Below are positions 1 through 64,000 of a DNA stretch of 64,000 nt, one piece after another (position 1 is the first letter of the stretch; the number at the start of each line of letters is the position of its first letter). Position numbers and translations under genes: made by a program. Origin of the DNA: Quadrisphaera setariae (lineage in GTDB: Bacteria > Actinomycetota > Actinomycetes > Actinomycetales > Quadrisphaeraceae); assembly GCF_008041935.1 (NCBI RefSeq), contig NZ_VKAC01000005.1, positions 248,001-312,000 on the forward strand, read 5' to 3'. Below the pieces are notes generated by a model that worked only from the letters and a program-made list of their open reading frames with translations, had not been told where the DNA came from and ran no database searches.

Positions 1-16
1 AGAGAGAAGTCCCGCC

Positions 17-1222
17 ATGTCCGTGCGCACCTGCCTGCGCGCGCCGGCCGCTCTGCTCGTGTCGCTCGTCGTCCTGCTCCCAGGACTGCCCGCCACCGCG
101 CAGCCGGTCACCGCCGCGCCCGTTCCTCCCGTCACCGCCTCCGCACCAGACGCCGCCGCCCCCGTCAGCGGGGCCACCACCGCCACCAGCACCCGCGAAC
201 CCGCCTCTGGAGGTGCGACCTACGTCGTCGCCTCCGGCGACACGCTCACCGGCATCGCCCGCGCCTTCGGCACGCCCGGTGGCTGGCCCCAGCTCTACGC
301 CGCCAACCGCGACGCGATCGGGCCCTGGCCCGACAGGTTGCGGCCCGGCACCCAGCTCCTGCTCTCCGGCGCGCCGCCGGTGGCCCAGCCAGCGGACCAG
401 TCCGCGCAGGCGGCGTACGCGGTCGCCCGGGGCGACTCGCTGCGCTCCGTGGCCGCTCGCCTCGGCGTCGAGGGCGGTTGGCCCGCCCTGTACGCCGCCA
501 ACCGGGACGCGGTCGGACCTGACCCCGACCGCCTCGCCGTGGGCACCCGGCTCGTGCTGCCCGCGAGCTCCGCGGCCGGGGCGCCGTCCGCGGACGCCGT
601 ACCGCCGCCAGCGCCCGACGGGGGAGTGGGCACCCGTCTGGGGGCGGCGCCCGAGACCTCGTCAGCAGCCCCCGTCACGCCGAGCGCTCCCGCCGAGCCG
701 GGTCGGCCCGCTGCGCCGGCCGCCCCGGCTACCCCGGCCACCCCGGGTGCGGAGCCGGCCGTGCCGGGCTGGGTGGTCTGGCCGCTCGTCGTGGTGGGCG
801 TCCTCGCGGCGGCGGTGCTCCTCGGCGACCCGCTGGTGGCCCTGCTGCGCCGGCGCCGCGCCGCCACCGCCTCCGGGGCCTCCGGCGCCTCCCGCGCCGC
901 CCGTGACGAGCAGCAGCGCGCCCCGCTCAGCCTGGTCCGGCCCGTCGTCGACGTCGGCACTCCGGACGAGGCGTCCCCGTCGGCCGGCGCCGCCGACGCT
1001 CCCGCCGTCCACGTGGCGCAGCACCCGACGCTGCTCGTCAGCTACAGCCCCGCGGACGACCTCGTGCTCCTGCTGCTCCCCGAGGAGCACGACGTCGACG
1101 ACGTGCTGCAGGTGGCGCGGGTGGCCCTGCCCGAGCGCGCCTACCGGGAGGTGGAGCGCCGCCTGCCCACGCCGCTGCGCCCGACGGCCCGCGGGCCGGT
1201 CAGCGCTCGGTGGGCGGGGTGA
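17..1222 (+). CDS. LysM-domain membrane-anchored secreted protein
   Basis: 401 residues. A hydrophobic signal sequence (about residues 8-29, ending near PATAQ) is followed by a Pro/Ala/Thr-rich stretch and two LysM modules at about 69-116 and 134-181. Both modules have the GDxLxxIA-type start and a YAANRDAVGPxPDRL core. A Pro/Ala-rich linker leads to one membrane segment (about 253-272) followed by a basic RRRR stop and a cytoplasmic tail. LysM modules bind peptidoglycan GlcNAc, so the protein probably sits at the membrane with its N-terminal half in the wall; this is inference. ATG at 17 is the first start visible, but a more upstream one outside the window cannot be excluded. The last 23 bases overlap the end of the convergent regulator gene. 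Confidence 0.75.
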   Translation: MSVRTCLRAPAALLVSLVVLLPGLPATAQPVTAAPVPPVTASAPDAAAPVSGATTATSTREPASGGATYVVASGDTLTGIARAFGTPGGWPQLYAANRDAIGPWPDRLRPGTQLLLSGAPPVAQPADQSAQAAYAVARGDSLRSVAARLGVEGGWPALYAANRDAVGPDPDRLAVGTRLVLPASSAAGAPSADAVPPPAPDGGVGTRLGAAPETSSAAPVTPSAPAEPGRPAAPAAPATPATPGAEPAVPGWVVWPLVVVGVLAAAVLLGDPLVALLRRRRAATASGASGASRAARDEQQRAPLSLVRPVVDVGTPDEASPSAGAADAPAVHVAQHPTLLVSYSPADDLVLLLLPEEHDVDDVLQVARVALPERAYREVERRLPTPLRPTARGPVSARWAG

Positions 1223-1691
1223 CGCGGCGGGCGCTCGCGGCGCGCAGCGACTCGACGAGCGCCGCCACGTGGCGGCGGTCGTCGGGGGAGAGGTCGGCCA
1301 GGCCCGCGACGATCACCGCGGTGTCGGGCTCCACCTCGACGGTGCCGTGCGACAGCCCCGTGGCCTCGGCGACGGCCGCCTGCAGCGTGGTCAGGGGCAG
1401 CTCGAGCGCGCCGGCGAGGGCCTCCAGCCGGCTGGGCCGGGGAGCGCGCTGGATGGGTGTGGTGGCGAGGTGGTGGACGGTCGAGCGGGGCAGGCCGCTG
1501 CGACGGGCGACGTCTCCGTAGGACCAGCCGCGCTCGCGCATGCGGTCCTGCAGGAGGCGCTGCACCGCGCCCCGCGGACCGTCCAGCGGGCCGGACGGAG
1601 CGCCGTCGCCGGCTCCCTGCTCGGGACGCTCGGCCGCCTGCGCGGCCGGTCCGTCCACCCCGCGCGCCGAGGGGTCGGGATGCGTGCTCAC
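1200..1691 (-). CDS. small helix-turn-helix regulator (XRE-like)
   Basis: About 163 residues. The middle carries a lambda-repressor-like HTH: a region reading RMRERGWSYGDVARRSGLPR, then STVHHLATTPIQ. The C-terminus is acidic (LADLSPDDRRHVAALVESL), a pattern common in actinobacterial XRE regulators. Three GTG codons in a row (1697, 1694, 1691) follow a GGAG; the third has the best spacing and is used here. The open frame continues upstream into a region that looks non-coding. The gene diverges from the small peptide gene at 1928, with a 19-bp palindrome between them, which suggests it controls the peptide/protease pair. The target is inferred from position only. Confidence 0.65.
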   Translation of the reverse strand: MSTHPDPSARGVDGPAAQAAERPEQGAGDGAPSGPLDGPRGAVQRLLQDRMRERGWSYGDVARRSGLPRSTVHHLATTPIQRAPRPSRLEALAGALELPLTTLQAAVAEATGLSHGTVEVEPDTAVIVAGLADLSPDDRRHVAALVESLRAASARRVTPPTER

Positions 1692-1809
1692 CACCACTGC
1701 TCCGCCGTCCTCCCGGTCGCTGCCCGTCCTGCGCTCCGGGAAGTGCACCACAGAGCCGGGTCGGCGCGGGGGTTGCACATCGCTGGAACGCCGCCTACTG
1801 TACAAGTTA

Positions 1810-1828
1810 CTTGGACAGAACGTCCAAG
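1810..1828. promoter_or_regulatory. palindromic operator candidate
   Basis: A perfect inverted repeat, CTTGGAC-AGAAC-GTCCAAG (7-bp arms, 5-bp spacer), lies about midway in the divergent region between the HTH regulator and the peptide gene. The flanking sequence is locally AT-richer, with TACTGTACAAGTTAC just to the left. On the minus strand TTGGAC could serve as a -35 with a weak TACAGT-like -10 about 19 bases further on. The symmetry and position suit binding by the adjacent regulator, but this is a prediction. Confidence 0.5.
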
Positions 1829-1927
1829 GGTGTTGGTCGACAGGTCGAGCCGGGATCTCCCAGGGGGGGCGGTTCGACCGGGCTCGGCCAGCACCTGGGG
1901 CACCACAGAGGCACAAGGAGACGTGCG

Positions 1928-2236
1928 ATGACTGTTCTCACTGCAGCCGACCTGGCACTCGAGTCCGTCGAGATGCTCCCGACCCGCGAGACCCTCAACG
2001 CGTACAGCGGCGGTCACGGATCGCTGATCTCCGTCGGCGACGTCCTCAGCGGCAACGACGTGCTGAGCGACAACGACGGGAACTTCAGCGGCAACTTCAG
2101 CGGCAACGAGTACACGGACAACTCCGACAACTCCGTCGACAACTCCGACCACTCGACCAACGACTCGTACAACGACTACGGCCACGACGGCTGGGGCGGC
2201 GGCCACCACGACTGGAACGACGACTGCGAGTGGTGA
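1928..2236 (+). CDS. Asn/Asp/Ser-rich small peptide, candidate RiPP precursor
   Basis: 102 residues, ATG at 1928 preceded by AAGGAG at good spacing. The N-terminus (1-27) has a regular leader-like sequence, including ALESVEMLPTRETL. A YSGGHG segment follows, then a low-complexity core with repeated SGN/SDN/NFSGN/DNSDNS units (about 40-80) and a Gly/His/Trp/Asp-rich tail ending in Cys100-Glu-Trp. It has no signal peptide or membrane segment. Short peptides with an ESVELLP-RE-L-like N-terminus are familiar to me from actinobacteria, but this is memory, not a search. The next gene encodes an M50 protease with a peptide-recognition-like domain, and a hairpin separates the two. That supports, without proving, a precursor/processing-enzyme pair. 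Alternatives are a secreted adhesive or metal-binding peptide. Confidence 0.6.
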   Translation: MTVLTAADLALESVEMLPTRETLNAYSGGHGSLISVGDVLSGNDVLSDNDGNFSGNFSGNEYTDNSDNSVDNSDHSTNDSYNDYGHDGWGGGHHDWNDDCEW

Positions 2237-2258
2237 CCTGCCGCGCCTGAGCGGCTGC

Positions 2259-2291
2259 AGGGCCGCCCCCGGTGCTCCCGGGGGCGGCCCT
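2259..2291 (+). terminator. hairpin between peptide and protease genes
   Basis: A 14-bp GC-rich stem (2259-2272 with 2278-2291) and a 5-base loop, followed by TTCC, starts 22 bases after the peptide stop codon. It could act as a partial terminator, giving more peptide mRNA than protease mRNA. It is also a possible 3' stabiliser. Confidence 0.7.
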
Positions 2292-2344
2292 TCCTCACGC
2301 CAGGGTCGACGACGACCGGATGAGCACCTGCCAGGGGAGGCGGC

Positions 2345-3787
2345 ATGACCGCGCAGCTCGACCACCGGGACCCCGCAGCGGCCCTTCTCGCGGCTCCCGC
2401 GGCAGCGGACGGACCTGCGCCCGCGCCGGCCACGACCCGCCGCCCGCCGGCGCGCGCCGCCGGGCTGGAGCTGCTCGGCGAGCTCCGCGGCTCCGGCTCG
2501 AAGCAGCCGCCCGGGCTGGTGCGCCGCAGCGACGGGCAGGTGCTGCAGCTGACGCCGCTGGCCTACCGGGTGCTCGAGTCGCTGGACGGCGTCCGCTCCT
2601 CCGCCGAGGTCGCCGAGCACGCGTCACGGGGTGACCTCAGCGGAGGTGCCGAGCTCGACGCCACCGGGGTGCGCTTCCTCGTGGCGAAGAAGCTGGCGCC
2701 GCTGGGCCTGCTCGACGACGAGCTGTCGGCCCCGCCGCCGCGCGCGAACCCCCTGCTGGCGCTGCGCGCCCGCACACCGCTGCTCGGCCCGCGGGCCGTG
2801 GGCGCCGTGGCCCTCGCCCTGCAGCCGCTGTTCCGGCTGCCGGTGGTGCTGGCCGCCGTGGCGGCGCTGGCGCTGCTGGACGTGTGGCTGCTCGCGGTGC
2901 ACGGCCTGGGCGGCGCGCTCGGCGCCGTGGTCCGCGACCCCGTCCTCGCGCTCGCGGTGGTCGGCACGGCGGTGGCCGCGGCGCTGTTCCACGAGTGCGG
3001 GCACGCGGCCGGCTGCCGCTTCAGCGGCGCGCGGCCCGGTGCCATCGGGGTGGGCCTCTACCTCGTCTACCCGGCCTTCTACACCGACGTCAACGACGCC
3101 TACCGCCTCGGACGGGCCGGGCGGCTGCGCACCGACCTCGGCGGGCTCTACTTCCACACCCTCGCCGTGCTGGCCCTGGGCGGTGCCTACGCGGTCACCG
3201 GCGCCGAGTGGCTGCTCCTCGCGGTGCTGCTCATCCAGCTGGGCATGCTCGAGCAGCTGCTGCCGCTGGTCCGCTACGACGGCTACCACGTGCTCGCGGA
3301 CCTCGTGGGCGTCCCCGACCTGTTCGCCCGCATCGGCCCCGTGCTGCGGCACACCGCGCGGCGCGGCTCGGGTCGCGACCCCCGCGTGGTGGGCCTCAAG
3401 CCGTGGGTGCGGGTGGTGGTGACCGCGTGGGTCGCCGTCGTCGTCCCCTTCCTCCTGGTGGCCCTCTCGCTGCTGCTGTGGCACCTGCCCCGGCTGGTCG
3501 GCGCCCTCGGAGGCGCGGGGCTGGCGGAGGGCGGGGTGGCGGTGCGCGCTCTCCGGGCCGGTCAGCTCGCCGGCGGGACGGCGGCCGCCCTCAACGCCGG
3601 GCTGCTGCTCCTCGTGGTGGCCGGCGTGCTCTACGTGCTCGGGCGCGTCCTGAAGGCGGTGTCGAAGACCGCGTGGCGGTGGTCGGCGGGGCGCCCGCGC
3701 CGGCGCGCGGTGCTGCTCGCGGTCGGCGGCGTGCTCGTGGTGGCGCTGGTGGCGGGGTGGGCCACCACCGGGCAGTTGCCCCTCTGA
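2345..3787 (+). CDS. M50-type membrane metalloprotease with PqqD/RRE-like N-terminal domain
   Basis: 480 residues, ATG preceded by GGGGAGG. Residues about 40-125 resemble the winged-helix PqqD-like domain found at the start of putative peptide zinc metalloproteases (LVRRSDGQVLQLTPLAYRVL, then a second helical part). The rest is membrane protein with roughly seven hydrophobic segments. The zinc motif HECGH lies at 216-220 inside a hydrophobic helix, and the candidate third ligand is Asp312 in RYDGYHVL. These are the hallmarks of intramembrane S2P/M50 proteases. Family knowledge links such fused proteins to maturation or export of small ribosomal peptides. The upstream gene offers an obvious substrate. 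No radical SAM enzyme, cyclase or ABC exporter is next to it, so the modification, if any, would be proteolysis alone or would depend on enzymes elsewhere. Confidence 0.8.
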   Translation: MTAQLDHRDPAAALLAAPAAADGPAPAPATTRRPPARAAGLELLGELRGSGSKQPPGLVRRSDGQVLQLTPLAYRVLESLDGVRSSAEVAEHASRGDLSGGAELDATGVRFLVAKKLAPLGLLDDELSAPPPRANPLLALRARTPLLGPRAVGAVALALQPLFRLPVVLAAVAALALLDVWLLAVHGLGGALGAVVRDPVLALAVVGTAVAAALFHECGHAAGCRFSGARPGAIGVGLYLVYPAFYTDVNDAYRLGRAGRLRTDLGGLYFHTLAVLALGGAYAVTGAEWLLLAVLLIQLGMLEQLLPLVRYDGYHVLADLVGVPDLFARIGPVLRHTARRGSGRDPRVVGLKPWVRVVVTAWVAVVVPFLLVALSLLLWHLPRLVGALGGAGLAEGGVAVRALRAGQLAGGTAAALNAGLLLLVVAGVLYVLGRVLKAVSKTAWRWSAGRPRRRAVLLAVGGVLVVALVAGWATTGQLPL

Positions 3788-3842
3788 CGGGTCCGGCAGG
3801 CGCCGGGCCGCCGTCCGGCCGCCCCGCGCCCACACTGGGGCG

Positions 3843-4778
3843 GTGCCACCGCAGCGCCCGGAGCTCCTCCCGCACCCGCTGACCGGGCGTCCGGCGACCT
3901 CGCCGGTGGCCCCGGGCACCGGCTGGCCCGAGGACCCGGCCGCTCCCGGCACCCGTGTGACGCGCACGCCGGCCGGTGTGGCGCGCGCAGCCGCGTCGGC
4001 GCGCACCACCGCGCAGCTCGACGCCCGGGTCTCGGTCTGCCGCGCCTGCCCCCGCCTGGTGGCCTGGCGCGAGGAGGTCGCCGCCACCGGCCGGCGCGCC
4101 TACCGCGACCAGCCCTACTGGGGCCGCCCGGTCCCGGGCTGGGGTGACCCGCACGCGCCGCTGCTCGTGGTGGGCCTCGCGCCCGCCGCCCACGGCGGCA
4201 ACCGCACGGGCCGCGTCTTCACCGGCGACAGGTCCGGTGACTGGATCTTCGCCGCCCTCCACCGCGCCGGCCTCGCGGCGCAGGAGCGCAGCGACCACGC
4301 CGGTGACGGCCAGCACCTCACCGGCGTCCGCATCGCCGCGGGCGTGCGCTGCGCCCCGCCCGACAACCTCCCCACCCCCGACGAGCGCGCCGCCTGCGCG
4401 CCGTGGCTCGACCGCGAGGTGCAGCTGGTCCGCCCGCGCGTGCTCCTGGCCCTGGGCGGCATCGCCTGGGACGCCTCGCTGGCGTGCGCCCGCCGCCTCG
4501 GGTGGGCGGTCCCGCGGCCGGCGCCCCGCTTCGGGCACGGCGCCCGCGCCGTCCTGGCCCTCCCGGAGGAGGACGACGACGAGCGCGGCCGGCGCCCCGG
4601 CGGTGCGGTGCACCTGGTGGGGAGCTACCACGTCAGCCAGCAGAACACCTCGACGGGCCGTCTCACGGAGGCGATGCTCGACGACGCGCTCGGCCTGGCG
4701 GCCGCCCTCGCCGGCCTGGGCACCGCTGGTCAGCCGCTGGGCCGACCGGGTGACCGCGGACCTGCGCCGACCGGATGA
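3843..4778 (+). CDS. type 5 uracil-DNA glycosylase (UdgB-like)
   Basis: 311 residues, GTG start at 3843. The core shows the family 5 pattern: CRACPRLV near the N-terminus with PYWGRPVPGWGD, the active-site segment GLAPAAHGGNRTGRVFTGD (about 113-131), and the C-terminal GSYHVSQQNTSTGRLT that replaces the HPS motif of other uracil glycosylases. The N-terminal cysteines and a downstream Cys (RCAPPDNLPTP region) fit the expected 4Fe-4S ligands. Enzymes of this family remove uracil, hypoxanthine and related deaminated bases in GC-rich organisms. The first 40 residues are Pro-rich and may not be structured. Confidence 0.9.
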   Translation: MPPQRPELLPHPLTGRPATSPVAPGTGWPEDPAAPGTRVTRTPAGVARAAASARTTAQLDARVSVCRACPRLVAWREEVAATGRRAYRDQPYWGRPVPGWGDPHAPLLVVGLAPAAHGGNRTGRVFTGDRSGDWIFAALHRAGLAAQERSDHAGDGQHLTGVRIAAGVRCAPPDNLPTPDERAACAPWLDREVQLVRPRVLLALGGIAWDASLACARRLGWAVPRPAPRFGHGARAVLALPEEDDDERGRRPGGAVHLVGSYHVSQQNTSTGRLTEAMLDDALGLAAALAGLGTAGQPLGRPGDRGPAPTG

Positions 4779-4800
4779 CGGGGCGCTCCCTGCGGGTGCT

Positions 4801-4820
4801 TCGGGTCGCACGCGACCCGA
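4801..4820 (+). terminator. small hairpin after the glycosylase gene
   Basis: Perfect 9-bp arms (4801-4809 and 4812-4820) with a 2-base gap, 22 bases after the glycosylase stop. No T-run follows, as is usual in this GC range. Confidence 0.4.
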
Positions 4821-4922
4821 CTGGAGGCGATGATCTCCCCCTCACCCCTGCGGGTGCCTCCTGACGGTGGAGTCTGGTGGCCCCGCTACACGTCGTGCCC
4901 CGGCGAACCGTAGATTTCCGGT

Positions 4923-6326
4923 ATGACCGCCCCCGCTTCCCTGGAGTCCCCCGTGCCCGCCGCGGCTGGACGCCCCCGGATCCTGCTGCTCGGCGGCGGC
5001 TTCGTGGGCCTCCTCACGGCGCGCCACCTGCTCAAGCAGCTCAAGGCTGGAGAGGCCCAGGTCGTCGTCGTCGACCCGCGCCCCTACATGACCTACGCGC
5101 CGTTCCTGCCCGAGGTGGCCGGCGGCTCGATCGAGGCGCGCCACGTCGTCGTCTCCCTGCGCCAGGCGCTCAAGGGCGCCGACGTCGTCACCGGCACGGT
5201 GACCGGCATGGACCCGGCCCGCAAGGTCGCCTTCGTGCAGCCCCAGGAGGGCGAGCAGGTCGAGATCTCCTACGACCAGGTGGTCGTGGGCCTCGGTGCC
5301 GTCTCGCGCGTCTTCCCGATCCCGGGCCTCATGGAGCAGGCGATCGGCTTCAAGTCCGTCGAGGAGGCCACGGCCTGCCGCGACCACATCCTCGACCGCC
5401 TCGACGCCGCCGCCGTCATGACCGACCCGGCTGCCAAGAAGCGCGCCCTCACCTTCGTCTTCGTCGGCGGCGGCTACGCCGGCATCGAGGCGATGGCCGA
5501 GCTGGAGGACCTCGTCCGCGCCTCGGTGAAGAACCACTCCGGCATCTCCCAGGACGAGATCAACTTCGTCGTCGTCGAGGCCCTCGGCCGCATCCTCCCC
5601 GAGGTCGGCCCCGAGATGGGCCTGTGGTCGCTGCACCAGCTGCGCGAGCGCGGCATCGACATCCGCCTCGACACCCAGCTGAAGTCCATCGAGGGCGGCC
5701 ACGCCGTGCTCTCGGACGGCACCGAGTTCGACACCGACACGGTCGTGTGGACCGCCGGCATCAAGTCCAACCCCGTGCTGGCCAGCACGGGCCTGCCGCT
5801 GGACAAGCTGGGCCGCCTCACCGTGCGCGCCGACCTGCGCGTCACCGGCGAGGACGGCGTGGTCGAGGGCGCCTGGGGCGCCGGCGACGCGTGCGCCGTG
5901 CCCGACCTCACCAAGGAGCCGGGCCAGTTCTGCCCGCCCAACGCCCAGCACGCCGTGCGCGAGTCCAAGGTGCTGGCGGCCAACATCGTCGCCACCCTGC
6001 GCGGCGAGGGCCTGACCGAGTACCGCCACAAGTACATCGGCACGGTCGCCTCGTTCGGCATCGGCAAGGGCGTCGCCAACACCTTCGGCCTGAAGGTCAA
6101 GGGCTTCCCGGCGTGGCTGATGCACCGCGGCTACCACCTGTACGCGATGCCGACGCTCGACCGGAAGATCCGCATCGCCCTCGGGTGGGCGGCCTCCGGC
6201 ATGGGCGTGACGCGCGACCTGGTGGCCATCGGCCGCCAGGCCCGTCCGCGCGAGGAGTTCGTGGCGGCCGGCGCCAAGCCGCCGGCGCCGCGCCCCGTGG
6301 GTGACCCGGCCCCCAGCAAGAGCTGA
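4923..6326 (+). CDS. ndh: type II NADH:quinone oxidoreductase
   Basis: 467 residues, ATG at 4923. The FAD-binding Rossmann motif ILLLGGGFVGLLTARHLL is at about 20-37, and the NADH-binding motif FVFVGGGYAGIEA at about 178-190. The conserved GAWGAGDACAVPD (about 318-330) contacts FAD, and the AQHAVRESK segment follows, as in single-subunit NDH-2 enzymes. Family members oxidise NADH and reduce menaquinone or ubiquinone at the inner face of the membrane without pumping protons. The C-terminal WLMHRGYHLYAMPT region is the usual amphipathic membrane-binding part. The gene stands alone, closed by a long hairpin. Confidence 0.92.
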   Translation: MTAPASLESPVPAAAGRPRILLLGGGFVGLLTARHLLKQLKAGEAQVVVVDPRPYMTYAPFLPEVAGGSIEARHVVVSLRQALKGADVVTGTVTGMDPARKVAFVQPQEGEQVEISYDQVVVGLGAVSRVFPIPGLMEQAIGFKSVEEATACRDHILDRLDAAAVMTDPAAKKRALTFVFVGGGYAGIEAMAELEDLVRASVKNHSGISQDEINFVVVEALGRILPEVGPEMGLWSLHQLRERGIDIRLDTQLKSIEGGHAVLSDGTEFDTDTVVWTAGIKSNPVLASTGLPLDKLGRLTVRADLRVTGEDGVVEGAWGAGDACAVPDLTKEPGQFCPPNAQHAVRESKVLAANIVATLRGEGLTEYRHKYIGTVASFGIGKGVANTFGLKVKGFPAWLMHRGYHLYAMPTLDRKIRIALGWAASGMGVTRDLVAIGRQARPREEFVAAGAKPPAPRPVGDPAPSKS

Positions 6327-6332
6327 GGACCT

Positions 6333-6382
6333 GACGACGACGGCGGAGCCGGTGCACGCGCACCGGCTCCGCCGTCGTCGTC
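6333..6382 (+). terminator. very long perfect hairpin after ndh
   Basis: A 23-bp perfect stem (6333-6355 with 6360-6382) and a 4-base loop, 6 bases after the ndh stop. It contains GACGAC repeats. It is a likely terminator that also separates ndh from the tRNA gene 34 bases downstream. Confidence 0.8.
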
Positions 6383-6416
6383 GTCCTGAGCCTTCGACCT
6401 GAGCCGTCGTGGGCCG

Positions 6417-6493
6417 GCCCCCGTAGCCCAACCGGCAGAGGCAGGCGCCTTAAAAGCGCCTCAGTGCGGGTTCGAACCCCGCCGGGGGCACCA
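6417..6493 (+). tRNA. tRNA with UAA anticodon, type I (short variable arm), nominally Leu
   Basis: A full cloverleaf can be drawn. The 7-bp acceptor is GCCCCCG (6417-6423) with CGGGGGC (6483-6489). T8-A9 follow, then a D arm with A14, GG at 18-19 and A21. The anticodon stem GGCGC/GCGCC encloses loop CTTAAAA (6449-6455). The variable loop has only 5 bases, the T arm is GCGGG-TTCGAAC-CCCGC, the discriminator is A, and CCA is encoded. Anticodon UAA reads UUA (Leu), but bacterial tRNA-Leu normally has a long variable arm, which is missing here. The gene call is firm; the amino-acid identity is uncertain. Confidence 0.85.
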
Positions 6494-6496
6494 CCG

Positions 6497-8341
6497 TCAG
6501 GCCTGGGCGGCCAGGCGCACGTGCGTGGAGGCGCCGCCGTACCCCGCGTAGCCGCCGCGCCGCTCCAGCAGCTCCACGTGGAAGCCCGTGGACAGCACCG
6601 CGGTGTACAGGTGCACCAGCTCGCCCCCGTCGGTGTCGCGGTCGTAGAGCAGCCCGTGGGCCCGCAGGTCTGCCAGCGCCTCGTCCGGCAGCGAGAACCG
6701 GGCGCCGAGGTCGACGTAGTAGTTGTCGGGCACGGGCATGAGCGGCACCCCCGCCTCCCGCAGCCGCACCGCCTCGGCGCGGACGTCGGTGACGGCGTAC
6801 GCCAGCTGCGTCACGCCGCGCCGCCGCGGGGCTCCCGCGGCCGTCTCCGGCGCGTTGAGCACCAGCCGCAGGCCTCCGCTGGCCGGTCGCAGCGCCCGGG
6901 AGCGCAGCCGTCCGTGCGGCTCCACGAACTCCTCCACCGGCCCCGGCTCCAGCCCCAGCAGCGTGCGGTGGAACGACACCTCCTGCGCCAGCAGGTCCGG
7001 CGGCACGGCGACCGCCACGTGGTCCAGGCCCACCCAGCCCGCCCCCGCGGCGCCGCCGGCCTCCAGCCCTCCGGTCGCGCCGGGGGGCAGCGCCGCGAAG
7101 TCGCCGCGCCAGTGGTCGGCCTGGCCGGGCTCGGCGGACAGCAGGACGTGCAGGCCGGAGGGCGTGGCCAGGCCCGGGAGCACGGCCTCGCCGCGGGACC
7201 TCACGACGTCGACGGCGGGCCACAGCAGTGCGGCGGCGCGCGCGGCGACGTCGGCCACCGGGGGAGCGACCACCCCGAGCGCGGTCGCGCCGCCGGTGGC
7301 CATCGCCTCGGCGGGAGCCTCGGAGACGACCACGTGGGCGCCGCCGTTGCGCCACAGGGCCACCGGCCTGGAGCGGTGGCGGCCGGCGGCGACGAACCCC
7401 AGGGCCTCCAGGAGCCTCTCGACGTCCGCGCCGGGGCTGGCGGCCAGCTCCACGAAGGCGGGGTCGACGCGGGCGGCCGCCGGGGGAGAGGCCGTCACCA
7501 CCTCCCGTGCGGGGGAGCCGGCCGGCAGCCGGGTGGCCAGCTGGTCCTCCAGGAAGACCAGGGAGCGCTTGGCGTCCCGCGCGGTGACGGCGGGTGCGGC
7601 CTCCCGGACGAGGTCGCTGAACACCTCCAGCGACAGCGGCCCGCGGTAGCCGGCCTCCAGGACCGCCGCGACCACCCCGGCCACGTCGAGCGCGCCCTGC
7701 CCGGGGAAGCACCGGTGGTGGCGGCTCCACTCGAGCAGACCCATCTCCAGTACCGGGGCGTCGGCCACCTGCAGGAAGCCGATCCGGTCTCCGGGCACCC
7801 CGGCCAGGGCCTGCGGCCCGTCGCCGCGCGAGAGCAGGTGGAAGGTGTCGACGGCGAGGGTCACCGCCGGGTGGTCGGCCCGCCGGACCACCTCCCACGC
7901 CTGCCCCACCCGGTGCACGTGGCGTCCCCAGGCCAGCGCCTCGTAGGCGATGACCACCCCCGCCTCGGCGGCCAGGTCGCCCAGGCGGTGGAGCTGCTCG
8001 GCCGACAGGTCGACGTCGTCGACGGCGTCGGGCAGCGCGTTGGAGCAGCACAGCACCGTCGTGGCGCCCAGCTCGGCCATGACGCCCAGCTTCACGCGGA
8101 AGCGGTGCTCCACCGCGCCGAAGCGGTCCGGCGCCACGCCCTCGACGTCGCGCACGGGCTGGAACAGGTCGATGCCCAGCCCCAGGTCGGCGCACCGGGC
8201 GGCCACCTCCCGCGGGGTGAGCGCCGAGGCGACGAGGTCGTTGTCGAACAGCTCCAGCCCGTCGAAGCCCGCCGCGGCGATGGCGGGGAGCTTGTCGACG
8301 AGGCGCCCGCTCAGCGAGACGGTCGCGATGCCCTGGTGCAC
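6497..8341 (-). CDS. 3-dehydroshikimate dehydratase with fused HPPD/VOC-like half (QsuB/QuiC1 type)
   Basis: 614 residues, ATG at 8341. Residues 1 to about 275 form a sugar-phosphate isomerase/AP-endonuclease-2-type TIM barrel (MHQGIATVSLSGRLVDKL, GFDGLELFDND, IAYEALAWGRHVH, VTLAVDTFHLLSRG), the fold that turns 3-dehydroshikimate into protocatechuate using a divalent metal. The C-terminal half (about 300-614) has two vicinal-oxygen-chelate repeats resembling 4-hydroxyphenylpyruvate dioxygenase (WVGLDHVAVAVPPD, QLAYAVTDVRAEAVRL). The two-part layout and length match the bacterial QsuB/QuiC1 enzymes. It is last in a three-gene minus-strand unit after a shikimate dehydrogenase and an MHS transporter. 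No protocatechuate ring-cleavage gene lies in this window. Confidence 0.85.
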   Translation of the reverse strand: MHQGIATVSLSGRLVDKLPAIAAAGFDGLELFDNDLVASALTPREVAARCADLGLGIDLFQPVRDVEGVAPDRFGAVEHRFRVKLGVMAELGATTVLCCSNALPDAVDDVDLSAEQLHRLGDLAAEAGVVIAYEALAWGRHVHRVGQAWEVVRRADHPAVTLAVDTFHLLSRGDGPQALAGVPGDRIGFLQVADAPVLEMGLLEWSRHHRCFPGQGALDVAGVVAAVLEAGYRGPLSLEVFSDLVREAAPAVTARDAKRSLVFLEDQLATRLPAGSPAREVVTASPPAAARVDPAFVELAASPGADVERLLEALGFVAAGRHRSRPVALWRNGGAHVVVSEAPAEAMATGGATALGVVAPPVADVAARAAALLWPAVDVVRSRGEAVLPGLATPSGLHVLLSAEPGQADHWRGDFAALPPGATGGLEAGGAAGAGWVGLDHVAVAVPPDLLAQEVSFHRTLLGLEPGPVEEFVEPHGRLRSRALRPASGGLRLVLNAPETAAGAPRRRGVTQLAYAVTDVRAEAVRLREAGVPLMPVPDNYYVDLGARFSLPDEALADLRAHGLLYDRDTDGGELVHLYTAVLSTGFHVELLERRGGYAGYGGASTHVRLAAQA

Positions 8342-8371
8342 GGCGGCTCCTCCTCTCAGGTCGTCGGGACG

Positions 8372-9277
8372 TCAGGACGCGGAGGCGGCGGGGGCGGCGG
8401 TGGCGGGCCGGCGGGCGCCCGTCAGCTCGAGGAAGTGCTGCTCGACCCGGTGGGCGTCGGCGGCGAGCCCGGTGAACAGCTCGAAGGCGCCCACCGCCTG
8501 GTGCACCGCCATCCCGCCGCCGGGGAGCACGCGGCACCCGCGGGTGCGCGCCGCGGAGACCAGCTCGGTCTCGAGGGGGAAGTAGACGACGTCGCTGATC
8601 CACAGCCCGTCGTGCAGCAGCTCCGCCGGCACCGAGGCGCCGGGGTGGCCGTGCATGCCGAGCGGTGTCGCGTTGACCACGCCGGACGCTCCCGCCAGCG
8701 CAGCGGGCAGGTCGGTCGTGGCGCTGACGCGGTCCGCGCCGAAGCGCGCGGCCAGCCGGTCGGCGCAGGCCGCGGCGCGCCCGCGGTCGGCGTCCACCAC
8801 CGCCACGTGCTCGGAGCCGGCGTGCAGCAGCGCGTACCCGACCGCCGACCCCGCACCGCCGGCGCCCACCAGCACCGCGCGGTCGTGCACCGCGTCGGGC
8901 AGCCCGGCGCGGAACGCCCGCGCGTAGCCCGACCAGTCGGTGTTGTGGCCCACCGCGCGCCCGTCGCGGAGCACCACGGTGTTGACCGCGCCCAGGTCCG
9001 CGGCGTCGGCGGAGACCTCGTCGAGCAGCGGCACCACGGCCTGCTTGAAGGGGTGCGTGACGTTCAGCCCCGCGTAGCCGAGGCGACGCGCCCACAGCAG
9101 CAGCTGGGGCAGGTCGGCCGGGCCGACGCCGAGCTCGTCGGCGTCCAGGAGCCGGTAGTGCAGGTCGAGGCCGTTCCAGCGGCCCTCGCGCTCCTGCATC
9201 GCCGGGGTCAGGGACGCGCCGATGCCCTGCCCCACGAGGCCGAGCTGGACCACCGGCTGCGGCTGCTCTGTGCTCAC
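8372..9277 (-). CDS. shikimate/quinate dehydrogenase family protein
   Basis: 301 residues from GTG at 9277, which overlaps the transporter stop codon (GTGA). The N-terminal substrate domain has GLVGQGIGASLTPAMQEREG and the catalytic-Lys region GLNVTHPFKQAVV. The NAD(P) Rossmann motif is VLVGAGGAGSAVGYALL (about 134-150), followed by NATPLGMHGHPG. The GMAVHQAVGAFELFTG segment near the end is typical of AroE. The position between a transporter and a dehydroshikimate dehydratase suggests a catabolic role (shikimate or quinate to dehydro-forms) rather than the biosynthetic AroE; the sequence alone does not prove direction or cofactor. The Ala/Pro tail after about residue 285 is extra. Confidence 0.85.
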   Translation of the reverse strand: MSTEQPQPVVQLGLVGQGIGASLTPAMQEREGRWNGLDLHYRLLDADELGVGPADLPQLLLWARRLGYAGLNVTHPFKQAVVPLLDEVSADAADLGAVNTVVLRDGRAVGHNTDWSGYARAFRAGLPDAVHDRAVLVGAGGAGSAVGYALLHAGSEHVAVVDADRGRAAACADRLAARFGADRVSATTDLPAALAGASGVVNATPLGMHGHPGASVPAELLHDGLWISDVVYFPLETELVSAARTRGCRVLPGGGMAVHQAVGAFELFTGLAADAHRVEQHFLELTGARRPATAAPAASAS

Positions 9278-10653
9278 GCGGCGCTCGCGGTGGTGCGGGC
9301 GACGGCGGGCGCAGCGCTGCGCGGCAGGCCCACCTCGGCGGTGGGGAGCAGGTGGGTGGCCCGCGGGCCGGTGAGGACGGCGACGCTGGAGACCAGGCAG
9401 GCCCCGAAGGCGAACAGGGCCACCTTCCACCAGCCCTCGGGGCTGCCCCCGACCAGGGCGCCGGCGATGCTGGGGGTGAACCCGGCCAGGGCGAAGCCGA
9501 ACTGGGTGCCGACGGCCATCCCGGACAGGCGCACCGAGGTGGGGAAGTACTCGGCGTACGTGGCGGGCCACACCGCGTTGGGCATCGAGTAGACGACTCC
9601 GGCCAGGGCGATGCCGAGCACGAAGACGAGCGTCACGCTCCCGGTGGAGATGGCCCACAGGAACGCCGCCGTGAGGACCCCGCTGCCGAGGGCGCCGGTG
9701 ACGAAGACCTGCTTGCGCCCGATCCTGTCCGACAGCGTCGCCCAGGCCGGGATGGTGGCGATGGCCACGAGGTTGGAGACGATCGCCAGCCACAGCATGG
9801 TGTTGCGGTCGATGCCGATGCCGTAGTCGTCGGAGGTGGCGAAGTTCAGGGCGAACACCTGGAACGTCGTGTTGACCATGGCGATGAAGGCGGCGAAGAA
9901 GACGCGCAGCACGCCGGAGCGGTGGTCGCGGAAGAGCTCGGCCAGCGGGGTGCGCGGCGGGCGGGCGGCCTTCTCGGCGGCCTGCGCCGTGAACTCGGGG
10001 GTCTCCTCCAGGGAGCGGCGGATGAGGAAGCCGACGACGAGCAGCACGGCGCTGAGCCAGAACGGCACCCGCCAGCCCCAGCTGAGCAGCTGCTCCTCGG
10101 GCATGACGGCCGCCACCGGCAGGAAGACGGCCGGGGCCAGCACCTGGCCCGCCTGGGTGCCGCTGAGGGTGAAGCTGGTGAAGAAGCCGCGCCGGCGGTC
10201 GGGTGCGTGCTCGAAGCTCATGCTGTTCGCACCGGCTTGCTCACCAGCGGCTGACAGGCCCTGCAGCAGCCGCAGCGCGACCAGGAGCGCAGGAGCCAGC
10301 AGCCCCACCTGGCTGTAGGTGGGCAGGACGCCGATGAGGAACGTCGAGACCCCCATCAGCAGCAGCGTGCCGATGAGCACCGTCTTGCGGCCCAGCCGGT
10401 CACCGATGTGCCCCATGAGGAAGGAGCCGAACGGCCGCGCCACGTAGGCCACGCCGAACGTCGCCAGCGAGGCGATCGTGGCGGCGTGCCCGTCGCCCTC
10501 CGGGAAGAAGATCTTCGGGAAGACGAGGGCGGCGGCCGTCCCGTAGATGGCGAGGTCGTAGTACTCCAGGGCGCTGCCGCTCCACGCGGCCACGGCGGCC
10601 TTGCGGGGTGTGCGCCCGGTGGGGGCGGGGTGGGTGCTGCTGGTGCTGGCCAT
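9274..10653 (-). CDS. MHS-family MFS transporter, probable shikimate/quinate uptake
   Basis: 459 residues, ATG at 10653. It has twelve hydrophobic segments in the major facilitator pattern. The metabolite:H+ symporter signature is clear: SGSALEYYDLAIYGTAAALVFPKIFF in the first helix region, then MGHIGDRLGRKTVLIG (about 79-94) and the long loop between helices 6 and 7 (SLEETPEFTAQAAEKAARPP). Relatives include ShiA and ProP. Substrate is inferred from the two downstream genes, with which it overlaps (GTGA) or lies close. The promoter region faces a LacI-type regulator and contains its likely operator. Confidence 0.85.
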   Translation of the reverse strand: MASTSSTHPAPTGRTPRKAAVAAWSGSALEYYDLAIYGTAAALVFPKIFFPEGDGHAATIASLATFGVAYVARPFGSFLMGHIGDRLGRKTVLIGTLLLMGVSTFLIGVLPTYSQVGLLAPALLVALRLLQGLSAAGEQAGANSMSFEHAPDRRRGFFTSFTLSGTQAGQVLAPAVFLPVAAVMPEEQLLSWGWRVPFWLSAVLLVVGFLIRRSLEETPEFTAQAAEKAARPPRTPLAELFRDHRSGVLRVFFAAFIAMVNTTFQVFALNFATSDDYGIGIDRNTMLWLAIVSNLVAIATIPAWATLSDRIGRKQVFVTGALGSGVLTAAFLWAISTGSVTLVFVLGIALAGVVYSMPNAVWPATYAEYFPTSVRLSGMAVGTQFGFALAGFTPSIAGALVGGSPEGWWKVALFAFGACLVSSVAVLTGPRATHLLPTAEVGLPRSAAPAVARTTASAA

Positions 10654-10737
10654 CGTCGGCTCCTCCAGGGGGTGGGCGCTCGGGGGCGCCCGGCTCGTCG
10701 TCGAGGTGCCGTGACGCTAGGAGCGCTGGCAGGTGCG

Positions 10738-10753
10738 TGACAAACGTTTGCCA
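10738..10753. promoter_or_regulatory. LacI-type operator candidate
   Basis: The perfect palindrome CAAACGTTTG (10741-10750) with a central CpG, extended to a 16-bp near-palindrome (TGACAAACGTTTGCCA), sits 32 bases before the LacI-family start and 85 bases before the transporter start. LacI/GalR regulators typically bind such CpG-centred sites. It could serve both divergent genes. Confidence 0.7.
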
Positions 10754-10784
10754 TCCTTTGCCGCGCCCCGCCTACCCTGTCGTC

Positions 10785-11810
10785 GTGGAGCGCCCGCGCC
10801 GCCCGACCATCACCGACGTCGCCGCCGAGGCCGGCGTCGCCGCCTCCACCGTCTCGCGGGCCTTCACCCACCCAGGACGGGTCAACCAGCACACCCGTGC
10901 GCACGTGCTGGAGGTCGCCGCCCGCCTCGGGTACGCGCCGAACCCCCTGGCCCAGGCGCTGGAGTCCGGGCGCACCAGCACGGTCGCCCTGGTCGTCCCC
11001 GACATCGCCAACCCGTTCTTCGTGGGCTTCGTCAAGGGCGCCGAGCGCGCCCTCGCCAGCTCACAGCGCACCCTCGTGCTGGCTGACGGCCGCGAGAGCG
11101 CCGTCGCCGAGGAGGCCGTGGTGCAGCGCCTCCACCGCTCCGTGGACGGGTTCGTGCTCGTGGCGTCCCGTCTCGACGACGACGCCCTGCGCCGTGCCGC
11201 CGCCCTCGCCCCCGTCGTCCTCGTCAACCGGGTGACCACCGGCCTGCCCGGCGTCGTGGCCGACTACGTGGGGGGAGCCGAGCAGATCGTCAGCCACCTC
11301 GCCTCCCTCGGGCACCGCCGCGCGGTGGTGCTGGGCGGCCCGACCGGCTCCTGGTCGGGGGCCCGCCGGTGGACCGGCCTGCAGGTCGCCGCGGGGCGCC
11401 ACGGCGTGGAGGTCGAGCGCCTGGGGCCCTTCTCGCCCACCTTCGAGGCCGGCGCCGCAGCCGCGGACGCGGTGCTGGGCCTGCGGTCGGCGGCAGGCCG
11501 GGACGCGCGTCCCACCGCCGTCGTCGCCCACAACGACCTCCTCGCCATGGGCGTGCTGGCGCGCCTGGCCGAGCGCGGGGCCTCCGTGCCGGACGAGCTC
11601 AGCGTGGTCGGCTTCGACGACGTCTTCGGCGCCGCCCTGTGCTCCCCGCCGCTGACCACGCTCGCCGAGAGGTCGGAGCGGGCCGGGGCGCTCGCCGTGG
11701 ACGCGCTGCTCAGCGGCGGCGCCCCCGTGGGCCCCGGGCAGCCTCCGCAGGTGGTGCCGACGCACCTCGTGGTGCGCCGCTCGACGGGACCGGCCCCCGC
11801 CCCGGCGTGA
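10785..11810 (+). CDS. LacI-family transcriptional regulator
   Basis: 341 residues from GTG at 10785; the upstream frame extension is not coding-like. The N-terminal HTH reads TITDVAAEAGVAASTVSRAF (about 7-26) with the hinge-helix NPLAQALESGRTSTVAL. The periplasmic-binding-protein-like effector domain follows (VPDIANPFFVGFVKGAERAL, RAVVLGGPTGSWSGARRWTG, VVGFDDVFGAALCSPPLTT). It is divergent from the shikimate/quinate operon with a CpG-centred palindrome between them, so it most likely represses that operon and itself. The effector is unknown; QsuR in corynebacteria is LysR-type, so the regulator family differs here. Confidence 0.88.
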   Translation: MERPRRPTITDVAAEAGVAASTVSRAFTHPGRVNQHTRAHVLEVAARLGYAPNPLAQALESGRTSTVALVVPDIANPFFVGFVKGAERALASSQRTLVLADGRESAVAEEAVVQRLHRSVDGFVLVASRLDDDALRRAAALAPVVLVNRVTTGLPGVVADYVGGAEQIVSHLASLGHRRAVVLGGPTGSWSGARRWTGLQVAAGRHGVEVERLGPFSPTFEAGAAAADAVLGLRSAAGRDARPTAVVAHNDLLAMGVLARLAERGASVPDELSVVGFDDVFGAALCSPPLTTLAERSERAGALAVDALLSGGAPVGPGQPPQVVPTHLVVRRSTGPAPAPA

Positions 11811-11941
11811 CGCCGGCCGCTGTGAGTGCGCTGTGAACACCCGTCCGGGCGCGTCTGCGACGGCCGCCTCTTTACCAATCCATTACCATCAGAGGCAACG
11901 AGACCGGCGCCCGCCGGTGTCGAGTCCTCGGAAGGACGCGC

Positions 11942-12766
11942 ATGGAGAGCAACAACCCGGCGCTGCGCAACGCGCCGCAGTTCAAGCGCGGCGGCTACGC
12001 GGGCTTCGACGCCACCCCCCGCGGTGGCGCGAGCACCGCCTCGTACGGCCAGCCGACGCTCGAGGAGATGTACAAGGCGCCGTCGGCGGGCCCCGCCGAG
12101 ACCGGGCGGATGACCTACGACGACGTCGTGGTCCGCGCCGGCATGACGCTGGGCACCGTCGTGGTGCTCGGCGCCGTCAGCTACTTCCTCGGTAACCCGC
12201 TGCTGATGATCGTCGGCATGCTCGGCGGTCTGGTGCTGGGCCTGGTCAACTCGTTCAAGCGCGAGCCCAGCCCCGTGCTGATCCTGGCCTACGCCGCCCT
12301 GCAGGGCCTGTTCATCGGCGGCATCAGCCGCTTCATCGACAACCAGTACCTCGGCGGGAGCAGCGTCGCGGTCCAGGCGGTCATCGCCACCGTCGCGGTG
12401 TTCGCCGTGATGCTGGTGCTGTACCGCAGCGGCGCTGTGCGGGCCACGCCGAAGTTCCGCAGGATCCTCATCGGCGCGGTGCTCGGCTACGCCGTCTTCT
12501 GCCTCATCAACTTCATCTTCGCGATGTTCAGCTCCGGCCTCGGCCTGTGGTCCGGTCCCCTGGGTCTGGTCGTCGGCGCTGTGGGCGCGGTCCTCGCGTC
12601 GCTCTCGCTCGTGCTCGACTTCGACTTCATCGAGACCGGCGTCAAGAACGGCATCCCGCAGCGCTACGCCTGGACCGCCGCGTTCGGCCTCACGGTCACG
12701 CTGGTCTGGCTGTACATCGAGATGCTGCGCATCCTGTCGATCATCCGCTCCATGGCGGGCGACTGA
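11942..12766 (+). CDS. Bax inhibitor-1/YccA-family membrane protein
   Basis: 274 residues, ATG at 11942 after GGAAGGACGCGC. A hydrophilic N-terminus (about 1-60, MESNNPALRNAPQFKRGGYAG type) precedes seven hydrophobic segments. Diagnostic stretches include TYDDVVVRAGMTLGTVVVLGAV, LILAYAALQGLFIGGISR, and the acidic DFDFIETGVKNGIPQ between the last segments. Family members are pH-sensitive ion-leak or stress-related membrane proteins; the exact job in actinomycetes is unknown. It stands alone, with a 130-base upstream region that includes the only AT-rich patch nearby (TCTTTACCAATCCATTACCATC). Confidence 0.88.
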   Translation: MESNNPALRNAPQFKRGGYAGFDATPRGGASTASYGQPTLEEMYKAPSAGPAETGRMTYDDVVVRAGMTLGTVVVLGAVSYFLGNPLLMIVGMLGGLVLGLVNSFKREPSPVLILAYAALQGLFIGGISRFIDNQYLGGSSVAVQAVIATVAVFAVMLVLYRSGAVRATPKFRRILIGAVLGYAVFCLINFIFAMFSSGLGLWSGPLGLVVGAVGAVLASLSLVLDFDFIETGVKNGIPQRYAWTAAFGLTVTLVWLYIEMLRILSIIRSMAGD

Positions 12767-12801
12767 CGGGTAGCACTCCCCACCACTGACACAGTGGAGC
12801 G

Positions 12802-13128
12802 GTGACCGACTCACCGCGCGAACGGGCCGAGCGCGAGCTCGGGCGGGTCCTCACCCGCCTGGCGGCGCTCGGCCCGACTCGTCTGTCCCGGCCCGCGGAC
12901 GGCGGCGGCCCCTCCCCGGCGGACGCGGTGCGCCCGGTCCTGCAGGAGCTCGCCGACGCGGCGGCCACGGCCGAGGGACGGGCGCCCGTCGTCGTCCCCG
13001 TCCTCGCCGAGCGCGCCCTGGGCGACCAGCTGGCCGTGCTCGGCCGCGACCTGCTGAGCGCCGCCGGTGACGACGCGCCCCTCGAGCGCGCCGCCGCCCG
13101 CCTCGAGGCCCTGCGCCGCGCCCTCTGA
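12802..13128 (+). CDS. small hypothetical protein
   Basis: 108 residues from GTG at 12802. It is helical and rich in Ala, Arg and Glu (RERAERELGRVLTRLAALGP at the start, LERAAARLEALRRAL at the end), with no membrane segment, signal peptide or known motif. Codon use is like its neighbours. It lies 35 bases after the Bax-inhibitor-like gene, possibly on the same transcript. Function not recognised. Confidence 0.6.
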   Translation: MTDSPRERAERELGRVLTRLAALGPTRLSRPADGGGPSPADAVRPVLQELADAAATAEGRAPVVVPVLAERALGDQLAVLGRDLLSAAGDDAPLERAAARLEALRRAL

Positions 13129-13138
13129 CCGCCGGTGG

Positions 13139-13183
13139 GTGGCCGACTGCCCGTGATCACGGTGATCATGGGCAGTTCGCCAC
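13139..13183. repeat. 45-bp near-perfect palindrome
   Basis: Centred on 13161. The inner 31 bases pair ACTGCCCGTGATCAC with GTGATCATGGGCAGT (one G-T mismatch), and outer arms GTGGC/GCCAC add five pairs after two mismatches. It lies between a hypothetical gene and the cystathionine beta-synthase start. It may be a dispersed intergenic palindrome (REP-like) or a terminator; only one copy is seen in this window. Confidence 0.6.
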
Positions 13184-13209
13184 CTGCGCGGGATGGGAGG
13201 ATGCTGGGC

Positions 13210-14625
13210 GTGCAGTACGCCGAGAGCATCGTCGACCTGATCGGCGGCACGCCGCTGGTCAAGCTGAACCGCGTCACCGAGGGGATCGCCGCCACCGTGC
13301 TGGCGAAGGTCGAGTACCTCAACCCCGGCGGCTCCGTGAAGGACCGCATCGCCGAGCGCATGATCGAGGAGGCGGAGCGCTCCGGTGCGCTGCAGCCCGG
13401 CGGCACGATCGTCGAGCCGACCAGCGGCAACACCGGCGTCGGCCTGGCCCTGGTCGCCCAGCGCAAGGGCTACCGCTGCATCTTCGTGTGCCCCGACAAG
13501 GTGGGCGTGGAGAAGCGCGACGTGCTGCGCGCCTACGGCGCCGAGGTGGTCGTCACGCCGACCGCCGTGGCCCCCGACAGCCCCGAGAGCTACTACTCCG
13601 TCTCCGACCGCATCGCCGCGGAGACCCCCGGCGGGTGGAAGCCCGACCAGTACTCCAACCCCGCGGGCCCAGCCAGCCACTACGCCTCCACCGGCCCGGA
13701 GATCTGGAAGGACACCGACGGCCGCCTCACCCACTTCGTGGCGGGCGTCGGCACCGGCGGCACCATCACCGGCACCGGCCGGTTCCTCAAGGACGCCAGC
13801 CGCGACCGCCTCGGCGACGACGGCACCGCCCGTCCCGTGCGCGTGGTCGGCGTCGACCCGGAGGGCTCGGTCTACTCCGGGGGGACGGGACGCCCCTACC
13901 TCGTCGAGGGCGTCGGGGAGGACATCTGGCCCCCCGCCTACGACCCGTCCGTGCCCGACGAGGTGGTCGCCGTCTCCGACGCGGAGGCGTTCGCCATGAC
14001 CCGCCGCCTCGCCCGCGAGGAGGGGCTGCTCGTCGGCGGCTCGTGCGGCATGGCCGTGGTGGGCGCGCTGCGCATCGCGAAGGACCTGCCCGCTGACGCC
14101 GTCGTCGTCGTCCTGCTGCCCGACTCGGGCCGCGGCTACCTCGGCAAGATCTACAACGACGCGTGGATGCGCTCCTACGGCTTCGACGTCGACGCGCCCG
14201 GCACCGCCGCCGTCGGAGGAGCGACGGCCGGTGACGTGCTGCGCGGCAAGTCCGGGCGCCTGCCCGACCTCGTGCACACCCACCCCACCGAGACCGTCCA
14301 CGACGCCATCGAGATCCTCCGCGAGTACCAGGTGTCCCAGATGCCGGTCGTCGGGGCCGAGCCGCCCGTCATGGCCGGCGAGGTGGCCGGCTCGGTCACG
14401 GAGGAGGGCCTGCTGGAGGCCGTGTTCTCCGGGGCGGCCTCGCTGTCCGACGCGGTGAGCAAGCACATGGTCGAGCCGCTGCCGCTGGTCGGCGCCGGCG
14501 AGCCCATCACCGACCTGCGCGAGACCCTGCGCGTCAACCGCGCGGTGCTCGTGGCCGTGGACGGCAAGCCCGCCGGCGTGGTCACCCGCGCCGACCTGCT
14601 GGCCTTCCTCGCCAGCCGCCGCTGA
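13210..14625 (+). CDS. cbs: cystathionine beta-synthase
   Basis: 471 residues from GTG at 13210, chosen because GGGAGG (13195-13200) is 9 bases upstream; ATG at 13201 would sit too close. PLP lysine is Lys44 in NPGGSVKDR, phosphate-binding loops are TSGNTGVG and GTGGTITGTG, and the GSCGMAVVGAL stretch is typical. The C-terminal about 130 residues form a pair of CBS domains (DLVHTHPTETVHDAIEILRE, then VSKHMVEPLPLVGAGEPITD), often AdoMet-responsive in this family. It condenses serine and homocysteine into cystathionine in the reverse transsulfuration route. A cystathionine gamma-synthase/lyase gene lies 5 kb away. Confidence 0.92.
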   Translation: MQYAESIVDLIGGTPLVKLNRVTEGIAATVLAKVEYLNPGGSVKDRIAERMIEEAERSGALQPGGTIVEPTSGNTGVGLALVAQRKGYRCIFVCPDKVGVEKRDVLRAYGAEVVVTPTAVAPDSPESYYSVSDRIAAETPGGWKPDQYSNPAGPASHYASTGPEIWKDTDGRLTHFVAGVGTGGTITGTGRFLKDASRDRLGDDGTARPVRVVGVDPEGSVYSGGTGRPYLVEGVGEDIWPPAYDPSVPDEVVAVSDAEAFAMTRRLAREEGLLVGGSCGMAVVGALRIAKDLPADAVVVVLLPDSGRGYLGKIYNDAWMRSYGFDVDAPGTAAVGGATAGDVLRGKSGRLPDLVHTHPTETVHDAIEILREYQVSQMPVVGAEPPVMAGEVAGSVTEEGLLEAVFSGAASLSDAVSKHMVEPLPLVGAGEPITDLRETLRVNRAVLVAVDGKPAGVVTRADLLAFLASRR

Positions 14626-14631
14626 CGCCCG

Positions 14632-14673
14632 CCTCCTGGACCGCGACCGGGCGCCCGGTCGCGGTCCAGGAGG
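14632..14673 (+). terminator. 20-bp-stem terminator after cbs
   Basis: Perfect 20-bp arms (14632-14651 and 14654-14673) around a 2-base centre, seven bases after the cbs stop. It is symmetrical, so it may work in both directions between the convergent genes. Confidence 0.85.
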
Positions 14674-14678
14674 GGGTG

Positions 14679-14710
14679 GGAACCGCAGCCGAGCGCCCGG
14701 CTGCGGTTCC
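14679..14710 (-). terminator. 13-bp-stem terminator for the HerA-like gene
   Basis: Arms 14679-14691 and 14698-14710 with a 6-base loop, 12 bases beyond the end of the minus-strand ATPase gene. It is the second of two back-to-back hairpins between convergent genes. Confidence 0.8.
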
Positions 14711-14722
14711 GGTGGCGCCGGC

Positions 14723-16369
14723 TCAGCGCCGGCGCACGCCGAAGATGCTCCGGGTGATCTCCCGGCCCAGGCTCGAGGCCGCCGACCGCGCGAAGCTGCG
14801 GAACGCCGACGAGCCGAGCACCTGCTCCACCACGGAGCGCTCCTCGGGCTCCGCCTTCCTCCGGGTCGGGGCGCGCGGCGACGACGGGCGCTGAGGCTCG
14901 TCCCAGGAGTCCCCGGACGGCAGCCGGGCGTCGTCGTCGTGGTCGGCGGCCTTCCCGGCCCGATCAACCCGGTCGGCGCGCGGCGGTGCTGCGGTCTTGC
15001 GGACCAGGCGCTCGTAGGCGGAGTCCCTGTCGACGGGCGTGCCGTACTCCGCCTGCAGGGGCGACGCGGCCACGATGCGCTGCTGCTCGGCCTCCGGCGC
15101 CGGTGCCATCAGCGACTGCGGAGCGCGCAGCCGGGTCCACGCGACGGGCGTCGGCACGCCGTTCTCGGACAGCACCGTCACGACGGCCTCCCCGGTGCCG
15201 ACGCTGGTCAGGAGCGTCTCGGTGTCGTACTGGTCGCTCTTCGGGTAGGTCGAGGCGGTGGCGCGCAGGGCCTTCGCGTCGTCGGGGGTGAAGGCGCGCA
15301 GGGCGTGCTGCACGCGCGAGCCGAGCTGGGCCAGCACCTCCCTGGGCAGGTCGGTGGGGCTCTGCGTCACGAACACCACGCCCACGCCCTTGGACCGCAC
15401 CAGGCGCACCGTCTGCGCGACCTGCGCGACGAAGTCCCTGCTGGCGCCGGCGAAGAGCAGGTGCGCCTCGTCGAAGAAGAACACGAGCTCCGGCTTGTCG
15501 AGGTCGCCGACCTCGGGCAGCTCCTCGAAGAGCTCGGCGAGCAGCCACAGCAGGAACGTGGAGAACAGCGCCGGACGGCCCTGCACGGCGGGCAGCTCCA
15601 GGCACGACACCACACCGCGCTGCTCGCCGCCGGTGGCGGGCACCGTGCGGAGGAGGTCGTGGACGTCCAGCTCCGGCTCGCCGAAGAAGGCGTCGGCGCC
15701 GCCGTCGGCGAAGGCCAGCAGCTCGCGCAGCAGCACCCCGGCGGTCTGCTTGCTCAGGCCGCCCAGGCCCTCGAGGTCCGCCTTGCCCTCGGGGGAGACG
15801 AGGTGGGAGATGACGGCGCGCAGGTCCGCGAGGTCGAGCAGCGGCAGACCGGCCCTGTCGGCCCAGTGGAAGACCAGCGCCAGGGAGGACGACTGCACCT
15901 CCGACAGGTCCAGCACCCGCGCCAGCAGCGACGGGCCGAAGCTCGTGATGGTCGCGCGCACGGGCACCCCCGTGCCGATGCCGCCCAGCGCGAGCAGCTC
16001 GGTGGGGCAGCCCTCGGGCGCCCACTGCTGGCCGACGTCAGCGGCGCGCGAGGTCACCCGGTCGGACGCCTGGCCGGGCAGGGCGATGCCCGACAGGTCT
16101 CCCTTGACGTCGGTGAGGAACGTCGGCACGCCGTGGGCACTGAGCTGCTCCGCGACCAGCTGCAGCGTCTTCGTCTTGCCCGTGCCGGTGGCGCCGGCCA
16201 CCAGGCCGTGGCGGTTGAGCACCGACAGCGGCAGCTGGACAGGCGCGTCCGGGTGGGCGGTGCCGTCCACCACGAGCGCCCCGAGCTGCACGGCCGGGCC
16301 GGTGGTGGCGTAGGCGTCGCGGACCGCGGCGACGAAGGCGGTGCTGTCGGCGGAGCCGGGGGTGGTCAC
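14723..16369 (-). CDS. HerA-like/DUF853 ATPase
   Basis: 548 residues, GTG at 16369. Walker A is GATGTGKT (59-66), with the family's TDVKGDLSGIA just after. Walker B is PELVFFFDEAHLLF, and the downstream VVFVTQSPTDLPREVLAQLGSRVQHALRAFTP is diagnostic of the DUF853/HerA-C group of hexameric ASCE ATPases. The last about 90 residues are charged and probably disordered before a short RSIFGVRRR end. Family members are proposed DNA translocases or helicases of unclear function. It is monocistronic and convergent with cbs. Confidence 0.85.
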   Translation of the reverse strand: MTTPGSADSTAFVAAVRDAYATTGPAVQLGALVVDGTAHPDAPVQLPLSVLNRHGLVAGATGTGKTKTLQLVAEQLSAHGVPTFLTDVKGDLSGIALPGQASDRVTSRAADVGQQWAPEGCPTELLALGGIGTGVPVRATITSFGPSLLARVLDLSEVQSSSLALVFHWADRAGLPLLDLADLRAVISHLVSPEGKADLEGLGGLSKQTAGVLLRELLAFADGGADAFFGEPELDVHDLLRTVPATGGEQRGVVSCLELPAVQGRPALFSTFLLWLLAELFEELPEVGDLDKPELVFFFDEAHLLFAGASRDFVAQVAQTVRLVRSKGVGVVFVTQSPTDLPREVLAQLGSRVQHALRAFTPDDAKALRATASTYPKSDQYDTETLLTSVGTGEAVVTVLSENGVPTPVAWTRLRAPQSLMAPAPEAEQQRIVAASPLQAEYGTPVDRDSAYERLVRKTAAPPRADRVDRAGKAADHDDDARLPSGDSWDEPQRPSSPRAPTRRKAEPEERSVVEQVLGSSAFRSFARSAASSLGREITRSIFGVRRR

Positions 16370-16456
16370 GGCGCGGACGCTAACGCCGTCGTCACCCTCC
16401 CGCCACCACCAGCAGAGCCGCCGGGGCGGCGACCGCGCCGGGTGGCGGACCCGCTG

Positions 16457-17935
16457 TCACACCAGGTGGCGACGGGGGGCGGCGGGGGAGCGTCCGGCGC
16501 TGGCGCCGGTGGCCTCCACGAGGAGCTCCACCGCGCGCTCCAGGTCGGCGACGGGGGCGGTGAAGGGCAGGCGGAGCCTGTCGTCGAAGGCGTGCCCGGC
16601 GCCGAAGCGGGAGCCGGTGGCCAGCCGCAGGCCCAGCTCCTCGGCCGTGTCGACCAGGACGGACGACGACACCCCCGGCGGCAGGTGGCACCACAGCGAC
16701 TGCCCGCCCGGCGGCACCGGGACCTCCCAGCCGGGCAGGTGCTCGCGCAGCGCGGTGACCAGGGCGTCGCGCTGGGCGCGCAGCTGCACCCGGCGGCGGG
16801 CGGCGATGCCGTCGTACCCGTCCAGCAGCGCGCAGGCGGCCAGCTGGTCGACCAGGGAGAACGACCCGTGGTCGCGGGAGGCCGCGGCGGCGGCTCGGGC
16901 GATGACGTCGGGCTCGGCGCGCAGCCACCCGACCCGCACGCCCGCCCAGACGGCCTTGCTGATCGAGCCGGCGCTCAGCACCGCGCCGGGGCGGCCGTGG
17001 GCGGCCAGCGGCGCGAGCGGTTCCTGGCCGTCGAGGGCGAGGTCGGCGAGGGCCTCGTCCGCCACCACGGTGACCTCCTGTTGCTGCATGGAGACCATCA
17101 GGGAGCGCCGGTCGCCCTCGGTGAGGGTGGCGCCGGTGGGGTTGGAGAAGTCGGGGACGACGTAGAGCGCCCGCGCCGAGGTCTGCCGCGCCGCGCGGTG
17201 CGCCGCGGTGACGAAGCCGGGGCCGGACGCGAGGTCGCGGGGGACCGGGACGAGGCGTGCGCGCAGCTCGCGGGCGACGTCGAGGGCGTTCGGCCACACC
17301 GGGTGCTCCACCACGAGGCGGTCGCCCGCACCGAGGACGGCGCGCAGCGCTGAGCTGACGGCACCGCCGGCGCCGCACGTGACGAGCACCTGCTCGGGAG
17401 TGGTGGGCAGCCCACGGGCGGTGTAGCGCTCGGCGATCCGCGCCCGCAGCTCGCCCAGCCCCAGCGGGGTGTAGCCGTGGCCGCCGAGGTGGCGGGGCAG
17501 CTCGGTGAGGGCCTGGGCGTAGGCGTCGGTGACCTCCGGCGGTCCGGGTGGGGCGGCGTAGGACAGGTCGAGCACGCCCTCGCGCGGACCTCCGGGCACC
17601 CACGCGGCTACGACACCGCTGGTGGCGGGCAGCTGCGTCCAGGTGCCGGAGCCCTGGCGCGCGTCCGCCCAGCCGGCCTCGCGCAGCCGGCCGTAGGCGG
17701 CGGAGACGGTGACGCGGCTGACGCCGAGGGCTGCCGCGAGCTCGCGCTCGGCGGGCAGGCGCACGCCCACGCCCAGGCGCCCGTCGCTCACCAGCCCCTG
17801 GATCCCGGTGGCGAGGCTGGCGTACATGGGCGGGTGCAGGGTGCCCGCTCCGATGAGCTCGGCGAGGCGCTCGGCCGACGTGGCCGTGGGGGAAGAAGCT
17901 CCGACGACGCTGATCGGTCCGGTGGTCATCGACAC
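16457..17935 (-). CDS. MocR-type regulator (GntR HTH + aminotransferase fold)
   Basis: 492 residues from GTG at 17935 (ATG at 17929 is an equal candidate; no strong ribosome site). The GntR winged helix lies at about 38-105 (LPAERELAAALGVSRVTVSAAYGRLREAGW). A class I aminotransferase-like domain fills the rest, with VTCGAGGAVSSAL, VVPDFSNPTG and the PLP-lysine region SAGSISKAVWAGVRVGWL. MocR proteins use PLP or an amino acid as effector and often control a divergent gene; here that is a 56-residue membrane protein. Several copies of an ATTGG-type element lie between them. Confidence 0.9.
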   Translation of the reverse strand: MSMTTGPISVVGASSPTATSAERLAELIGAGTLHPPMYASLATGIQGLVSDGRLGVGVRLPAERELAAALGVSRVTVSAAYGRLREAGWADARQGSGTWTQLPATSGVVAAWVPGGPREGVLDLSYAAPPGPPEVTDAYAQALTELPRHLGGHGYTPLGLGELRARIAERYTARGLPTTPEQVLVTCGAGGAVSSALRAVLGAGDRLVVEHPVWPNALDVARELRARLVPVPRDLASGPGFVTAAHRAARQTSARALYVVPDFSNPTGATLTEGDRRSLMVSMQQQEVTVVADEALADLALDGQEPLAPLAAHGRPGAVLSAGSISKAVWAGVRVGWLRAEPDVIARAAAAASRDHGSFSLVDQLAACALLDGYDGIAARRRVQLRAQRDALVTALREHLPGWEVPVPPGGQSLWCHLPPGVSSSVLVDTAEELGLRLATGSRFGAGHAFDDRLRLPFTAPVADLERAVELLVEATGASAGRSPAAPRRHLV

Positions 17936-18071
17936 CAGGCCACTCTGCCACGATTGGCCTGGTCCGGGAAGGTGCTGACGTGGCCCAGGTCACGTCCGCG
18001 GAGGGCGTCTGGGCTCGATCGGCGCAGTTCAGGCCACTGTTCCTGGATTGGCATGGTGCCGCCAGTCCAAT
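17936..18071. promoter_or_regulatory. repeated MocR-site candidates in the divergent promoter
   Basis: Two 28-bp direct repeats with the pattern CAGGCCACT-N8-ATTGGCNTGGT lie at 17936-17963 and 18030-18057. A third, inverted copy of the core (ATTGGACTGGC on the minus strand) is at 18061-18071. The first abuts the regulator start. Two direct plus one inverted copy is the usual form of MocR/GntR operators. Confidence 0.6.
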
Positions 18072-18090
18072 TCTGGTCGATCATTGATGC

Positions 18091-18261
18091 ATGACGGTCT
18101 TCGTGCTCCTCGTGACCCTGTCCCTGCTCTCCCTGGGTGCGCTGTACGCCCTGGCTCGCGTCATCGACGGCGACGGCTACGGCGACCGCCCGGCCCCCCG
18201 CAGCCACGACGGCTGGGGCGTCATGCTGCCCTCCGTCCCGCCGGCCGCGGTCAACCGCTGA
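18091..18261 (+). CDS. 56-residue membrane peptide
   Basis: ATG at 18091, stop at 18259. One hydrophobic N-terminal segment (about 3-22, VFVLLVTLSLLSLGALYALA) is followed by a short hydrophilic tail (VIDGDGYGDRPAPRSHDGW) and a Pro/Ala end. It is divergent from the MocR gene and closed by a hairpin, so it is a complete transcription unit. It is unlike the YczE or PdxST targets usual for MocR proteins. Function unknown; coding status rests on codon bias, the membrane segment and context. Confidence 0.6.
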   Translation: MTVFVLLVTLSLLSLGALYALARVIDGDGYGDRPAPRSHDGWGVMLPSVPPAAVNR

Positions 18262-18331
18262 GCCCGCGCGGCGGCCCCCGGGTCGCCAGCGCCGCCGACC
18301 GCGCCGACGCCGCGCGTCCCGCAGCACGTCG

Positions 18332-18363
18332 AAGGCCCTGCACCTGTTGAGGTGCAGGGCCTT
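18332..18363 (+). terminator. terminator after the 56-residue gene
   Basis: Perfect 14-bp arms (18332-18345 and 18350-18363) with loop GTTG. It lies between convergent genes and may serve both. Confidence 0.8.
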
Positions 18364-18425
18364 AGACGTCTGCTGACGCTCCGTCCGTCCCGCGCGTGCC
18401 GCGGAGAGCGCGGAGCGGAGGCCCC

Positions 18426-19046
18426 TCAGGGACGGCGGTCCGCGACGAGGACGGCGTCCACCTGGACCCGGCGCTCGTCGTCGTCCCAGACCACCGGACG
18501 CTCCACCTCCGCCGCGAGGCGCACCCGCAGCCCCGCCTCGCGCGCACGGTCGCGCAGGGCCGTCACGTCGTGGAGGAGCCGCTCGTCGCTCGGCCCCCCG
18601 GCACCGCGCACGGCGTTGGCCAGGGCGTGCCCGACGACGACGACGCGACCACCCGGCGCCAGCCACTGCGCAGCGCGCTCGACCAGCAGCGGCAGGGCCA
18701 CGAACGCCACCACCACCAGCGCGACCGGCGCCTCCGGCCGCCAGGTGCGCGCGTCGGCGACCACCCAGCGGCACCGCTGCTCCACGCCCTGGTCACGTGC
18801 GGCGCTCGCCGCGACGGCGAGACCGCCGGGGGAGGAGTCGACGCCCACCACGTCCCACCCGCGCCGCGCCAGCCAGCGCGCGTGGCGCCCGGTGCCGCAC
18901 GCCAGGTCGACCGCGGTGCCGGGCTGCTGCAGCAGGCACGCGGCCCGCACGGACGGGTCGACGTCGTCGTGGGCGCCGCGGTCGCGGTGCCTGGCGTCCC
19001 ACCACGCGACGTCGTGCCCGGGCTGGTCCGTCCGTCCAGCGCTCAT
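18426..19046 (-). CDS. class I SAM-dependent methyltransferase
   Basis: 206 residues from ATG at 19046 (MSAGRTDQPGHDVAWWDARH); a longer GTG start at 19088 is possible but adds no conserved sequence. AdoMet motif I is AVDLACGTGRHARWLARRG, followed by VVGVDSSPGGL, with motif III-like WLAPGGRVVVVGHAL. The substrate is not evident; the DVAWWDARH opening recalls TehB-like small-molecule methyltransferases. It is preceded by msrA in the same direction with a 72-base gap. Confidence 0.75.
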   Translation of the reverse strand: MSAGRTDQPGHDVAWWDARHRDRGAHDDVDPSVRAACLLQQPGTAVDLACGTGRHARWLARRGWDVVGVDSSPGGLAVAASAARDQGVEQRCRWVVADARTWRPEAPVALVVVAFVALPLLVERAAQWLAPGGRVVVVGHALANAVRGAGGPSDERLLHDVTALRDRAREAGLRVRLAAEVERPVVWDDDERRVQVDAVLVADRRP

Positions 19047-19118
19047 GCGCTGCAGCCTGCCCCGCGCGCCCGGGGACGTCCACGCCACTCCCGACGTGGC
19101 ACGGCGAGGCGAGAGCGG

Positions 19119-19787
19119 TCAGGCGCCGACGACGCCCACCGGGCAGGTCACGCCCGTGCCGCCCAGGCCGCAGTAGCCGTTCGGCACCTTGTGCAGGTAC
19201 TGCTGGTGGTAGTCCTCGGCGAGGTAGTACGGGCCGGCGTCCTCCGCCGACCGCAGCTCCGTGGCCACCGGGCCGAACCCCGCGGCGCGCAGCTGCGGCT
19301 CGAACGCCGCCTTCGTGCGCTCCACCGCCTCGCGCTGCTCCTCGGTGGTCCAGTAGACCGCCGAGCGGTAGGTGGTGCCCACGTCGTTGCCCTGCCGGTT
19401 CACCTGCGACGGGTCGTGCGACTCCCAGAACACCTTGAGCAGGGCCTCCGCGGAGGTCTGCGCCGGGTCGTAGGCCACCATCACGGCCTCGGTGTGGCCG
19501 GTGCGCCCGGTCACGGTCTCCTCGTACCAGGGGTTGGGTGTGAAGCCGCCGGTGTACCCGACCGAGGTGGTCACCACGCCCGGCTGGCGCCAGAACGTCC
19601 GCTCGGCGCCCCAGAAGCAGCCCATCGCCACGTAGAGCACCTGGGTGCCCTCGGGCCACGGGCCCTCCAGCGGCGTGCCGAGCACGGCGTGGTGGGTGGG
19701 GACGGGGTACGGGCGGACGTCGCGGCCGGGCAGCGCCTCCTCGCGGGTCACCATGCGGGACTTCAGCGAGCTGCCGAACAGGGCCAT
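19119..19787 (-). CDS. msrA: peptide methionine-(S)-S-oxide reductase
   Basis: 222 residues, ATG at 19787. The catalytic motif GCFWG is in [15 protein letters not shown] (about 53-67), followed by [15 protein letters not shown] and [12 protein letters not shown]. The resolving cysteines are in the C-terminal [14 protein letters not shown], as in three-cysteine MsrA proteins. It repairs oxidised methionine using thioredoxin. Length is normal for the family. Confidence 0.95.
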
Positions 19788-19900
19788 GCGGTTCCTCCAG
19801 ACGTTCGGGATCTGTCCTCTCCAACGCCGCGTCGCGCGCGATCCATCCCGCCGGTGCCCATGGGGGACGACGACACCGAGGGGGCCGTAGCCTCGGAGGC

Positions 19901-21073
19901 GTGAGCGAGCAGCACGACTGGTCCGGGTCCGGGTTCTCCACGCGCGCCATCCACGCGGGCTCCGAGCCCGACCCGCGCACCGGCGCGGTGATCCCGTCGA
20001 TCAGCGTCTCCACCACCTACAAGCAGGACGGCGTCGGCGGCCTGCGCTCGGGCTACGAGTACTCCCGGTCCGCCAGCCCCACCCGGGACGCCCTGCAGGA
20101 GTGCCTGGCCTCCCTGGAGGGCGGCCGCTCCGCGTACGCGTTCGCCTCCGGCCTGGCCGCCGAGGACACGCTGCTGCGCGCCGTGCTGACCCCCGGCGAC
20201 CACGTCGTCGTCCCCGACGACGCCTACGGCGGCACCTACCGCCTCATCGCCCGCGTGCTGGGCCGCTGGGGCGTGGAGCACACCCCCGCCGACATCTCCG
20301 ACGCCGACGCGGTGGCCGCCGCCGTGCAGCCCGGCCGCACCAAGCTCGTGTGGGCCGAGACCCCCACCAACCCGCTGCTGACCGTCGGTGACATCGGCGC
20401 GCTCGCAGCCGTCGCGCACGACGCCGGCGCGCTGCTCGCCGTCGACAACACCTTCGCCACCCCCTACCTGCAGCAGCCGCTGGCGCTGGGTGCGGACGTC
20501 GTCGTCCACTCGACCACCAAGTACTGCGGCGGCCACTCCGACGTGGTCGGCGGCGCGCTGGTGGTCGGGCAGGGCGACCACCTCGAGGCCGTCGCCGAGG
20601 CCGTCGGCTTCCACCAGAACGCGATGGGCGCGGTCGCCGGCCCGTTCGACGCGTGGCTCGTGCTGCGCGGCCTCAAGACCCTCGCGGTGAGGATGGAGCG
20701 CCACTGCGACTCCGCCGAGGCCGTCGCGGCGTGGCTGTCCGAGCACCCGGGCGTCGACTCCGTGCTGCACCCCGGGCTGGCCGGCCACCCCGGCCACGAC
20801 GTCGCCGCGAAGCAGATGCGCCGCGGCGGCGGCATGGTCAGCTTCCGCGTGGGCTCGCGCGAGAAGGCCCTGCGGGTGTGCGAGCGCGCGCAGGTCTTCA
20901 CCCTCGCCGAGTCCCTCGGGGGCGTGGAGTCGCTCATCGAGCACCCGGCGGCCATGACGCACGCGTCGGTGGCGGGCTCGGCGCTGGAGGTCCCGGACGA
21001 CCTGGTGCGCCTCTCGGTGGGTCTCGAGGACCTCGACGACCTGATCGGGGACCTCGACCGCGCACTCGGGTGA
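19901..21073 (+). CDS. metB: cystathionine gamma-synthase (or gamma-lyase)
   Basis: 390 residues, GTG at 19901. It is a Cys/Met-metabolism PLP enzyme with [14 protein letters not shown] at the start, [20 protein letters not shown], and the PLP lysine in [18 protein letters not shown] (about 201-218). Synthase and lyase are hard to tell apart in actinobacteria; corynebacterial and mycobacterial MetB-like proteins can do both. With cbs nearby a gamma-lyase role in reverse transsulfuration is equally likely. Confidence 0.9.
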
Positions 21074-21095
21074 CACCCCCGCCACACTGGCGGGC

Positions 21096-22385
21096 GTGCC
21101 ACCGACCCAGAGCCGACTGACCCGCACGCCCCGCCCCGAGCGCTCGGCCGCGGACGCCGTCCCGTTCCCGGTGAGGGTCTCGGCGGCGTGGGCGTGGCGC
21201 ATCGTCGTCGTCGCCGTCGTGCTCTACGGCGTCGGCCGGGTGCTGGCGTACTTCTCCGAGCTGACGGTCGCGCTGTTCGTCTCGCTGCTGCTCGTGGCGC
21301 TGCTCGTGCCGTTCGTCGACTTCCTCGACCGGCACGGCTGGCCGCGGGTGCTGGCCACGCTGGTGAGCCTGCTGCTGGGCATCGCGCTGATCGTCGGGCT
21401 GTTCACCCTGGTCGTGACGCAGATCGCCTCGGGCTTCGACGACCTCGCGCAGTCGGCGTCGCAGGGCATCACGCAGCTGCAGACGTGGCTGTCCAACGGA
21501 CCGCTGGGCCTGTCGACGGGGCAGATCAACGACTACATCACCCAGGCGCGCACCGCGCTGCAGGAGAACAGCCAGTCGCTCATCAACGGCGCGGTGGCGG
21601 TCGGCGGCACCGCCGCGACGCTGCTCACCGGCAGCTTCCTCGTGCTCTTCTTCACGATCTTCCTCACGTGGGACGGCCGCCGCGTGTGGTCCTGGCTGGT
21701 GCGCCTGCTGCCCGGCCCCGCTGAGGCGCCGTTCGACGCCGCCATGCACCGCGGCTGGGTGACGCTGACCTCGTACGTGCGGGCCACGATCATCGTCGCC
21801 GCCGTCGACGCGATCGGCATCGGCCTGGGCGCCTTCTTCCTGAACATCCCGCTGGCCGTGCCGCTCGCCGTGCTGGTCTTCCTCGGTGCCTTCGTGCCGA
21901 TCCTCGGCGCCGTGGTCACCGGAGCCGTGGCGGTGCTGGTCGGCCTGGTGTCGCAGGGACCCGTCACCGCGCTGATCATGCTCGGCGTGGTGCTGGCGGT
22001 GCAGCAGCTCGAGAGCCACGTGCTGCAGCCGATCCTGCTGGGCAAGGCCGTCTCCGTGCACCCGCTGGCCGTGTTCGTGGCGATCGCCGCAGGCGGCACC
22101 CTCGCGGGCATCCCCGGCGTGCTCTTCGCGGTGCCGATCATCGCAGTGGCCAACACGGTCGTCGTCTACCTGGTCAGGGGCGATGCGGCGCTGCCGAAGG
22201 GCCTCGTCAAGCACTTCGACGACGACGACGACGAGGACGACGACGGCGGGGAGGGCGGTGCCGCCACGTCCGACGCGCAGCGCCGCGACGCCGACGAGGT
22301 GGCCTCCCGCCAGGCCCGCGAGGAGGGCGAGCCGCCCGCCCCCGGACGGCTGGACGAGCGCGCCGGGGACGACGGCGCCCGGTGA
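21096..22385 (+). CDS. AI-2E/PerM-family membrane protein
   Basis: 429 residues from GTG at 21096, 22 bases after metB. About eight hydrophobic segments fit the AI-2 exporter superfamily (opening RIVVVAVVLYGVGRVLAYFSEL; late VLAVQQLESHVLQPILLGKAVSVHPLAVF, the family's most conserved part). The C-terminus is a very acidic cytoplasmic tail starting FDDDDDEDDDGG (about 372-383). Members transport various small ions or molecules; AI-2 export should not be assumed. Confidence 0.85.
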   Translation: MPPTQSRLTRTPRPERSAADAVPFPVRVSAAWAWRIVVVAVVLYGVGRVLAYFSELTVALFVSLLLVALLVPFVDFLDRHGWPRVLATLVSLLLGIALIVGLFTLVVTQIASGFDDLAQSASQGITQLQTWLSNGPLGLSTGQINDYITQARTALQENSQSLINGAVAVGGTAATLLTGSFLVLFFTIFLTWDGRRVWSWLVRLLPGPAEAPFDAAMHRGWVTLTSYVRATIIVAAVDAIGIGLGAFFLNIPLAVPLAVLVFLGAFVPILGAVVTGAVAVLVGLVSQGPVTALIMLGVVLAVQQLESHVLQPILLGKAVSVHPLAVFVAIAAGGTLAGIPGVLFAVPIIAVANTVVVYLVRGDAALPKGLVKHFDDDDDEDDDGGEGGAATSDAQRRDADEVASRQAREEGEPPAPGRLDERAGDDGAR

Positions 22386-22389
22386 CCCG

Positions 22390-23616
22390 GTGACGCTCGT
22401 GCCGCCGGTCGGCCCGGAGGACGTGCTGGCGGCCCGCCCGCTGCTCGAGCACGTGGTGCGGCGCACACCGGTGGTCCGCAGCCGAGCGCTGTCCGACCTC
22501 GTCGGCGGCCCGGTCCACCTGAAGCTGGAGAACCTCCAGCGCGGCGGCTCCTTCAAGGTGCGTGGCGCGTACGTGCGCGCGGCGCGGCTGTCCGAGGCCG
22601 AGCGCAGCCGTGGGCTCGTGGCGGCCAGCGCCGGCAACCACGCGCAGGGCGTGGCCATCGCCGCCCGCGAGCTGGGCGCCCCCGCCACCGTCTTCATGCC
22701 GGTGGGCGCCTCGCTGCCCAAGCTGGAGGCGACGGGGCGCTACGGCGCCCGCGTGGAGCTGGCGGGCACCACGGTGGACGAGGCGCTGGTCGCGGCCCGC
22801 GAGCACGTGGAGGCCACCGGCGCGGTGCTCGTGCACCCCTTCGACCACCCCGACGTCGTCGCGGGCCAGGGGACGGTGGGCCTGGAGCTGGTCGAGCAGG
22901 TCGCCGGGCTGCGGACGGTGCTGGTGTGCCTGGGCGGCGGGGGCCTGCTGGCGGGGACCGCCGCGGCGCTGTCGGGGGTGGCGCCCCACGTGCGCGTGGT
23001 GGGCGTGCAGGCGGCGCAGGCCGCCGCGTGGCCGGGCTCGCTCGCGGCGGGGAGGCCCGTGCCGCTGGAGCGGATGTCGACCATGGCGGACGGCATCGCC
23101 GTCGCCAGGCCCGGGGACGTGCCGTTCGGCGTGGTGCGGGCGCTGATGGCCCCCACCGACGTCGTCACCGTCTCCGAGGAGGACGTCTCCCGCGCGCTGC
23201 TCCTCCTGCTCGAGCGGGCCAAGCTGGTGGTGGAGCCCGGGGGAGCGGCGGGCGTCGCCGCCCTGCTGGCGGACCCGTCCGCCTACGAGCCGCCGGTGGG
23301 CGTGGTGGTCTCCGGCGGCAACGTCGACCCGCTGCTGCTCATGCGCGTCATCCGCCACGGCATGGCCGCCGCGGGTCGCTTCCTCACCCTCGCGGTGCGC
23401 CGCGTGCCCGACCGGCCCGGCGCGCTGGCGGCGCTGCTCGCGCTGGTGGCGCAGGTCGGCGCGGACGTCATCGACGTCGGCCACGGGCGCACCTCCGAGC
23501 GGGCCGCCGTCGACGAGGTGGAGGTGGACCTGCGCCTGCAGACGCAGGGCCCCGCGCACGCCGAGGGCGTGGTCGCGGCGCTGAGGCGAGCCGGCTACGA
23601 GGTGCACGTCGGCTGA
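22390..23616 (+). CDS. ilvA: threonine ammonia-lyase (catabolic type)
   Basis: 408 residues from GTG at 22390, four bases after the previous stop. PLP lysine is in GGSFKVRGA, the serine/glycine loops are SAGNHAQGVA and CLGGGGLLAGT, and a single C-terminal ACT domain begins near LTLAVRRVPDRPGALAALLA. One ACT domain marks the shorter biodegradative-like class. It deaminates threonine to 2-oxobutanoate, feeding isoleucine synthesis or catabolism. Confidence 0.9.
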   Translation: MTLVPPVGPEDVLAARPLLEHVVRRTPVVRSRALSDLVGGPVHLKLENLQRGGSFKVRGAYVRAARLSEAERSRGLVAASAGNHAQGVAIAARELGAPATVFMPVGASLPKLEATGRYGARVELAGTTVDEALVAAREHVEATGAVLVHPFDHPDVVAGQGTVGLELVEQVAGLRTVLVCLGGGGLLAGTAAALSGVAPHVRVVGVQAAQAAAWPGSLAAGRPVPLERMSTMADGIAVARPGDVPFGVVRALMAPTDVVTVSEEDVSRALLLLLERAKLVVEPGGAAGVAALLADPSAYEPPVGVVVSGGNVDPLLLMRVIRHGMAAAGRFLTLAVRRVPDRPGALAALLALVAQVGADVIDVGHGRTSERAAVDEVEVDLRLQTQGPAHAEGVVAALRRAGYEVHVG

Positions 23617-23685
23617 ACGGGCGCGTCCGGCGGCCCGGTCGTCGGTGGCCGGCCCTAGCGTGCTGGACGTGATGGGGACGACGAC

Positions 23686-24705
23686 GTGACGAGCGGCGGC
23701 CAGGGGCTCGCGGTGCGGGCCAGGGGACTGGTGAAGACGTACGGCAGACCGGGGAGGGGCGGCGGGGTGACCCGCGCGCTCGACGGGGTCGACCTCGACG
23801 TGCCCGAGGGCACGGTGCTGGGCCTGCTGGGGCCCAACGGCGCCGGCAAGACCACCACGGTGCGCATCCTCACCACGCTGCTCGAGCCCGACGCGGGCGA
23901 GGCGCACGTAGCAGGGGTGGACGTGCGGCGCGACCCGCAGGAGGTGCGCCGGCGCATCGGCGTCTCCGGGCAGTACGCCGCCGTCGACGAGTACCTCACG
24001 GGCTTCGAGAACCTGCGGATGATCGGCGGGCTCTACCACCTGGGCTCCCGGCGGGCCGCGCAGAGGGCTCGCGAGCTGATGGAGCTCTTCAGCCTCACCG
24101 ACGCCGCCGACCGGCCGGTGAAGGGCTACTCCGGTGGGATGCGCCGCCGCCTCGACCTGGCCGGGGCGCTGGTCAACGACCCGCCCGTGCTCTTCCTCGA
24201 CGAGCCCACCACCGGTCTCGACCCGCGCAGCCGCGCCGACATGTGGGAGCTGCTGCAGGGCATGGTCCGGGGCGGCACCACCGTGGTGCTCACCACTCAG
24301 TACCTCGAGGAGGCCGACCTGCTCGCCGACGACATCGTCGTCATCGACCACGGCCGCGCCATCGCCCGCGGCACGTCCGACCAGCTCAAGGCGCAGGTCG
24401 GTGGGGAACGGGTCGAGCTCGTCGTCGACGACGCCGCCCACCTCGACACCGTCCGCTCCCTGCTCGCCGCGGTCGCCGTCGGCGAAGTCGAGGTCGAGCC
24501 GCACACCCGGCGCCTGACGGCGCCGGTGGAGGGCGGGGCCGCCGTGCTGGTGGGCCTGCTCGCGCAGCTGCAGCAGCGCGGTGTCCACCTGTCCGACGCA
24601 GGCACCCGCCGGCCCACCATGGACGACGTGTTCCTGACCCTCACCGGCAAGCGCACCGACGAGGCCGGCAGCACCGACGAGCAGAAGGCGGGGGTGGGGG
24701 CGTGA
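23686..24705 (+). CDS. DrrA-type ABC transporter ATPase
   Basis: 339 residues, GTG at 23686. Walker A is LLGPNGAGKTTTVRIL, the signature KGYSGGMRRRLDLA, and Walker B VLFLDEPTTGLDPRSRADMW. A DUF4162-type C-terminal domain (about 240-320) is usual for antibiotic or lipid exporters of the DrrA family. It overlaps the permease gene by four bases. Substrate unknown. Confidence 0.92.
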   Translation: MTSGGQGLAVRARGLVKTYGRPGRGGGVTRALDGVDLDVPEGTVLGLLGPNGAGKTTTVRILTTLLEPDAGEAHVAGVDVRRDPQEVRRRIGVSGQYAAVDEYLTGFENLRMIGGLYHLGSRRAAQRARELMELFSLTDAADRPVKGYSGGMRRRLDLAGALVNDPPVLFLDEPTTGLDPRSRADMWELLQGMVRGGTTVVLTTQYLEEADLLADDIVVIDHGRAIARGTSDQLKAQVGGERVELVVDDAAHLDTVRSLLAAVAVGEVEVEPHTRRLTAPVEGGAAVLVGLLAQLQQRGVHLSDAGTRRPTMDDVFLTLTGKRTDEAGSTDEQKAGVGA

Positions 24706-25505
24706 GCGCGCTCGGGTCGGCCATCAGCGACGGGGCGACCATCGCCCAGCGCAACCTCATCAAGGTCAAGCGGGTCCCGGACCTGCTGGTCGGCACGCTC
24801 ATCTCGCCGATCATGTTCATCCTGCTCTTCGTCTTCGTCTTCGGCAGCGCCATCCCGGTGCCAGCGGGGACGAGCTACGCGGAGTTCCTCGTGCCGGGCA
24901 TCTTCGCCCAGACCGTGATCTTCGGGGCCACCGTCACGGGCAGCGGACTGGCGGACGACATGCAGAAGGGCATCATCGACAGGTTCCGGTCGCTGCCCAT
25001 CGCACCGTCGGCGGTGCTCGTGGGGCGCACCTCCTCCGACGTCGTCACCAACGTCCTGGTGATCATCATCATGACGGCGACGGGCCTGGCGGTGGGCTGG
25101 CGCATCACCACCTCGCCGCTCGAGGCGCTGGCCGGGTTCGCGCTGCTGCTGCTCTTCGCCTACGCGTGCTCGTGGGTGATGGCGCTGGTCGGCCTGCTGG
25201 TGCGCAGCCCGGAGGTGTTCAACAACGTCAGCTTCATCGTGATCTTCCCGATCACCTTCATCGCCAACACCTTCGTGCCCACCAACAACTTCCCCGCGGT
25301 GCTGCGCGTCATCGCCGACTGGAACCCCGTCTCAGCGGTCACCCAGGCCAGCCGCGACCTCTTCGGCAACCCCTCGCTCGCCGGCGGGTCCGGTGCGTGG
25401 CCGCTGGAGCACGCGGCGCTGTACACGCTCATCTGGTCCGTGGTGCTCGTCGCGGTCTTCCTGCCGCTGGCGACCCGCCAGTTCAAGCGCTCCGCAGCCC
25501 GCTGA
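24702..25505 (+). CDS. DrrB-type ABC-2 permease
   Basis: 267 residues from GTG at 24702, overlapping the ATPase stop (GTGA). Six hydrophobic segments include LISPIMFILLFVFVFGSAI, MALVGLLVRSPEVFNNVSF and a PITFIANTFVPTNNFP loop typical of ABC-2 permeases paired with DrrA. With the ATPase it forms a complete exporter, probably as a dimer of each subunit. Confidence 0.9.
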   Translation: MSALGSAISDGATIAQRNLIKVKRVPDLLVGTLISPIMFILLFVFVFGSAIPVPAGTSYAEFLVPGIFAQTVIFGATVTGSGLADDMQKGIIDRFRSLPIAPSAVLVGRTSSDVVTNVLVIIIMTATGLAVGWRITTSPLEALAGFALLLLFAYACSWVMALVGLLVRSPEVFNNVSFIVIFPITFIANTFVPTNNFPAVLRVIADWNPVSAVTQASRDLFGNPSLAGGSGAWPLEHAALYTLIWSVVLVAVFLPLATRQFKRSAAR

Positions 25506-25518
25506 CCCCTTCCAGCAC

Positions 25519-25559
25519 GCGAGAGGCGCCCCACCCGGTCCGGGTGGGGCGCCTCTCGC
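25519..25559. terminator. 19-bp-stem bidirectional terminator
   Basis: Arms 25519-25537 and 25541-25559 with a 3-base loop, between the ABC permease and the convergent greA gene. Confidence 0.85.
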
Positions 25560-25575
25560 GTCGCGGGTGGGCGCG

Positions 25576-26073
25576 TCAGCCGGCGTACGCCTCGACGTCG
25601 TCCACCACCACGGACAGCTCCTTGCCGTTCGGCGCGGTGTAGCTGGCCGAGTCGCCCTTCTTCTTGCCCAGCACCGCCGAGCCGATGGGCGACTTCTCGC
25701 TGTACACGTCGAGGTCGGTGGTGCCGACGGCCTCGCGGCTGCCCAGCAGGAAGCGCATCTTCATGCTGCCGTTCACGGTGGCCGAGACCACGGTGCCCGG
25801 AGCGACGACGCCGCTGGCGGCGGCGGGGGCCTGGCCGACCTGCGCGTCGCGCAGCAGCTGCTCGAGCTGGCGGATGCGGGCCTCCATCTTCCCCTGCTCG
25901 TCCTTGGCGGCGTGGTAGCCGCCGTTCTCCTTGAGGTCGCCCTCCTGGCGCGCGGCGTCGATGCGCTGCGTGATCTCGAGCCGGCCCGGCCCGGTCAGGT
26001 GGGCGTGCTCGGCCTGGAGGCGGTCGTAGGCCTCCTGCGTCAGCCAGGTGGTGGCAGGCGTGGTGTCGGACAC
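25576..26073 (-). CDS. greA: transcription elongation factor GreA
   Basis: 165 residues, GTG at 26073. The N-terminal coiled coil carries the acidic tip (ITQRIDAARQEGDLKENGGY, about 34-53), and the C-terminal FKBP-like part has YSEKSPIGSAVLGKKKGDSA (about 125-144). It stimulates transcript cleavage by backtracked RNA polymerase. Monocistronic. Confidence 0.95.
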   Translation of the reverse strand: MSDTTPATTWLTQEAYDRLQAEHAHLTGPGRLEITQRIDAARQEGDLKENGGYHAAKDEQGKMEARIRQLEQLLRDAQVGQAPAAASGVVAPGTVVSATVNGSMKMRFLLGSREAVGTTDLDVYSEKSPIGSAVLGKKKGDSASYTAPNGKELSVVVDDVEAYAG

Positions 26074-26219
26074 CGGTCCTCCTCGGTCGGTCTCAGGGCT
26101 GTGCTCCGCGGCCAGGACGACGCTGGCCGGTCTGGGGCAGAAACGACGAGGCTACCAGCGGTGCCCGTCCCGGCTGGCGACGCGGGCAGCCCGCCGGCCG
26201 GCTCCCGGTCGGCAGGCGC

Positions 26220-26627
26220 TCAGGCGGGGACGCAGTCGTCGACGACGCCCGTGACGGCCCGCTGCTGCGTCTTCACGGTGACGGTGTGCACGCTCGCGGC
26301 GCCGTCCTGGGGGCCGACGGGCACCTCCTGCAGGCCCACCACGGCGGCGGTGGAGCTGAGCGCCTGTACGCGGCACACGACGGCCTCGTCCGCGGGCTTG
26401 GAGACGCTGAAGACGACGATGGTCGAGGAGTCGTCCACCACGCGGTAGCTCTGCTCGGAGGCCTGCACGTGCGAGGAGGCGTCGCCCAGCCCCGCCCACA
26501 CCGCCCACGCCGCCAGCGCCAGGCCCAGCACCACCGACACCACCAGCCGGGCGCGGCGCCGCAGGGGGCCGCGGGTCCCGTAGCGCCCGGCGGGCCGGGT
26601 CGGCGCGGCGTGCGGGGTGCTGCTCAC
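26220..26627 (-). CDS. DUF4307-family membrane protein
   Basis: About 135 residues from GTG at 26627, chosen for the CAGGAG 9-10 bases upstream. A basic N-terminus, one membrane segment (ARLVVSVVLGLALAAWAVWAG) and an extracytoplasmic domain with two cysteines (VVCRVQAL, DDCVPA) match the DUF4307 proteins found next to mca in actinomycetes. It diverges from mca, with 89 bases between. Confidence 0.8.
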   Translation of the reverse strand: MSSTPHAAPTRPAGRYGTRGPLRRRARLVVSVVLGLALAAWAVWAGLGDASSHVQASEQSYRVVDDSSTIVVFSVSKPADEAVVCRVQALSSTAAVVGLQEVPVGPQDGAASVHTVTVKTQQRAVTGVVDDCVPA

Positions 26628-26716
26628 GGACGGGTGCTCCTGCGTCGACGGGTGCTGCGCTGTGACGAGCGTGGGAGATGATTGTCCCCCACCCGTGCAC
26701 CCGGAGGTCACCTCCC

Positions 26717-27637
26717 GTGAGCAGTCCCCTGCCCCGCCCCACCGAGCCGCTGCGGCTCATGGCCGTCCACGCCCACCCCGACGACGAGTCGAGCAAGGGC
26801 GCCGCGACGTGCGCCCGCTACGTCAGCGAGGGCGTCGAGGTGCTGGTGGTCAGCTGCACCGGCGGCGAGCGCGGCTCCATCCTCAACCCCAAGCTCGCCG
26901 ACGACCCCCGCGTGCTGCGCGACATCTCGCAGGTCCGCCGGGAGGAGATGGCCGCGGCCGCAGCCGCGCTCGGCGTGCAGCACGAGTGGCTGGGCTTCGT
27001 CGACTCGGGCCTGCCCGAGGGCGACCCGCTGCCGCCGCTGCCGGAGGGCTGCTTCGCCCTGGAGCCGGTGCACGTGGCCGCCGAGGCCCTGGTGCGCGTG
27101 GTCCGGCGCTTCAAGCCGCACGTCATGACGACGTACGACGAGAACGGCGGCTACCCCCACCCCGACCACATCATGTGCCACAAGGTCTCCGTGGCGGCCT
27201 TCGAGGCCGCGGGGGACCCCGACGCCTACCCGGCCGAGGGCGAGCCCTGGACGCCGCTGAAGCTGTACTACAACACCATGTCGCGCGGCCGGATCCTGGC
27301 CATCCACGAGCACCTGCTGCGCGAGCGCGGCGAGTCGCCGTACACGGAGTGGATGAAGCGCTGGGAGGAGCGCGAGGAGCGCCCCGTCACCACCCGCGTG
27401 CTGGTGGCGGAGTTCTTCGCCCACCGCGACGCCGCCCTGCTCGCCCACGCCACGCAGATCGACCCGGACGGGTTCTGGTTCGCCGCCGGGCGCGACCTCG
27501 AGGCCCGCCTGTGGCCCACGGAGGACTTCGAGCTGGCCCGCTCCCGCGTCCGCCTGCCCGCCCTCGCCGAGGGCGAGGTCGAGGACGACCTGTTCACCGG
27601 CGTCCGCGAGCACCTGGCAGCCGGCAGCGCGGCGTGA
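26717..27637 (+). CDS. mca: mycothiol S-conjugate amidase
   Basis: 306 residues from GTG at 26717 with GGAGG 9 bases upstream. The LmbE-type zinc site is in [16 protein letters not shown] (about 15-30) and the later His in [12 protein letters not shown]. Mca cleaves mycothiol conjugates of toxins so that mercapturic acids can be exported. MshB is the closest alternative, but the [10 protein letters not shown] context and the DUF4307 neighbour favour Mca. It overlaps the next gene by four bases. Confidence 0.93.
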
Positions 27638-28071
27638 GCCCGCTCCTGGGCCCGCTGACCAGCGCCACCGTCCTCCTGGGCGGCCTCGGCCCCAACCCGG
27701 TGCCGGCCCCGACCGACGGGCCGCGACAGCTCGACCCGAACACCGTGACGCCGGGCGTGCTCGGCTTCCTGGCCACGGCCGCGGTGGTGTTCGTCTCGAT
27801 CCTGCTCATCGTCAACCTCGTCCACCGCATGCGGCGGATCCGCCACCGCGGCGCGGTGGAGGAGGCCGCTCTGGCGGCCCGCGAGGAGGCGCTGCGCGAG
27901 CGCTCCCTCGACTCCTCCGTCGTCGATCACGACGACGACGAGCGCCGCGCCGCCGAGGCGGCGTCCGCCCACGACGTGGTCCAGGGCGAGGTGAGGGGCG
28001 AGGCCCGTGAGGCCCGTGCGGCGGGGACGCACCGCCACGAACCGGACTCCCCGGACTCGCCGCGCACCTAG
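27634..28071 (+). CDS. small membrane protein with charged tail
   Basis: 145 residues from GTG at 27634, overlapping the mca stop (GTGA). One strong membrane segment ([25 protein letters not shown], about 43-67) is followed by a highly charged, probably helical and disordered tail. Actinomycetes often carry a small membrane protein in this place after mca. Function unknown. Confidence 0.7.
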
Positions 28072-28141
28072 AGTGACGGATCTGCCGGGCGTCACCCGGC
28101 GGTCGGAGGGCGCCTCGCCGGGCGCCGAGCGCGGAGGTGGC

Positions 28142-28930
28142 GTGGACGCACGGGCATGGCGCATCGCCGGCGGTGCTGCGGTGGCGCTGCTCGTGCTGGT
28201 CGCCCTGGTCGCCTGGCGGGCGGACGCGCTCTCCGGCGGCTGGCTGCTGGCGCTGCGCCTGACGGGCCTGCTGGCCGTGGTGGGTCTGCTCGCGGCCGTG
28301 GTCCTGGCCAGCCTCGCCGCGCTGCGGCCCCCGACGCCCCCGCAGGTGCTCGTGAGGGTGCCGCTGTCCGGGGCGCCGCGAGCCACCGCGGCGCCCGGCC
28401 GCGCGGCCCTGGTGCCGCTGGCGGGCCTGGTGCTCCTGGCCGTGGTCTCGTCGGCTCCGGCGCTGGTGGTGCTCGTGCTGGCGCGCGGTGACGGAGCCGC
28501 GGACACCCCCGGCGCGGCGGCGGTGGGCGCGGAGCCGACCGCCACCGCGACGCCCAGCGACCCGCCGTCCTCGACGCCGGCGCCGTCATCGTCCTCCCCA
28601 GCGGCGTCCAGCTCAGCGCCCCCGTCGTCGTCGCCGCCTCCCTCTGCCGCCCCCACGACGTCGGCGGCGCCGACCACGGACGACCCGGGCTCCCCGCCCC
28701 CCGCCTCGCCGGCGCAGCTGCCCAGCGAGGCCGCCTCCGGCGTCGTCTGCGAGCTGGTCGTGGCCCCCGGCGACTCCCTGTGGTCGCTCGCCGCGTCCCA
28801 GCTGGGCCCCGCCGCCAGCGACGCCGACGTCGACGCGCGCTGGCGCGCGCTCTACGCCCAGAACGCCGACGCGGTGGGCCCCGACCCCGACCTCGTGCGT
28901 CCGGGCCTGCAGCTGCGCAGCTGCGCCTGA
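28142..28930 (+). CDS. membrane protein with C-terminal LysM-like domain
   Basis: 262 residues from GTG at 28142 (GGAGGTGG just upstream; GTG at 28073 is an alternative). Three hydrophobic segments lie at the N-terminus, then a long Ser/Pro linker (about 120-195), then a LysM-like module: CELVVAPGDSLWSLAASQLG and ALYAQNADAVGPDPDLVRPG. The core repeats the motif seen in the protein at 17-1222. It is probably wall-associated. Confidence 0.7.
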   Translation: MDARAWRIAGGAAVALLVLVALVAWRADALSGGWLLALRLTGLLAVVGLLAAVVLASLAALRPPTPPQVLVRVPLSGAPRATAAPGRAALVPLAGLVLLAVVSSAPALVVLVLARGDGAADTPGAAAVGAEPTATATPSDPPSSTPAPSSSSPAASSSAPPSSSPPPSAAPTTSAAPTTDDPGSPPPASPAQLPSEAASGVVCELVVAPGDSLWSLAASQLGPAASDADVDARWRALYAQNADAVGPDPDLVRPGLQLRSCA

Positions 28931-29077
28931 GCGCCTGGCCCCGCGGAGTTCGACGGGGCGTCGGCTGTGAGCTCGTGGCGACGATCACACAGATGCGCGC
29001 TGAGCCGCGCCGGGGCGACCACGGAGGAGATGCCCGGTTCGCCCGTGGCGCGCGGGCGCCTGGCCCACGATGGAGCC

Positions 29078-29713
29078 GTGACCCGCTCGGCCCGCACCAC
29101 CAGTCGCTTCCGCTCGACCACCCCCGGCCGCCGCCGGCTGGTCGGCCCCGCAGCGCTGGCCGGGGTCGTGCTGCTGGGCGGGCTGCTCGCGGGGTGCAGC
29201 GGCGCGGACGCGCCGCAGGACGGCGGTGCGTCGTCCGCCGGCGCGAGCGCGTCGGCGCAGCCCTCCTCGTCGTCCCCGTCCTCCACCGCGGGACCGTCGG
29301 CCAGCGGAGCGCCGACCACCACGGTCGTCACGTCGATGACCACGTTCACCTCGCCGACCGGCAACATCTCCTGCTACCTCGCCCCGGTGCAGGGCGCAGA
29401 CCCCTACGCCCGCTGCGACCTGGCCGAGCAGTTCTGGGCCGAGGACGAGCCGGAGGGCGGCTGCAGCGAGGGCGACTGGGGCGGTGACGGTGACGGCTAC
29501 GGCAGCGTGGGCGTGGGCGGCGGCGATGCGCAGCCGCTCTGCGTGGGCGACACCATCGCCGACCCGAGCGCCCCGAAGCTGCCCTACGGGTCGTCGATCA
29601 CCCTGGAACCCCTGACGTGCACGAGCGTGAGCGACAAGGTGGGGATGACCTGCGAGAACTCCAAGACCGGCCACGGGTTCACCGTCCGCAAGGAGAAGCT
29701 CGAGCGGTTCTGA
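29078..29713 (+). CDS. secreted lipoprotein
   Basis: 211 residues from GTG at 29078. A twin-Arg/basic start and hydrophobic segment end in lipobox LLAGC (Cys about 39), followed by a Ser/Ala linker and a domain with TSPTGNISCYLAPVQGADPY, several cysteines and a Gly/Asp-rich loop. Similar Cys-containing domains occur in actinobacterial lipoproteins of unknown function. Confidence 0.75.
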   Translation: MTRSARTTSRFRSTTPGRRRLVGPAALAGVVLLGGLLAGCSGADAPQDGGASSAGASASAQPSSSSPSSTAGPSASGAPTTTVVTSMTTFTSPTGNISCYLAPVQGADPYARCDLAEQFWAEDEPEGGCSEGDWGGDGDGYGSVGVGGGDAQPLCVGDTIADPSAPKLPYGSSITLEPLTCTSVSDKVGMTCENSKTGHGFTVRKEKLERF

Positions 29714-29789
29714 GCGTCCCCGGGCGCACGCTGGGTGAGCGGCGCGCGGCGGACCACCTAGGCTCGCGCACGTCGGACAGGAGGCGGTC

Positions 29790-30644
29790 GTGGTCGCAGC
29801 GGACGACGGTGCGCGCGCTCGCGCGCTCCGCGGTGCTCAGTGCGCCCGGCAGTGGGTCGCGCCGCGCCTGAGGGCGCTGCGGGCCCCGGTGCGCGCGGTG
29901 CTCGAGCGGGGGTACGAGCGGCGACTGGCCGCCACGGTCGACCCGAGCCGCGCCCCGCGCCACGTGGGCGTGATCCTCGACGGCAACCGCCGCTGGGCGA
30001 AGGCGTCCGGCTTCGAGACCCGCTCGGGCCACCAGGCCGGCGCCGACAAGGTGCTCGAGCTCACCGAGTGGTGCGAGCAGGTCGGCGTGGAGGTGGTGAC
30101 GCTGTGGATGCTCTCCACCGACAACCTCACGCGCCCCCCGGCAGAGCTCGAGCCGCTGCTGGCGATCATCGAGGACACCGTCGACAGGCTGGCCCGCGAC
30201 GGCCGCTGGCGCGTCCACCCGGTGGGGGCGCTCGACCTGCTGCCCTCGAGCACGCGCTGCACCGTGGAGGAGGCCGCCAAGGCCACCGCCGGGCACACCG
30301 GCCTGCACGTCAACGTGGCCGTCGGGTACGGCGGCCGGCGGGAGATCGCCGACGCCGTCCGCTCGCTGCTGTCCGAGCACGCCGCCCGGGGCACCACGCT
30401 GGAGGAGCTGGTGGAGGTGCTCGACGTCGAGCACATCGCCGAGCACCTGTACACGGCGGGCCAGCCCGACCCCGACCTCGTCATCCGCACGTCCGGGGAG
30501 CAGCGCCTGTCGGGCTTCCTGCTGTGGCAGAGCGCCCACAGCGAGTACTACTTCTGCGAGGCCTACTGGCCCGACTTCCGCAGGGTCGACTTCCTGCGGG
30601 CGCTGCGGGCGTACGAGCAGCGCGAGCGCCGCTACGGCAGCTGA
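29790..30644 (+). CDS. Z-prenyl diphosphate synthase (UppS-like)
   Basis: 284 residues from GTG at 29790 with AGGAGG five bases upstream. Catalytic Asp is in [17 protein letters not shown], then [28 protein letters not shown], and the C-terminal [20 protein letters not shown]. It extends allylic diphosphates with cis double bonds. The N-terminal helical extension resembles the short-chain (Z-farnesyl) synthase of mycobacteria as much as the decaprenyl synthase; product length cannot be told from sequence by eye. Confidence 0.9.
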
Positions 30645-30741
30645 CGCCGGTGCGGCCGAGGCGGTGACGGACCGTCACCCGAGCGGGCGTTCCTCACCGT
30701 CCTCCCGCGCGGTGTCGGTCATCGGGGCTAGCGTCGGTCTC

Positions 30742-32091
30742 GTGAGCGACGCTTCGGCCGTCCAGCAGTCCGTCTCCTCGCCGGTGCCCTCGACGGCGCC
30801 GACCGTGCGGACCTTCGTGCTCGACACCTCCGTGCTGCTGGCCGATCCGAAGGCGCTGCTGCGCTTCGCCGAGCACCAGGTGGTGCTGCCGGTGGTGGTC
30901 ATCACCGAGCTCGAGGGCAAGCGGCACCACAGCGAGCTGGGCTACTTCGCCCGCGCCGCGCTGCGCCTCCTGGACGACCTGCGCATCAAGCACGGCCGCC
31001 TCGACGCGCCGGTGCCGGTCGGGGACGACGGCGGCACCCTCGTGGTGGAGCTCAACCACACCGACCCGGCGGGCCTGCCCGACGGGTTCCGCCTCGGTGA
31101 CGCCGACGCCCGCATCCTCGCGGTGGCCGCCAACCTCGCCGCCGAGGGCCACCGCGTCACCGTGGTCAGCAAGGACCTCCCGATGCGCGTCAAGGCGTCC
31201 GCGGTCGGCCTGGCCGCCGAGGAGTACGTGGCGTCCGGGCCCGTCGACACCGGCTGGACCGGGGTGGTGGAGGTCGACGCGACCACCGAGCAGGTGCAGG
31301 GGCTCTACGACGACGGCGCGCTCGACCTCGAGCCCGCCCGCGACCTCCCGTGCCACAGCGGCCTGGTGCTCCTGTCGCCGCGCGGCTCCGCGCTGGGCCG
31401 CGTCGGCGTCGACAAGCAGGTCCACCTCGTCAAGGGCGACCGCGAGGTCTTCGGCGTGCACGGCCGCAGCGCCGAGCAGCGCATCGCCATCGACCTCCTG
31501 CTCGACCCGTCGGTGGGCATCGTCTCCCTGGGCGGGCGCGCCGGCACCGGCAAGTCGGCGCTGGCGCTGTGCGCAGGGCTCGAGGCCGTCATGGAGCGCC
31601 GGCAGCACCGCAAGGTCATGGTCTTCCGGCCGCTGTACGCGGTCGGCGGCCAGGAGCTCGGCTACCTGCCCGGTTCCGAGGCCGAGAAGATGAACCCCTG
31701 GGCCCAGGCCGTCTTCGACACCCTGGGGGCGCTCGTCAGCCCCGCCGTGGTGGAGGAGGTCATGGCGCGCGGGCTGCTCGAGGTGCTGCCGCTGACCCAC
31801 ATCCGCGGCCGCAGCCTCCACGACGCCTTCGTGGTGGTCGACGAGGCGCAGTCCCTGGAGCGCAACGTGCTGCTCACGGTGCTGTCGCGCATCGGGCAGA
31901 ACTCGCGCGTGGTCCTCACGCACGACGTCGCCCAGCGCGACAACCTCCGCGTGGGCCGCCACGACGGCGTGGCCGCGGTCATCGAGGCGCTCAAGGGCCA
32001 CCCGCTGTTCGGCCACGTCACGCTGACGCGGTCCGAGCGGTCTCCGGTGGCGGCGCTCGTCACGGAGATGATGGACGTCCTCGAGGTGTGA
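30742..32091 (+). CDS. PhoH-like protein (PIN + PhoH ATPase)
   Basis: 449 residues from GTG at 30742. An N-terminal PIN domain starts [20 protein letters not shown] and contains acidic residues at the expected places ([11 protein letters not shown]). The PhoH NTPase has Walker [13 protein letters not shown] and Walker B-like [17 protein letters not shown]. PhoH2-type proteins are RNA helicase/RNases linked to stress. It is a stand-alone gene. Confidence 0.9.
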
Positions 32092-32382
32092 CGAAGCCCT
32101 CACGGGGGTCCGTCACCGCCCGGGCTGACCAGGTCACCCTCCGTGGGGGGCCCGGTCACCCGGACGGACGAGGGTGGTTGAACCTGGACAGACCGGGCAC
32201 CCGGATGGCACTGTCGGCGACGACAGCGCTCCGGGTCTCCCGGGGAGCCCGCCTGCCACCGCGCGCGCCGGCCCCCTGACCCTGCGTCCTCGCACCAGGC
32301 CCGCCCTTCCCCCGGGTCCCAGCGGACCACCCGGGGCACTCCTGCGCGCCGCGTGCGAGGTGCGCCGCCCGGAAGGCCCTGA
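32092..32382. other. 291-base gap before the transglycosylase-like gene
   Basis: No convincing gene. Very GC-rich with several short inverted repeats. Genes of the downstream type often have a c-di-AMP (ydaO) riboswitch in actinomycetes, but its conserved core could not be identified here. Confidence 0.4.
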
Positions 32383-33324
32383 GTGCTCCACCCCCGTCGT
32401 CCTGCCGCCCGCCGAGCAGGGGAAGCCCGCCGTCCGACGCCCGTGCCGCTGCGCATCACCGCGGGGGCGGCAGCCCTCGGCGCCGTGGCGCTCACCGTCA
32501 CCGGTGGAGCGCTGGTGGGTCCGGCCAAGCAGGAGGCCGCCGCTGAGGCCAAGCAGGCCTTCGTGGCGCAGCAGGTGGCGCAGGTGTGGCGCTCCGCCGG
32601 GTCCTCGGGCCTGCCCGGGGCGTCTCAGGGGGCGGGCGCGTCGTCGTCGGCGTCGTCTCCCGAGGTGGTGGCGCTGCAGGCAGAGCTGGTCAGCGAGCGC
32701 GGAGGGTCGGCGAGCCGCAGCGAGGACCGCCTCGCCGCGGCGCAGCCCGCCGCCCCGTCCTCGACCGCCCCGTCCCCGGCCGCAGACCCGTCCTCCGCCG
32801 CGCCGGCTGACCCCGCGGACCCGGTGGCGCAGGCCGAGCAGCGCGTGCAGGAGCTGGTGGGGCAGCAGTCCGCCGACTCGGCCGACGCCTCCCAGACCAC
32901 CAGGGCCTCCCAGGTGCCGGCCTCGCAGGCCCTGGCGGCCGTGAGCGCCGCCGAGGCCCAGCGCGCCGCCGCTGAGGCCCAGCGCCTCGCCGAGGAGGCC
33001 GCAGCACAGCTCGCCGCGGCCCAGGCCGACCCTCGCGCGGTGGCCGCACCGATGGTCGCCGCTCACGGCTGGGGCGCCGACCAGTTCTCCTGCCTCGACA
33101 GGCTGTGGACCAAGGAGTCCGGCTGGAGCTGGTCTGCCGACAACCCGACGTCGAGCGCGTACGGCATCCCGCAGTCGCTGCCGGGGAGCAAGATGGCCTC
33201 CCACGGCGCGGACTGGCAGACCGACCCGCGCGTGCAGATCGCGTGGGGACTCGACTACATCGCCGCCTCCTACGGCACCCCGTGCCGCGCGTGGGCGCAC
33301 AGCCAGTCCGTCAACTGGTACTGA
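32383..33324 (+). CDS. secreted lytic transglycosylase-like protein
   Basis: 313 residues from GTG at 32383 (GGAAGG seven bases upstream; GTG at 32443 is possible). A hydrophobic segment near 24-44 acts as signal or anchor. An Ala/Gln/Ser-rich, partly coiled-coil region (about 45-215) precedes a C-terminal domain: CLDRLWTKESGWSWSADNPT, SSAYGIPQSLPGSKM, WGLDYIAASYGTPCRAW. The Glu in KESGW is the likely catalytic acid of this goose-lysozyme-like fold. A role in cell-wall turnover is inferred. Confidence 0.8.
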   Translation: MLHPRRPAARRAGEARRPTPVPLRITAGAAALGAVALTVTGGALVGPAKQEAAAEAKQAFVAQQVAQVWRSAGSSGLPGASQGAGASSSASSPEVVALQAELVSERGGSASRSEDRLAAAQPAAPSSTAPSPAADPSSAAPADPADPVAQAEQRVQELVGQQSADSADASQTTRASQVPASQALAAVSAAEAQRAAAEAQRLAEEAAAQLAAAQADPRAVAAPMVAAHGWGADQFSCLDRLWTKESGWSWSADNPTSSAYGIPQSLPGSKMASHGADWQTDPRVQIAWGLDYIAASYGTPCRAWAHSQSVNWY

Positions 33325-33363
33325 CGCGCGCCGGCACCGACCGGCGCCGCGCCACCTCCGGTG

Positions 33364-33409
33364 AGCGCTGAGGGCCCGCAGACCGCCTGGTCTGCGGGCC
33401 CTCAGCGCT
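33364..33409. terminator. 21-bp-stem bidirectional terminator
   Basis: Perfect arms 33364-33384 and 33389-33409 with loop GCCT, between convergent transglycosylase-like and fumC genes. Confidence 0.88.
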
Positions 33410-33425
33410 CCGCCGCGGTGCGGGA

Positions 33426-34850
33426 TCAGGCCTTGGACGGGGGCCGCGTCATCGACATGACGTCGAGGGCGGTGTCGAGCTGGGCCTCGGTGACCTCGCC
33501 GCGCTCCACGAAGCCGAGGTCGATGACCGCCTGGCGCACGGTGACGCCCTTGGCCACGGCGTGCTTGGCGACCTTGGCCGCTGCCTCGTAGCCGATGACG
33601 CGGTTGAGCGGGGTGACGATCGACGGGGAGGCCTCGGCGTAGTGGCGGGCCTGCTCGACGTCGGCCTCGAGCCCGTCGACCACCTTGGCGGCCAGCACGC
33701 GGGAGCCGTTGGCGAGCAGGCGGGTGCTCTCGAGCACGCCCAGGGCCATCACGGGGATCTGCACGTTGAGCTCGAAGGCGCCGGAGGCGCCGGCCCACGC
33801 GACGGTGGCGTCGTTGCCGATGACGCGGGCGCACACCATGAGCACAGCCTCGTTGATGACCGGGTTGACCTTGCCCGGCATGATCGAGGAGCCGGGCTGC
33901 AGGTCGGGGATGCGCAGCTCGCCCAGGCCGGTGTTGGGGCCGGAGCCCATCCAGCGCAGGTCGTTGTTGATCTTCGTGAGGGAGACCGCGATGGTCTTCA
34001 GCTGCCCGGACAGCTCCACCAGGCCATCACGCGCCGACTGCGCCTCGAAGTGGTCGCGCGCCTCCGTCAGCGGCAGGCCGGTGTCCTCCGCGAGCAGCTC
34101 GATGACCCGCTGCGGGAAGCCAGCGGGGGTGTTGATGCCCGTGCCGACGGCGGTGCCGCCCAGCGGCACCTCCGCCACGCGCGGCAGCACCGCGTGCAGG
34201 CGCTCCACGCCGTAGCGGACCGCGGCGGCGTAGCCGCCGAACTCCTGGCCGAGGGTGACCGGGGTCGCGTCCATGAGGTGCGTGCGGCCCGACTTCACCA
34301 CCTCGGCGAACTCGGAGGCCTTCGCCTCCAGGGAGGCGGCCAGCACCTCCAGCGCCGGCACCAGGTCGTTGACGACGGCGGAGGTCGCGGCCACGTGCAC
34401 GGACGTGGGGAACACGTCGTTGCTGGACTGGGAGGCGTTGACGTGGTCGTTGGGGTGCACCGCCTCGCCCAGCGAGCGGCTGGCGAGGGTCGCGATGACC
34501 TCGTTGGCGTTCATGTTCGACGACGTGCCCGAGCCGGTCTGGAAGACGTCCACGGGGAACTGGTCGTCGTGGGCGCCGGTGGCCACCTCCTCCGCTGCGG
34601 CGGCGATGGCGTCGGCCACCGGCTGCGGCAGCACGCCCAGCTCGGCGTTGGCCAGCGCAGCGGCCTTCTTCACCCGGGCGAGCGCCTCGATGTGGCTGCG
34701 CTCCAGGGGGGTGCCGGAGATCGGGAAGTTCTCCACGGCGCGCTGCGTCTGCGCGCGCCACAGCGCGGCCGCGGGCACGCGGACCTCGCCCATGGTGTCG
34801 TGCTCGATGCGGTACTCGGCGCCGTCCTGCGTGACCTTCTCTTCAGCCAT
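33426..34850 (-). CDS. fumC: fumarate hydratase, class II
   Basis: 474 residues from ATG at 34850 ([20 protein letters not shown]). Superfamily signature [11 protein letters not shown] is present, plus [12 protein letters not shown] and [11 protein letters not shown]. It interconverts fumarate and malate in the TCA cycle without iron-sulfur. A carbonic anhydrase gene lies 75 bases upstream on the same strand. Confidence 0.95.
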
Positions 34851-34925
34851 GGCACCGATCGTCGCAGAACCGCGCCGGGAGCCGTCAGCGGCTCCCGGCA
34901 CGGTGGCCTCGCTGAGGCGCGCTGG

Positions 34926-35612
34926 TCAGGAGGCGGAGACGGAGTCCGCACCCTCCAGGAGCGACACCCGGCCGGTGGCCAGCTCGTAGGCGGCGCCCAC
35001 CACGGCGGCGCGACCCTCGGCGACGGCAGCTCCCAGCACCGCCGACCGCTCGCGCAGGAGGTTCGCCGTGGCCCGCACGTGGGAGGCGCCGACGATCGCG
35101 GCCTCCGCGGTCGGGTCGTCGTCGCGGGCGCGGCCCTGGCGGGCCCACAGGATGCTCGGGGCGACGCGCTCGACGATGTCGCGCACGTACCCGCCGGGCA
35201 CCGACCCGCCGTCGAGGGCGTCCAGGGCCGCCGCCACCGCGCCGCAGCGCTCGTGGCCGAGGACGACGACGAGCGGTACGCCCAGCACCTGCACGCCGTA
35301 CTCGACCGAGCCCAGCACCGCGGCGTCCACCACGTGCCCGGCGGTGCGGACCACGAAGAGGTCGCCCAGGTCGGCGTCGAAGACGAACTCGGCCGGGACG
35401 CGGGAGTCCGAGCACCCCACGACCAGGGCGAACGGGCGCTGCTCGGTGACCAGCTCGGCGCGGCGCGAGGCGCTCCCCGCGCCGGAGCTGCGCTCCACGG
35501 CGAAGCGCTCGTTGCCCTCGGCGAGGGCGGCCCACGCCTGCGCGGGGGTCGAGGGCCGGCCCTCGGAGGGCGGCGGGCTGTCGGGGCGGACTGAGGGAGG
35601 CAGAACGGGCAC
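34926..35612 (-). CDS. beta-class carbonic anhydrase
   Basis: 228 residues from GTG at 35612. Zinc ligands Cys67 (GCSDSRV, with Asp69-Arg71 dyad), His120 and Cys123 (LGHERCGA). It hydrates CO2. The first about 22 residues are Pro-rich. The gene precedes fumC on the minus strand and may share its transcript. Confidence 0.93.
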   Translation of the reverse strand: MPVLPPSVRPDSPPPSEGRPSTPAQAWAALAEGNERFAVERSSGAGSASRRAELVTEQRPFALVVGCSDSRVPAEFVFDADLGDLFVVRTAGHVVDAAVLGSVEYGVQVLGVPLVVVLGHERCGAVAAALDALDGGSVPGGYVRDIVERVAPSILWARQGRARDDDPTAEAAIVGASHVRATANLLRERSAVLGAAVAEGRAAVVGAAYELATGRVSLLEGADSVSAS

Positions 35613-35635
35613 GGCCGCATGATGCCCTAGACGCG

Positions 35636-35671
35636 CACGGGGCGCCCGCCGTGATCGACAGGCGCCCCGTG
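35636..35671 (-). terminator. terminator after the sugar kinase gene
   Basis: 11-bp arms (35636-35646 and 35661-35671) with a 14-base loop, just beyond the kinase stop and before the carbonic anhydrase start. Confidence 0.6.
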
Positions 35672-35686
35672 GCGCTTGCTCCCTGG

Positions 35687-36616
35687 TCAGACGCCCAGCA
35701 GCTCCCGACGCCACGGCGGGTCGGCACCCGGGCGGGAGACGGTGACGGCGCCGACGCGGGCGGCGTGCACGAGCAGGGTCTGGACGTCGTCGGCCGAGAT
35801 GTCGCGCAGCGCCTGGCGCTTGTCGGCGCCCAGCAGGTCGTGCTCGGCCAGCCCGTCGATGAGCGCTGCCATCACGGAGTCGCCGGCACCCACGGTGTCA
35901 GCCACCACCACCTTCGGCGCCTTCACCTCGGCGCGGCCGCTGCGGGACAGGGCCACCAGGCCCTCCGCACCCCGGGTGAGCACGGCCAGGGACGCCCCGC
36001 GCTCCAGCCACGAGGCCAGCAGCGCCTCGTGGTCGCCGTCGGGCTGGAGCCAGTCGGCGTCCTCGTCGGACAGCTTCACCACGTCGCAGTGCTCCACGAG
36101 CGCGTCGATGCGCTGGCGCACCAGCGACGGGTCGCCCATGAGGGAGGGGCGCAGGTTCGGGTCGAACGTCGTGGTGGCGGTGTCGCGGTAGCGCTGCACC
36201 AGCCGGCTCACGGCCGCGGCGCCCGGCTCGTACCAGGAGCCGATGGACCCCGTGTGCACGGCCGCGGCGCTCTCCGGGAGCGCGGCGTCGAGCGCAGCCC
36301 CCTCCGGCAGCTCCCACGTGATGTCGAACACGTACGTGGCCGACCCGTCGGCGCCCAGCGTCGCCTGCGCGGTGGAGGTGGCGCCGGGCCGCACGGTGCC
36401 CTCGACCACCTCGACGCCCGAGGCGCGCAGGTGCGCGAGGACCACCTCACCGCGCGCGTCGTCACCGAGGTGCGCCAGCAGCTGCGCGGGGCGTCCGAGC
36501 CTCGACAGGCCGATGGCCACGTTCAACGGGCTGCCGCCCGGGTACTCCTGGACCCCGCCGTCCGAGGAGTGGACGACGTCGACCAGCGCCTCGCCGATCA
36601 CGAGCACCGAGCTCAC
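35687..36616 (-). CDS. PfkB-family sugar kinase (fructokinase-like)
   Basis: 309 residues from GTG at 36616 (GGAGGG upstream). N-terminal VLVIGEALVDVVHSSDGGVQ, the di-Gly PGGSPLNVAIGLSRLG, and the C-terminal signature DTVGAGDSVMAALIDGL with catalytic Asp. The closest match by eye is fructokinase; other sugars are possible. Confidence 0.85.
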   Translation of the reverse strand: MSSVLVIGEALVDVVHSSDGGVQEYPGGSPLNVAIGLSRLGRPAQLLAHLGDDARGEVVLAHLRASGVEVVEGTVRPGATSTAQATLGADGSATYVFDITWELPEGAALDAALPESAAAVHTGSIGSWYEPGAAAVSRLVQRYRDTATTTFDPNLRPSLMGDPSLVRQRIDALVEHCDVVKLSDEDADWLQPDGDHEALLASWLERGASLAVLTRGAEGLVALSRSGRAEVKAPKVVVADTVGAGDSVMAALIDGLAEHDLLGADKRQALRDISADDVQTLLVHAARVGAVTVSRPGADPPWRRELLGV

Positions 36617-36716
36617 GGGTGACCCTCCTGTCCGGCGCCCGCGAGCACGAGCGCTGGGAGCGGACTGTAGCGGCTGAGCAGGAGGGCCCCTCCGCGCCGA
36701 GTGCGAGCATGGGGGT

Positions 36717-37415
36717 GTGAGCGAGCCCGTGGCAGCACCCGGCCCCGCGCCGTCGTCATCGCCGCCGGCGCCCGGCCGGGCGCCGGCGGCGCCGCCGTCC
36801 GGCAAGCGCCCCCGCGGCTTCGAGACCTCCGGAGACATGCTGCGGACGGTGCTCTTCGTGCTGGGCCTGGTGCTCGTGGTCTTCTTCCTCACCGCGCGCC
36901 CGCAGGGGGACCAGCGCCCCCCGGCCGACGTCGCCGCCTCAGCCGCGCAGGCCAGCGCCGCTGGCGTGCCGCTGTCCGCGCCGCAGCTGCCCGAGGGCTG
37001 GAAGGCCTCCACCACCCGCTTCGGGCCTGACGTCGACGAGGGCCTGCCCACCTTCGAGGCCGGCTACCTCGACCCCGCCGGCGCCTACGGCGGCATCAGC
37101 GCCACCGCGGCCGCGACCCCGGGGTGGGTGCGGGGCATCGCCGGTCAGGACGCCGCCTCTGACGGCACGCGCGAGGTCGCCGGCCGCACCTGGGAGGTGT
37201 GGACCACCACCGACCCCCGCAGCACCACCCTCGTCAGCGACCCCTCCAGCAGCGGTGGGGGTCCGGCCCTGGCCGTCACCAGCCGCGGGAGCGAGGCCTC
37301 CCTCGACGCCCTCGCGCAGGCTGCGGTCGCCGCGGTCGGCAGCGCGCCGACCGCCAGCGCCACGGCCCCGGCGAGCCCCAGCGACGCGGCCAGCAGCGCC
37401 CTGACCGACGGCTGA
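36717..37415 (+). CDS. DUF4245-family membrane protein
   Basis: 232 residues from GTG at 36717. A Pro/Ala-rich cytoplasmic start, one membrane segment (LRTVLFVLGLVLVVFFLTARP, about 42-62) and an extracytoplasmic domain with WKASTTRFGPD and WVRGIAGQD match the DUF4245 proteins found beside exonuclease VII genes in actinomycetes. Function unknown. Confidence 0.8.
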   Translation: MSEPVAAPGPAPSSSPPAPGRAPAAPPSGKRPRGFETSGDMLRTVLFVLGLVLVVFFLTARPQGDQRPPADVAASAAQASAAGVPLSAPQLPEGWKASTTRFGPDVDEGLPTFEAGYLDPAGAYGGISATAAATPGWVRGIAGQDAASDGTREVAGRTWEVWTTTDPRSTTLVSDPSSSGGGPALAVTSRGSEASLDALAQAAVAAVGSAPTASATAPASPSDAASSALTDG

Positions 37416-37417
37416 CC

Positions 37418-37636
37418 TCAGCCCTGGGCGCGTGCCGCCTCCAGGCGCTCGCGCGCCCCGTCCAGCCACTGCTGGCAGCGCGTCGCCAGCGCCTCACCGC
37501 GCTCCCACAGGCGCAGCGACTCCTCCAGGCTCGCGCCGCCGGTCTCCAGGCGGCGCACCACCTCCACCAGCTGGTCCCTCGCCTGCTCGTAACCGAGCTG
37601 CGCGACCTCCTCGGGCAGTGCCGGTGCGTCAGCCAT
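37418..37636 (-). CDS. xseB: exonuclease VII small subunit
   Basis: 72 residues from ATG at 37636. The conserved pattern is [20 protein letters not shown] then [20 protein letters not shown]. It binds several-fold to XseA. It overlaps the end of xseA by 8 bases and ends two bases from the convergent DUF4245 stop. Confidence 0.92.
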
Positions 37637-38960
37637 CGTCGTCCTCTCCGAAACCCTCGTCGTCCTCGTCCTCTGAGTCGACCACCTCGACGACGATCGA
37701 CCCGCGCGCCAGCCGCGCCCGCAGCCACTCACCTGTCGGCGCGTCCTCGGGGGAGCGCACCACCTGGCCCTCGTCGGTCTGCAGCACCGCGTAGCCGCGC
37801 TCCAGCACCGCCGCGGGGCTCAGCGCGCTCACGCTGGCGGCCAGACCGGCCAGCACTCCCGCCTGCTCGCGCAGCCGACCCTCCAGCGCCCGACGCCCGC
37901 GCTCGCGGGCGTCGGTGACCGTGCGGGTCGGCTCGGCGAGCAGCGCGCGGGGGTCGGCGAGCACCGGACGCGACCTCAGCTGCGCCAGCGCGGTGGTCTC
38001 GGACTCCACCAGCCGCAGCACCGTGCGGCGCAGCCGCCCGCGGGCGGCCTCCAGGCCGGCCAGCTCCTCGGCGACCGCGGGGACCACGCGCCGGCCGGCG
38101 TCGGTGGGGGTGGAGGCGCGCACGTCCGCCACGAGGTCGAGCAGGACGTTGTCGACCTCGTGGCCGATGGCGCTCACCACGGGCGTGGTGCAGGCAGCCA
38201 CCGCGCGGCACAGGGCCTCGTTGCTGAAGGGCAGCAGGTCCTCCAGGGACCCCCCGCCGCGGGCGACGACGATGACGTCGACGTCGGGGTGGTCGTCCAG
38301 CTCCGCCACGGCCGCGCTGACCTCCGAGACGGCGCCGGTGCCCTGCACGGCCACCTGCCGGACCTCGAAGCGCACGCCGGGCCAGCGGTCGCTGGCGGTG
38401 CGCACCACGTCGCGCTCGGCGGCGCTGGCGCGCCCGCAGACCAGGCCCACGCAGCGCGGCAGGAACGGCAGCGGCTTCTTGCGGTGCTCGTCGAGCAGGC
38501 CCTCGGAGGCCAGCACCCGCTTGAGGTGCTCGATGCGGGCCAGCAGCTCGCCCACGCCGACCGGGCGGATGTCGGTGGCCTGCAGCTGCAGCACGCCGCG
38601 CTTGGTCCAGAACTCGGGACTGGCCCGCACCACCACGCGGGCGCCCTCGGCGAGCCCCCCGGGCAGCGCGTCGAGCAGCCGCACGTGCGCGCTGACCGGC
38701 AGGGACATGTCGACGTCGGTGTCGCGCAGGGTGAGGTACGCCGTCGTCGTCCCGGGGCGCCGGGTGGCCTGGACCACCTGGCCCTCCACCCAGACCTGCG
38801 GCATCTTCGCCACGTAGTCGCTGATCTTCATGGTGAGCAGCCGCACCGGCCACGGGTGCTCCGCGCTGGTCTGCCCGGCGGTCGGCGGGAGGGCCTGCGG
38901 GGACGTCGACGACGGCTCACGAGCCCCCCGCTCGGCCGTCTGCGCTCCGGCTTCCACCAC
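37629..38960 (-). CDS. xseA: exonuclease VII large subunit
   Basis: 443 residues from GTG at 38960; a shorter start inside the Ser/Thr-rich first 30 residues is possible. OB-fold N-terminus with [18 protein letters not shown], catalytic core with [20 protein letters not shown] and [20 protein letters not shown], coiled-coil region, then an acidic tail ([16 protein letters not shown]). It degrades single-stranded DNA. It is divergent from ispH with only 22 bases between start codons. Confidence 0.93.
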
Positions 38961-38982
38961 GCTGCGACCTTACGATGGGGGT

Positions 38983-40050
38983 GTGACAGCGCTGGAGACG
39001 AACGCCGCCCCTGCGGACGGCGCAGCCGAGGCTCCTGAGGGGCGGCCCCGCCGCAAGCAGGTGCTGCTCGCGGCGCCCCGCGGCTACTGCGCCGGTGTCG
39101 ACCGGGCCGTCGAGACGGTGGAGAAGGCGCTGGAGCACTACGGCGCCCCCGTCTACGTGCGCAAGGAGATCGTCCACAACAAGCACGTCGTGGAGGTGCT
39201 GAGCCGCCGCGGCGCGGTCTTCGTCGACGAGACCGACGAGGTGCCCGAGGGCTCCCGCCTGGTGTTCTCCGCCCACGGCGTCTCCCCGGCCGTGCGCGAG
39301 GCCGCCGCGGCCCGCTCGCTGCAGACCCTGGACGCCACCTGCCCGCTGGTCACCAAGGTGCACCGCGAGGCCGTGCGCTTCGCCCGCGACGGGTACTCGA
39401 TCCTCCTGGTCGGCCACGAGGGCCACGAGGAGGTCGAGGGCACCGCCGGTGAGGCCCCCGACCACGTCACCCTGGTCGACGGGCCGGACTCGGTCGACGC
39501 CGTCGAGGTGCCCGACCCCTCCAAGGTCGTCTGGCTCTCCCAGACCACGCTCAGCGTGGACGAGACCATGGACACCGTCCGCCGCCTGCGCGAGAAGTTC
39601 CCGCAGCTGGCCGACCCGCCCTCGGACGACATCTGCTACGCCACCCAGAACCGCCAGGTGGCGGTGAAGAAGGTGGCCGCGCGCGCCGAGCTCGTCATCG
39701 TGGTCGGCTCGGCCAACTCCTCCAACTCCGTCCGCCTCGTCGAGGTGGCCCTCCAGAACGGCGCGACGTCGTCCTACCGGGTCGACTCCGCCGCCGAGCT
39801 GCGCGACGAGTGGTTCGACGGCGTCGACGTGGTCGGCGTGACCTCGGGCGCCTCGGTGCCGGAGATCCTCGTCGACGACGTGCTGGCCTCCCTCGCCGAG
39901 CGCGGCTACGGAGAGCCGGAGGAGGTCCGCACCGCCACCGAGGACCTCGTCTTCTCGCTGCCGCGCGAGCTGCGCACCAACCTCGGCCTCACGCCCACGG
40001 GCGGGTCGGGTCGCGGTGGCGCTGCGTCGTCGTCCTGCTCCACCAGCTGA
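38983..40050 (+). CDS. ispH: 4-hydroxy-3-methylbut-2-enyl diphosphate reductase
   Basis: 355 residues from GTG at 38983. The three iron-sulfur cysteines are in [26 protein letters not shown] and [11 protein letters not shown]. It makes IPP and DMAPP in the last MEP-pathway step. The Ser-rich SSSCSTS end is an extension. Confidence 0.95.
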
Positions 40051-40055
40051 CCGCC

Positions 40056-40409
40056 GTGGCTGCTGGCGGTGGCCCGCTCGTCCCCCGCAAGCGGGAGGTG
40101 CCCCCAGGTGACTGGGTCTCAGGAGAGCGGGTCTTCGGCCCGCCGGCCGGCACCTTCGACGCCGACTGGCTGGTCCCCGTGGTGCGCGAGGCCGCTCCCG
40201 ACGCCTCCCACGAGCGCGCCCGGGAGGCCGTGGTCCGCGTCTGGGCGGTGCTGCGCGAGGAGGCAGCCCTGCGCGGCTGCGCCCCGGCCGACGTGCCGGA
40301 GGACGTGGTCGGCTCGCGCCTGGGGTCCTCGGACCAGCCGGCCGACCGCGTCGACGAGGCGGCCCTGACCGCCGTCCGCGCCGCCGTGCGGGCCTACGGC
40401 GCCCGCTGA
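40056..40409 (+). CDS. small hypothetical protein
   Basis: 117 residues from GTG at 40056, five bases after ispH, probably co-transcribed. Contains PPGDWVSGERVFGPPAGTF and a helical Ala/Arg/Glu-rich second half; no membrane segment or known motif. Function not recognised. Confidence 0.6.
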   Translation: MAAGGGPLVPRKREVPPGDWVSGERVFGPPAGTFDADWLVPVVREAAPDASHERAREAVVRVWAVLREEAALRGCAPADVPEDVVGSRLGSSDQPADRVDEAALTAVRAAVRAYGAR

Positions 40410-40435
40410 CCCCTACCTGCTCCGGGGGCGAGCCA

Positions 40436-40497
40436 GCACTCTCCCGCGCGAGTGCCGGTGTGGGGGCCGCTGGGTCGGCACTCTCCCGTGCGAGTGC
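40436..40497. repeat. tandem CIRCE-like hairpin repeats
   Basis: Two copies of an element with arms GCACTC and GAGTGC around an 8-base spacer (40436-40455 and 40478-40497), each followed by CGGTG and a G-run. They resemble CIRCE (GCACTC-N9-GAGTGC) but the spacer is one short, and they lie between convergent gene ends, so a terminator role is more likely. Confidence 0.6.
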
Positions 40498-40509
40498 CGG
40501 TGCGGGGGG

Positions 40510-42324
<1,815 letters not shown>

Positions 42325-42346
42325 GACCCCCGACCTTAGTGACCGA

Positions 42347-43603
42347 TCACGGGTTCCGCTGGGCGTGCAGCGACCACCCGGTGAGGTCCGCCATGGCTCC
42401 AGTCCTGGCCGCCGCCTCGGGCTCGTCGCCGCGCTCGTGCGCGGACAGCGGCACCACGAGCTCGGGGGCGGTCAGCGGACGGGGCAGCGTCTCGACCACG
42501 GGCACGTCGGGCACGGTGACGTCGGTGAGGTCCAGCGCGCCCATGCGCCGCGCCGACACCAGCACCCGGGTCTCCAGGGTGCCGACCACCTTGTTGTAGT
42601 CGTCGACGGCGCGCGCCAGGGTGCGGCCGAGCTTGCCCGTGTGCTCCCCGAGCGTGGCGAGGCGCCCGTGCAGCTCCCGTCCGATGGTGAACAGCTCGCG
42701 CGCACCGTCGGACAGGGCGGCCTGCTGCCAGGTGATGGCCACGGTGCGCAGCAGCGCCAGCAGCGTGGTGGGCGTGGCGAGCACCACCTTGCGGGCCATG
42801 GCGTGCTCGAGCAGGGCCGGGTCGGCCTCGCAGGCCGAGGCGAGGAACGCCTCACCGGGCACGAAGCAGATGACGATCTCCGGGGCCGGCTGGAACGCCG
42901 TCCAGTACTGCTTGCCGGCCAGGGCGTCGACGTGGCCCCTCAGCGCGCGAGCGTGCTCGGTGGCGGCCGCCGCGGCGCGCCGCTCGCCCAGCGCGGCCCC
43001 GGGCGCGAGCCCGTCGCGCGCGTTGAGGAAGGCGGCCAGCGGCGCCTTGGCGTCCACCACGACGTGCTTGCCCCCGGGCAGGTGGACCACGGCATCGGGG
43101 CGGACCGCCTCGCCGTCGCCGTTGATGCCGACGGCCTGCACGTCGAAGTCGACCCGCTCGAGCATCCCGGCGTGCTCGACCACGCGCCGCAGCTGCACCT
43201 CGCCCCAGGCGCCGCGCACGTTGGGGGAGCGCAGGGCCCCCGCCAACGACTCGGTCTGGTGGCGCAGCGCCTCCCCGGAGGCGGCCACCTGCTGCAGCTG
43301 CGCGCCGAGGCGCCCGTACTGCTCGGCCCGCTCGCGCTCGAGCTGCTGCACCTGCCGCTCGATGCGCGCCACCGAGCTGCTCACCGGGGCGAGCACGGCG
43401 GCGAGCTCGCGCTCCTCCTCGTGCTCGGCGGCGAGCCGGGCCTCCAGTGCCGAGGCCCGTGCCGCGAGGATGTCCCGCTCGGCGACCACCTGGGCAGACG
43501 CCAAGCGCTCGCGCCCGGTCACCACCTGCCAGGCGCCGGCAGCACCGATCGCCACCCCGGCCACCAGGGCGAGCAGCACCACCACGAGCGAGAGCGCGTC
43601 CAC
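42347..43603 (-). CDS. rmuC: DNA recombination protein RmuC
   Basis: 418 residues from GTG at 43603. A membrane segment (ALSLVVVLLALVAGVAIGAAGA) is followed by coiled coil (about 25-120) and the RmuC nuclease-like domain with NVRGAWGEVQLRRVVEHAGM, VVVDAKAPLAAFLNA and PEIVICFVPGEAFLASACE. It limits inversions during DNA repair. Confidence 0.9.
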   Translation of the reverse strand: MDALSLVVVLLALVAGVAIGAAGAWQVVTGRERLASAQVVAERDILAARASALEARLAAEHEEERELAAVLAPVSSSVARIERQVQQLERERAEQYGRLGAQLQQVAASGEALRHQTESLAGALRSPNVRGAWGEVQLRRVVEHAGMLERVDFDVQAVGINGDGEAVRPDAVVHLPGGKHVVVDAKAPLAAFLNARDGLAPGAALGERRAAAAATEHARALRGHVDALAGKQYWTAFQPAPEIVICFVPGEAFLASACEADPALLEHAMARKVVLATPTTLLALLRTVAITWQQAALSDGARELFTIGRELHGRLATLGEHTGKLGRTLARAVDDYNKVVGTLETRVLVSARRMGALDLTDVTVPDVPVVETLPRPLTAPELVVPLSAHERGDEPEAAARTGAMADLTGWSLHAQRNP

Positions 43604-43771
43604 GAGCCGAAGGTGCCACGCGCCACCGACAGCCGGTGGGTGATCCGCCCGGCCCGGCGCGTCGCGGGGCCTGACGGAGACGCCGCAGGTGACCCCAGCA
43701 CGCCGTCGCGGCCCCGGTGACGGCCCTCGCGGTCCGTGGCCGGGCCCGCGCTCGCGTAGGCTCACCTGCCC

Positions 43772-44857
43772 GTGGCGCTCACCATCGGCATCGTCGGCCT
43801 GCCCAACGTCGGCAAGTCCACCCTCTTCAACGCCCTCACGAAGAACTCGGTGCTGGCGGCCAACTACCCGTTCGCGACGATCGAGCCGAACACCGGCGTC
43901 GTCCCGCTGAACGACCCCCGCCTGGACCGGCTCGCCGAGGTGTTCGGCAGCGAGCGCACGGTGCCCGCCACGGTGACCTTCGTCGACATCGCCGGCATCG
44001 TCCGCGGCGCCTCCGAGGGTGAGGGCCTGGGCAACAAGTTCCTCGCCAACATCCGCGAGGCCGACGCGATCTGCCAGGTGGTCCGCGCCTTCGCCGACCC
44101 CGACGTCGTCCACGTCGACGGCCGCGTCGACCCGAAGTCCGACATCGAGACCATCGCCACCGAACTGGTGCTCGCCGACCTGCAGACCCTCGAGCGCGCG
44201 GTGCCGCGCCTCGAGAAGGAGGTCAAGGGCAAGAAGGCCGACCCCGCGGTCCTCGCCGCCGCGGTCGCCGCCCAGGGCGTGCTCGACACCGGCACCACGC
44301 TCTTCGCCGGCGCTGCCGCCGCCGGCGTGGACGTCGAGCAGCTGCGCACCCTCGGCCTGCTCACCACCAAGCCGTTCCTCTTCGTCTTCAACGTCGACGA
44401 GGCCGGCCTCGTCGACGAGGCGCGCCGCTCCGAGCTGGCGGCCCTCGTGGCCCCCGCCCAGGCCGTCTTCCTCGACGCCCAGCTCGAGGCCGACCTGGCC
44501 GAGCTCGACGACGACGAGGCCGCCGAGCTGCTGGCCAGCGTCGGCCAGAGCGAGCCCGGCCTCGACATCCTCGCGCGCGCCGGCTTCGAGACCCTCGGCC
44601 TGCAGACGTACCTCACGGCCGGGCCCAAGGAGTCGCGCGCGTGGACCATCCGCCGCGGCGCCACCGCGCCCGAGGCGGCCGGTGTCATCCACACCGACTT
44701 CCAGAAGGGCTTCATCAAGGCCGAGGTCATCGGCTTCGAGGACCTCGTCCAGGCCGGCTCGGTGGCGGAGGCCCGCAAGAGCGGCAAGGCCCGCATCGAG
44801 GGCAAGGAGTACGTCATGGCTGACGGCGACGTCGTGGAGTTCCGCTTCAACGTGTAG
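43772..44857 (+). CDS. ychF: redox-regulated GTPase/ATPase YchF (OLA1-like)
   Basis: 361 residues from GTG at 43772. P-loop GLPNVGKSTLFNALTKNS, switch region DIAGIVRGASEGEGLGNKFL, and C-terminal TGS domain ending MADGDVVEFRFNV. The last codons come from the integrated element: the host form at the other end reads ...TTC CGC TTC AAC GTC TGA, and here GTG TAG, so the protein is unchanged. It serves as the attachment gene. Confidence 0.95.
   Translation: MALTIGIVGLPNVGKSTLFNALTKNSVLAANYPFATIEPNTGVVPLNDPRLDRLAEVFGSERTVPATVTFVDIAGIVRGASEGEGLGNKFLANIREADAICQVVRAFADPDVVHVDGRVDPKSDIETIATELVLADLQTLERAVPRLEKEVKGKKADPAVLAAAVAAQGVLDTGTTLFAGAAAAGVDVEQLRTLGLLTTKPFLFVFNVDEAGLVDEARRSELAALVAPAQAVFLDAQLEADLAELDDDEAAELLASVGQSEPGLDILARAGFETLGLQTYLTAGPKESRAWTIRRGATAPEAAGVIHTDFQKGFIKAEVIGFEDLVQAGSVAEARKSGKARIEGKEYVMADGDVVEFRFNV
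44839..44853. other. left attachment repeat in ychF 3' end
   Basis: GTTCCGCTTCAACGT, identical to 54785-54799. It covers the codons for the last residues of YchF (FRFNV). The flanks differ on both sides, so identity ends at the 15 bases. Confidence 0.85.
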
Positions 44858-44887
44858 TGGGTCATATCGCCGCTGGTCAGGGCGTCG

Positions 44888-45997
44888 TCAGCCCTGGCTA
44901 GTCCGCAGGGAGTCCGCAGCAGCGTTCGCGACGGCCGCCGCCAGACCACCGGCGGCGGCCCGCGTGCGGTCCTCGGCGGAGGGCCACAGGTGGCTGTAGG
45001 TGCCCAGCGTCACGGTGGCCGAGCGGTGCCCGAGGGCGCGCTGGACGGTCACCACGTCGCACCCGGCGGCGATCAGTCCGCTGGCGTAGAAGTGCCGCAA
45101 ATCGTGCAGGCGGATGCCCGCCACGCCTGCCGCACGGCAGGCGGTACGCCAGCGGTGCCCGGCGGAGTTCTGGTGCAGGGGAGCGCCATCGCTGCCCGCC
45201 AGCAGCCAGCGCGAGGCATCGGTGCCCTGGCGGTGCTCGGCGATGTAGGCGGCCAGCGCGTCGAGCAGCGCGGCGGGCACGAACACCTCGCGCTCGCTCC
45301 CGTACTTCGGGGGAGTGATCTCGACGGCGCCGCCCTCGGCGCGCTGCACCTGGCGCTGCACACGGATGGTGCGGCGCAGGAAGTCGATGTCGCCGACCTG
45401 TAGGCCGCACGCCTCGCCGAGGCGCAGCCCGGCGAAGGCCGCCAGGGAGGCCAGAACCTTGGTGGCGGCGTCGCTGGCGGCCAGGATGCTGGCGACCTCG
45501 CCCGTGGTCGGCAGGCGCATGGCGGCCTCGCGACGCCGGAGCCGGGGGAGGCGCACGCCGACGCTGGGGTCGACGGCCAGGTGGCGGTCGACGACGGCGC
45601 CGCGCAGCACCGAGCGCACGTTGCCGACGCGCGTCCTGACGGTGCCGGGAGCCAAGCCCCGGTCGGTCATCCCCTTGATCCATGCCTCGACGTGGCTACG
45701 TCGCAGTCGGGCCAGCGGTACGTCCGCGAAGGTGCAGTCGCGCATGGCGAGGTTCATGGCGGCCGTGGTGCCGCTCGCCCACGTCTGGCGCGTGGCCCAC
45801 GTCTCGTAGAAGGCCGCCAGCGTCACCTGGCCCGCCGCTGGGTCGACGTAGGTGCCTGAGACGACGGCCGTGGTCACCTCGTCGAGCCACCGCTGGGCGT
45901 CGACCTTGCGCGTGAAGTGCTTCGCGTGCTCGCGGTCGGCGTCGTCGCGGTAGCGAGCACGCCAGCGGCCGTCGGGACGGCGGGCGATGGAGGCCAT
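44888..45997 (-). CDS. int: tyrosine recombinase (phage integrase)
   Basis: 369 residues, ATG at 45997. Arm-binding N-terminal domain (ARRPDGRWRARYRDDADREH), SAM-like core-binding domain (about 60-155) and catalytic domain with Arg192, Lys231, His298, Arg301, His324 and nucleophile Tyr334. It is complete and close to the left attachment repeat, with its stop codon 34 bases from it. Translation may be coupled with the HTH gene, two bases upstream. Confidence 0.95.
   Translation of the reverse strand: MASIARRPDGRWRARYRDDADREHAKHFTRKVDAQRWLDEVTTAVVSGTYVDPAAGQVTLAAFYETWATRQTWASGTTAAMNLAMRDCTFADVPLARLRRSHVEAWIKGMTDRGLAPGTVRTRVGNVRSVLRGAVVDRHLAVDPSVGVRLPRLRRREAAMRLPTTGEVASILAASDAATKVLASLAAFAGLRLGEACGLQVGDIDFLRRTIRVQRQVQRAEGGAVEITPPKYGSEREVFVPAALLDALAAYIAEHRQGTDASRWLLAGSDGAPLHQNSAGHRWRTACRAAGVAGIRLHDLRHFYASGLIAAGCDVVTVQRALGHRSATVTLGTYSHLWPSAEDRTRAAAGGLAAAVANAAADSLRTSQG
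44901..44918. repeat. left arm-type integrase sites
   Basis: Two GTCCGCA copies 11 bases apart (44901-44907, 44912-44918), matching three copies near the right end with the same spacing. They overlap the integrase 3' end. Confidence 0.55.
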
Positions 45998-45999
45998 CG

Positions 46000-46521
46000 T
46001 CAGCGCCCCCAGCGTGCAGGGGCGCCCCCAGCGGTAGCCACCTCATCGGGGCGCAGGTAGCCGCCGGCCCTAGCAGCCGCGACCCGTCGGGCGGCCGTCG
46101 CGCGGGAGACTCCGAGAGCATCGGCGATGTAGAGGTTCGGGGCCTCCCCGAGCAGTCGGGCCACGCGGTAGCGCAGCGCGACCATCCGCAGTTCGACGGC
46201 CTCGTCCGAGCGCTCGTCGCCGTCGTTCGGAGCGAGCACGGGACCGAGGTTCTTGCTCGTGATCAGCCCACTGACGCCGCGCTTGATGACGGCAGCCAGG
46301 GGGAGTCTGCGCAGCGCCTCGCCGGAGACCTGACGCCCGTCGGCAGCGGTGACACTGACCTCGCGCGCGACGTAGCGGCCCTCGTGCAGGCGCAGGACCA
46401 CGTGCAGGTGCAGGCCGGGCTCATCGGGCAGTGTCGCGTCGACGGTGATCTCCGAGGGCACTTTCAGGCCGGGCGCGACCTGCCTCAGGTCGTCTGATCC
46501 GCTCGCCTTGACATCCTCCAT
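46000..46521 (-). CDS. element HTH protein upstream of integrase
   Basis: 173 residues, ATG at 46521. The N-terminal half is unclassified (LRQVAPGLKVPSEITVDATL); the C-terminus has a helix-turn-helix: YRVARLLGEAPNLYIADALG then VSRATAARRVAAARAGGYL. It is likely a regulator or replication-control protein of the element. It is divergent from the Xis-like gene. Confidence 0.65.
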   Translation of the reverse strand: MEDVKASGSDDLRQVAPGLKVPSEITVDATLPDEPGLHLHVVLRLHEGRYVAREVSVTAADGRQVSGEALRRLPLAAVIKRGVSGLITSKNLGPVLAPNDGDERSDEAVELRMVALRYRVARLLGEAPNLYIADALGVSRATAARRVAAARAGGYLRPDEVATAGGAPARWGR

Positions 46522-46629
46522 GCAGCCAATGATGACACGGCATTGACGATGCTGGTTGCGCGAGCCGCTTCAATGGTGTCTCATAGTGGTGAGTCGCTTA
46601 CCGCGATGCCGTCTCACCTAGGGGCTGTG
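46522..46629. promoter_or_regulatory. divergent control region of the element
   Basis: 108 bases between the HTH and Xis-like genes, less GC-rich than neighbours. It has inverted CATTGA/TCAATG (46541-46546, 46570-46575), CTCA-TAGTGG-TGAG and two GTCTCA copies. It likely holds both promoters and a repressor site. Confidence 0.4.
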
Positions 46630-46824
46630 ATGTCTGACCTGCTGACCGTCGATGAGGTTGCCGCGCTGGTTCGCACTAGCCCGAGCACGGTGCGCTACTG
46701 GCGATACCGGGGCGAGGGGCTGGAGTCCTTCCGCGTGGGGCGGCGGGTCCTGTTCCGGCGCGAGGCCGTTGAGCGGTGGATGGCGGCACAGCGCGCCGCG
46801 ACCGCCGTCGGGGGCGTCGCGTGA
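46630..46824 (+). CDS. excisionase-like MerR/AlpA-type HTH protein
   Basis: 64 residues from ATG at 46630 (GTG at 46627 also possible). LLTVDEVAALVRTSPSTVRY, then WRYRGEGLESFRVGRRVLFR and REAVERWMAAQ are typical of small winged-helix excisionase-family proteins. Probably excision factor or early regulator. Overlaps the next gene by GTGA. Confidence 0.85.
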   Translation: MSDLLTVDEVAALVRTSPSTVRYWRYRGEGLESFRVGRRVLFRREAVERWMAAQRAATAVGGVA

Positions 46825-47030
46825 CCGGCCTGGCGACTGCCGCCCTCGACGCTCGCCTGGCGGCCCTGGGCTCCCGGGGTGTCACCGAACCGCGCGCAGC
46901 CCTGGCGGAAGTCGAGCGCGCCGTTGGGCGTCGCGTGCTCGCCGACCTGGTGGAGCGCGACCACGTCAACCGCCACGACGTGCGCGTGCTGCGCGAGGCG
47001 CGCCGCCGCCTCGCGGCCCTGCCGCACTGA
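46821..47030 (+). CDS. small hypothetical element protein
   Basis: 69 residues from GTG at 46821. Helical, basic, with ALAEVERAVGRRVLADLVER. No known motif. Position between Xis-like and ATPase genes suggests early expression. Function not recognised. Confidence 0.6.
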   Translation: MTGLATAALDARLAALGSRGVTEPRAALAEVERAVGRRVLADLVERDHVNRHDVRVLREARRRLAALPH

Positions 47031-47133
47031 GCGGCACCGCCCCTGTCCCGCCGTCGGAAGCCGACGGCACCCCCGCTGCGGTCAAGTTGGCCAGCGGGTT
47101 TCTCGCCCTTGAGACACCCCTGGAGCCACCGCC

Positions 47134-48747
47134 GTGACCATCGACATGCAGAACGGGGCGCGGACCCCTAGTCCGCGCCCCGCGCCCAGCACCCCTGCCG
47201 CACCCTCAGCCGCCACCGAGAACAGTTCTCAGTCTATCTCTGACGCGCCCGAGGTCGACCTCGCCACAGCGAGCACGGGCAAGGGCGACGACGGCCCGAA
47301 GGTGGCCAGCGTCGAGCACGCCATCGAGGTGTTCGACGCCGGGTTCACCGCCTTCCGCAGCCTGGAGGGCCAGGTCTACGTGGTCGACCGCCACGACCCG
47401 AGCGCACGGCCGGTGCTCCACACCGGTGGCTCGCGCAGCCCGGCCGTCGCGCTCATCGCCGAGCGCATCCTGGCCAGCCACGACAAGTTCATGAAGGGCG
47501 AGGACCGCGCCGCCCTCGGGGACTACATCGGCTTCCGCGCCGACAAGGCCGCGCCCCGGCCGGTGCTGCTGCGTAGCGCGTGGAACGGGTGGCGCTTCAT
47601 CGTCGACATCGGCGACGACTCCGGCCGCGTCATCGTCATCACCGCTGAGGGATGGCACGCGACCGACACCGTGCCCCCCGGCGTGCACCTGCGCCGCTCC
47701 AGCGTGACTGCGGCCCTGCCCACCCCGGCCCGCACCGGCGACCTGGACGCGCTGTGGACGCTGGTGCCGGTGACCGAGGCCGACCGGCCCCTGGTGCTGG
47801 CGCTGCTGCTGTCCGCGTGGATGACCGGCACCCCGCAGCCCGTCGTGTTCATCACTGGCCCGCAGGACGCGGCCAAGACCACGACGGCGCGCTACCTGCT
47901 GCGCTTCGCGGACCCGGTCTCTAACGTGCGCGGGCGGTCGCTGCCGACCAGCGAGCCGGACTGGAAGGCGGCGGTCAACCCGTACCTGGTGGTCCTGATC
48001 GACAACGTCTCAGGCATCACCGCTGCGCAGTCAGACATGCTGTGCAAGGTCTCCACCGGCGGCGAGGCCACCGCCCGCGCCCTCTACACGAACGCCGACA
48101 CCCACATCACGTCGCTGCAGGCGTCGCTGTGGCTGACCTCCATCGGCGTCGGCGCCCTGCGCGGTGATCTCGGCTCGCGCCTGGTGCGGTTGGAGATGCC
48201 CGCCATCACCCCCGAGCGGCGCCGCTCCCTCAGTGAACTGGAGGCTGCGCAGGACGCCGCAGCCCCGGCCATCATGCGCGGGCTGCTGGACTTGGCCGTG
48301 GAAGTGCTCGGCGTGCTGCCCACCACTGACCGCACCCGGCTGCGCCACCGCCTGACCGACTTCGAGGTGCTGGTGCGCGCCATCGACTCGGTGATGGGCA
48401 CCAGCGGCGCCGACCGCCTCGCCGAGCAGGCGGGCGCGCTGGCCGAGGACGTGCTGGACGGTGACGTGGTTGCCCAGGCGCTGCTCTCGGCGCTGGAGGC
48501 GGGCCGCATCCCCGACGGCCGCATCACCCCCAAGGGGCTGCTGGACACCCTGACCGCCGAGGCCGAGCGCCAGGGCAGCGCCCGCAGCACGGGCTGGCCG
48601 CGCACCCCGCGCATCCTCACCGACCACCTCGTGCGCATCGGTCCGGCGCTGGAGTCGGCGGCGGGCGTCACCGTCACGCGCGGCCCCAAGTTGAACGGCG
48701 TGCGCGCCATGATCGTCGCCCAGCACCGCCCGGCGGTGACCCCGTGA
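47134..48747 (+). CDS. helicase-like replication ATPase of the element
   Basis: 537 residues from GTG at 47134. An unstructured Pro/Ala/Ser start (1-50) and an uncharacterised middle precede an ATPase core: Walker A-like GPQDAAKTT (242-250), Walker B-like VVLIDN (286-291), with VSTGGEATARALYTNADTHI after. The pattern resembles the SF3/D5-like ATPases found next to primases in small actinobacterial elements. With the primase it probably replicates the element after excision. Confidence 0.75.
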   Translation: MTIDMQNGARTPSPRPAPSTPAAPSAATENSSQSISDAPEVDLATASTGKGDDGPKVASVEHAIEVFDAGFTAFRSLEGQVYVVDRHDPSARPVLHTGGSRSPAVALIAERILASHDKFMKGEDRAALGDYIGFRADKAAPRPVLLRSAWNGWRFIVDIGDDSGRVIVITAEGWHATDTVPPGVHLRRSSVTAALPTPARTGDLDALWTLVPVTEADRPLVLALLLSAWMTGTPQPVVFITGPQDAAKTTTARYLLRFADPVSNVRGRSLPTSEPDWKAAVNPYLVVLIDNVSGITAAQSDMLCKVSTGGEATARALYTNADTHITSLQASLWLTSIGVGALRGDLGSRLVRLEMPAITPERRRSLSELEAAQDAAAPAIMRGLLDLAVEVLGVLPTTDRTRLRHRLTDFEVLVRAIDSVMGTSGADRLAEQAGALAEDVLDGDVVAQALLSALEAGRIPDGRITPKGLLDTLTAEAERQGSARSTGWPRTPRILTDHLVRIGPALESAAGVTVTRGPKLNGVRAMIVAQHRPAVTP

Positions 48748-49844
48748 GCCCTGCGCCCACCCTCGCGGCCGACAGGGTCGAAGCAGGGTCGAAGCAGGGT
48801 CGAACTTGCCGCCCCAGGGTCGAAGGCAGGGTCGAACTTGCGGGCCCGGAATGGCCGACTGACCTGCAGACACCCCGAAACAGGGTCGCAAGGGTCGAAC
48901 TTGAGGGGGCCTCACTACTTGGAAGGTCAGAGTTTCAGGGGTGTGCCCAGGGGGCTGACAAGGCTCCCGCAGGTTCGACCCTTGCGACCCTGCCTGGCCC
49001 GGTAGGGGCGGGCGGCTACACCCCCGGCTCCTGGCTGCACGCGCTGCTTGACCTCGTCGGCGCTGGACCGGCTGGCGGGGCGATGCGGCAGTGCCCCGCG
49101 CACGCCGACTCCGCCCCGAGCCTGCACGTCACCGTGGCCGACGACGGGCGCGTGCTCGTGCACTGCTTCGCGGGCTGCACCGTCGAGGAGGTGCTGGCCG
49201 CGCTGCACTGCTCGTGGAAGCACCTGCACGACCGCCCGTGGTTGACACCGCAGATCCACCACGCGACGTGGGGCCGGTCGGCCTGGCCGACGTTCCCGGC
49301 GTTGGACGCCCGCGCCGGTGCCCACCCGGCTGCGCGCGGCATGCGGCTGGTCAGCGTCCACCGCTACGGCGACGGGCGGTGGCTGCTGGAGCGGTGGCGC
49401 TCGCCTGGCGGCGCGAAGGACCTGCGCTGGACCACCCGGCGCGGACGCACCTACCTGCCCGGCATGTTCGGCGTGCCGACCAGCGCGCTGCCGCTGTACC
49501 GAGAGCGCGAGGTGCGCATGGCGGTCGGCGCGGGCGAGCCCGTCATCGTGGTCGAGTCCGAGTCCTCCGTCGACGCCATCTGCCGCGCAGGCACCTACGC
49601 CACGACGTGGGCGGGTGGGGCCGCCAGCCCCAACCTGGACCGCCTGGTGGCCGTCCTGCGGGGCGCGGACGTGGTGCTGGTGCCTGACCACGACGAGCCC
49701 GGCCTGGCCTGCGCCCGGCGCGTGTGGGCTGCCCTGCGCCCCGTCACGCGCTCCCTGGTCGGGGTAACCCCCGAGCCCGGCCAGGACGCCCGCGACCTGC
49801 TCGCGGCGCGCGGCGTGGCGGGCCTGCTGGGCGGTGCCCGGTGA
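48744..49844 (+). CDS. primase with zinc finger and TOPRIM domain
   Basis: 366 residues from GTG at 48744, overlapping the ATPase stop. A DnaG-like zinc site has Cys117, His120, Cys141 and Cys145 (MRQCPAHADSAPSLHV, VHCFAGC). The TOPRIM core has Glu271 (PVIVVESESSVDAI) and Asp315/Asp317 (VVLVPDHDEPG). The first about 85 residues have no motif and are encoded by an iteron-like repeat array, so the true start may be further in, for example ATG at 49083. It may prime replication at the adjacent array. Confidence 0.85.
   Translation: MSPAPTLAADRVEAGSKQGRTCRPRVEGRVELAGPEWPTDLQTPRNRVARVELEGASLLGRSEFQGCAQGADKAPAGSTLATLPGPVGAGGYTPGSWLHALLDLVGAGPAGGAMRQCPAHADSAPSLHVTVADDGRVLVHCFAGCTVEEVLAALHCSWKHLHDRPWLTPQIHHATWGRSAWPTFPALDARAGAHPAARGMRLVSVHRYGDGRWLLERWRSPGGAKDLRWTTRRGRTYLPGMFGVPTSALPLYREREVRMAVGAGEPVIVVESESSVDAICRAGTYATTWAGGAASPNLDRLVAVLRGADVVLVPDHDEPGLACARRVWAALRPVTRSLVGVTPEPGQDARDLLAARGVAGLLGGAR
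48773..48993. repeat. iteron-like array, candidate replication origin
   Basis: Six plus-strand AGGGTCGAA copies (48774, 48785, 48796, 48816, 48828, 48891) and a variant at 48882; the first three are exactly 11 bases apart. A 20-bp perfect inverted repeat, CAGGGTCGCAAGGGTCGAAC, spans 48881-48900 and 48973-48992. It lies inside the 5' end of the primase frame. Such arrays normally bind replication initiators. Confidence 0.7.
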
Positions 49845-50176
49845 GCGCGCCCGTGGTGGCCCTGTGGCTGCTCGACGGCGGCGAGCACGTCGTCGTACGC
49901 CTCAGCACCGGTGCCCGGCTGGTGCGCGCCATCGGTCAGCCCGGCGAGGCGGTGCCCGTGCTGACCGTCGAGGTCGTCTTCGACCTCAGCCACGGGGCCG
50001 GCTGGTGCTGCTACTGCGGCGCCCGCGTCGCCGTGCCCTACCGCGTCGGCGCCCTCCGGCTGCCCTGCTGCGGCGGCCGCGCCTGGCCGCTGCCCGCCTG
50101 GCCCGAGGAGGGCGCCATCGTGCGCCCCACCCGGCGCCCGGCCTCGCGCCGCACCGCGTGGCGGTGGCCGTCGTGA
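49841..50176 (+). CDS. small zinc-ribbon-like protein
   Basis: 111 residues from GTG at 49841, overlapping the primase stop. Cysteines in GWCCYCGARV and LPCCGGRAW form a possible zinc ribbon. Start VVALWLLDGGEHVVVRLSTG is beta-like. Function unknown; position suggests a replication or early-regulation role. Confidence 0.65.
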   Translation: MSAPVVALWLLDGGEHVVVRLSTGARLVRAIGQPGEAVPVLTVEVVFDLSHGAGWCCYCGARVAVPYRVGALRLPCCGGRAWPLPAWPEEGAIVRPTRRPASRRTAWRWPS

Positions 50177-50241
50177 GCCGCGCGCCGCCTGCGCTGTCGT
50201 CAGAAGCAGCCAGACCGCATTAGCAACCTCGGAGGTTCCCG

Positions 50242-50499
50242 TTGTCCACGAACACCACCGCCCTGCCTGACGCCAACGACATCGCCATCGCGCTGGCCAC
50301 CCGTGCCCGCACCGCTGGCAACGACCCGGCGCCCGTCCTCGCCCTGCTCGGCACCTACCTGGACGAGCGCCCGAGCGACGACGACCGCCGCAACCTGATG
50401 TTCGAGTTGGTCGCCGTGCAGGCCCACGCCATGGGCACTGCTGGTGACCTGCTCGACGCCATCCACGCCGCCCAGCAGGACGACGGCGGTGCGCTGTGA
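50242..50499 (+). CDS. small hypothetical element protein
   Basis: 85 residues from TTG at 50242, supported by GGAGG six bases upstream. Helical (NDIAIALATRARTAGNDPAP). It starts a cluster of structural-type genes, overlapping the next by GTGA. Function not recognised. Confidence 0.6.
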   Translation: MSTNTTALPDANDIAIALATRARTAGNDPAPVLALLGTYLDERPSDDDRRNLMFELVAVQAHAMGTAGDLLDAIHAAQQDDGGAL

Positions 50500-50630
50500 C
50501 CCGCCACGAGGCCGAGGCGCTCGGCGCCCTGGTTACCGCGCAGTTGTGCGGCCCGCGCGCCGACCTGGCGCCCAGCCTGCTGGCCGCCGCCATCTCCGAC
50601 CTGACCAGCACCACCGGAGGCACCCGATGA
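50496..50630 (+). CDS. 44-residue element peptide
   Basis: GTG at 50496 (GTGA overlap) to a stop at 50628-50630 that overlaps the scaffold ATG (ATGA). Helical, Ala/Leu-rich (EAEALGALVTAQLCGPRADL). Coupled on both sides, which supports translation. Function unknown. Confidence 0.55.
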   Translation: MTRHEAEALGALVTAQLCGPRADLAPSLLAAAISDLTSTTGGTR

Positions 50631-51145
50631 CCACCACCGACGACATGACGCCCGCCGACACCGCCGAGCAGCCCGACCCCGCCGAGGGCCAGCAGCCGGA
50701 CGACGGCGGCCGGGAGCCCGACGAGGAGGGCCAGGAGCCCGACGAGGAGGGTCAGCAGCAGCCGGAGGGCGACCGCGGCGCCCGTGAGGCGGCGAAGTAC
50801 CGCCAGCGTGCTCGCGCAGCCGAGGCCGAGCGCGACAGGCTGCGCGAGCGGCTGGAGCGCTACCAGCGCGCCGAGGTGGAGGCCATGGCTGCCGAGGTGC
50901 TGGCCGTCGGCGGCGACCTGCTGGCGGTGCGCCCCGACATGGCTGGCTACCTCGGTGAGGACGGCCACGTCGACCCGGCCAGGGTGCGCGAGGCGGCTGA
51001 GGCCGTGGCTGCCGAGCGCCCGCACTGGCGCCTCGACGACGGCGAGGAGCCCGGCCGGGCCCAGGTGCGCGGTCGCCCCAAGCCCTTCCGGAACATGCCC
51101 AAGGCCTCCGGTTGGGATGCGGTGATTTCTCCTCGCCGGGGTTAG
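50627..51145 (+). CDS. scaffold-like protein
   Basis: 172 residues from ATG at 50627 after GGAGG. Acidic, Gln/Glu/Pro-rich start with two EPDEEGQ repeats (about 31-44), then coiled coil (EAAKYRQRARAAEAERDRLR), then a short ordered end. Low-complexity acidic start plus coiled coil directly upstream of a capsid gene is typical of phage scaffolding proteins. Assignment is from layout, not homology. Confidence 0.65.
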   Translation: MTTTDDMTPADTAEQPDPAEGQQPDDGGREPDEEGQEPDEEGQQQPEGDRGAREAAKYRQRARAAEAERDRLRERLERYQRAEVEAMAAEVLAVGGDLLAVRPDMAGYLGEDGHVDPARVREAAEAVAAERPHWRLDDGEEPGRAQVRGRPKPFRNMPKASGWDAVISPRRG

Positions 51146-51286
51146 TGGAGTAATATCGGCGGTGCTCGGAGATATCGCCTGGTGCGACTCTCCGGGCACC
51201 GTCAGCCTCAGCGGGGCGACCGGGCCGAGTCTGCGACTCCCCGGCATGGAATCCATTCAGACTTCCCATGCCTTTAGGAGTTCGCG
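51146..51286. promoter_or_regulatory. leader of the capsid gene
   Basis: 141 bases with an AT-richer start (GGAGTAATATCGG) and an AT-richer end (CCATGCCTTTAGGAGTTCGCG) holding a strong ribosome site. It may carry a late promoter; no known motif. Confidence 0.35.
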
Positions 51287-52129
51287 ATGACTGCTACGAC
51301 TAAGACTTTTGCTGCTCTCACGCAGCAGCAGATCTACACGCTGATCGTGGAGCCGGTGCAGGCGCAGAGCGTCGCCCTGCAGGTTTGCACCCGCGTGCCG
51401 ATCTCCAAGCCCTCTCTTCGACTGCCGAAGATCGTCGACACCGGCACCGCCGCGTGGGTGGAGGAGGGCGCCGCCATCCCGATCTCGGATGCGGCCGCCG
51501 ACGAGGACGAGGTCACCCCGAAGAAGGTCGCGGGACTGCGCACCATCACCAGCGAACTCGCGGACGACTCCGACCCTGCTGCTGTGCAGCAGGTGGGAGC
51601 CACCATCGTGACGGCCATCGCCCTGGAGGTCGACCGCGCGTTCTTCGGCCCGACGCAGCCGAGCCCGGCACCGGCGGGCCTGCGCAGCATCGGCGCAGAC
51701 GCCAACGCGCTGGTCCTGCCCAAGACGCTCGTGAACGTCGACCCGCTCCTGGCGGCCATCGCGCACGGCCGTGACGTGGGCGCTCCGGTGACCTCGTTCG
51801 TGACGAGCCCGGCGCTGGCGCTGGAGTTGGCTACCTTGAAGGACGCCAGCGGTTCGCAGCGCGGACTGTTGCAGCCCGACCCGACGCAGCCGGATCGGAA
51901 TGTGGTCGGAGGCGTGCCCATTCTGACGAGCCCCTTCGTTGAGGCCGGCGACGTGTGGGCCATCCCGGCCTCGCGCACTTTTGGTGTCGTGCGCAAGGAC
52001 GCAAAGGTCGAGGCTTCGACTGAGTTTCTTTGGGCCAACGACTCCGTTTCTGTGCGCGGCATCATGCGTGTGGCGTTCGGAATGGTTTCTCCCTCTTCGA
52101 TCTCGCGCATCCGTCGCGCGACCTCGTAA
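51287..52129 (+). CDS. HK97-type major capsid protein
   Basis: 280 residues, ATG at 51287 with AGGAG. Segments VDTGTAAWVEEGAAIPISDA, VAGLRTITSELADDS and a C-terminal GGVPILTSPFVEAGDVWAIP fit the HK97 fold family. It has no N-terminal delta domain, so its length equals a mature HK97 subunit (about 280), consistent with a separate scaffold and no protease. Codon use differs at both ends (more T/A third positions), a sign of recent foreign origin. Confidence 0.8.
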   Translation: MTATTKTFAALTQQQIYTLIVEPVQAQSVALQVCTRVPISKPSLRLPKIVDTGTAAWVEEGAAIPISDAAADEDEVTPKKVAGLRTITSELADDSDPAAVQQVGATIVTAIALEVDRAFFGPTQPSPAPAGLRSIGADANALVLPKTLVNVDPLLAAIAHGRDVGAPVTSFVTSPALALELATLKDASGSQRGLLQPDPTQPDRNVVGGVPILTSPFVEAGDVWAIPASRTFGVVRKDAKVEASTEFLWANDSVSVRGIMRVAFGMVSPSSISRIRRATS

Positions 52130-52206
52130 CAGGCTGGGCTGCGGTGGTTGACCTCCGGCCGCAGTCCCTGCCGCCGGTTGATCGGGGTCCGTACCCGGCG
52201 GCACCC

Positions 52207-52245
52207 GGCCCACCCGTGACGCGTGAGGACCGTCGCGGGTGGGCC
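52207..52245 (+). terminator. hairpin after capsid gene, first
   Basis: 10-bp arms (52207-52216, 52236-52245) with a 19-base loop. With the next hairpin it fills the 302-base gap 52130-52431, which holds no convincing gene. Confidence 0.45.
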
Positions 52246-52254
52246 CCCGAGGCG

Positions 52255-52291
52255 CCCCGCCCGTCGTGCTGGACAACCACGGCGGGCGGGG
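52255..52291 (+). terminator. hairpin after capsid gene, second
   Basis: 9-bp arms CCCCGCCCG/CGGGCGGGG (52255-52263, 52283-52291). AT-richer sequence after it (about 52310-52400) may hold a promoter for the next gene group. Confidence 0.45.
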
Positions 52292-52431
52292 TCACTCAGG
52301 GTGGTCAATCGATCACGAGAGCGGTTCTCGAACCTCGAAACCCAGGCTGATCTCTACACGCAATATTCAACGGTGAGAGTCATTCCCATCAAGAAGGGGT
52401 CCTCCCCCCACTCCCGACAGGAGCACCAGCG

Positions 52432-52614
52432 ATGACCACCACGACGCCGGTGGGCGAGGCAGGCCGCGCACTGCTGCGCGCGCTGGAGCCCCTGGCCACC
52501 ACCGAGCACGAGCGCGCCCGCGTGCTGTGCGCCGCCCTGGGCGCCGATGAGGTCGCCGACGCCGAGCGCTGGGCCCGAGCCCGCCGCGCTGAGCACTGGA
52601 GCGAGCAGCGATGA
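52432..52614 (+). CDS. 60-residue element protein
   Basis: ATG at 52432 after CAGGAG. Helical, charged (EHERARVLCAALGADEVADA). Overlaps the next gene by ATGA. Function not recognised. Confidence 0.6.
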   Translation: MTTTTPVGEAGRALLRALEPLATTEHERARVLCAALGADEVADAERWARARRAEHWSEQR

Positions 52615-53093
52615 GTGAGCAGACCGCCCCGCTGATCCGCCGTGCTGACCTGGCCGTGTGGGCGCGCACCGAGGTGGAGCCCGACGACCGCTGGGCCACC
52701 ACCTGCATGGCGGTGGCCAGCGCCCTGGTGCGCGAGGAGGCCCGGCAGCCGGACTGGACGGTGGACACCGCGCCGGTGATGGCGCGCATCATCACCGCGC
52801 AGTGCGCGGTGCGCGCCTACCTCAACCCGCCCGAGGGCGAGGTCTCCACCAGCATCGGTCCGCTGGGCTCGCGTCTGCTGGACGCCGTGGCCGAGGGGAT
52901 CTACCTGACCGAGGCCGAGCGCGAGCGGCTGGCGGGCTACGCCCCCGCGCAGGACCGCGCCCGAGGCTCGCGCACGTGGGTGGCCTCCATGGCGTCCGAG
53001 AGCAGCCCGCCAGTGACCAGCGCGCTGTACCGGCTGCCCGAGGGCGCCGGGCCCACCGAGCCCGCCGAGGTGGTCTGGGTGGCCGAGTCGTGA
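52611..53093 (+). CDS. head-tail connector-like protein
   Basis: 160 residues, ATG at 52611. Helical N-terminal part (DRWATTCMAVASALVREEAR, VMARIITAQCAVRAYLNPPE) recalls phage neck/connector proteins of the gp6/Gp15 type. Similarity is by eye and weak. Position after the capsid gene agrees. Confidence 0.4.
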   Translation: MSEQTAPLIRRADLAVWARTEVEPDDRWATTCMAVASALVREEARQPDWTVDTAPVMARIITAQCAVRAYLNPPEGEVSTSIGPLGSRLLDAVAEGIYLTEAERERLAGYAPAQDRARGSRTWVASMASESSPPVTSALYRLPEGAGPTEPAEVVWVAES

Positions 53094-53518
53094 GCGTCCC
53101 GACCGTCGCCGAGCGCGAGGCCACCGTGCGCGAGATCTCCGAGTTGGCCGACCACGTCAGCGTCGAGGTGCTGCGCGGGGTGCTGCTGCCCGCGTGGCGG
53201 CAGTCTGGCGAGGCGACGCTGGGCACCGAGCGGTGGCTGACCCTGTTCCGCCGGGTCGGCTACGTCATCGAGACCAGCCCCGCGCCGCGACCTACCGAGC
53301 CGGTGCGGCTGTGGCGGGCGGGGCATCGAGCGCGTGGCATGGCCTGGACTTCGCGGCGCAGCATGGCCGAGCAGTACGCCACCAACGGTGAGCGGCGGGC
53401 AGCCGAGCCGCTGTGGACGACGCTGGCGCCCTCGGAGGCGCTGCTGGCCTACTCGGTGGCCGAGGCCGAGCACGTCGTCGACCCGGCGCTGCTGGGCACC
53501 ATCGAGGCGGTGCGGTGA
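53090..53518 (+). CDS. ART-like fold candidate
   Basis: 142 residues from GTG at 53090. The C-terminal part shows LWRAG (74-78), GMAWTSRRSMAEQYATN (83-99) and AEHVVDP (126-132), an order seen in phage and toxin ADP-ribosyltransferase-like proteins (R...SxS/T-like...E). The catalytic set is not complete by eye. It could modify host or phage proteins, or be structural. Low certainty. Confidence 0.4.
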   Translation: MSVPTVAEREATVREISELADHVSVEVLRGVLLPAWRQSGEATLGTERWLTLFRRVGYVIETSPAPRPTEPVRLWRAGHRARGMAWTSRRSMAEQYATNGERRAAEPLWTTLAPSEALLAYSVAEAEHVVDPALLGTIEAVR

Positions 53519-54081
53519 CCCGTCGCGCCGCCGTCGAGGCGCCCATCGACCACGGCTGGACCGACCACGCCGCCTGCCGCACCGCCACCCCCGTCGAGGC
53601 CGACGCCCTCACCGAGGTGACCAGGCTGGCCGAGGCGGCGCCGCTGGTGGCCCGCTGGTGTGCGGGCTGCCCGGTGAAGGCGCTGTGCGAAGCCCAGGGC
53701 CGGGCGCTACGCGCCGACGGCGTCTGGGGCGGTGAGGTGCTGCGCCTGGGGCGCACGTCGCGCGACCGGCGTCCACGCGCTGCATCGCCGCGCCCGGTGC
53801 CGCAGCAGCGTGCGCCGCGACCGCCGCGCGTCCGCAAGCCGCGCCCGGTCCCCGTGCAGGTGCTGGAGCCGACACCTCTCAAGCGGCGCGTACCCGGTCA
53901 GCCCCTGCGCGCGCCGCGCACCACCCCGGCCGAGCGCGAGGCCATCCGCCTGCACCTGTCGCGCGGCCTGTCGGCGACGGCCACCGCCCGCACCGTGGGC
54001 GTCAACCGCTCCACCGTCACCCTGCTGATCGAGCGCGAGAGGCTTCGGGTCAATGCCAAGGATGCAGCAGAAGAGGAGTAG
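53515..54081 (+). CDS. WhiB-like protein fused to a C-terminal HTH
   Basis: 188 residues from GTG at 53515. Four cysteines Cys21, Cys49, Cys52, Cys58 and GVWGG (69-73) give the Wbl iron-sulfur domain. After a basic Pro/Arg linker a second DNA-binding domain appears (about 136-178: TPAEREAIRLHLSRGLSATA, TARTVGVNRSTVTLLIERE). Usual Wbl proteins end soon after GVWGG. It may control late genes or host sigma-dependent promoters. Confidence 0.8.
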   Translation: MTRRAAVEAPIDHGWTDHAACRTATPVEADALTEVTRLAEAAPLVARWCAGCPVKALCEAQGRALRADGVWGGEVLRLGRTSRDRRPRAASPRPVPQQRAPRPPRVRKPRPVPVQVLEPTPLKRRVPGQPLRAPRTTPAEREAIRLHLSRGLSATATARTVGVNRSTVTLLIERERLRVNAKDAAEEE

Positions 54082-54168
54082 TCATTGCGTGGTCCGTGAA
54101 TGGCCCAAAAGAGCTATGGCGGTGTCTAGTCACGGCAAACAACACTGGTGAAACCTCAAAAAGAGGGC

Positions 54169-54198
54169 GGGGGGTTGGCGTTGCACCGCCAACCCCCC
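54169..54198 (+). terminator. terminator after WhiB-like gene
   Basis: 12-bp arms GGGGGGTTGGCG/CGCCAACCCCCC with loop TTGCAC. Confidence 0.75.
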
Positions 54199-54382
54199 GG
54201 ACCGCAACGAGTTCCTGTGGGGTCCTCATGCACGGTTCCGTCACCGTATCCGCGTCTCTATGCGTTTGGGAATCGCCCACGCGTATCGATTCTGACGCCG
54301 CCCGTGTCGTCGTTGTCATCGTCGTGGCTATCGCCACGCTCGTGCGCCACGGATGCGGACTGATCTGACGCCACTCCCAACG

Positions 54383-54412
54383 ACGGCGCCGTGCACTCCA
54401 GCACGGCGCCGT
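54383..54412. terminator. hairpin before last element gene
   Basis: 12-bp arms ACGGCGCCGTGC/GCACGGCGCCGT with a 6-base loop. Confidence 0.6.
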
Positions 54413-54439
54413 TCGTCGGTTCGGTGGGAGGCTTCAGAC

Positions 54440-54655
54440 ATGTTCTATCGACTGGTGCGCATCGACTCGCAGACCCGTGAGCCCGTGCAGGTGGCTGCCT
54501 GGCATGCCCAGGACGACCTAGACGCCATCCCGTCGGCGGCGCTGCTGGCAGACGAGGAGCGACAGGTCGGCGGCGATCGTGGTGGCTACGTGCTGGAGCG
54601 CCGGGCGGACAAGGGCTGGGAGCCCGTGCACGCCGTTGGAGGCGTAAGCAACTAA
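54440..54655 (+). CDS. 71-residue element protein
   Basis: ATG at 54440 with GGGAGG eight bases upstream. MFYRLVRIDSQTREPVQVAA, WHAQDDLDAIP, GGYVLERRADKGWEPVH suggest a small beta-rich protein. Last gene before the right attachment region; such cargo positions often carry accessory functions. Not recognised. Confidence 0.6.
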   Translation: MFYRLVRIDSQTREPVQVAAWHAQDDLDAIPSAALLADEERQVGGDRGGYVLERRADKGWEPVHAVGGVSN

Positions 54656-54662
54656 GGCGGTA

Positions 54663-54691
54663 GTCCGCACCCGGTCCGCAGCAGGTCCGCA
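54663..54691. repeat. right arm-type integrase sites
   Basis: Three GTCCGCA copies at 54663, 54674 and 54685, each 11 bases apart, same motif and phase as the left pair. Direct orientation. Confidence 0.6.
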
Positions 54692-54784
54692 AAGCACCGG
54701 ATGTAGCCAACAGCAGCCAACGCAATAAGCGCAGGTCACAGCGGTTTCCTGCGTATCCGCCCTGGTCAGCGACACGCCGTCAAC

Positions 54785-54799
54785 GTTCCGCTTCAACGT
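54785..54799. other. right attachment repeat
   Basis: GTTCCGCTTCAACGT followed by C TGA, which is the original end of ychF. Identical to 44839-44853. Confidence 0.85.
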
Positions 54800-54975
54800 C
54801 TGAGGCCATCTGCGCGTTCCCCGCTCACAGCACCTCGTCCCCCCGGCGAGAGCGGGAGAGCCGTCGCCGGCAGCGCCGTCTAGGGTTCTTGGTGACGCTG
54901 GGGTCCAGCGTCCTGGAGCGGACCCTCCGACGGTCCCGCCTCCGGTGCCAGGGAACTCGCAGAAGGAGTCATCAC

Positions 54976-55551
54976 GTGGCAGTCAGCCTCAGCAAGGGCG
55001 GCAACGTGTCCCTCACGAAGGCGGCCCCGGGCCTCACCGCGGTCGTCGTGGGACTCGGGTGGGACGCCCGCACCACCGACGGCAAGCCGTTCGACCTCGA
55101 CGCCTCGGCCATCGGCTGCCGTCCCGACGGCAAGGCGGTCTCGGACGAGCACTTCGTGTTCTTCAACAACCTCAAGAGCCCCGACGGGGCGATCGAGCAC
55201 ACCGGGGACAACGTGACCGGTGAGGGCGCCGGCGACGACGAGCAGATCAAGGTCGACCTGGCCGGCGCTCCCGCCGACCTCGACAAGGTCGTCTTCCCGG
55301 TCTCCATCTACGAGGCCGACGGCCGCGGACAGAGCTTCGGCCAGGTCCGCAACGCCTTCATCCGCGTGATGAACCAGGCCGACGGCAGCGAGATCGCCCG
55401 CTACGACCTCTCCGAGGACGCCTCCACCGAGACCGCCATGGTCTTCGGCGAGCTGTACCGCAACGGCTCGGAGTGGAAGTTCCGCGCGGTCGGCCAGGGG
55501 TACTCGACGGGCCTGGGCGGCATCGCCAAGGACTTCGGCATCAACGTCTGA
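54976..55551 (+). CDS. terD: TerD-family protein (first)
   Basis: 191 residues from GTG at 54976 with AAGGAG upstream. [60 protein letters not shown] and the repeated acidic loops are the calcium-binding TerD signature. It ends IAKDFGINV. First gene of the ter operon. Confidence 0.95.
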
Positions 55552-55650
55552 GCACGAGCGGGGGCCGCCGCCCGGCGGTGCACGAGCAGCGGCCCCGGCC
55601 CGTCGACGGCACGGCGGGCTCCTCGGTCGACCGATCACGGAGGGTGCAGG

Positions 55651-56229
55651 GTGGGCGTCAGCCTCAGCAAGGGCGGCAACGTCTCGTTGACCAAGGAGGC
55701 ACCGGGTCTGACCACGGCGCTCGTCGGGCTGGGCTGGGACGCCCGGACGACGTCGGGGAACGCGTTCGACCTCGACGCCTCGGCGCTGCTGGTCGGTGAG
55801 GACGGCCGGGTGCTCTCCGACGGGCACTTCGTCTTCTTCAACAACCTGTCGTCCCCGGACGGCTCGGTCACCCACACCGGTGACAACCGCACGGGCGCCG
55901 GAGACGGCGACGACGAGGCGCTGACCGTCGAGCTCGGAGCGGTGCCGCACGCTGCGGCCCGCATCGTCTTCGCGGTCTCCATCTACGACGCCGAGTCCCG
56001 CGCGCAGTCGTTCGGGCAGGTGCGCAACGCGTACATCCGGGTGGTCGACAGCGCCGACGGCACCGAGGTGGCGCGGTACGACCTCTCGGAGGACGCCTCC
56101 ACCGAGACCGCGATGATCTTCGGTGAGGTCTACCGCCACCGGTCGGAGTGGAAGTTCCGGGCCGTCGGCCAGGGCTACACCTCCGGCCTGGCCGGGATCG
56201 CGAAGGACTTCGGCGTCAACGTCGGGTGA
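55651..56229 (+). CDS. terD: TerD-family protein (second)
   Basis: 192 residues from GTG at 55651. Very similar to the first ([53 protein letters not shown]), a tandem duplication. TerD proteins form calcium-dependent complexes at the membrane with TerB/TerC types; none of those is seen here. Confidence 0.95.
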
Positions 56230-56262
56230 CCCGCCAGCGCGCTGGCAGAGACGAGGCTGCAC

Positions 56263-56955
56263 GTGCCGATCGACTACACCAAGCGACCCGCCCAGCAGCC
56301 GCCTGCCCCGCAGCAGGCGGCTGGCAGCACGACCGGGCAGGCCCCGCGCAAGGTGACGCTCACCAAGTCCGCGCCCACCATCTCGCTGACCAAGCGGGCG
56401 GGTGCCGGAGGCGTCCTGCGCGTCAACCTCTCCTGGACCGCCAGGTCGGGAGACCAGGGCGGCTTCTTCCGGCGCCGTGAGCCCGACATCGACCTCGACC
56501 TGGGCTGCCTGTACGAGTTCACCGACGGCTCCAAGGGCGTGGTGCAGGCGCTCGGCGGCTCCTTCCGGGCCGGCGTCGCCGGGGTGCCGACGCCGGTGGT
56601 GTGGCTCGACGGGGACGACAGGTCCGGCACCCGCGAGGGCGGGGAGAACCTCCACGTCGACCTCGCGCACTCAGCCCTGGTGCGGCGCGTCCTCGTCTTC
56701 GCCTACATCTACGAGGGCACCCCGAACTGGGCGGGCGCGAACGGCGTGGTCACCCTGACCCCGCCGGAGGGTCCGCAGGTGGAGGTGCTCCTCGACGAGC
56801 CCCGGGCAGGGGCCCGCACCTGCGCCATCGCGCTGCTCACCCCTTCGGCCGGGGCCCTGTCGGTGCAGCGCGAGGTGCGCTACGTCGACGGCGCGCAGCC
56901 CGAGCTCGACGCCGCCTACGGCTGGGGCATGCGCTGGACCAGCGGCCGCAAGTGA
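56263..56955 (+). CDS. TerA-like tellurium-resistance family protein
   Basis: 230 residues from GTG at 56263. Pro/Gln-rich start (1-30), then VTLTKSAPTISLTKRAGAGG, DIDLDLGCLYEFTDGSKGVV and VLVFAYIYEGTPNWAGANGV, a TerA/TerD-like fold with ENLHVDL in place of the usual acidic loop. Probably another subunit of the Ter complex. Confidence 0.85.
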   Translation: MPIDYTKRPAQQPPAPQQAAGSTTGQAPRKVTLTKSAPTISLTKRAGAGGVLRVNLSWTARSGDQGGFFRRREPDIDLDLGCLYEFTDGSKGVVQALGGSFRAGVAGVPTPVVWLDGDDRSGTREGGENLHVDLAHSALVRRVLVFAYIYEGTPNWAGANGVVTLTPPEGPQVEVLLDEPRAGARTCAIALLTPSAGALSVQREVRYVDGAQPELDAAYGWGMRWTSGRK

Positions 56956-57022
56956 GGCACCGACGCCCGACCGCTGGCGCAACGGCAGAGCACGACCTGA
57001 CCACCACGCAGGAGGAGATCGC

Positions 57023-57598
57023 ATGTCCGTGAACCTGAGCAAGGGCCAGAAGGTCTCGCTGGCCAAGCGCGACGGCGGGCAGCTGACCCGCGTCCGCATG
57101 GGCCTGGGCTGGGACGCCGTGAAGAAGAAGGGGTTCTTCGGCACCAAGTCGCAGTCCATCGACCTCGACGCGTCGGTGCTGCTCTTCAACGCCTCGGGGC
57201 AGCTGGTCGACCAGGTCTGGTTCCAGCAGCTGCGCAGCCAGGACGGCTCGGTGCAGCACACCGGCGACAACCGCACCGGAGCGGGCGACGGGGACGACGA
57301 GGCCATCCGCGTGGACCTCACGGCGCTGCCCGGGGCCGTCACCTCGCTGGTGTGCACGGTGAACTCGTTCACCGGCCAGGACTTCTCCCAGATCGCCAAC
57401 GCGTACTGCCGCCTGGTCGACGAGACCACCGAGACCGAGATCGCCCGCTACGAGCTGAGCGGAGCCGGGCAGCACAACGCCCAGATCATGGCCAAGGTGT
57501 CCCGGGACGGCGCAGGCTGGTCCATGACGGCCCTCGGCGTGCCGGCCACGGGACGCACCTTCCGCGACCTCCTCCCGGCCATCACGCCCACCCTCTGA
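57023..57598 (+). CDS. TerD-family protein (third)
   Basis: 191 residues, ATG at 57023 after [62 protein letters not shown] more divergent paralogue (KKKGFFGTKS insert), of the TerZ/TerE type. Confidence 0.93.
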   Translation: MSVNLSKGQKVSLAKRDGGQLTRVRMGLGWDAVKKKGFFGTKSQSIDLDASVLLFNASGQLVDQVWFQQLRSQDGSVQHTGDNRTGAGDGDDEAIRVDLTALPGAVTSLVCTVNSFTGQDFSQIANAYCRLVDETTETEIARYELSGAGQHNAQIMAKVSRDGAGWSMTALGVPATGRTFRDLLPAITPTL

Positions 57599-57672
57599 CC
57601 CACCCCGCCCCACAGCCCACTGCCAGCACGCCACCAGCCCGCCACCAGCGCAGCAGCACCGAGGAGCCCCCC

Positions 57673-58899
57673 GTGTCCGAGCTCGACCTGGGATCGACGT
57701 CCGCCCCGAGGACGACCGCGCCGGGTGGCGCCGCCGGCGGTGAGCTGGTGCTCACCCCGCCGGCGCCGGTCGTCGTGGTCAAGCCCGAGCAGGCCCCGGG
57801 GGCGGTGCCGCTGGAGTCGGGGCGCCAGGTCGAGCTGCAGGGCAAGGCACAGGCCTTCGTGGCCGACCTGGTCTCCCTCGACGTCGGCTCGCCGGCCTTC
57901 ACCCAGAAGGTCGGCTCCATCACGTCGATGGGGGAGAAGGAGATGCGGGCCTCGGCCGCGGTCTCCAACCGGATGCTGGAGCGCCCGGCAGCGGCCATGG
58001 GCAAGGGCGGCAAGGGGGGTGACGCGCAGACGCGGGTGTCCAACACGCTGGTCGACCTGCGGCGCACGGTCACCGACCTCGACCCGGGCCGCGCCGAGCT
58101 CACCGGCATCAAGAAGGCCTTCAAGTGGCTGCCGGGCGCCGACAAGGTGGACCGGTACTTCGACAAGTACAAGTCCGCGCAGTCGCACCTCAACGCCATC
58201 ATCAAGGCGCTCGACTCCGGGCAGGACGAGCTGCGCAAGGACAACGCCGCCATCGAGACCGAGAAGGCCTCGATGTGGGCGACCATGGGCAAGCTGCGGG
58301 AGTACGACGAGCTCGCCTCCGCCCTGGACCGGGCCCTGGAGGACAAGGTCGCCGAGCTGGAGGCCGCCGGCCGCACCGACGACGCGAACACCGTGCGCTC
58401 CGACGCGCTCTTCCCGGTGCGCCAGCGCCGCCAGGACCTCATGACGCAGATGGCGGTCGCGGTGCAGGGCTACATGGCCCTCGACCTCGTGCGGCGCAAC
58501 AACCTCGAGCTCATCCGCGGTGTCGACAGGGCCCAGACCACCACGGTCGCGGCCCTGCGCACGGCGGTGATGGTGTCCCAGGCGCTGAGCCGCCAGAAGC
58601 TGGTGCTCGACCAGATCACCGCCCTGAACACCGTCACCTCCGACCTCATCCAGTCGACGTCGGAGCAGCTGCGGATGCAGGGCGCGGCGATCAACCAGCA
58701 GGCGTCGTCCTCGACCATCGACGTCGAGAAGCTCCAGGCCGCGTTCGACAACGTCTTCGCCACGATGGACGCCGTCGACACCTTCCGGGCGCAGGCGGTC
58801 GACTCGATGGCCCAGACCGTGCGGGCGCTCGAGGGCCAGATCGAGCGGGCCCAGCCCTACCTGGAGCGCACCCGCCGCGCCGACGGCGCCGGCGGCTGA
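57673..58899 (+). CDS. toxic anion resistance protein TelA
   Basis: 408 residues from GTG at 57673. Helical throughout: VGSITSMGEKEMRASAAVSN, LDRALEDKVAELEAAG, SDALFPVRQRRQDLMTQMAV match TelA/KlaA family. Opening SELDLGSTSAP resembles the DLDLS motif of downstream proteins. Likely membrane-peripheral partner of Ter proteins. Confidence 0.92.
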   Translation: MSELDLGSTSAPRTTAPGGAAGGELVLTPPAPVVVVKPEQAPGAVPLESGRQVELQGKAQAFVADLVSLDVGSPAFTQKVGSITSMGEKEMRASAAVSNRMLERPAAAMGKGGKGGDAQTRVSNTLVDLRRTVTDLDPGRAELTGIKKAFKWLPGADKVDRYFDKYKSAQSHLNAIIKALDSGQDELRKDNAAIETEKASMWATMGKLREYDELASALDRALEDKVAELEAAGRTDDANTVRSDALFPVRQRRQDLMTQMAVAVQGYMALDLVRRNNLELIRGVDRAQTTTVAALRTAVMVSQALSRQKLVLDQITALNTVTSDLIQSTSEQLRMQGAAINQQASSSTIDVEKLQAAFDNVFATMDAVDTFRAQAVDSMAQTVRALEGQIERAQPYLERTRRADGAGG

Positions 58900-58951
58900 T
58901 CCCGCGGCGGCGCGAGCAGCAGGACGACGGTCGAGGAGGGAGGACGACGAC

Positions 58952-59464
58952 GTGGCGTGGTTCCGCAGGTCCGAGCCGCCACCGGCCCGGCAGGCCGCCC
59001 CGGCGGTCGAGCCGTCCGACCCGCACGCCGACCTCCCCGCGGACGACCGCCCCGACGCCCTGCGCGAGGCCGTCCGGGGCGTCGTCCGCCTGGTGAACGC
59101 CTCTGCGGGCGCCCTCCCCGTCGAGGCGGTGGTCGCGGCGCGCCGCACCACCGACCTGCTGGTGCAGGTGGTCGACACCTCCGAGGTGCGTCCGCTGGAC
59201 GTCTACGCCGCCATCTCCGTGCGGGCGATGGCCACCGACTACCTGCCCACCACGGTGCGCACCTACCTGGCCGTGGGACCAGACCTCGTGGACGTCCCCG
59301 TGTCGGGCACCACGCCCCGGCAGGCGCTGCTCGCGCAGCTGGCCGACCTGGAGCAGGGCGCCGCGGACGTGCTCGACGCGACCCGCCGCCAGGACGTCGC
59401 CGCCCTCATGACGCAGGGCCGCTTCCTGCAGACCAAGTTCACGGGCTCGGACCTGGACCTGTGA
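58952..59464 (+). CDS. small conserved Ter-operon protein
   Basis: 170 residues from GTG at 58952. MAWFRRSEPPP start, helical core (LREAVRGVVRLVNASAGALP, TDLLVQVVDTSEVRPLDVYA), and C-terminus TGSDLDL, the motif repeated in the protein at 60062. No catalytic motif. Function unknown. Confidence 0.7.
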   Translation: MAWFRRSEPPPARQAAPAVEPSDPHADLPADDRPDALREAVRGVVRLVNASAGALPVEAVVAARRTTDLLVQVVDTSEVRPLDVYAAISVRAMATDYLPTTVRTYLAVGPDLVDVPVSGTTPRQALLAQLADLEQGAADVLDATRRQDVAALMTQGRFLQTKFTGSDLDL

Positions 59465-59501
59465 CCGTCCCGACCGCAGACGACCCGAGGAGACCGACCG
59501 C

Positions 59502-60065
59502 GTGGCGCGCATGATCCGGGGCGCCAACGTCGCCCTGACCCGAGAGATCCCCGACCTGCGCGGCGTCGTGGTGGGGATCGACTGGGACGCCGGCACCGAG
59601 GTGGTGCTCCAGGACAACCTGGTGCTCGCCGCGCTGCTGTGCGGTCCCGACTCCCGGGTGCTCTCCCACGAGCACGTGGTCTTCTTCAACCAGCTCGCCT
59701 CGCCCGAGGAGTCGGTCGCGGTGCGCGACGCGGCGCTCCACGACGACCAGGAGCAGATCGAGGTCGACCTGCGCGACGTGCCGCCGGAGGTGGCGCGCAT
59801 CGTGCTGGTGACCTACATCAACGAGGGCACCGCCCAGCGCCGCACGCTCGGGCAGCTGAAGCGCGTGGCGGTCGTGGTCCGTGAGGCCGGGTCGCTGCGC
59901 GAGCTGGTGCGCTCGGAGGACTTCGCCCCCGTGCTCCAGAGCGAGACGGCGCTCGTGCTGGCGGAGGTCTACCGCCACGGCGGCGACTGGAAGTTCAAGG
60001 TGGTGGGGGAGGGGTACCGCAACGGGATCGCCGGGGTCGCCGCCGACTACGGGGTCCCCCTGTGA
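59502..60065 (+). CDS. TerD-family protein (fourth, divergent)
   Basis: 187 residues from GTG at 59502. ANVALTREIPDLRGVVVGID, HVVFFNQLASPEESVAV and a TerD-like end (FKVVGEGYRNGIAGVAADYG). The FDLDAS calcium loop is replaced by VLQDNLVLAALL, so one calcium site may be lost. Overlaps the next gene by four bases. Confidence 0.88.
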   Translation: MARMIRGANVALTREIPDLRGVVVGIDWDAGTEVVLQDNLVLAALLCGPDSRVLSHEHVVFFNQLASPEESVAVRDAALHDDQEQIEVDLRDVPPEVARIVLVTYINEGTAQRRTLGQLKRVAVVVREAGSLRELVRSEDFAPVLQSETALVLAEVYRHGGDWKFKVVGEGYRNGIAGVAADYGVPL

Positions 60066-61069
60066 TCGAGGACCCGCGGCCCCGACCCGACCTCACCTGG
60101 CTGCGGCACCGCAGCCGGCGTCGACCGGGCCCCGCCGCCGCGCCCCCGCCGCCGGTCCGCACGCCGGTGCACGCCCCGCCCCCCTCGGCTCCCTCGACCA
60201 GCGCGCCCCTCCGCTCCGGGGGCGACGACCTGGACCTGTCCGCGCCGTCCTCGCCGTCCGGGTCCTCCGGCGGCGACCTCGACCTCTCGGCTCCGACCCC
60301 TCCAGCTCGCTCGACGGGCTCTGACCTCGACCTCTCCGCCCCCGCCCCGCCGAGCACCCCGGAGCGCAGCAGCTCGTGGAGCGCCGACCTCGACCTGTCG
60401 GGGCCGTCCCCAGACCACGCGCCGAGCCCGGCGCCGAGCCCCGCGCAGCAGCAGCGACCGGCGTCCGGGCCGTCCGGGCCCCCGGCTCCTGCGCGCCGCG
60501 ACCGTCGCACCCGGCGCGGCGGCCCGACGCTGCTGACGCCCAGGGAGCCGACGGTCACCCTCGACCGGCTGGAGTCGGGCATCGGTGCGCTCACCGCGAC
60601 CGCCGTCTGCCCGCCCTCGGCGGGCGACGTCGTCCTGGGGGCGCTGTACCAGCTGGCCGACGGCACGTCCGGGGCGGTCGGCGCCGCGGTGGGCGTGCCC
60701 GGGGGGCCAGCGCGCTCGCGGCGGCCCGTGCTGTCGGCGCCGCCGCCGCGCAGCGAGCGGGTGGTCGTCGACCTGCGGCAGAGCCGTGCGCTGCGCCGGC
60801 TGCTCGTGGTCGCCAGCTCGGCGTCGGGCTGGCCGCTCCAGCTCGACGGCACCCTGGTGGTGACCACCGCGGGAGGGGCGCGCGTGGAGGTGCCGCTCGC
60901 GACGGGGCGGCCGGTGCTCACACTGGCCGTGCTGTCGCTGTACGCCGTCGACGGCGAGTTCGTGCTCCGGGCGGAGCTGGAGCCGTTCGACGCACCGCTG
61001 CGCGAGGTGGCCCGGGCCTACGGCTACGGAGCGCTGTCCTGGGCCGACGACCGCACGCCCGTGCAGTGA
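60062..61069 (+). CDS. TerA-like protein with repeated DLDLS motifs
   Basis: 335 residues from GTG at 60062. The Pro/Ser-rich first 150 residues hold four DLDLSAP/DLDLSGP copies (56-62, 72-78, 88-94, 109-115). The C-terminal half has a TerA-like beta domain (LGALYQLADGTSGAVGAAVG, then VVVDLRQSRALRRLLVVASS). The tail likely serves as a docking chain. Confidence 0.7.
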   Translation: MIEDPRPRPDLTWLRHRSRRRPGPAAAPPPPVRTPVHAPPPSAPSTSAPLRSGGDDLDLSAPSSPSGSSGGDLDLSAPTPPARSTGSDLDLSAPAPPSTPERSSSWSADLDLSGPSPDHAPSPAPSPAQQQRPASGPSGPPAPARRDRRTRRGGPTLLTPREPTVTLDRLESGIGALTATAVCPPSAGDVVLGALYQLADGTSGAVGAAVGVPGGPARSRRPVLSAPPPRSERVVVDLRQSRALRRLLVVASSASGWPLQLDGTLVVTTAGGARVEVPLATGRPVLTLAVLSLYAVDGEFVLRAELEPFDAPLREVARAYGYGALSWADDRTPVQ

Positions 61070-61109
61070 GCCCGTGCCGTGAGCCCCGTCCCGTGAGAGG
61101 CGTCCGTCC

Positions 61110-62267
61110 GTGCGGCACTTCGACCACCTGAGCCCCGACCAGGAGCACCAGCTGTTCCTGCACCCGCCGCAGCCGGTGGACGTCGACGACGACCCGGCCC
61201 TGCTGGCCGTGGCCCTCGGAGCCACGCTGTACCTGCCCGCCGACAGGCCCGCGCTGTCCTCCGACGTGCTGCGCCAGCGGGCCGCGGGCGTGCTCAGCGT
61301 GGTGCTGTGCCTCGAGGACGCCGTCGCCGACCACGCCGTCGAGGCCGCCCAGCGCAACCTCGTGCACCACCTGCGCGCGCTCGCCGCCTCCGGGGCCGAC
61401 GGCCCGCTGGTCTTCGTGCGGGTGCGCCGCCCCGAGCAGGTCGGCGAGCTCGTCGCGTCCCTGGGGGCCGACGCCGGCGTCCTGACGGGCTTCGTGCTGC
61501 CCAAGTTCACCGCTGCCACCGGTGAGCCCTTCCTGCGCGCGGTGGAGGACGCCGCGGTGGCCGCCGGGCACCAGCTGCGCGTCATGCCGGTCGTGGAGTC
61601 TCCCGAGGTGGCCCACCTGGAGACGCGCGTCGCATCGCTCGAGGGGATCCGGGCGCTGCTGGCCCGGCACCGCGAGTCGGTGCTGGCGGTGCGCATCGGC
61701 GCCACCGACCTGTCGTCCGCCTTCGGGCTGCGCCGCCGGCGCGAGCTGACGGTCTACGACGTGCGGGTGGTGGCCGACGTCATCGCCGACGTCGTCAACG
61801 TGCTCGGGCGGCCCGGGGACGACGGCCACGTGGTCACCGGGCCGGTGTGGGAGTACTTCACGCGTCCGGAGCGCGTGTTCAAGCCGCAGCTGCGCGAGAC
61901 GCCGTTCCGCGTGCACGACGAGCGCCCGCTGCGCACGGAGCTGCTCGCCGAGGGGCTGGACGGGCTGATCCGCGAGGTGGTGCTCGACCAGGCCAACGGG
62001 CTGACCGGCAAGACGGTCATCCACCCGTCGCACGTGGCGGTGGTGCACGCGCTCTCGGTGGTGGCGCACGAGGAGCACGCGGACGCCCTCGACGTGCTCG
62101 GCGCCGGCGGTGGCGGCGTCGCCGCCTCCTCGTACGGCAACAAGATGAACGAGGCCAAGCCGCACCGCGCGTGGGCGGAGCGGTTGAGCCGCCGGGCCCG
62201 GGTCTTCGGCGTGGCGCGCCCGACCACCTCCTTCGTGGACCTGCTGGGAGCGGTGACGGCCCGGTGA
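61110..62267 (+). CDS. HpcH/HpaI aldolase/CitE-like protein of the Ter metabolite branch
   Basis: 385 residues from GTG at 61110. TIM-barrel lyase: VVLCLEDAVADHAVEAAQRN, RVMPVVESPEVAHLETRV, VRIGATDLSSAFGLRRRREL and TGKTVIHPSHVAVVHAL. In Ter systems this lyase is predicted to work with phosphoribosyltransferase and StiP-like proteins to make a nucleoside-like metabolite. Overlaps the next gene by GTGA. Confidence 0.88.
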   Translation: MRHFDHLSPDQEHQLFLHPPQPVDVDDDPALLAVALGATLYLPADRPALSSDVLRQRAAGVLSVVLCLEDAVADHAVEAAQRNLVHHLRALAASGADGPLVFVRVRRPEQVGELVASLGADAGVLTGFVLPKFTAATGEPFLRAVEDAAVAAGHQLRVMPVVESPEVAHLETRVASLEGIRALLARHRESVLAVRIGATDLSSAFGLRRRRELTVYDVRVVADVIADVVNVLGRPGDDGHVVTGPVWEYFTRPERVFKPQLRETPFRVHDERPLRTELLAEGLDGLIREVVLDQANGLTGKTVIHPSHVAVVHALSVVAHEEHADALDVLGAGGGGVAASSYGNKMNEAKPHRAWAERLSRRARVFGVARPTTSFVDLLGAVTAR

Positions 62268-64000
62268 GCGGTTCGAGCACGGGTCCGAGCGCTGGCTGGA
62301 GCGGTGCGTGGGTGGCGCGCGAGCTGGGCGTCGACGTCCGGACCACCGCCGCCACGGGGTCGCTGAGGGTCACCGACCTCGTGGGCCTGGCGGTGCGTCG
62401 CAACCCCCGCCGCGCCCACCTGCTGGTGAGCCGGGTGCTGGGCAAGCACGTCCCCGCCGACCCCCGCCTGGTGCGGGGTGCGGGCCTGCTGCTCGGCACG
62501 CTCGTGGGAGACCTCCTGACCGGCCGCGGTGGGGACGGCGGGGCGGCGGCTGAGGGTGGTGACCTGCTCGCTGCGGCCCTGCGGACCCCCGAGGACGACG
62601 ACGCCGCCGACCGGCTCGTCGAGCTCTGCTCGGCGGCCGCCCGCGAGCGCCCTCGGGTGGAGGCGCTGGTGCTGGGGTACGCCGAGACGGCCACCGGGCT
62701 GGGGCACCTCGTGGGTGACGCCCTCGACGTCGCCGTGCTGCACTCCACGCGGCGCTCGGTGGGGCGCCCGCCGGCCGGCGCCTTCGAGGAGGCGCACTCC
62801 CACGCCACGGGGCACCTCCTGCTGCCCGACGACCCCGGTCTGCTGACGGGGGAGCGGCCGGTGGTGCTGGTCGACGACGAGCTGTCGACGGGTGCGACGG
62901 TGATCGACACCGTCAGGAGCCTGCAGCGGGTGGCGCCGCGGGAGCGCTGGGTGGTGGCGACGCTGGTGGACCTGCGCTCCGAGGCCGACCGGACGCGGAT
63001 GGCCGAGGCCGCCGCAGAGCTGGGTGTCCGCCTCGACGTCGTCGCGCTGGCCTCGGGGACCGTCGACCTGCCGCCGGACGTGCTGCGCCGCGGCGCGGAG
63101 CTGGTCGCGCGCGTGGAGGGCACAGCCGCGCAGCAGCGACCGGAGCCCGGCGTGGTGACCCCTGCTGGTCGTCCGGCTGGTCGTCCCGCTGGTCGACCGA
63201 GCAGCGGGCCGGTGGTCGAGGTGGCTGGCCGGGTGGCGCGCGGCTTCCGCGACGGGGGGCGCCACGGGTTCGCGGATGAGCACCGTTCGGGCACCGCCGC
63301 CTCGGTGCCGGGGATGGCCGCCCAGGTGGAGGTCGCCCTCGGGCCGGAGCTGGGCGCGGGCGGGCGGCTGCTGGTGCTCGGCACCGAGGAGCTCATGCAC
63401 GTGCCGCTGCTCGTGGCCGACGAGCTGCGCCGCCGGCTGGCGCCTCGCCGCGTGGTGGTCCGCAGCTCCAGCACCACGCGGTCTCCGGTGCTGGCCGTGG
63501 ACGACCCGGGCTGCGCCGTCCGGACCGCGCTGCGCTTCGCCGCGCACGACCATCCCGACGACGCCCGCGACGCCTCGCAGGCGGCGAGGTACGCCTACAA
63601 CGTCGCCCCCGGTGAGGGGCAGGACGCGTACGACGCCGCGGTCCTCGTGGTCGACTCCGCGAGCGGCGACTGGGACGGGCCCCCGTCGTCGTCCTCGGAG
63701 CCCCCGCTGCCCCGCCTGACCGACGTCCTCACCAGCGCCGTGGCAGGACCGGTGGTGGTGCTGGAGGTGCCCAGCCACCGGCCCGCGCCCGAGCCGCTGC
63801 GGGGACCCGCCTTCGGCTCCTGCGCCGGCGAGGAGGTCGGGTGGCTGCTCACAGACCTGTCCGGCGCGGCGCTGGAGGCGCCCGTCGAGGACCGCGAGCG
63901 CGCGGTGCAGACGGGAAGGGCCCACTACTCGGAGTCGCTGCCGGTCGAGCGCCGTCCCGACGCCGCCTACCTCGCGCTGTTCGAGCAGGCCCTGCAGGCC
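62264..64000 (+). CDS. phosphoribosyltransferase-TRSP protein with StiP-like extension (partial, runs off window)
   Basis: At least 579 residues from GTG at 62264; no stop before the window end. PRTase core (about 150-240) with the PRPP loop VVLVDDELSTGATVIDT, then a TRSP-like region (about 335-500: LVLGTEELMHVPLLVADELR). From about 510 the sequence EEVGWLLTDLSGAALEA and GRAHYSESLP resembles the start of a StiP cysteine-protease-like domain, normally a separate gene. Fusion or read-through into the next domain is the simplest reading; the rest lies outside. Confidence 0.82.
   Translation, partial: MSGSSTGPSAGWSGAWVARELGVDVRTTAATGSLRVTDLVGLAVRRNPRRAHLLVSRVLGKHVPADPRLVRGAGLLLGTLVGDLLTGRGGDGGAAAEGGDLLAAALRTPEDDDAADRLVELCSAAARERPRVEALVLGYAETATGLGHLVGDALDVAVLHSTRRSVGRPPAGAFEEAHSHATGHLLLPDDPGLLTGERPVVLVDDELSTGATVIDTVRSLQRVAPRERWVVATLVDLRSEADRTRMAEAAAELGVRLDVVALASGTVDLPPDVLRRGAELVARVEGTAAQQRPEPGVVTPAGRPAGRPAGRPSSGPVVEVAGRVARGFRDGGRHGFADEHRSGTAASVPGMAAQVEVALGPELGAGGRLLVLGTEELMHVPLLVADELRRRLAPRRVVVRSSSTTRSPVLAVDDPGCAVRTALRFAAHDHPDDARDASQAARYAYNVAPGEGQDAYDAAVLVVDSASGDWDGPPSSSSEPPLPRLTDVLTSAVAGPVVVLEVPSHRPAPEPLRGPAFGSCAGEEVGWLLTDLSGAALEAPVEDRERAVQTGRAHYSESLPVERRPDAAYLALFEQALQA

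Follow-up and report, generated by a model that had tools for sequence, protein, structure and literature searches.

The window analyzed here, a 64-kb stretch of the Quadrisphaera setariae contig NZ_VKAC01000005.1, contains a 9,961-bp integrated element (positions 44839-54799), which occupies the ychF 3' end and has a perfect 15-bp direct repeat at its two borders. A 9.96-kb element in ychF had been proposed in a first-pass annotation, whose coordinates for both ends proved exact. The following features were assigned to it, with positions counted from the first letter of the window.

44839..44853, no strand: attL core GTTCCGCTTCAACGT in the ychF 3' end, first copy of the 15-bp perfect direct repeat
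44888..45997, minus: tyrosine integrase (PF00589, E 8.1e-26; phrog_1, 5.9e-59)
44902..44918, no strand: putative left integrase arm-type sites, 2 x TCCGCA starting at 44902 and 44913 (11 bp spacing)
46000..46521, minus: HTH protein, candidate repressor by position (DUF6214, 3.4e-5, just under its cut-off; weak HTH matches)
46630..46824, plus: Xis-like excisionase (PF12728, 2.7e-14; TIGR01764, 2.1e-10)
46821..47030, plus: small protein, open frame with no convincing Pfam or PHROG family
47134..48747, plus: Rep, probable replication initiator/helicase (P-loop by eye; Pfam AAA_16 only, E 0.04; no PHROG)
48774..48982, no strand: probable replication origin, 7 iterons AGGGTCGAA (6 direct, 1 inverted)
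48999..49844, plus: primase (Toprim; zinc motif by eye; phrog_6088, 4.5e-22)
49841..50176, plus: CxxC protein, zinc-ribbon-like by eye, no family matched
50242..50499, plus: small protein, no convincing family
50496..50630, plus: small protein, no family matched
50627..51145, plus: scaffolding protein (phrog_4708, 1.2e-5)
51287..52129, plus: HK97-type major capsid protein, 280 aa (PF05065, 8.8e-25; TIGR01554, 6.6e-27)
52432..52614, plus: 60-aa protein, candidate short TerS-like protein, after the capsid gene as is TerS in the related loci L077 and L078
52611..53093, plus: probable head-tail adaptor, Ad1 (phrog_137, E 1.8e-10, residues 2-116)
53090..53518, plus: protein with an ADP-ribosyltransferase-like look by eye (top family hit of unknown function, E 0.018)
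53515..54081, plus: WhiB-like domain with C-terminal HTH, candidate regulator (PF02467, 1.7e-5, over its cut-off; phrog_12112, 9e-9)
54440..54655, plus: small protein, no family matched
54664..54691, no strand: putative right integrase arm-type sites, 3 x TCCGCA starting at 54664, 54675, and 54686 (11 bp spacing)
54785..54799, no strand: attR core GTTCCGCTTCAACGT, second copy of the 15-bp perfect direct repeat

When 43772-44900 was compared with 54301-55000, GTTCCGCTTCAACGT was the only common stretch of at least 11 bp, and the chance of such a repeat in this comparison was approximately 0.001-0.02 by our own arithmetic. The left copy preserves the ychF end FRFNV with the stop TAG, and CTGA comes after the right copy. 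In the genus-mates G008 and G011, ychF ends in FRFNV-TGA, and one core copy each was present in the 6 kb examined. Elsewhere within the element, three more TCCGCA and one TGCGGA are dispersed. The integrated element has its own integrase and att sites, which are among the traits that define phage satellites.

The 16 chosen ORFs contain no internal stops, and most of the element genes abut or overlap; the products of at least 280 aa are the integrase, Rep, primase, and capsid protein. Profiles backed the earlier calls of integrase, Xis, primase, scaffold, and capsid. The first-pass annotation had overlooked the probable head-tail adaptor (52611-53093) and the iteron array after rep. The ADP-ribosyltransferase likeness of the 53090..53518 product comes from a motif that we take to be of this kind. 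A promoter scan gave none, with 0.2 expected.

Rep is 28% identical to gp37 of phage Zeta1847 (annotated as DNA helicase or primase; E 9e-22), and its relatives are present in 39 of the 394 genomes of the class, its own genome counted. The iteron unit GGGTCGAA occurs eight times in the 64-kb window, with seven copies located within 48774..48982. An iteron array was also found after rep in 9 of 19 relatives; the controls, upstream and in-gene, had none. This pairing suggests where the replication origin would sit in the Rep family of those 39 genomes. The primase frame opens at 48744 and has a coding signal from approximately 48999, with a third-position GC of 0.66 before vs 0.94 after; the start given above is tentative.

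The scaffold matches a frame of the related locus L021 at 44% (8e-17) and WillG at 40% (8e-15), both of which are directly upstream of capsid genes. The capsid protein aligns to positions 107-380 of the 385 of TIGR01554, the front portion of that HK97 model being absent, and its structure prediction (pLDDT 41.1) was too poor for use. The following 60-aa protein (52432..52614) is a TerS-like candidate on suggestive evidence only: hhalign against the TerS profile gave E 0.039 and a probability of 1.3% (control 0.74), and no PHROG matched up to E 5. The next gene, 52611..53093, probably encodes a head-tail adaptor, as judged from one PHROG. Against the adaptors of relatives, hhalign gave a weak match in register (E 0.011, probability 3.7%; controls 0.66 and 0.4). 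An HMM of those adaptors missed Ad1, which had no Pfam or NCBIfam family and no match in the phage collection, and its structure prediction (mean pLDDT 41.5) was likewise too poor for use.

Profile searches of the 16 chosen ORFs detected neither a large terminase, portal, or protease gene nor any gene for tail or lysis functions. Ten long overlapping frames (up to 553 aa) were considered as hidden packaging genes and rejected, as neither PHROG nor Pfam families matched them at E 0.01. The absence of these genes, claimed in the first-pass annotation, held across both sets, and search by profile, through which it had said that full packaging genes would refute it, detected no such set in the element. 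No element ORF of at least 45 aa matched the portal or terminase profiles of the relatives, and an HMM of their TerS found no hidden TerS in the element at E<5. The virion gene set is incomplete, which is another defining trait of phage satellites. In the nearly complete host genome, no portal of the two families tested was found, and a terminase search with gaps gave weak matches only and no convincing large terminase, suggesting that a helper, if there is one, comes from outside or escaped these searches. Searching the genus with a portal alignment gave no hit and had no positive control; phrog_104 was therefore used, with controls. The G009 prophage was rejected as a helper, since it showed no clear similarity to the element genes save a weak integrase match (E 9.5e-5).

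Related capsids occur in 3 of the 5 other genomes of the genus and in at least 16 of the 394 of the class, own genome counted. The nearest among the relatives are those of L010 and L011, which are approximately 40% identical across most of the protein; the G402 capsid is 48% identical over a 109-residue piece, and among the capsids of the phage collection that of Alyssa1 comes closest (31%). In a survey with profiles of one portal family and one terminase family, 25 of 34 sources with related capsids (window included) were without terminase and portal, 8 had both, and 1 had a portal fragment. Some of the 24 besides the window that were without both (L013, L015, L018, L022, L084, L093, and L094) are truncated at a contig end or make up an entire short contig; from the survey, L010, L012, L095, and L097 (short or partial), L016 and L017 (the same loci as L007 and L008), and L082 (a fragment) were left out. 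Of these 24 sources, 14 gave a TerS match, and none was found in this element. Decay in relatives had been named beforehand as a sign that the element is a remnant, and it was observed in one of them: the portal of L080 is reduced to a fragment, indicating that portal loss by decay occurs in this group. In the capsid tree (37 rows), in which L080 carried a terminase-free label assigned before its portal fragment was found, the window groups with the terminase-free set; the support at that point is 38/40, and hence no single origin is claimed. IMG/VR scans with the capsid alone or the adaptor alone of the window gave no relative, and a search with an alignment gave 41 loci, of which L093, L094, and L096 were used in the survey, L093, L094, L095, and L097 in the tree, and the other 36 in neither.

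The element is probably, on balance, a phage satellite that supplies shell and neck ring itself and takes the portal, motor, and tail from a helper phage. The complete att core, arm-like repeats, stop-free chosen ORFs, adaptor by phrog_137, and iteron array support this reading. A satellite that builds its shell and borrows the rest, as first proposed, agrees with the gene content and with what the relatives carry; since a probable neck gene is present, the element would provide more than the bare shell of that proposal. Judging from their families, the integrase would join attP with the ychF 3' end, leaving the ychF protein intact, and Xis would aid excision. Once a helper phage has entered, the excised circle would replicate from the iterons via its own Rep and primase, as the association of iterons with Rep suggests. 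The scaffold and capsid protein may form a small shell, with no maturation protease involved; the helper portal would nucleate this shell, and the helper large terminase would load DNA into it. The adaptor, perhaps together with the two genes downstream, may connect this head to the helper tail, and release would proceed through the helper lysis genes. A loose group of related actinobacterial capsid elements seems to borrow packaging and tail functions likewise.

Counted against the satellite reading are the adaptor call on one PHROG, the lack of a TerS match, the portal decay in L080, and the lack of a host-genome portal of the families tested. Its main rival is decay from a fuller element: the locus would be what is left of a prophage or capsid-forming PICI after loss of terminase and portal. 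Transmission as particles would have ended, and the genes for integrase and replication may remain functional. This rival gains from the 8 of 34 sources in which related capsids adjoin terminase and portal, from L080 with its fragment only, from a TerS not clearly present in the element, and from a host genome in which no helper-like prophage was found. However, the 16 chosen ORFs are stop-free, neither the att core nor the arm repeats are damaged, the majority of genes overlap or abut, and 24 further sources show the same shortage, two being ~11-kb genomes deposited as phages; we consider a remnant rather unlikely. In the part of PMC8569155 drawn on here, Ccm of SaPIbov5 is a capsid-protein homologue that redirects assembly of the helper capsid. 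The capsid protein of the element could similarly mix into or replace the helper shell and impose a small head, which is improbable given its own scaffold and probable adaptor and the scaffold match that accompanies the capsid in most surveyed sources without terminase and portal. Retention for host benefit (a regulator or capsid-based defense) instead of spread is the least credible explanation, as none of the 8 proteins scanned matched a defense family, despite the WhiB-like gene and a Rep family that also adjoins int and xis homologues elsewhere, with no capsid-like protein by eye in 8 listed regions.

A satellite with its own shell and neck belongs to a kind already known from candidate Mycobacterium PICIs, phiRv elements, and cf-PICIs, of which this variant shows an unusual division of labor. 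Known satellites either remodel the helper capsid or, as cf-PICIs do, carry a complete head including portal and motor, and no satellite is known to build a shell round a foreign portal. We tentatively suggest, with less confidence than the satellite reading itself, a third strategy in which own shell, scaffold, and neck adaptor are combined with a foreign portal and motor, the heads being hybrids round a foreign portal vertex. If true, the recurrence of terminase- and portal-free capsid elements in several actinobacterial families would make hybrid heads a common strategy there. If such elements are mobile, the head would be divisible at the portal, a point relevant to the choice of shells by portals and to how satellites pick helpers.

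Within the portion of PMC10654092 used here, phiRv1/phiRv2 are placed among PICI-like elements with integrase and capsid, and an integrase with a capsid gene defines candidate PICIs, a loose class whose two genes the element carries. Like the Mycobacterium candidates and phiRv1/phiRv2, it is small and integrated and has genes for an integrase and a major capsid protein, a likeness in described gene content that leaves the phiRv type of the first-pass annotation a candidate assignment; it differs in its probable adaptor, iteron origin, and ychF site. According to the sections of PMC10690885 consulted, cf-PICIs have their own capsid and connector genes and no tail genes, as does the element, its connector by one PHROG only. 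They also bring portal, protease, and large and small terminase, none of which was found in the element save the weak 60-aa TerS-like candidate. The same sections cover two satellites of Streptomyces phages, MulchRoom and MiniFlayer, which are likewise actinobacterial with their own scaffold, capsid, and adaptor, whereas they possess a portal and terminase subunits but lack an obvious replicase, the reverse of the element. SaPIs and P4, which those sections also introduce, are similarly integrated with their own replication module, but they remodel the helper capsid and encode no shell.

Closest in layout are Alyssa1 (11,078 bp) and WillG (10,866 bp), Mycolicibacterium aichiense phages deposited as complete phage genomes, which were the two examined here of the set OR387110-OR387121 with ten alike (~11 kb). 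Like the element, they combine integrase, scaffold, HK97 capsid, and adaptor in ~10-11 kb without large terminase or portal. Each has just a small 'terminase' gene, that of WillG matching the small subunit. They differ in a serine integrase and in small terminase, stopper, and tape-measure genes, none found in the element, and their capsids are 30-31% identical to its own.

The element spans 9,961 bp and is flanked by a perfect 15-bp repeat found by comparison of the window sequence, of which the left copy retains the last ychF codons. TCCGCA repeats with an 11-bp spacing, which we take to be the spacing typical of integrase arm sites, occur at both element ends, and four further copies are scattered inside when both strands are counted. 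The features discussed here are as follows.

44839-54799: the element, in the 3' end of ychF
48775-48981: iteron stretch, directly 3' of rep
52611-53093: gene for a head-tail adaptor-like protein of 160 aa
54168-54199, minus strand: strong T-tailed hairpin in the gap separating the WhiB gene from attR
54976-56955: two neighbouring genes, right of the element

Profile support was obtained for the integrase, Xis, primase, scaffold, and HK97 capsid protein. Products reaching 280 aa or more within the set of 16 chosen ORFs are the integrase, Rep, primase, and capsid protein. The GC-rich DNA also holds long overlapping frames of up to 553 aa, ten of which gave zero matches when scanned by profile. 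The 160-aa product matched head-tail adaptor Ad1 (phrog_137, E 1.8e-10). Its hhalign comparison with the relatives' adaptors, run with controls, was in register and weak (E 0.011, probability 3.7%), and the adaptor HMM of the relatives did not detect it. Alignment of the capsid protein to the HK97 model starts at model position 107 and a separate scaffold gene lies upstream of its gene, so that a protease may not be required for the capsid. The last operon gene encodes a WhiB-HTH protein. The hairpin that follows it may block leftward transcription; the scan gave two terminator-like sites against 1.7 expected.

The shortage of packaging genes was evaluated in 34 sources, including the window. 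Capsid relatives were found in three of the five other genomes of the genus and in at least 16 of the 394 class genomes, the host's own among them, a lower bound since only six candidates were scored per genome. Both terminase and portal were present in eight sources (L083, L085, L088-L092, and L096), a portal fragment in one (L080), and neither in 25, namely the window and 24 others. Of these 24, 14 exhibited TerS and 10 an adaptor with the same profiles. Five of the scored loci went into the portal profile and four into the terminase profile, leaving L088, L091, and L096 as the only independent positives for both; these profiles could also miss other families. Two pairs of loci share a genome (L076 with L090, L078 with L079). 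Run on the genomes behind most loci, phrog_12 (portal) and phrog_2 (terminase) produced no strong match in the neighbourhood of a terminase-free capsid. On the capsid tree, terminase-bearing rows were more clustered than shuffles (3 changes versus 6.6); the window's position was not settled.

The reading that accounts for most, in our judgment with somewhat better than even probability, is a satellite of the kind proposed in the first-pass annotation, extended here by a neck: the element would supply integration, replication, shell, and neck, and would take portal, motor, tail, and lysis from a helper. The gaps in the terminase search and the weak second support for the adaptor reduce certainty in details without shifting this estimate. 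The same shortage recurs in 24 other sources, among them Alyssa1 and WillG, Mycolicibacterium aichiense phages deposited as complete genomes, which argues against simple decay. That the element is a remnant of a fuller one is accordingly rather unlikely, although decay does occur in the group and tempers the satellite proposal: L080 (8744-11044, in G286) carries a 198-aa portal fragment beside a scaffold and capsid frame, and is probably a decayed element. Capsid-bearing satellites are treated in PMC10654092 and PMC10690885. Judged by titles and abstract starts, no satellite was found described as carrying a capsid while lacking portal and large terminase; the candidate PICIs of PMC10654092 may or may not possess portals. 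Within the literature searched, no paper was found joining Mycolicibacterium aichiense, satellite, and phage, or Quadrisphaera and prophage.

The helper of such a satellite was sought in the host assembly (4.91 Mb, 33 contigs, completeness 99.95%), where neither phrog_12 nor phrog_104 portals were found. As a positive control, phrog_104 matched in 7/7 genomes from outside the genus and at each of the seven capsid loci examined in them. Two weak phrog_2 matches (E 6.2e-5 and 2.9e-4) were obtained in the host, with similar ones in genus-mates. On seven capsid loci with a terminase, phrog_2 found L085, L090, L091, and L092 and missed L083, L088, and L089; hence the host may harbor a helper prophage whose portal and terminase are of a different type. 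One genus-mate, G009, has both a terminase and a portal at another place in its genome.

The ychF genes of the five other genus genomes were searched for related insertions; the G009 and G010 stretches matched no protein of the element. The fetched stretches of G008 and G011 hold a single core copy, and the ychF end was not found in G012. G010 (L145, reverse strand 2029-8303) holds two full 15-bp cores 6,260 bp apart, between which no integrase was recognised and transposase-like frames were seen by eye; this forms a second, apparently integrase-less insertion at the site. G009 has a single core copy, and TGCGGA occurs three times at 11-bp spacing adjoining ychF; no integrase was recognised within 19.9 kb. 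From these core and repeat patterns, the site looks to have been used at least twice within the genus. Next to the three arm-like repeats of G009, a defence-island-like gene run (L144, 1749-11026) has helicase- and ATPase-like products by eye.

Rep has no good family match, with Pfam AAA_16 reaching E 0.04 only; its putative replication role was assigned from the iterons and from its resemblance to a phage protein that carries the annotation helicase or primase. Within the 64-kb window, GGGTCGAA occurs eight times, and seven of these occurrences fall in the iteron stretch, whose third-position GC (0.66 versus 0.94) suggests that it is non-coding. For 19 Rep relatives with loci, 9-mer copies were counted up to 600 bp past the matched part of rep: nine exhibited at least five, three had three, and seven had at most two, against control maxima of 3 upstream (one of 20 loci too short), 2 in-gene, and 3 in shuffles. 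Homologues of int or xis lie near rep in 9/19 and of the primase in 1/19. Four loci (L067, L073, L074, and L075) share the iteron CTGCGTCAC, or an overlapping reverse form, 3' of rep.

To the right of the element, the two genes at 54976-56955 have closely similar translations, TerD-like by eye, and are followed by a third related-looking gene.
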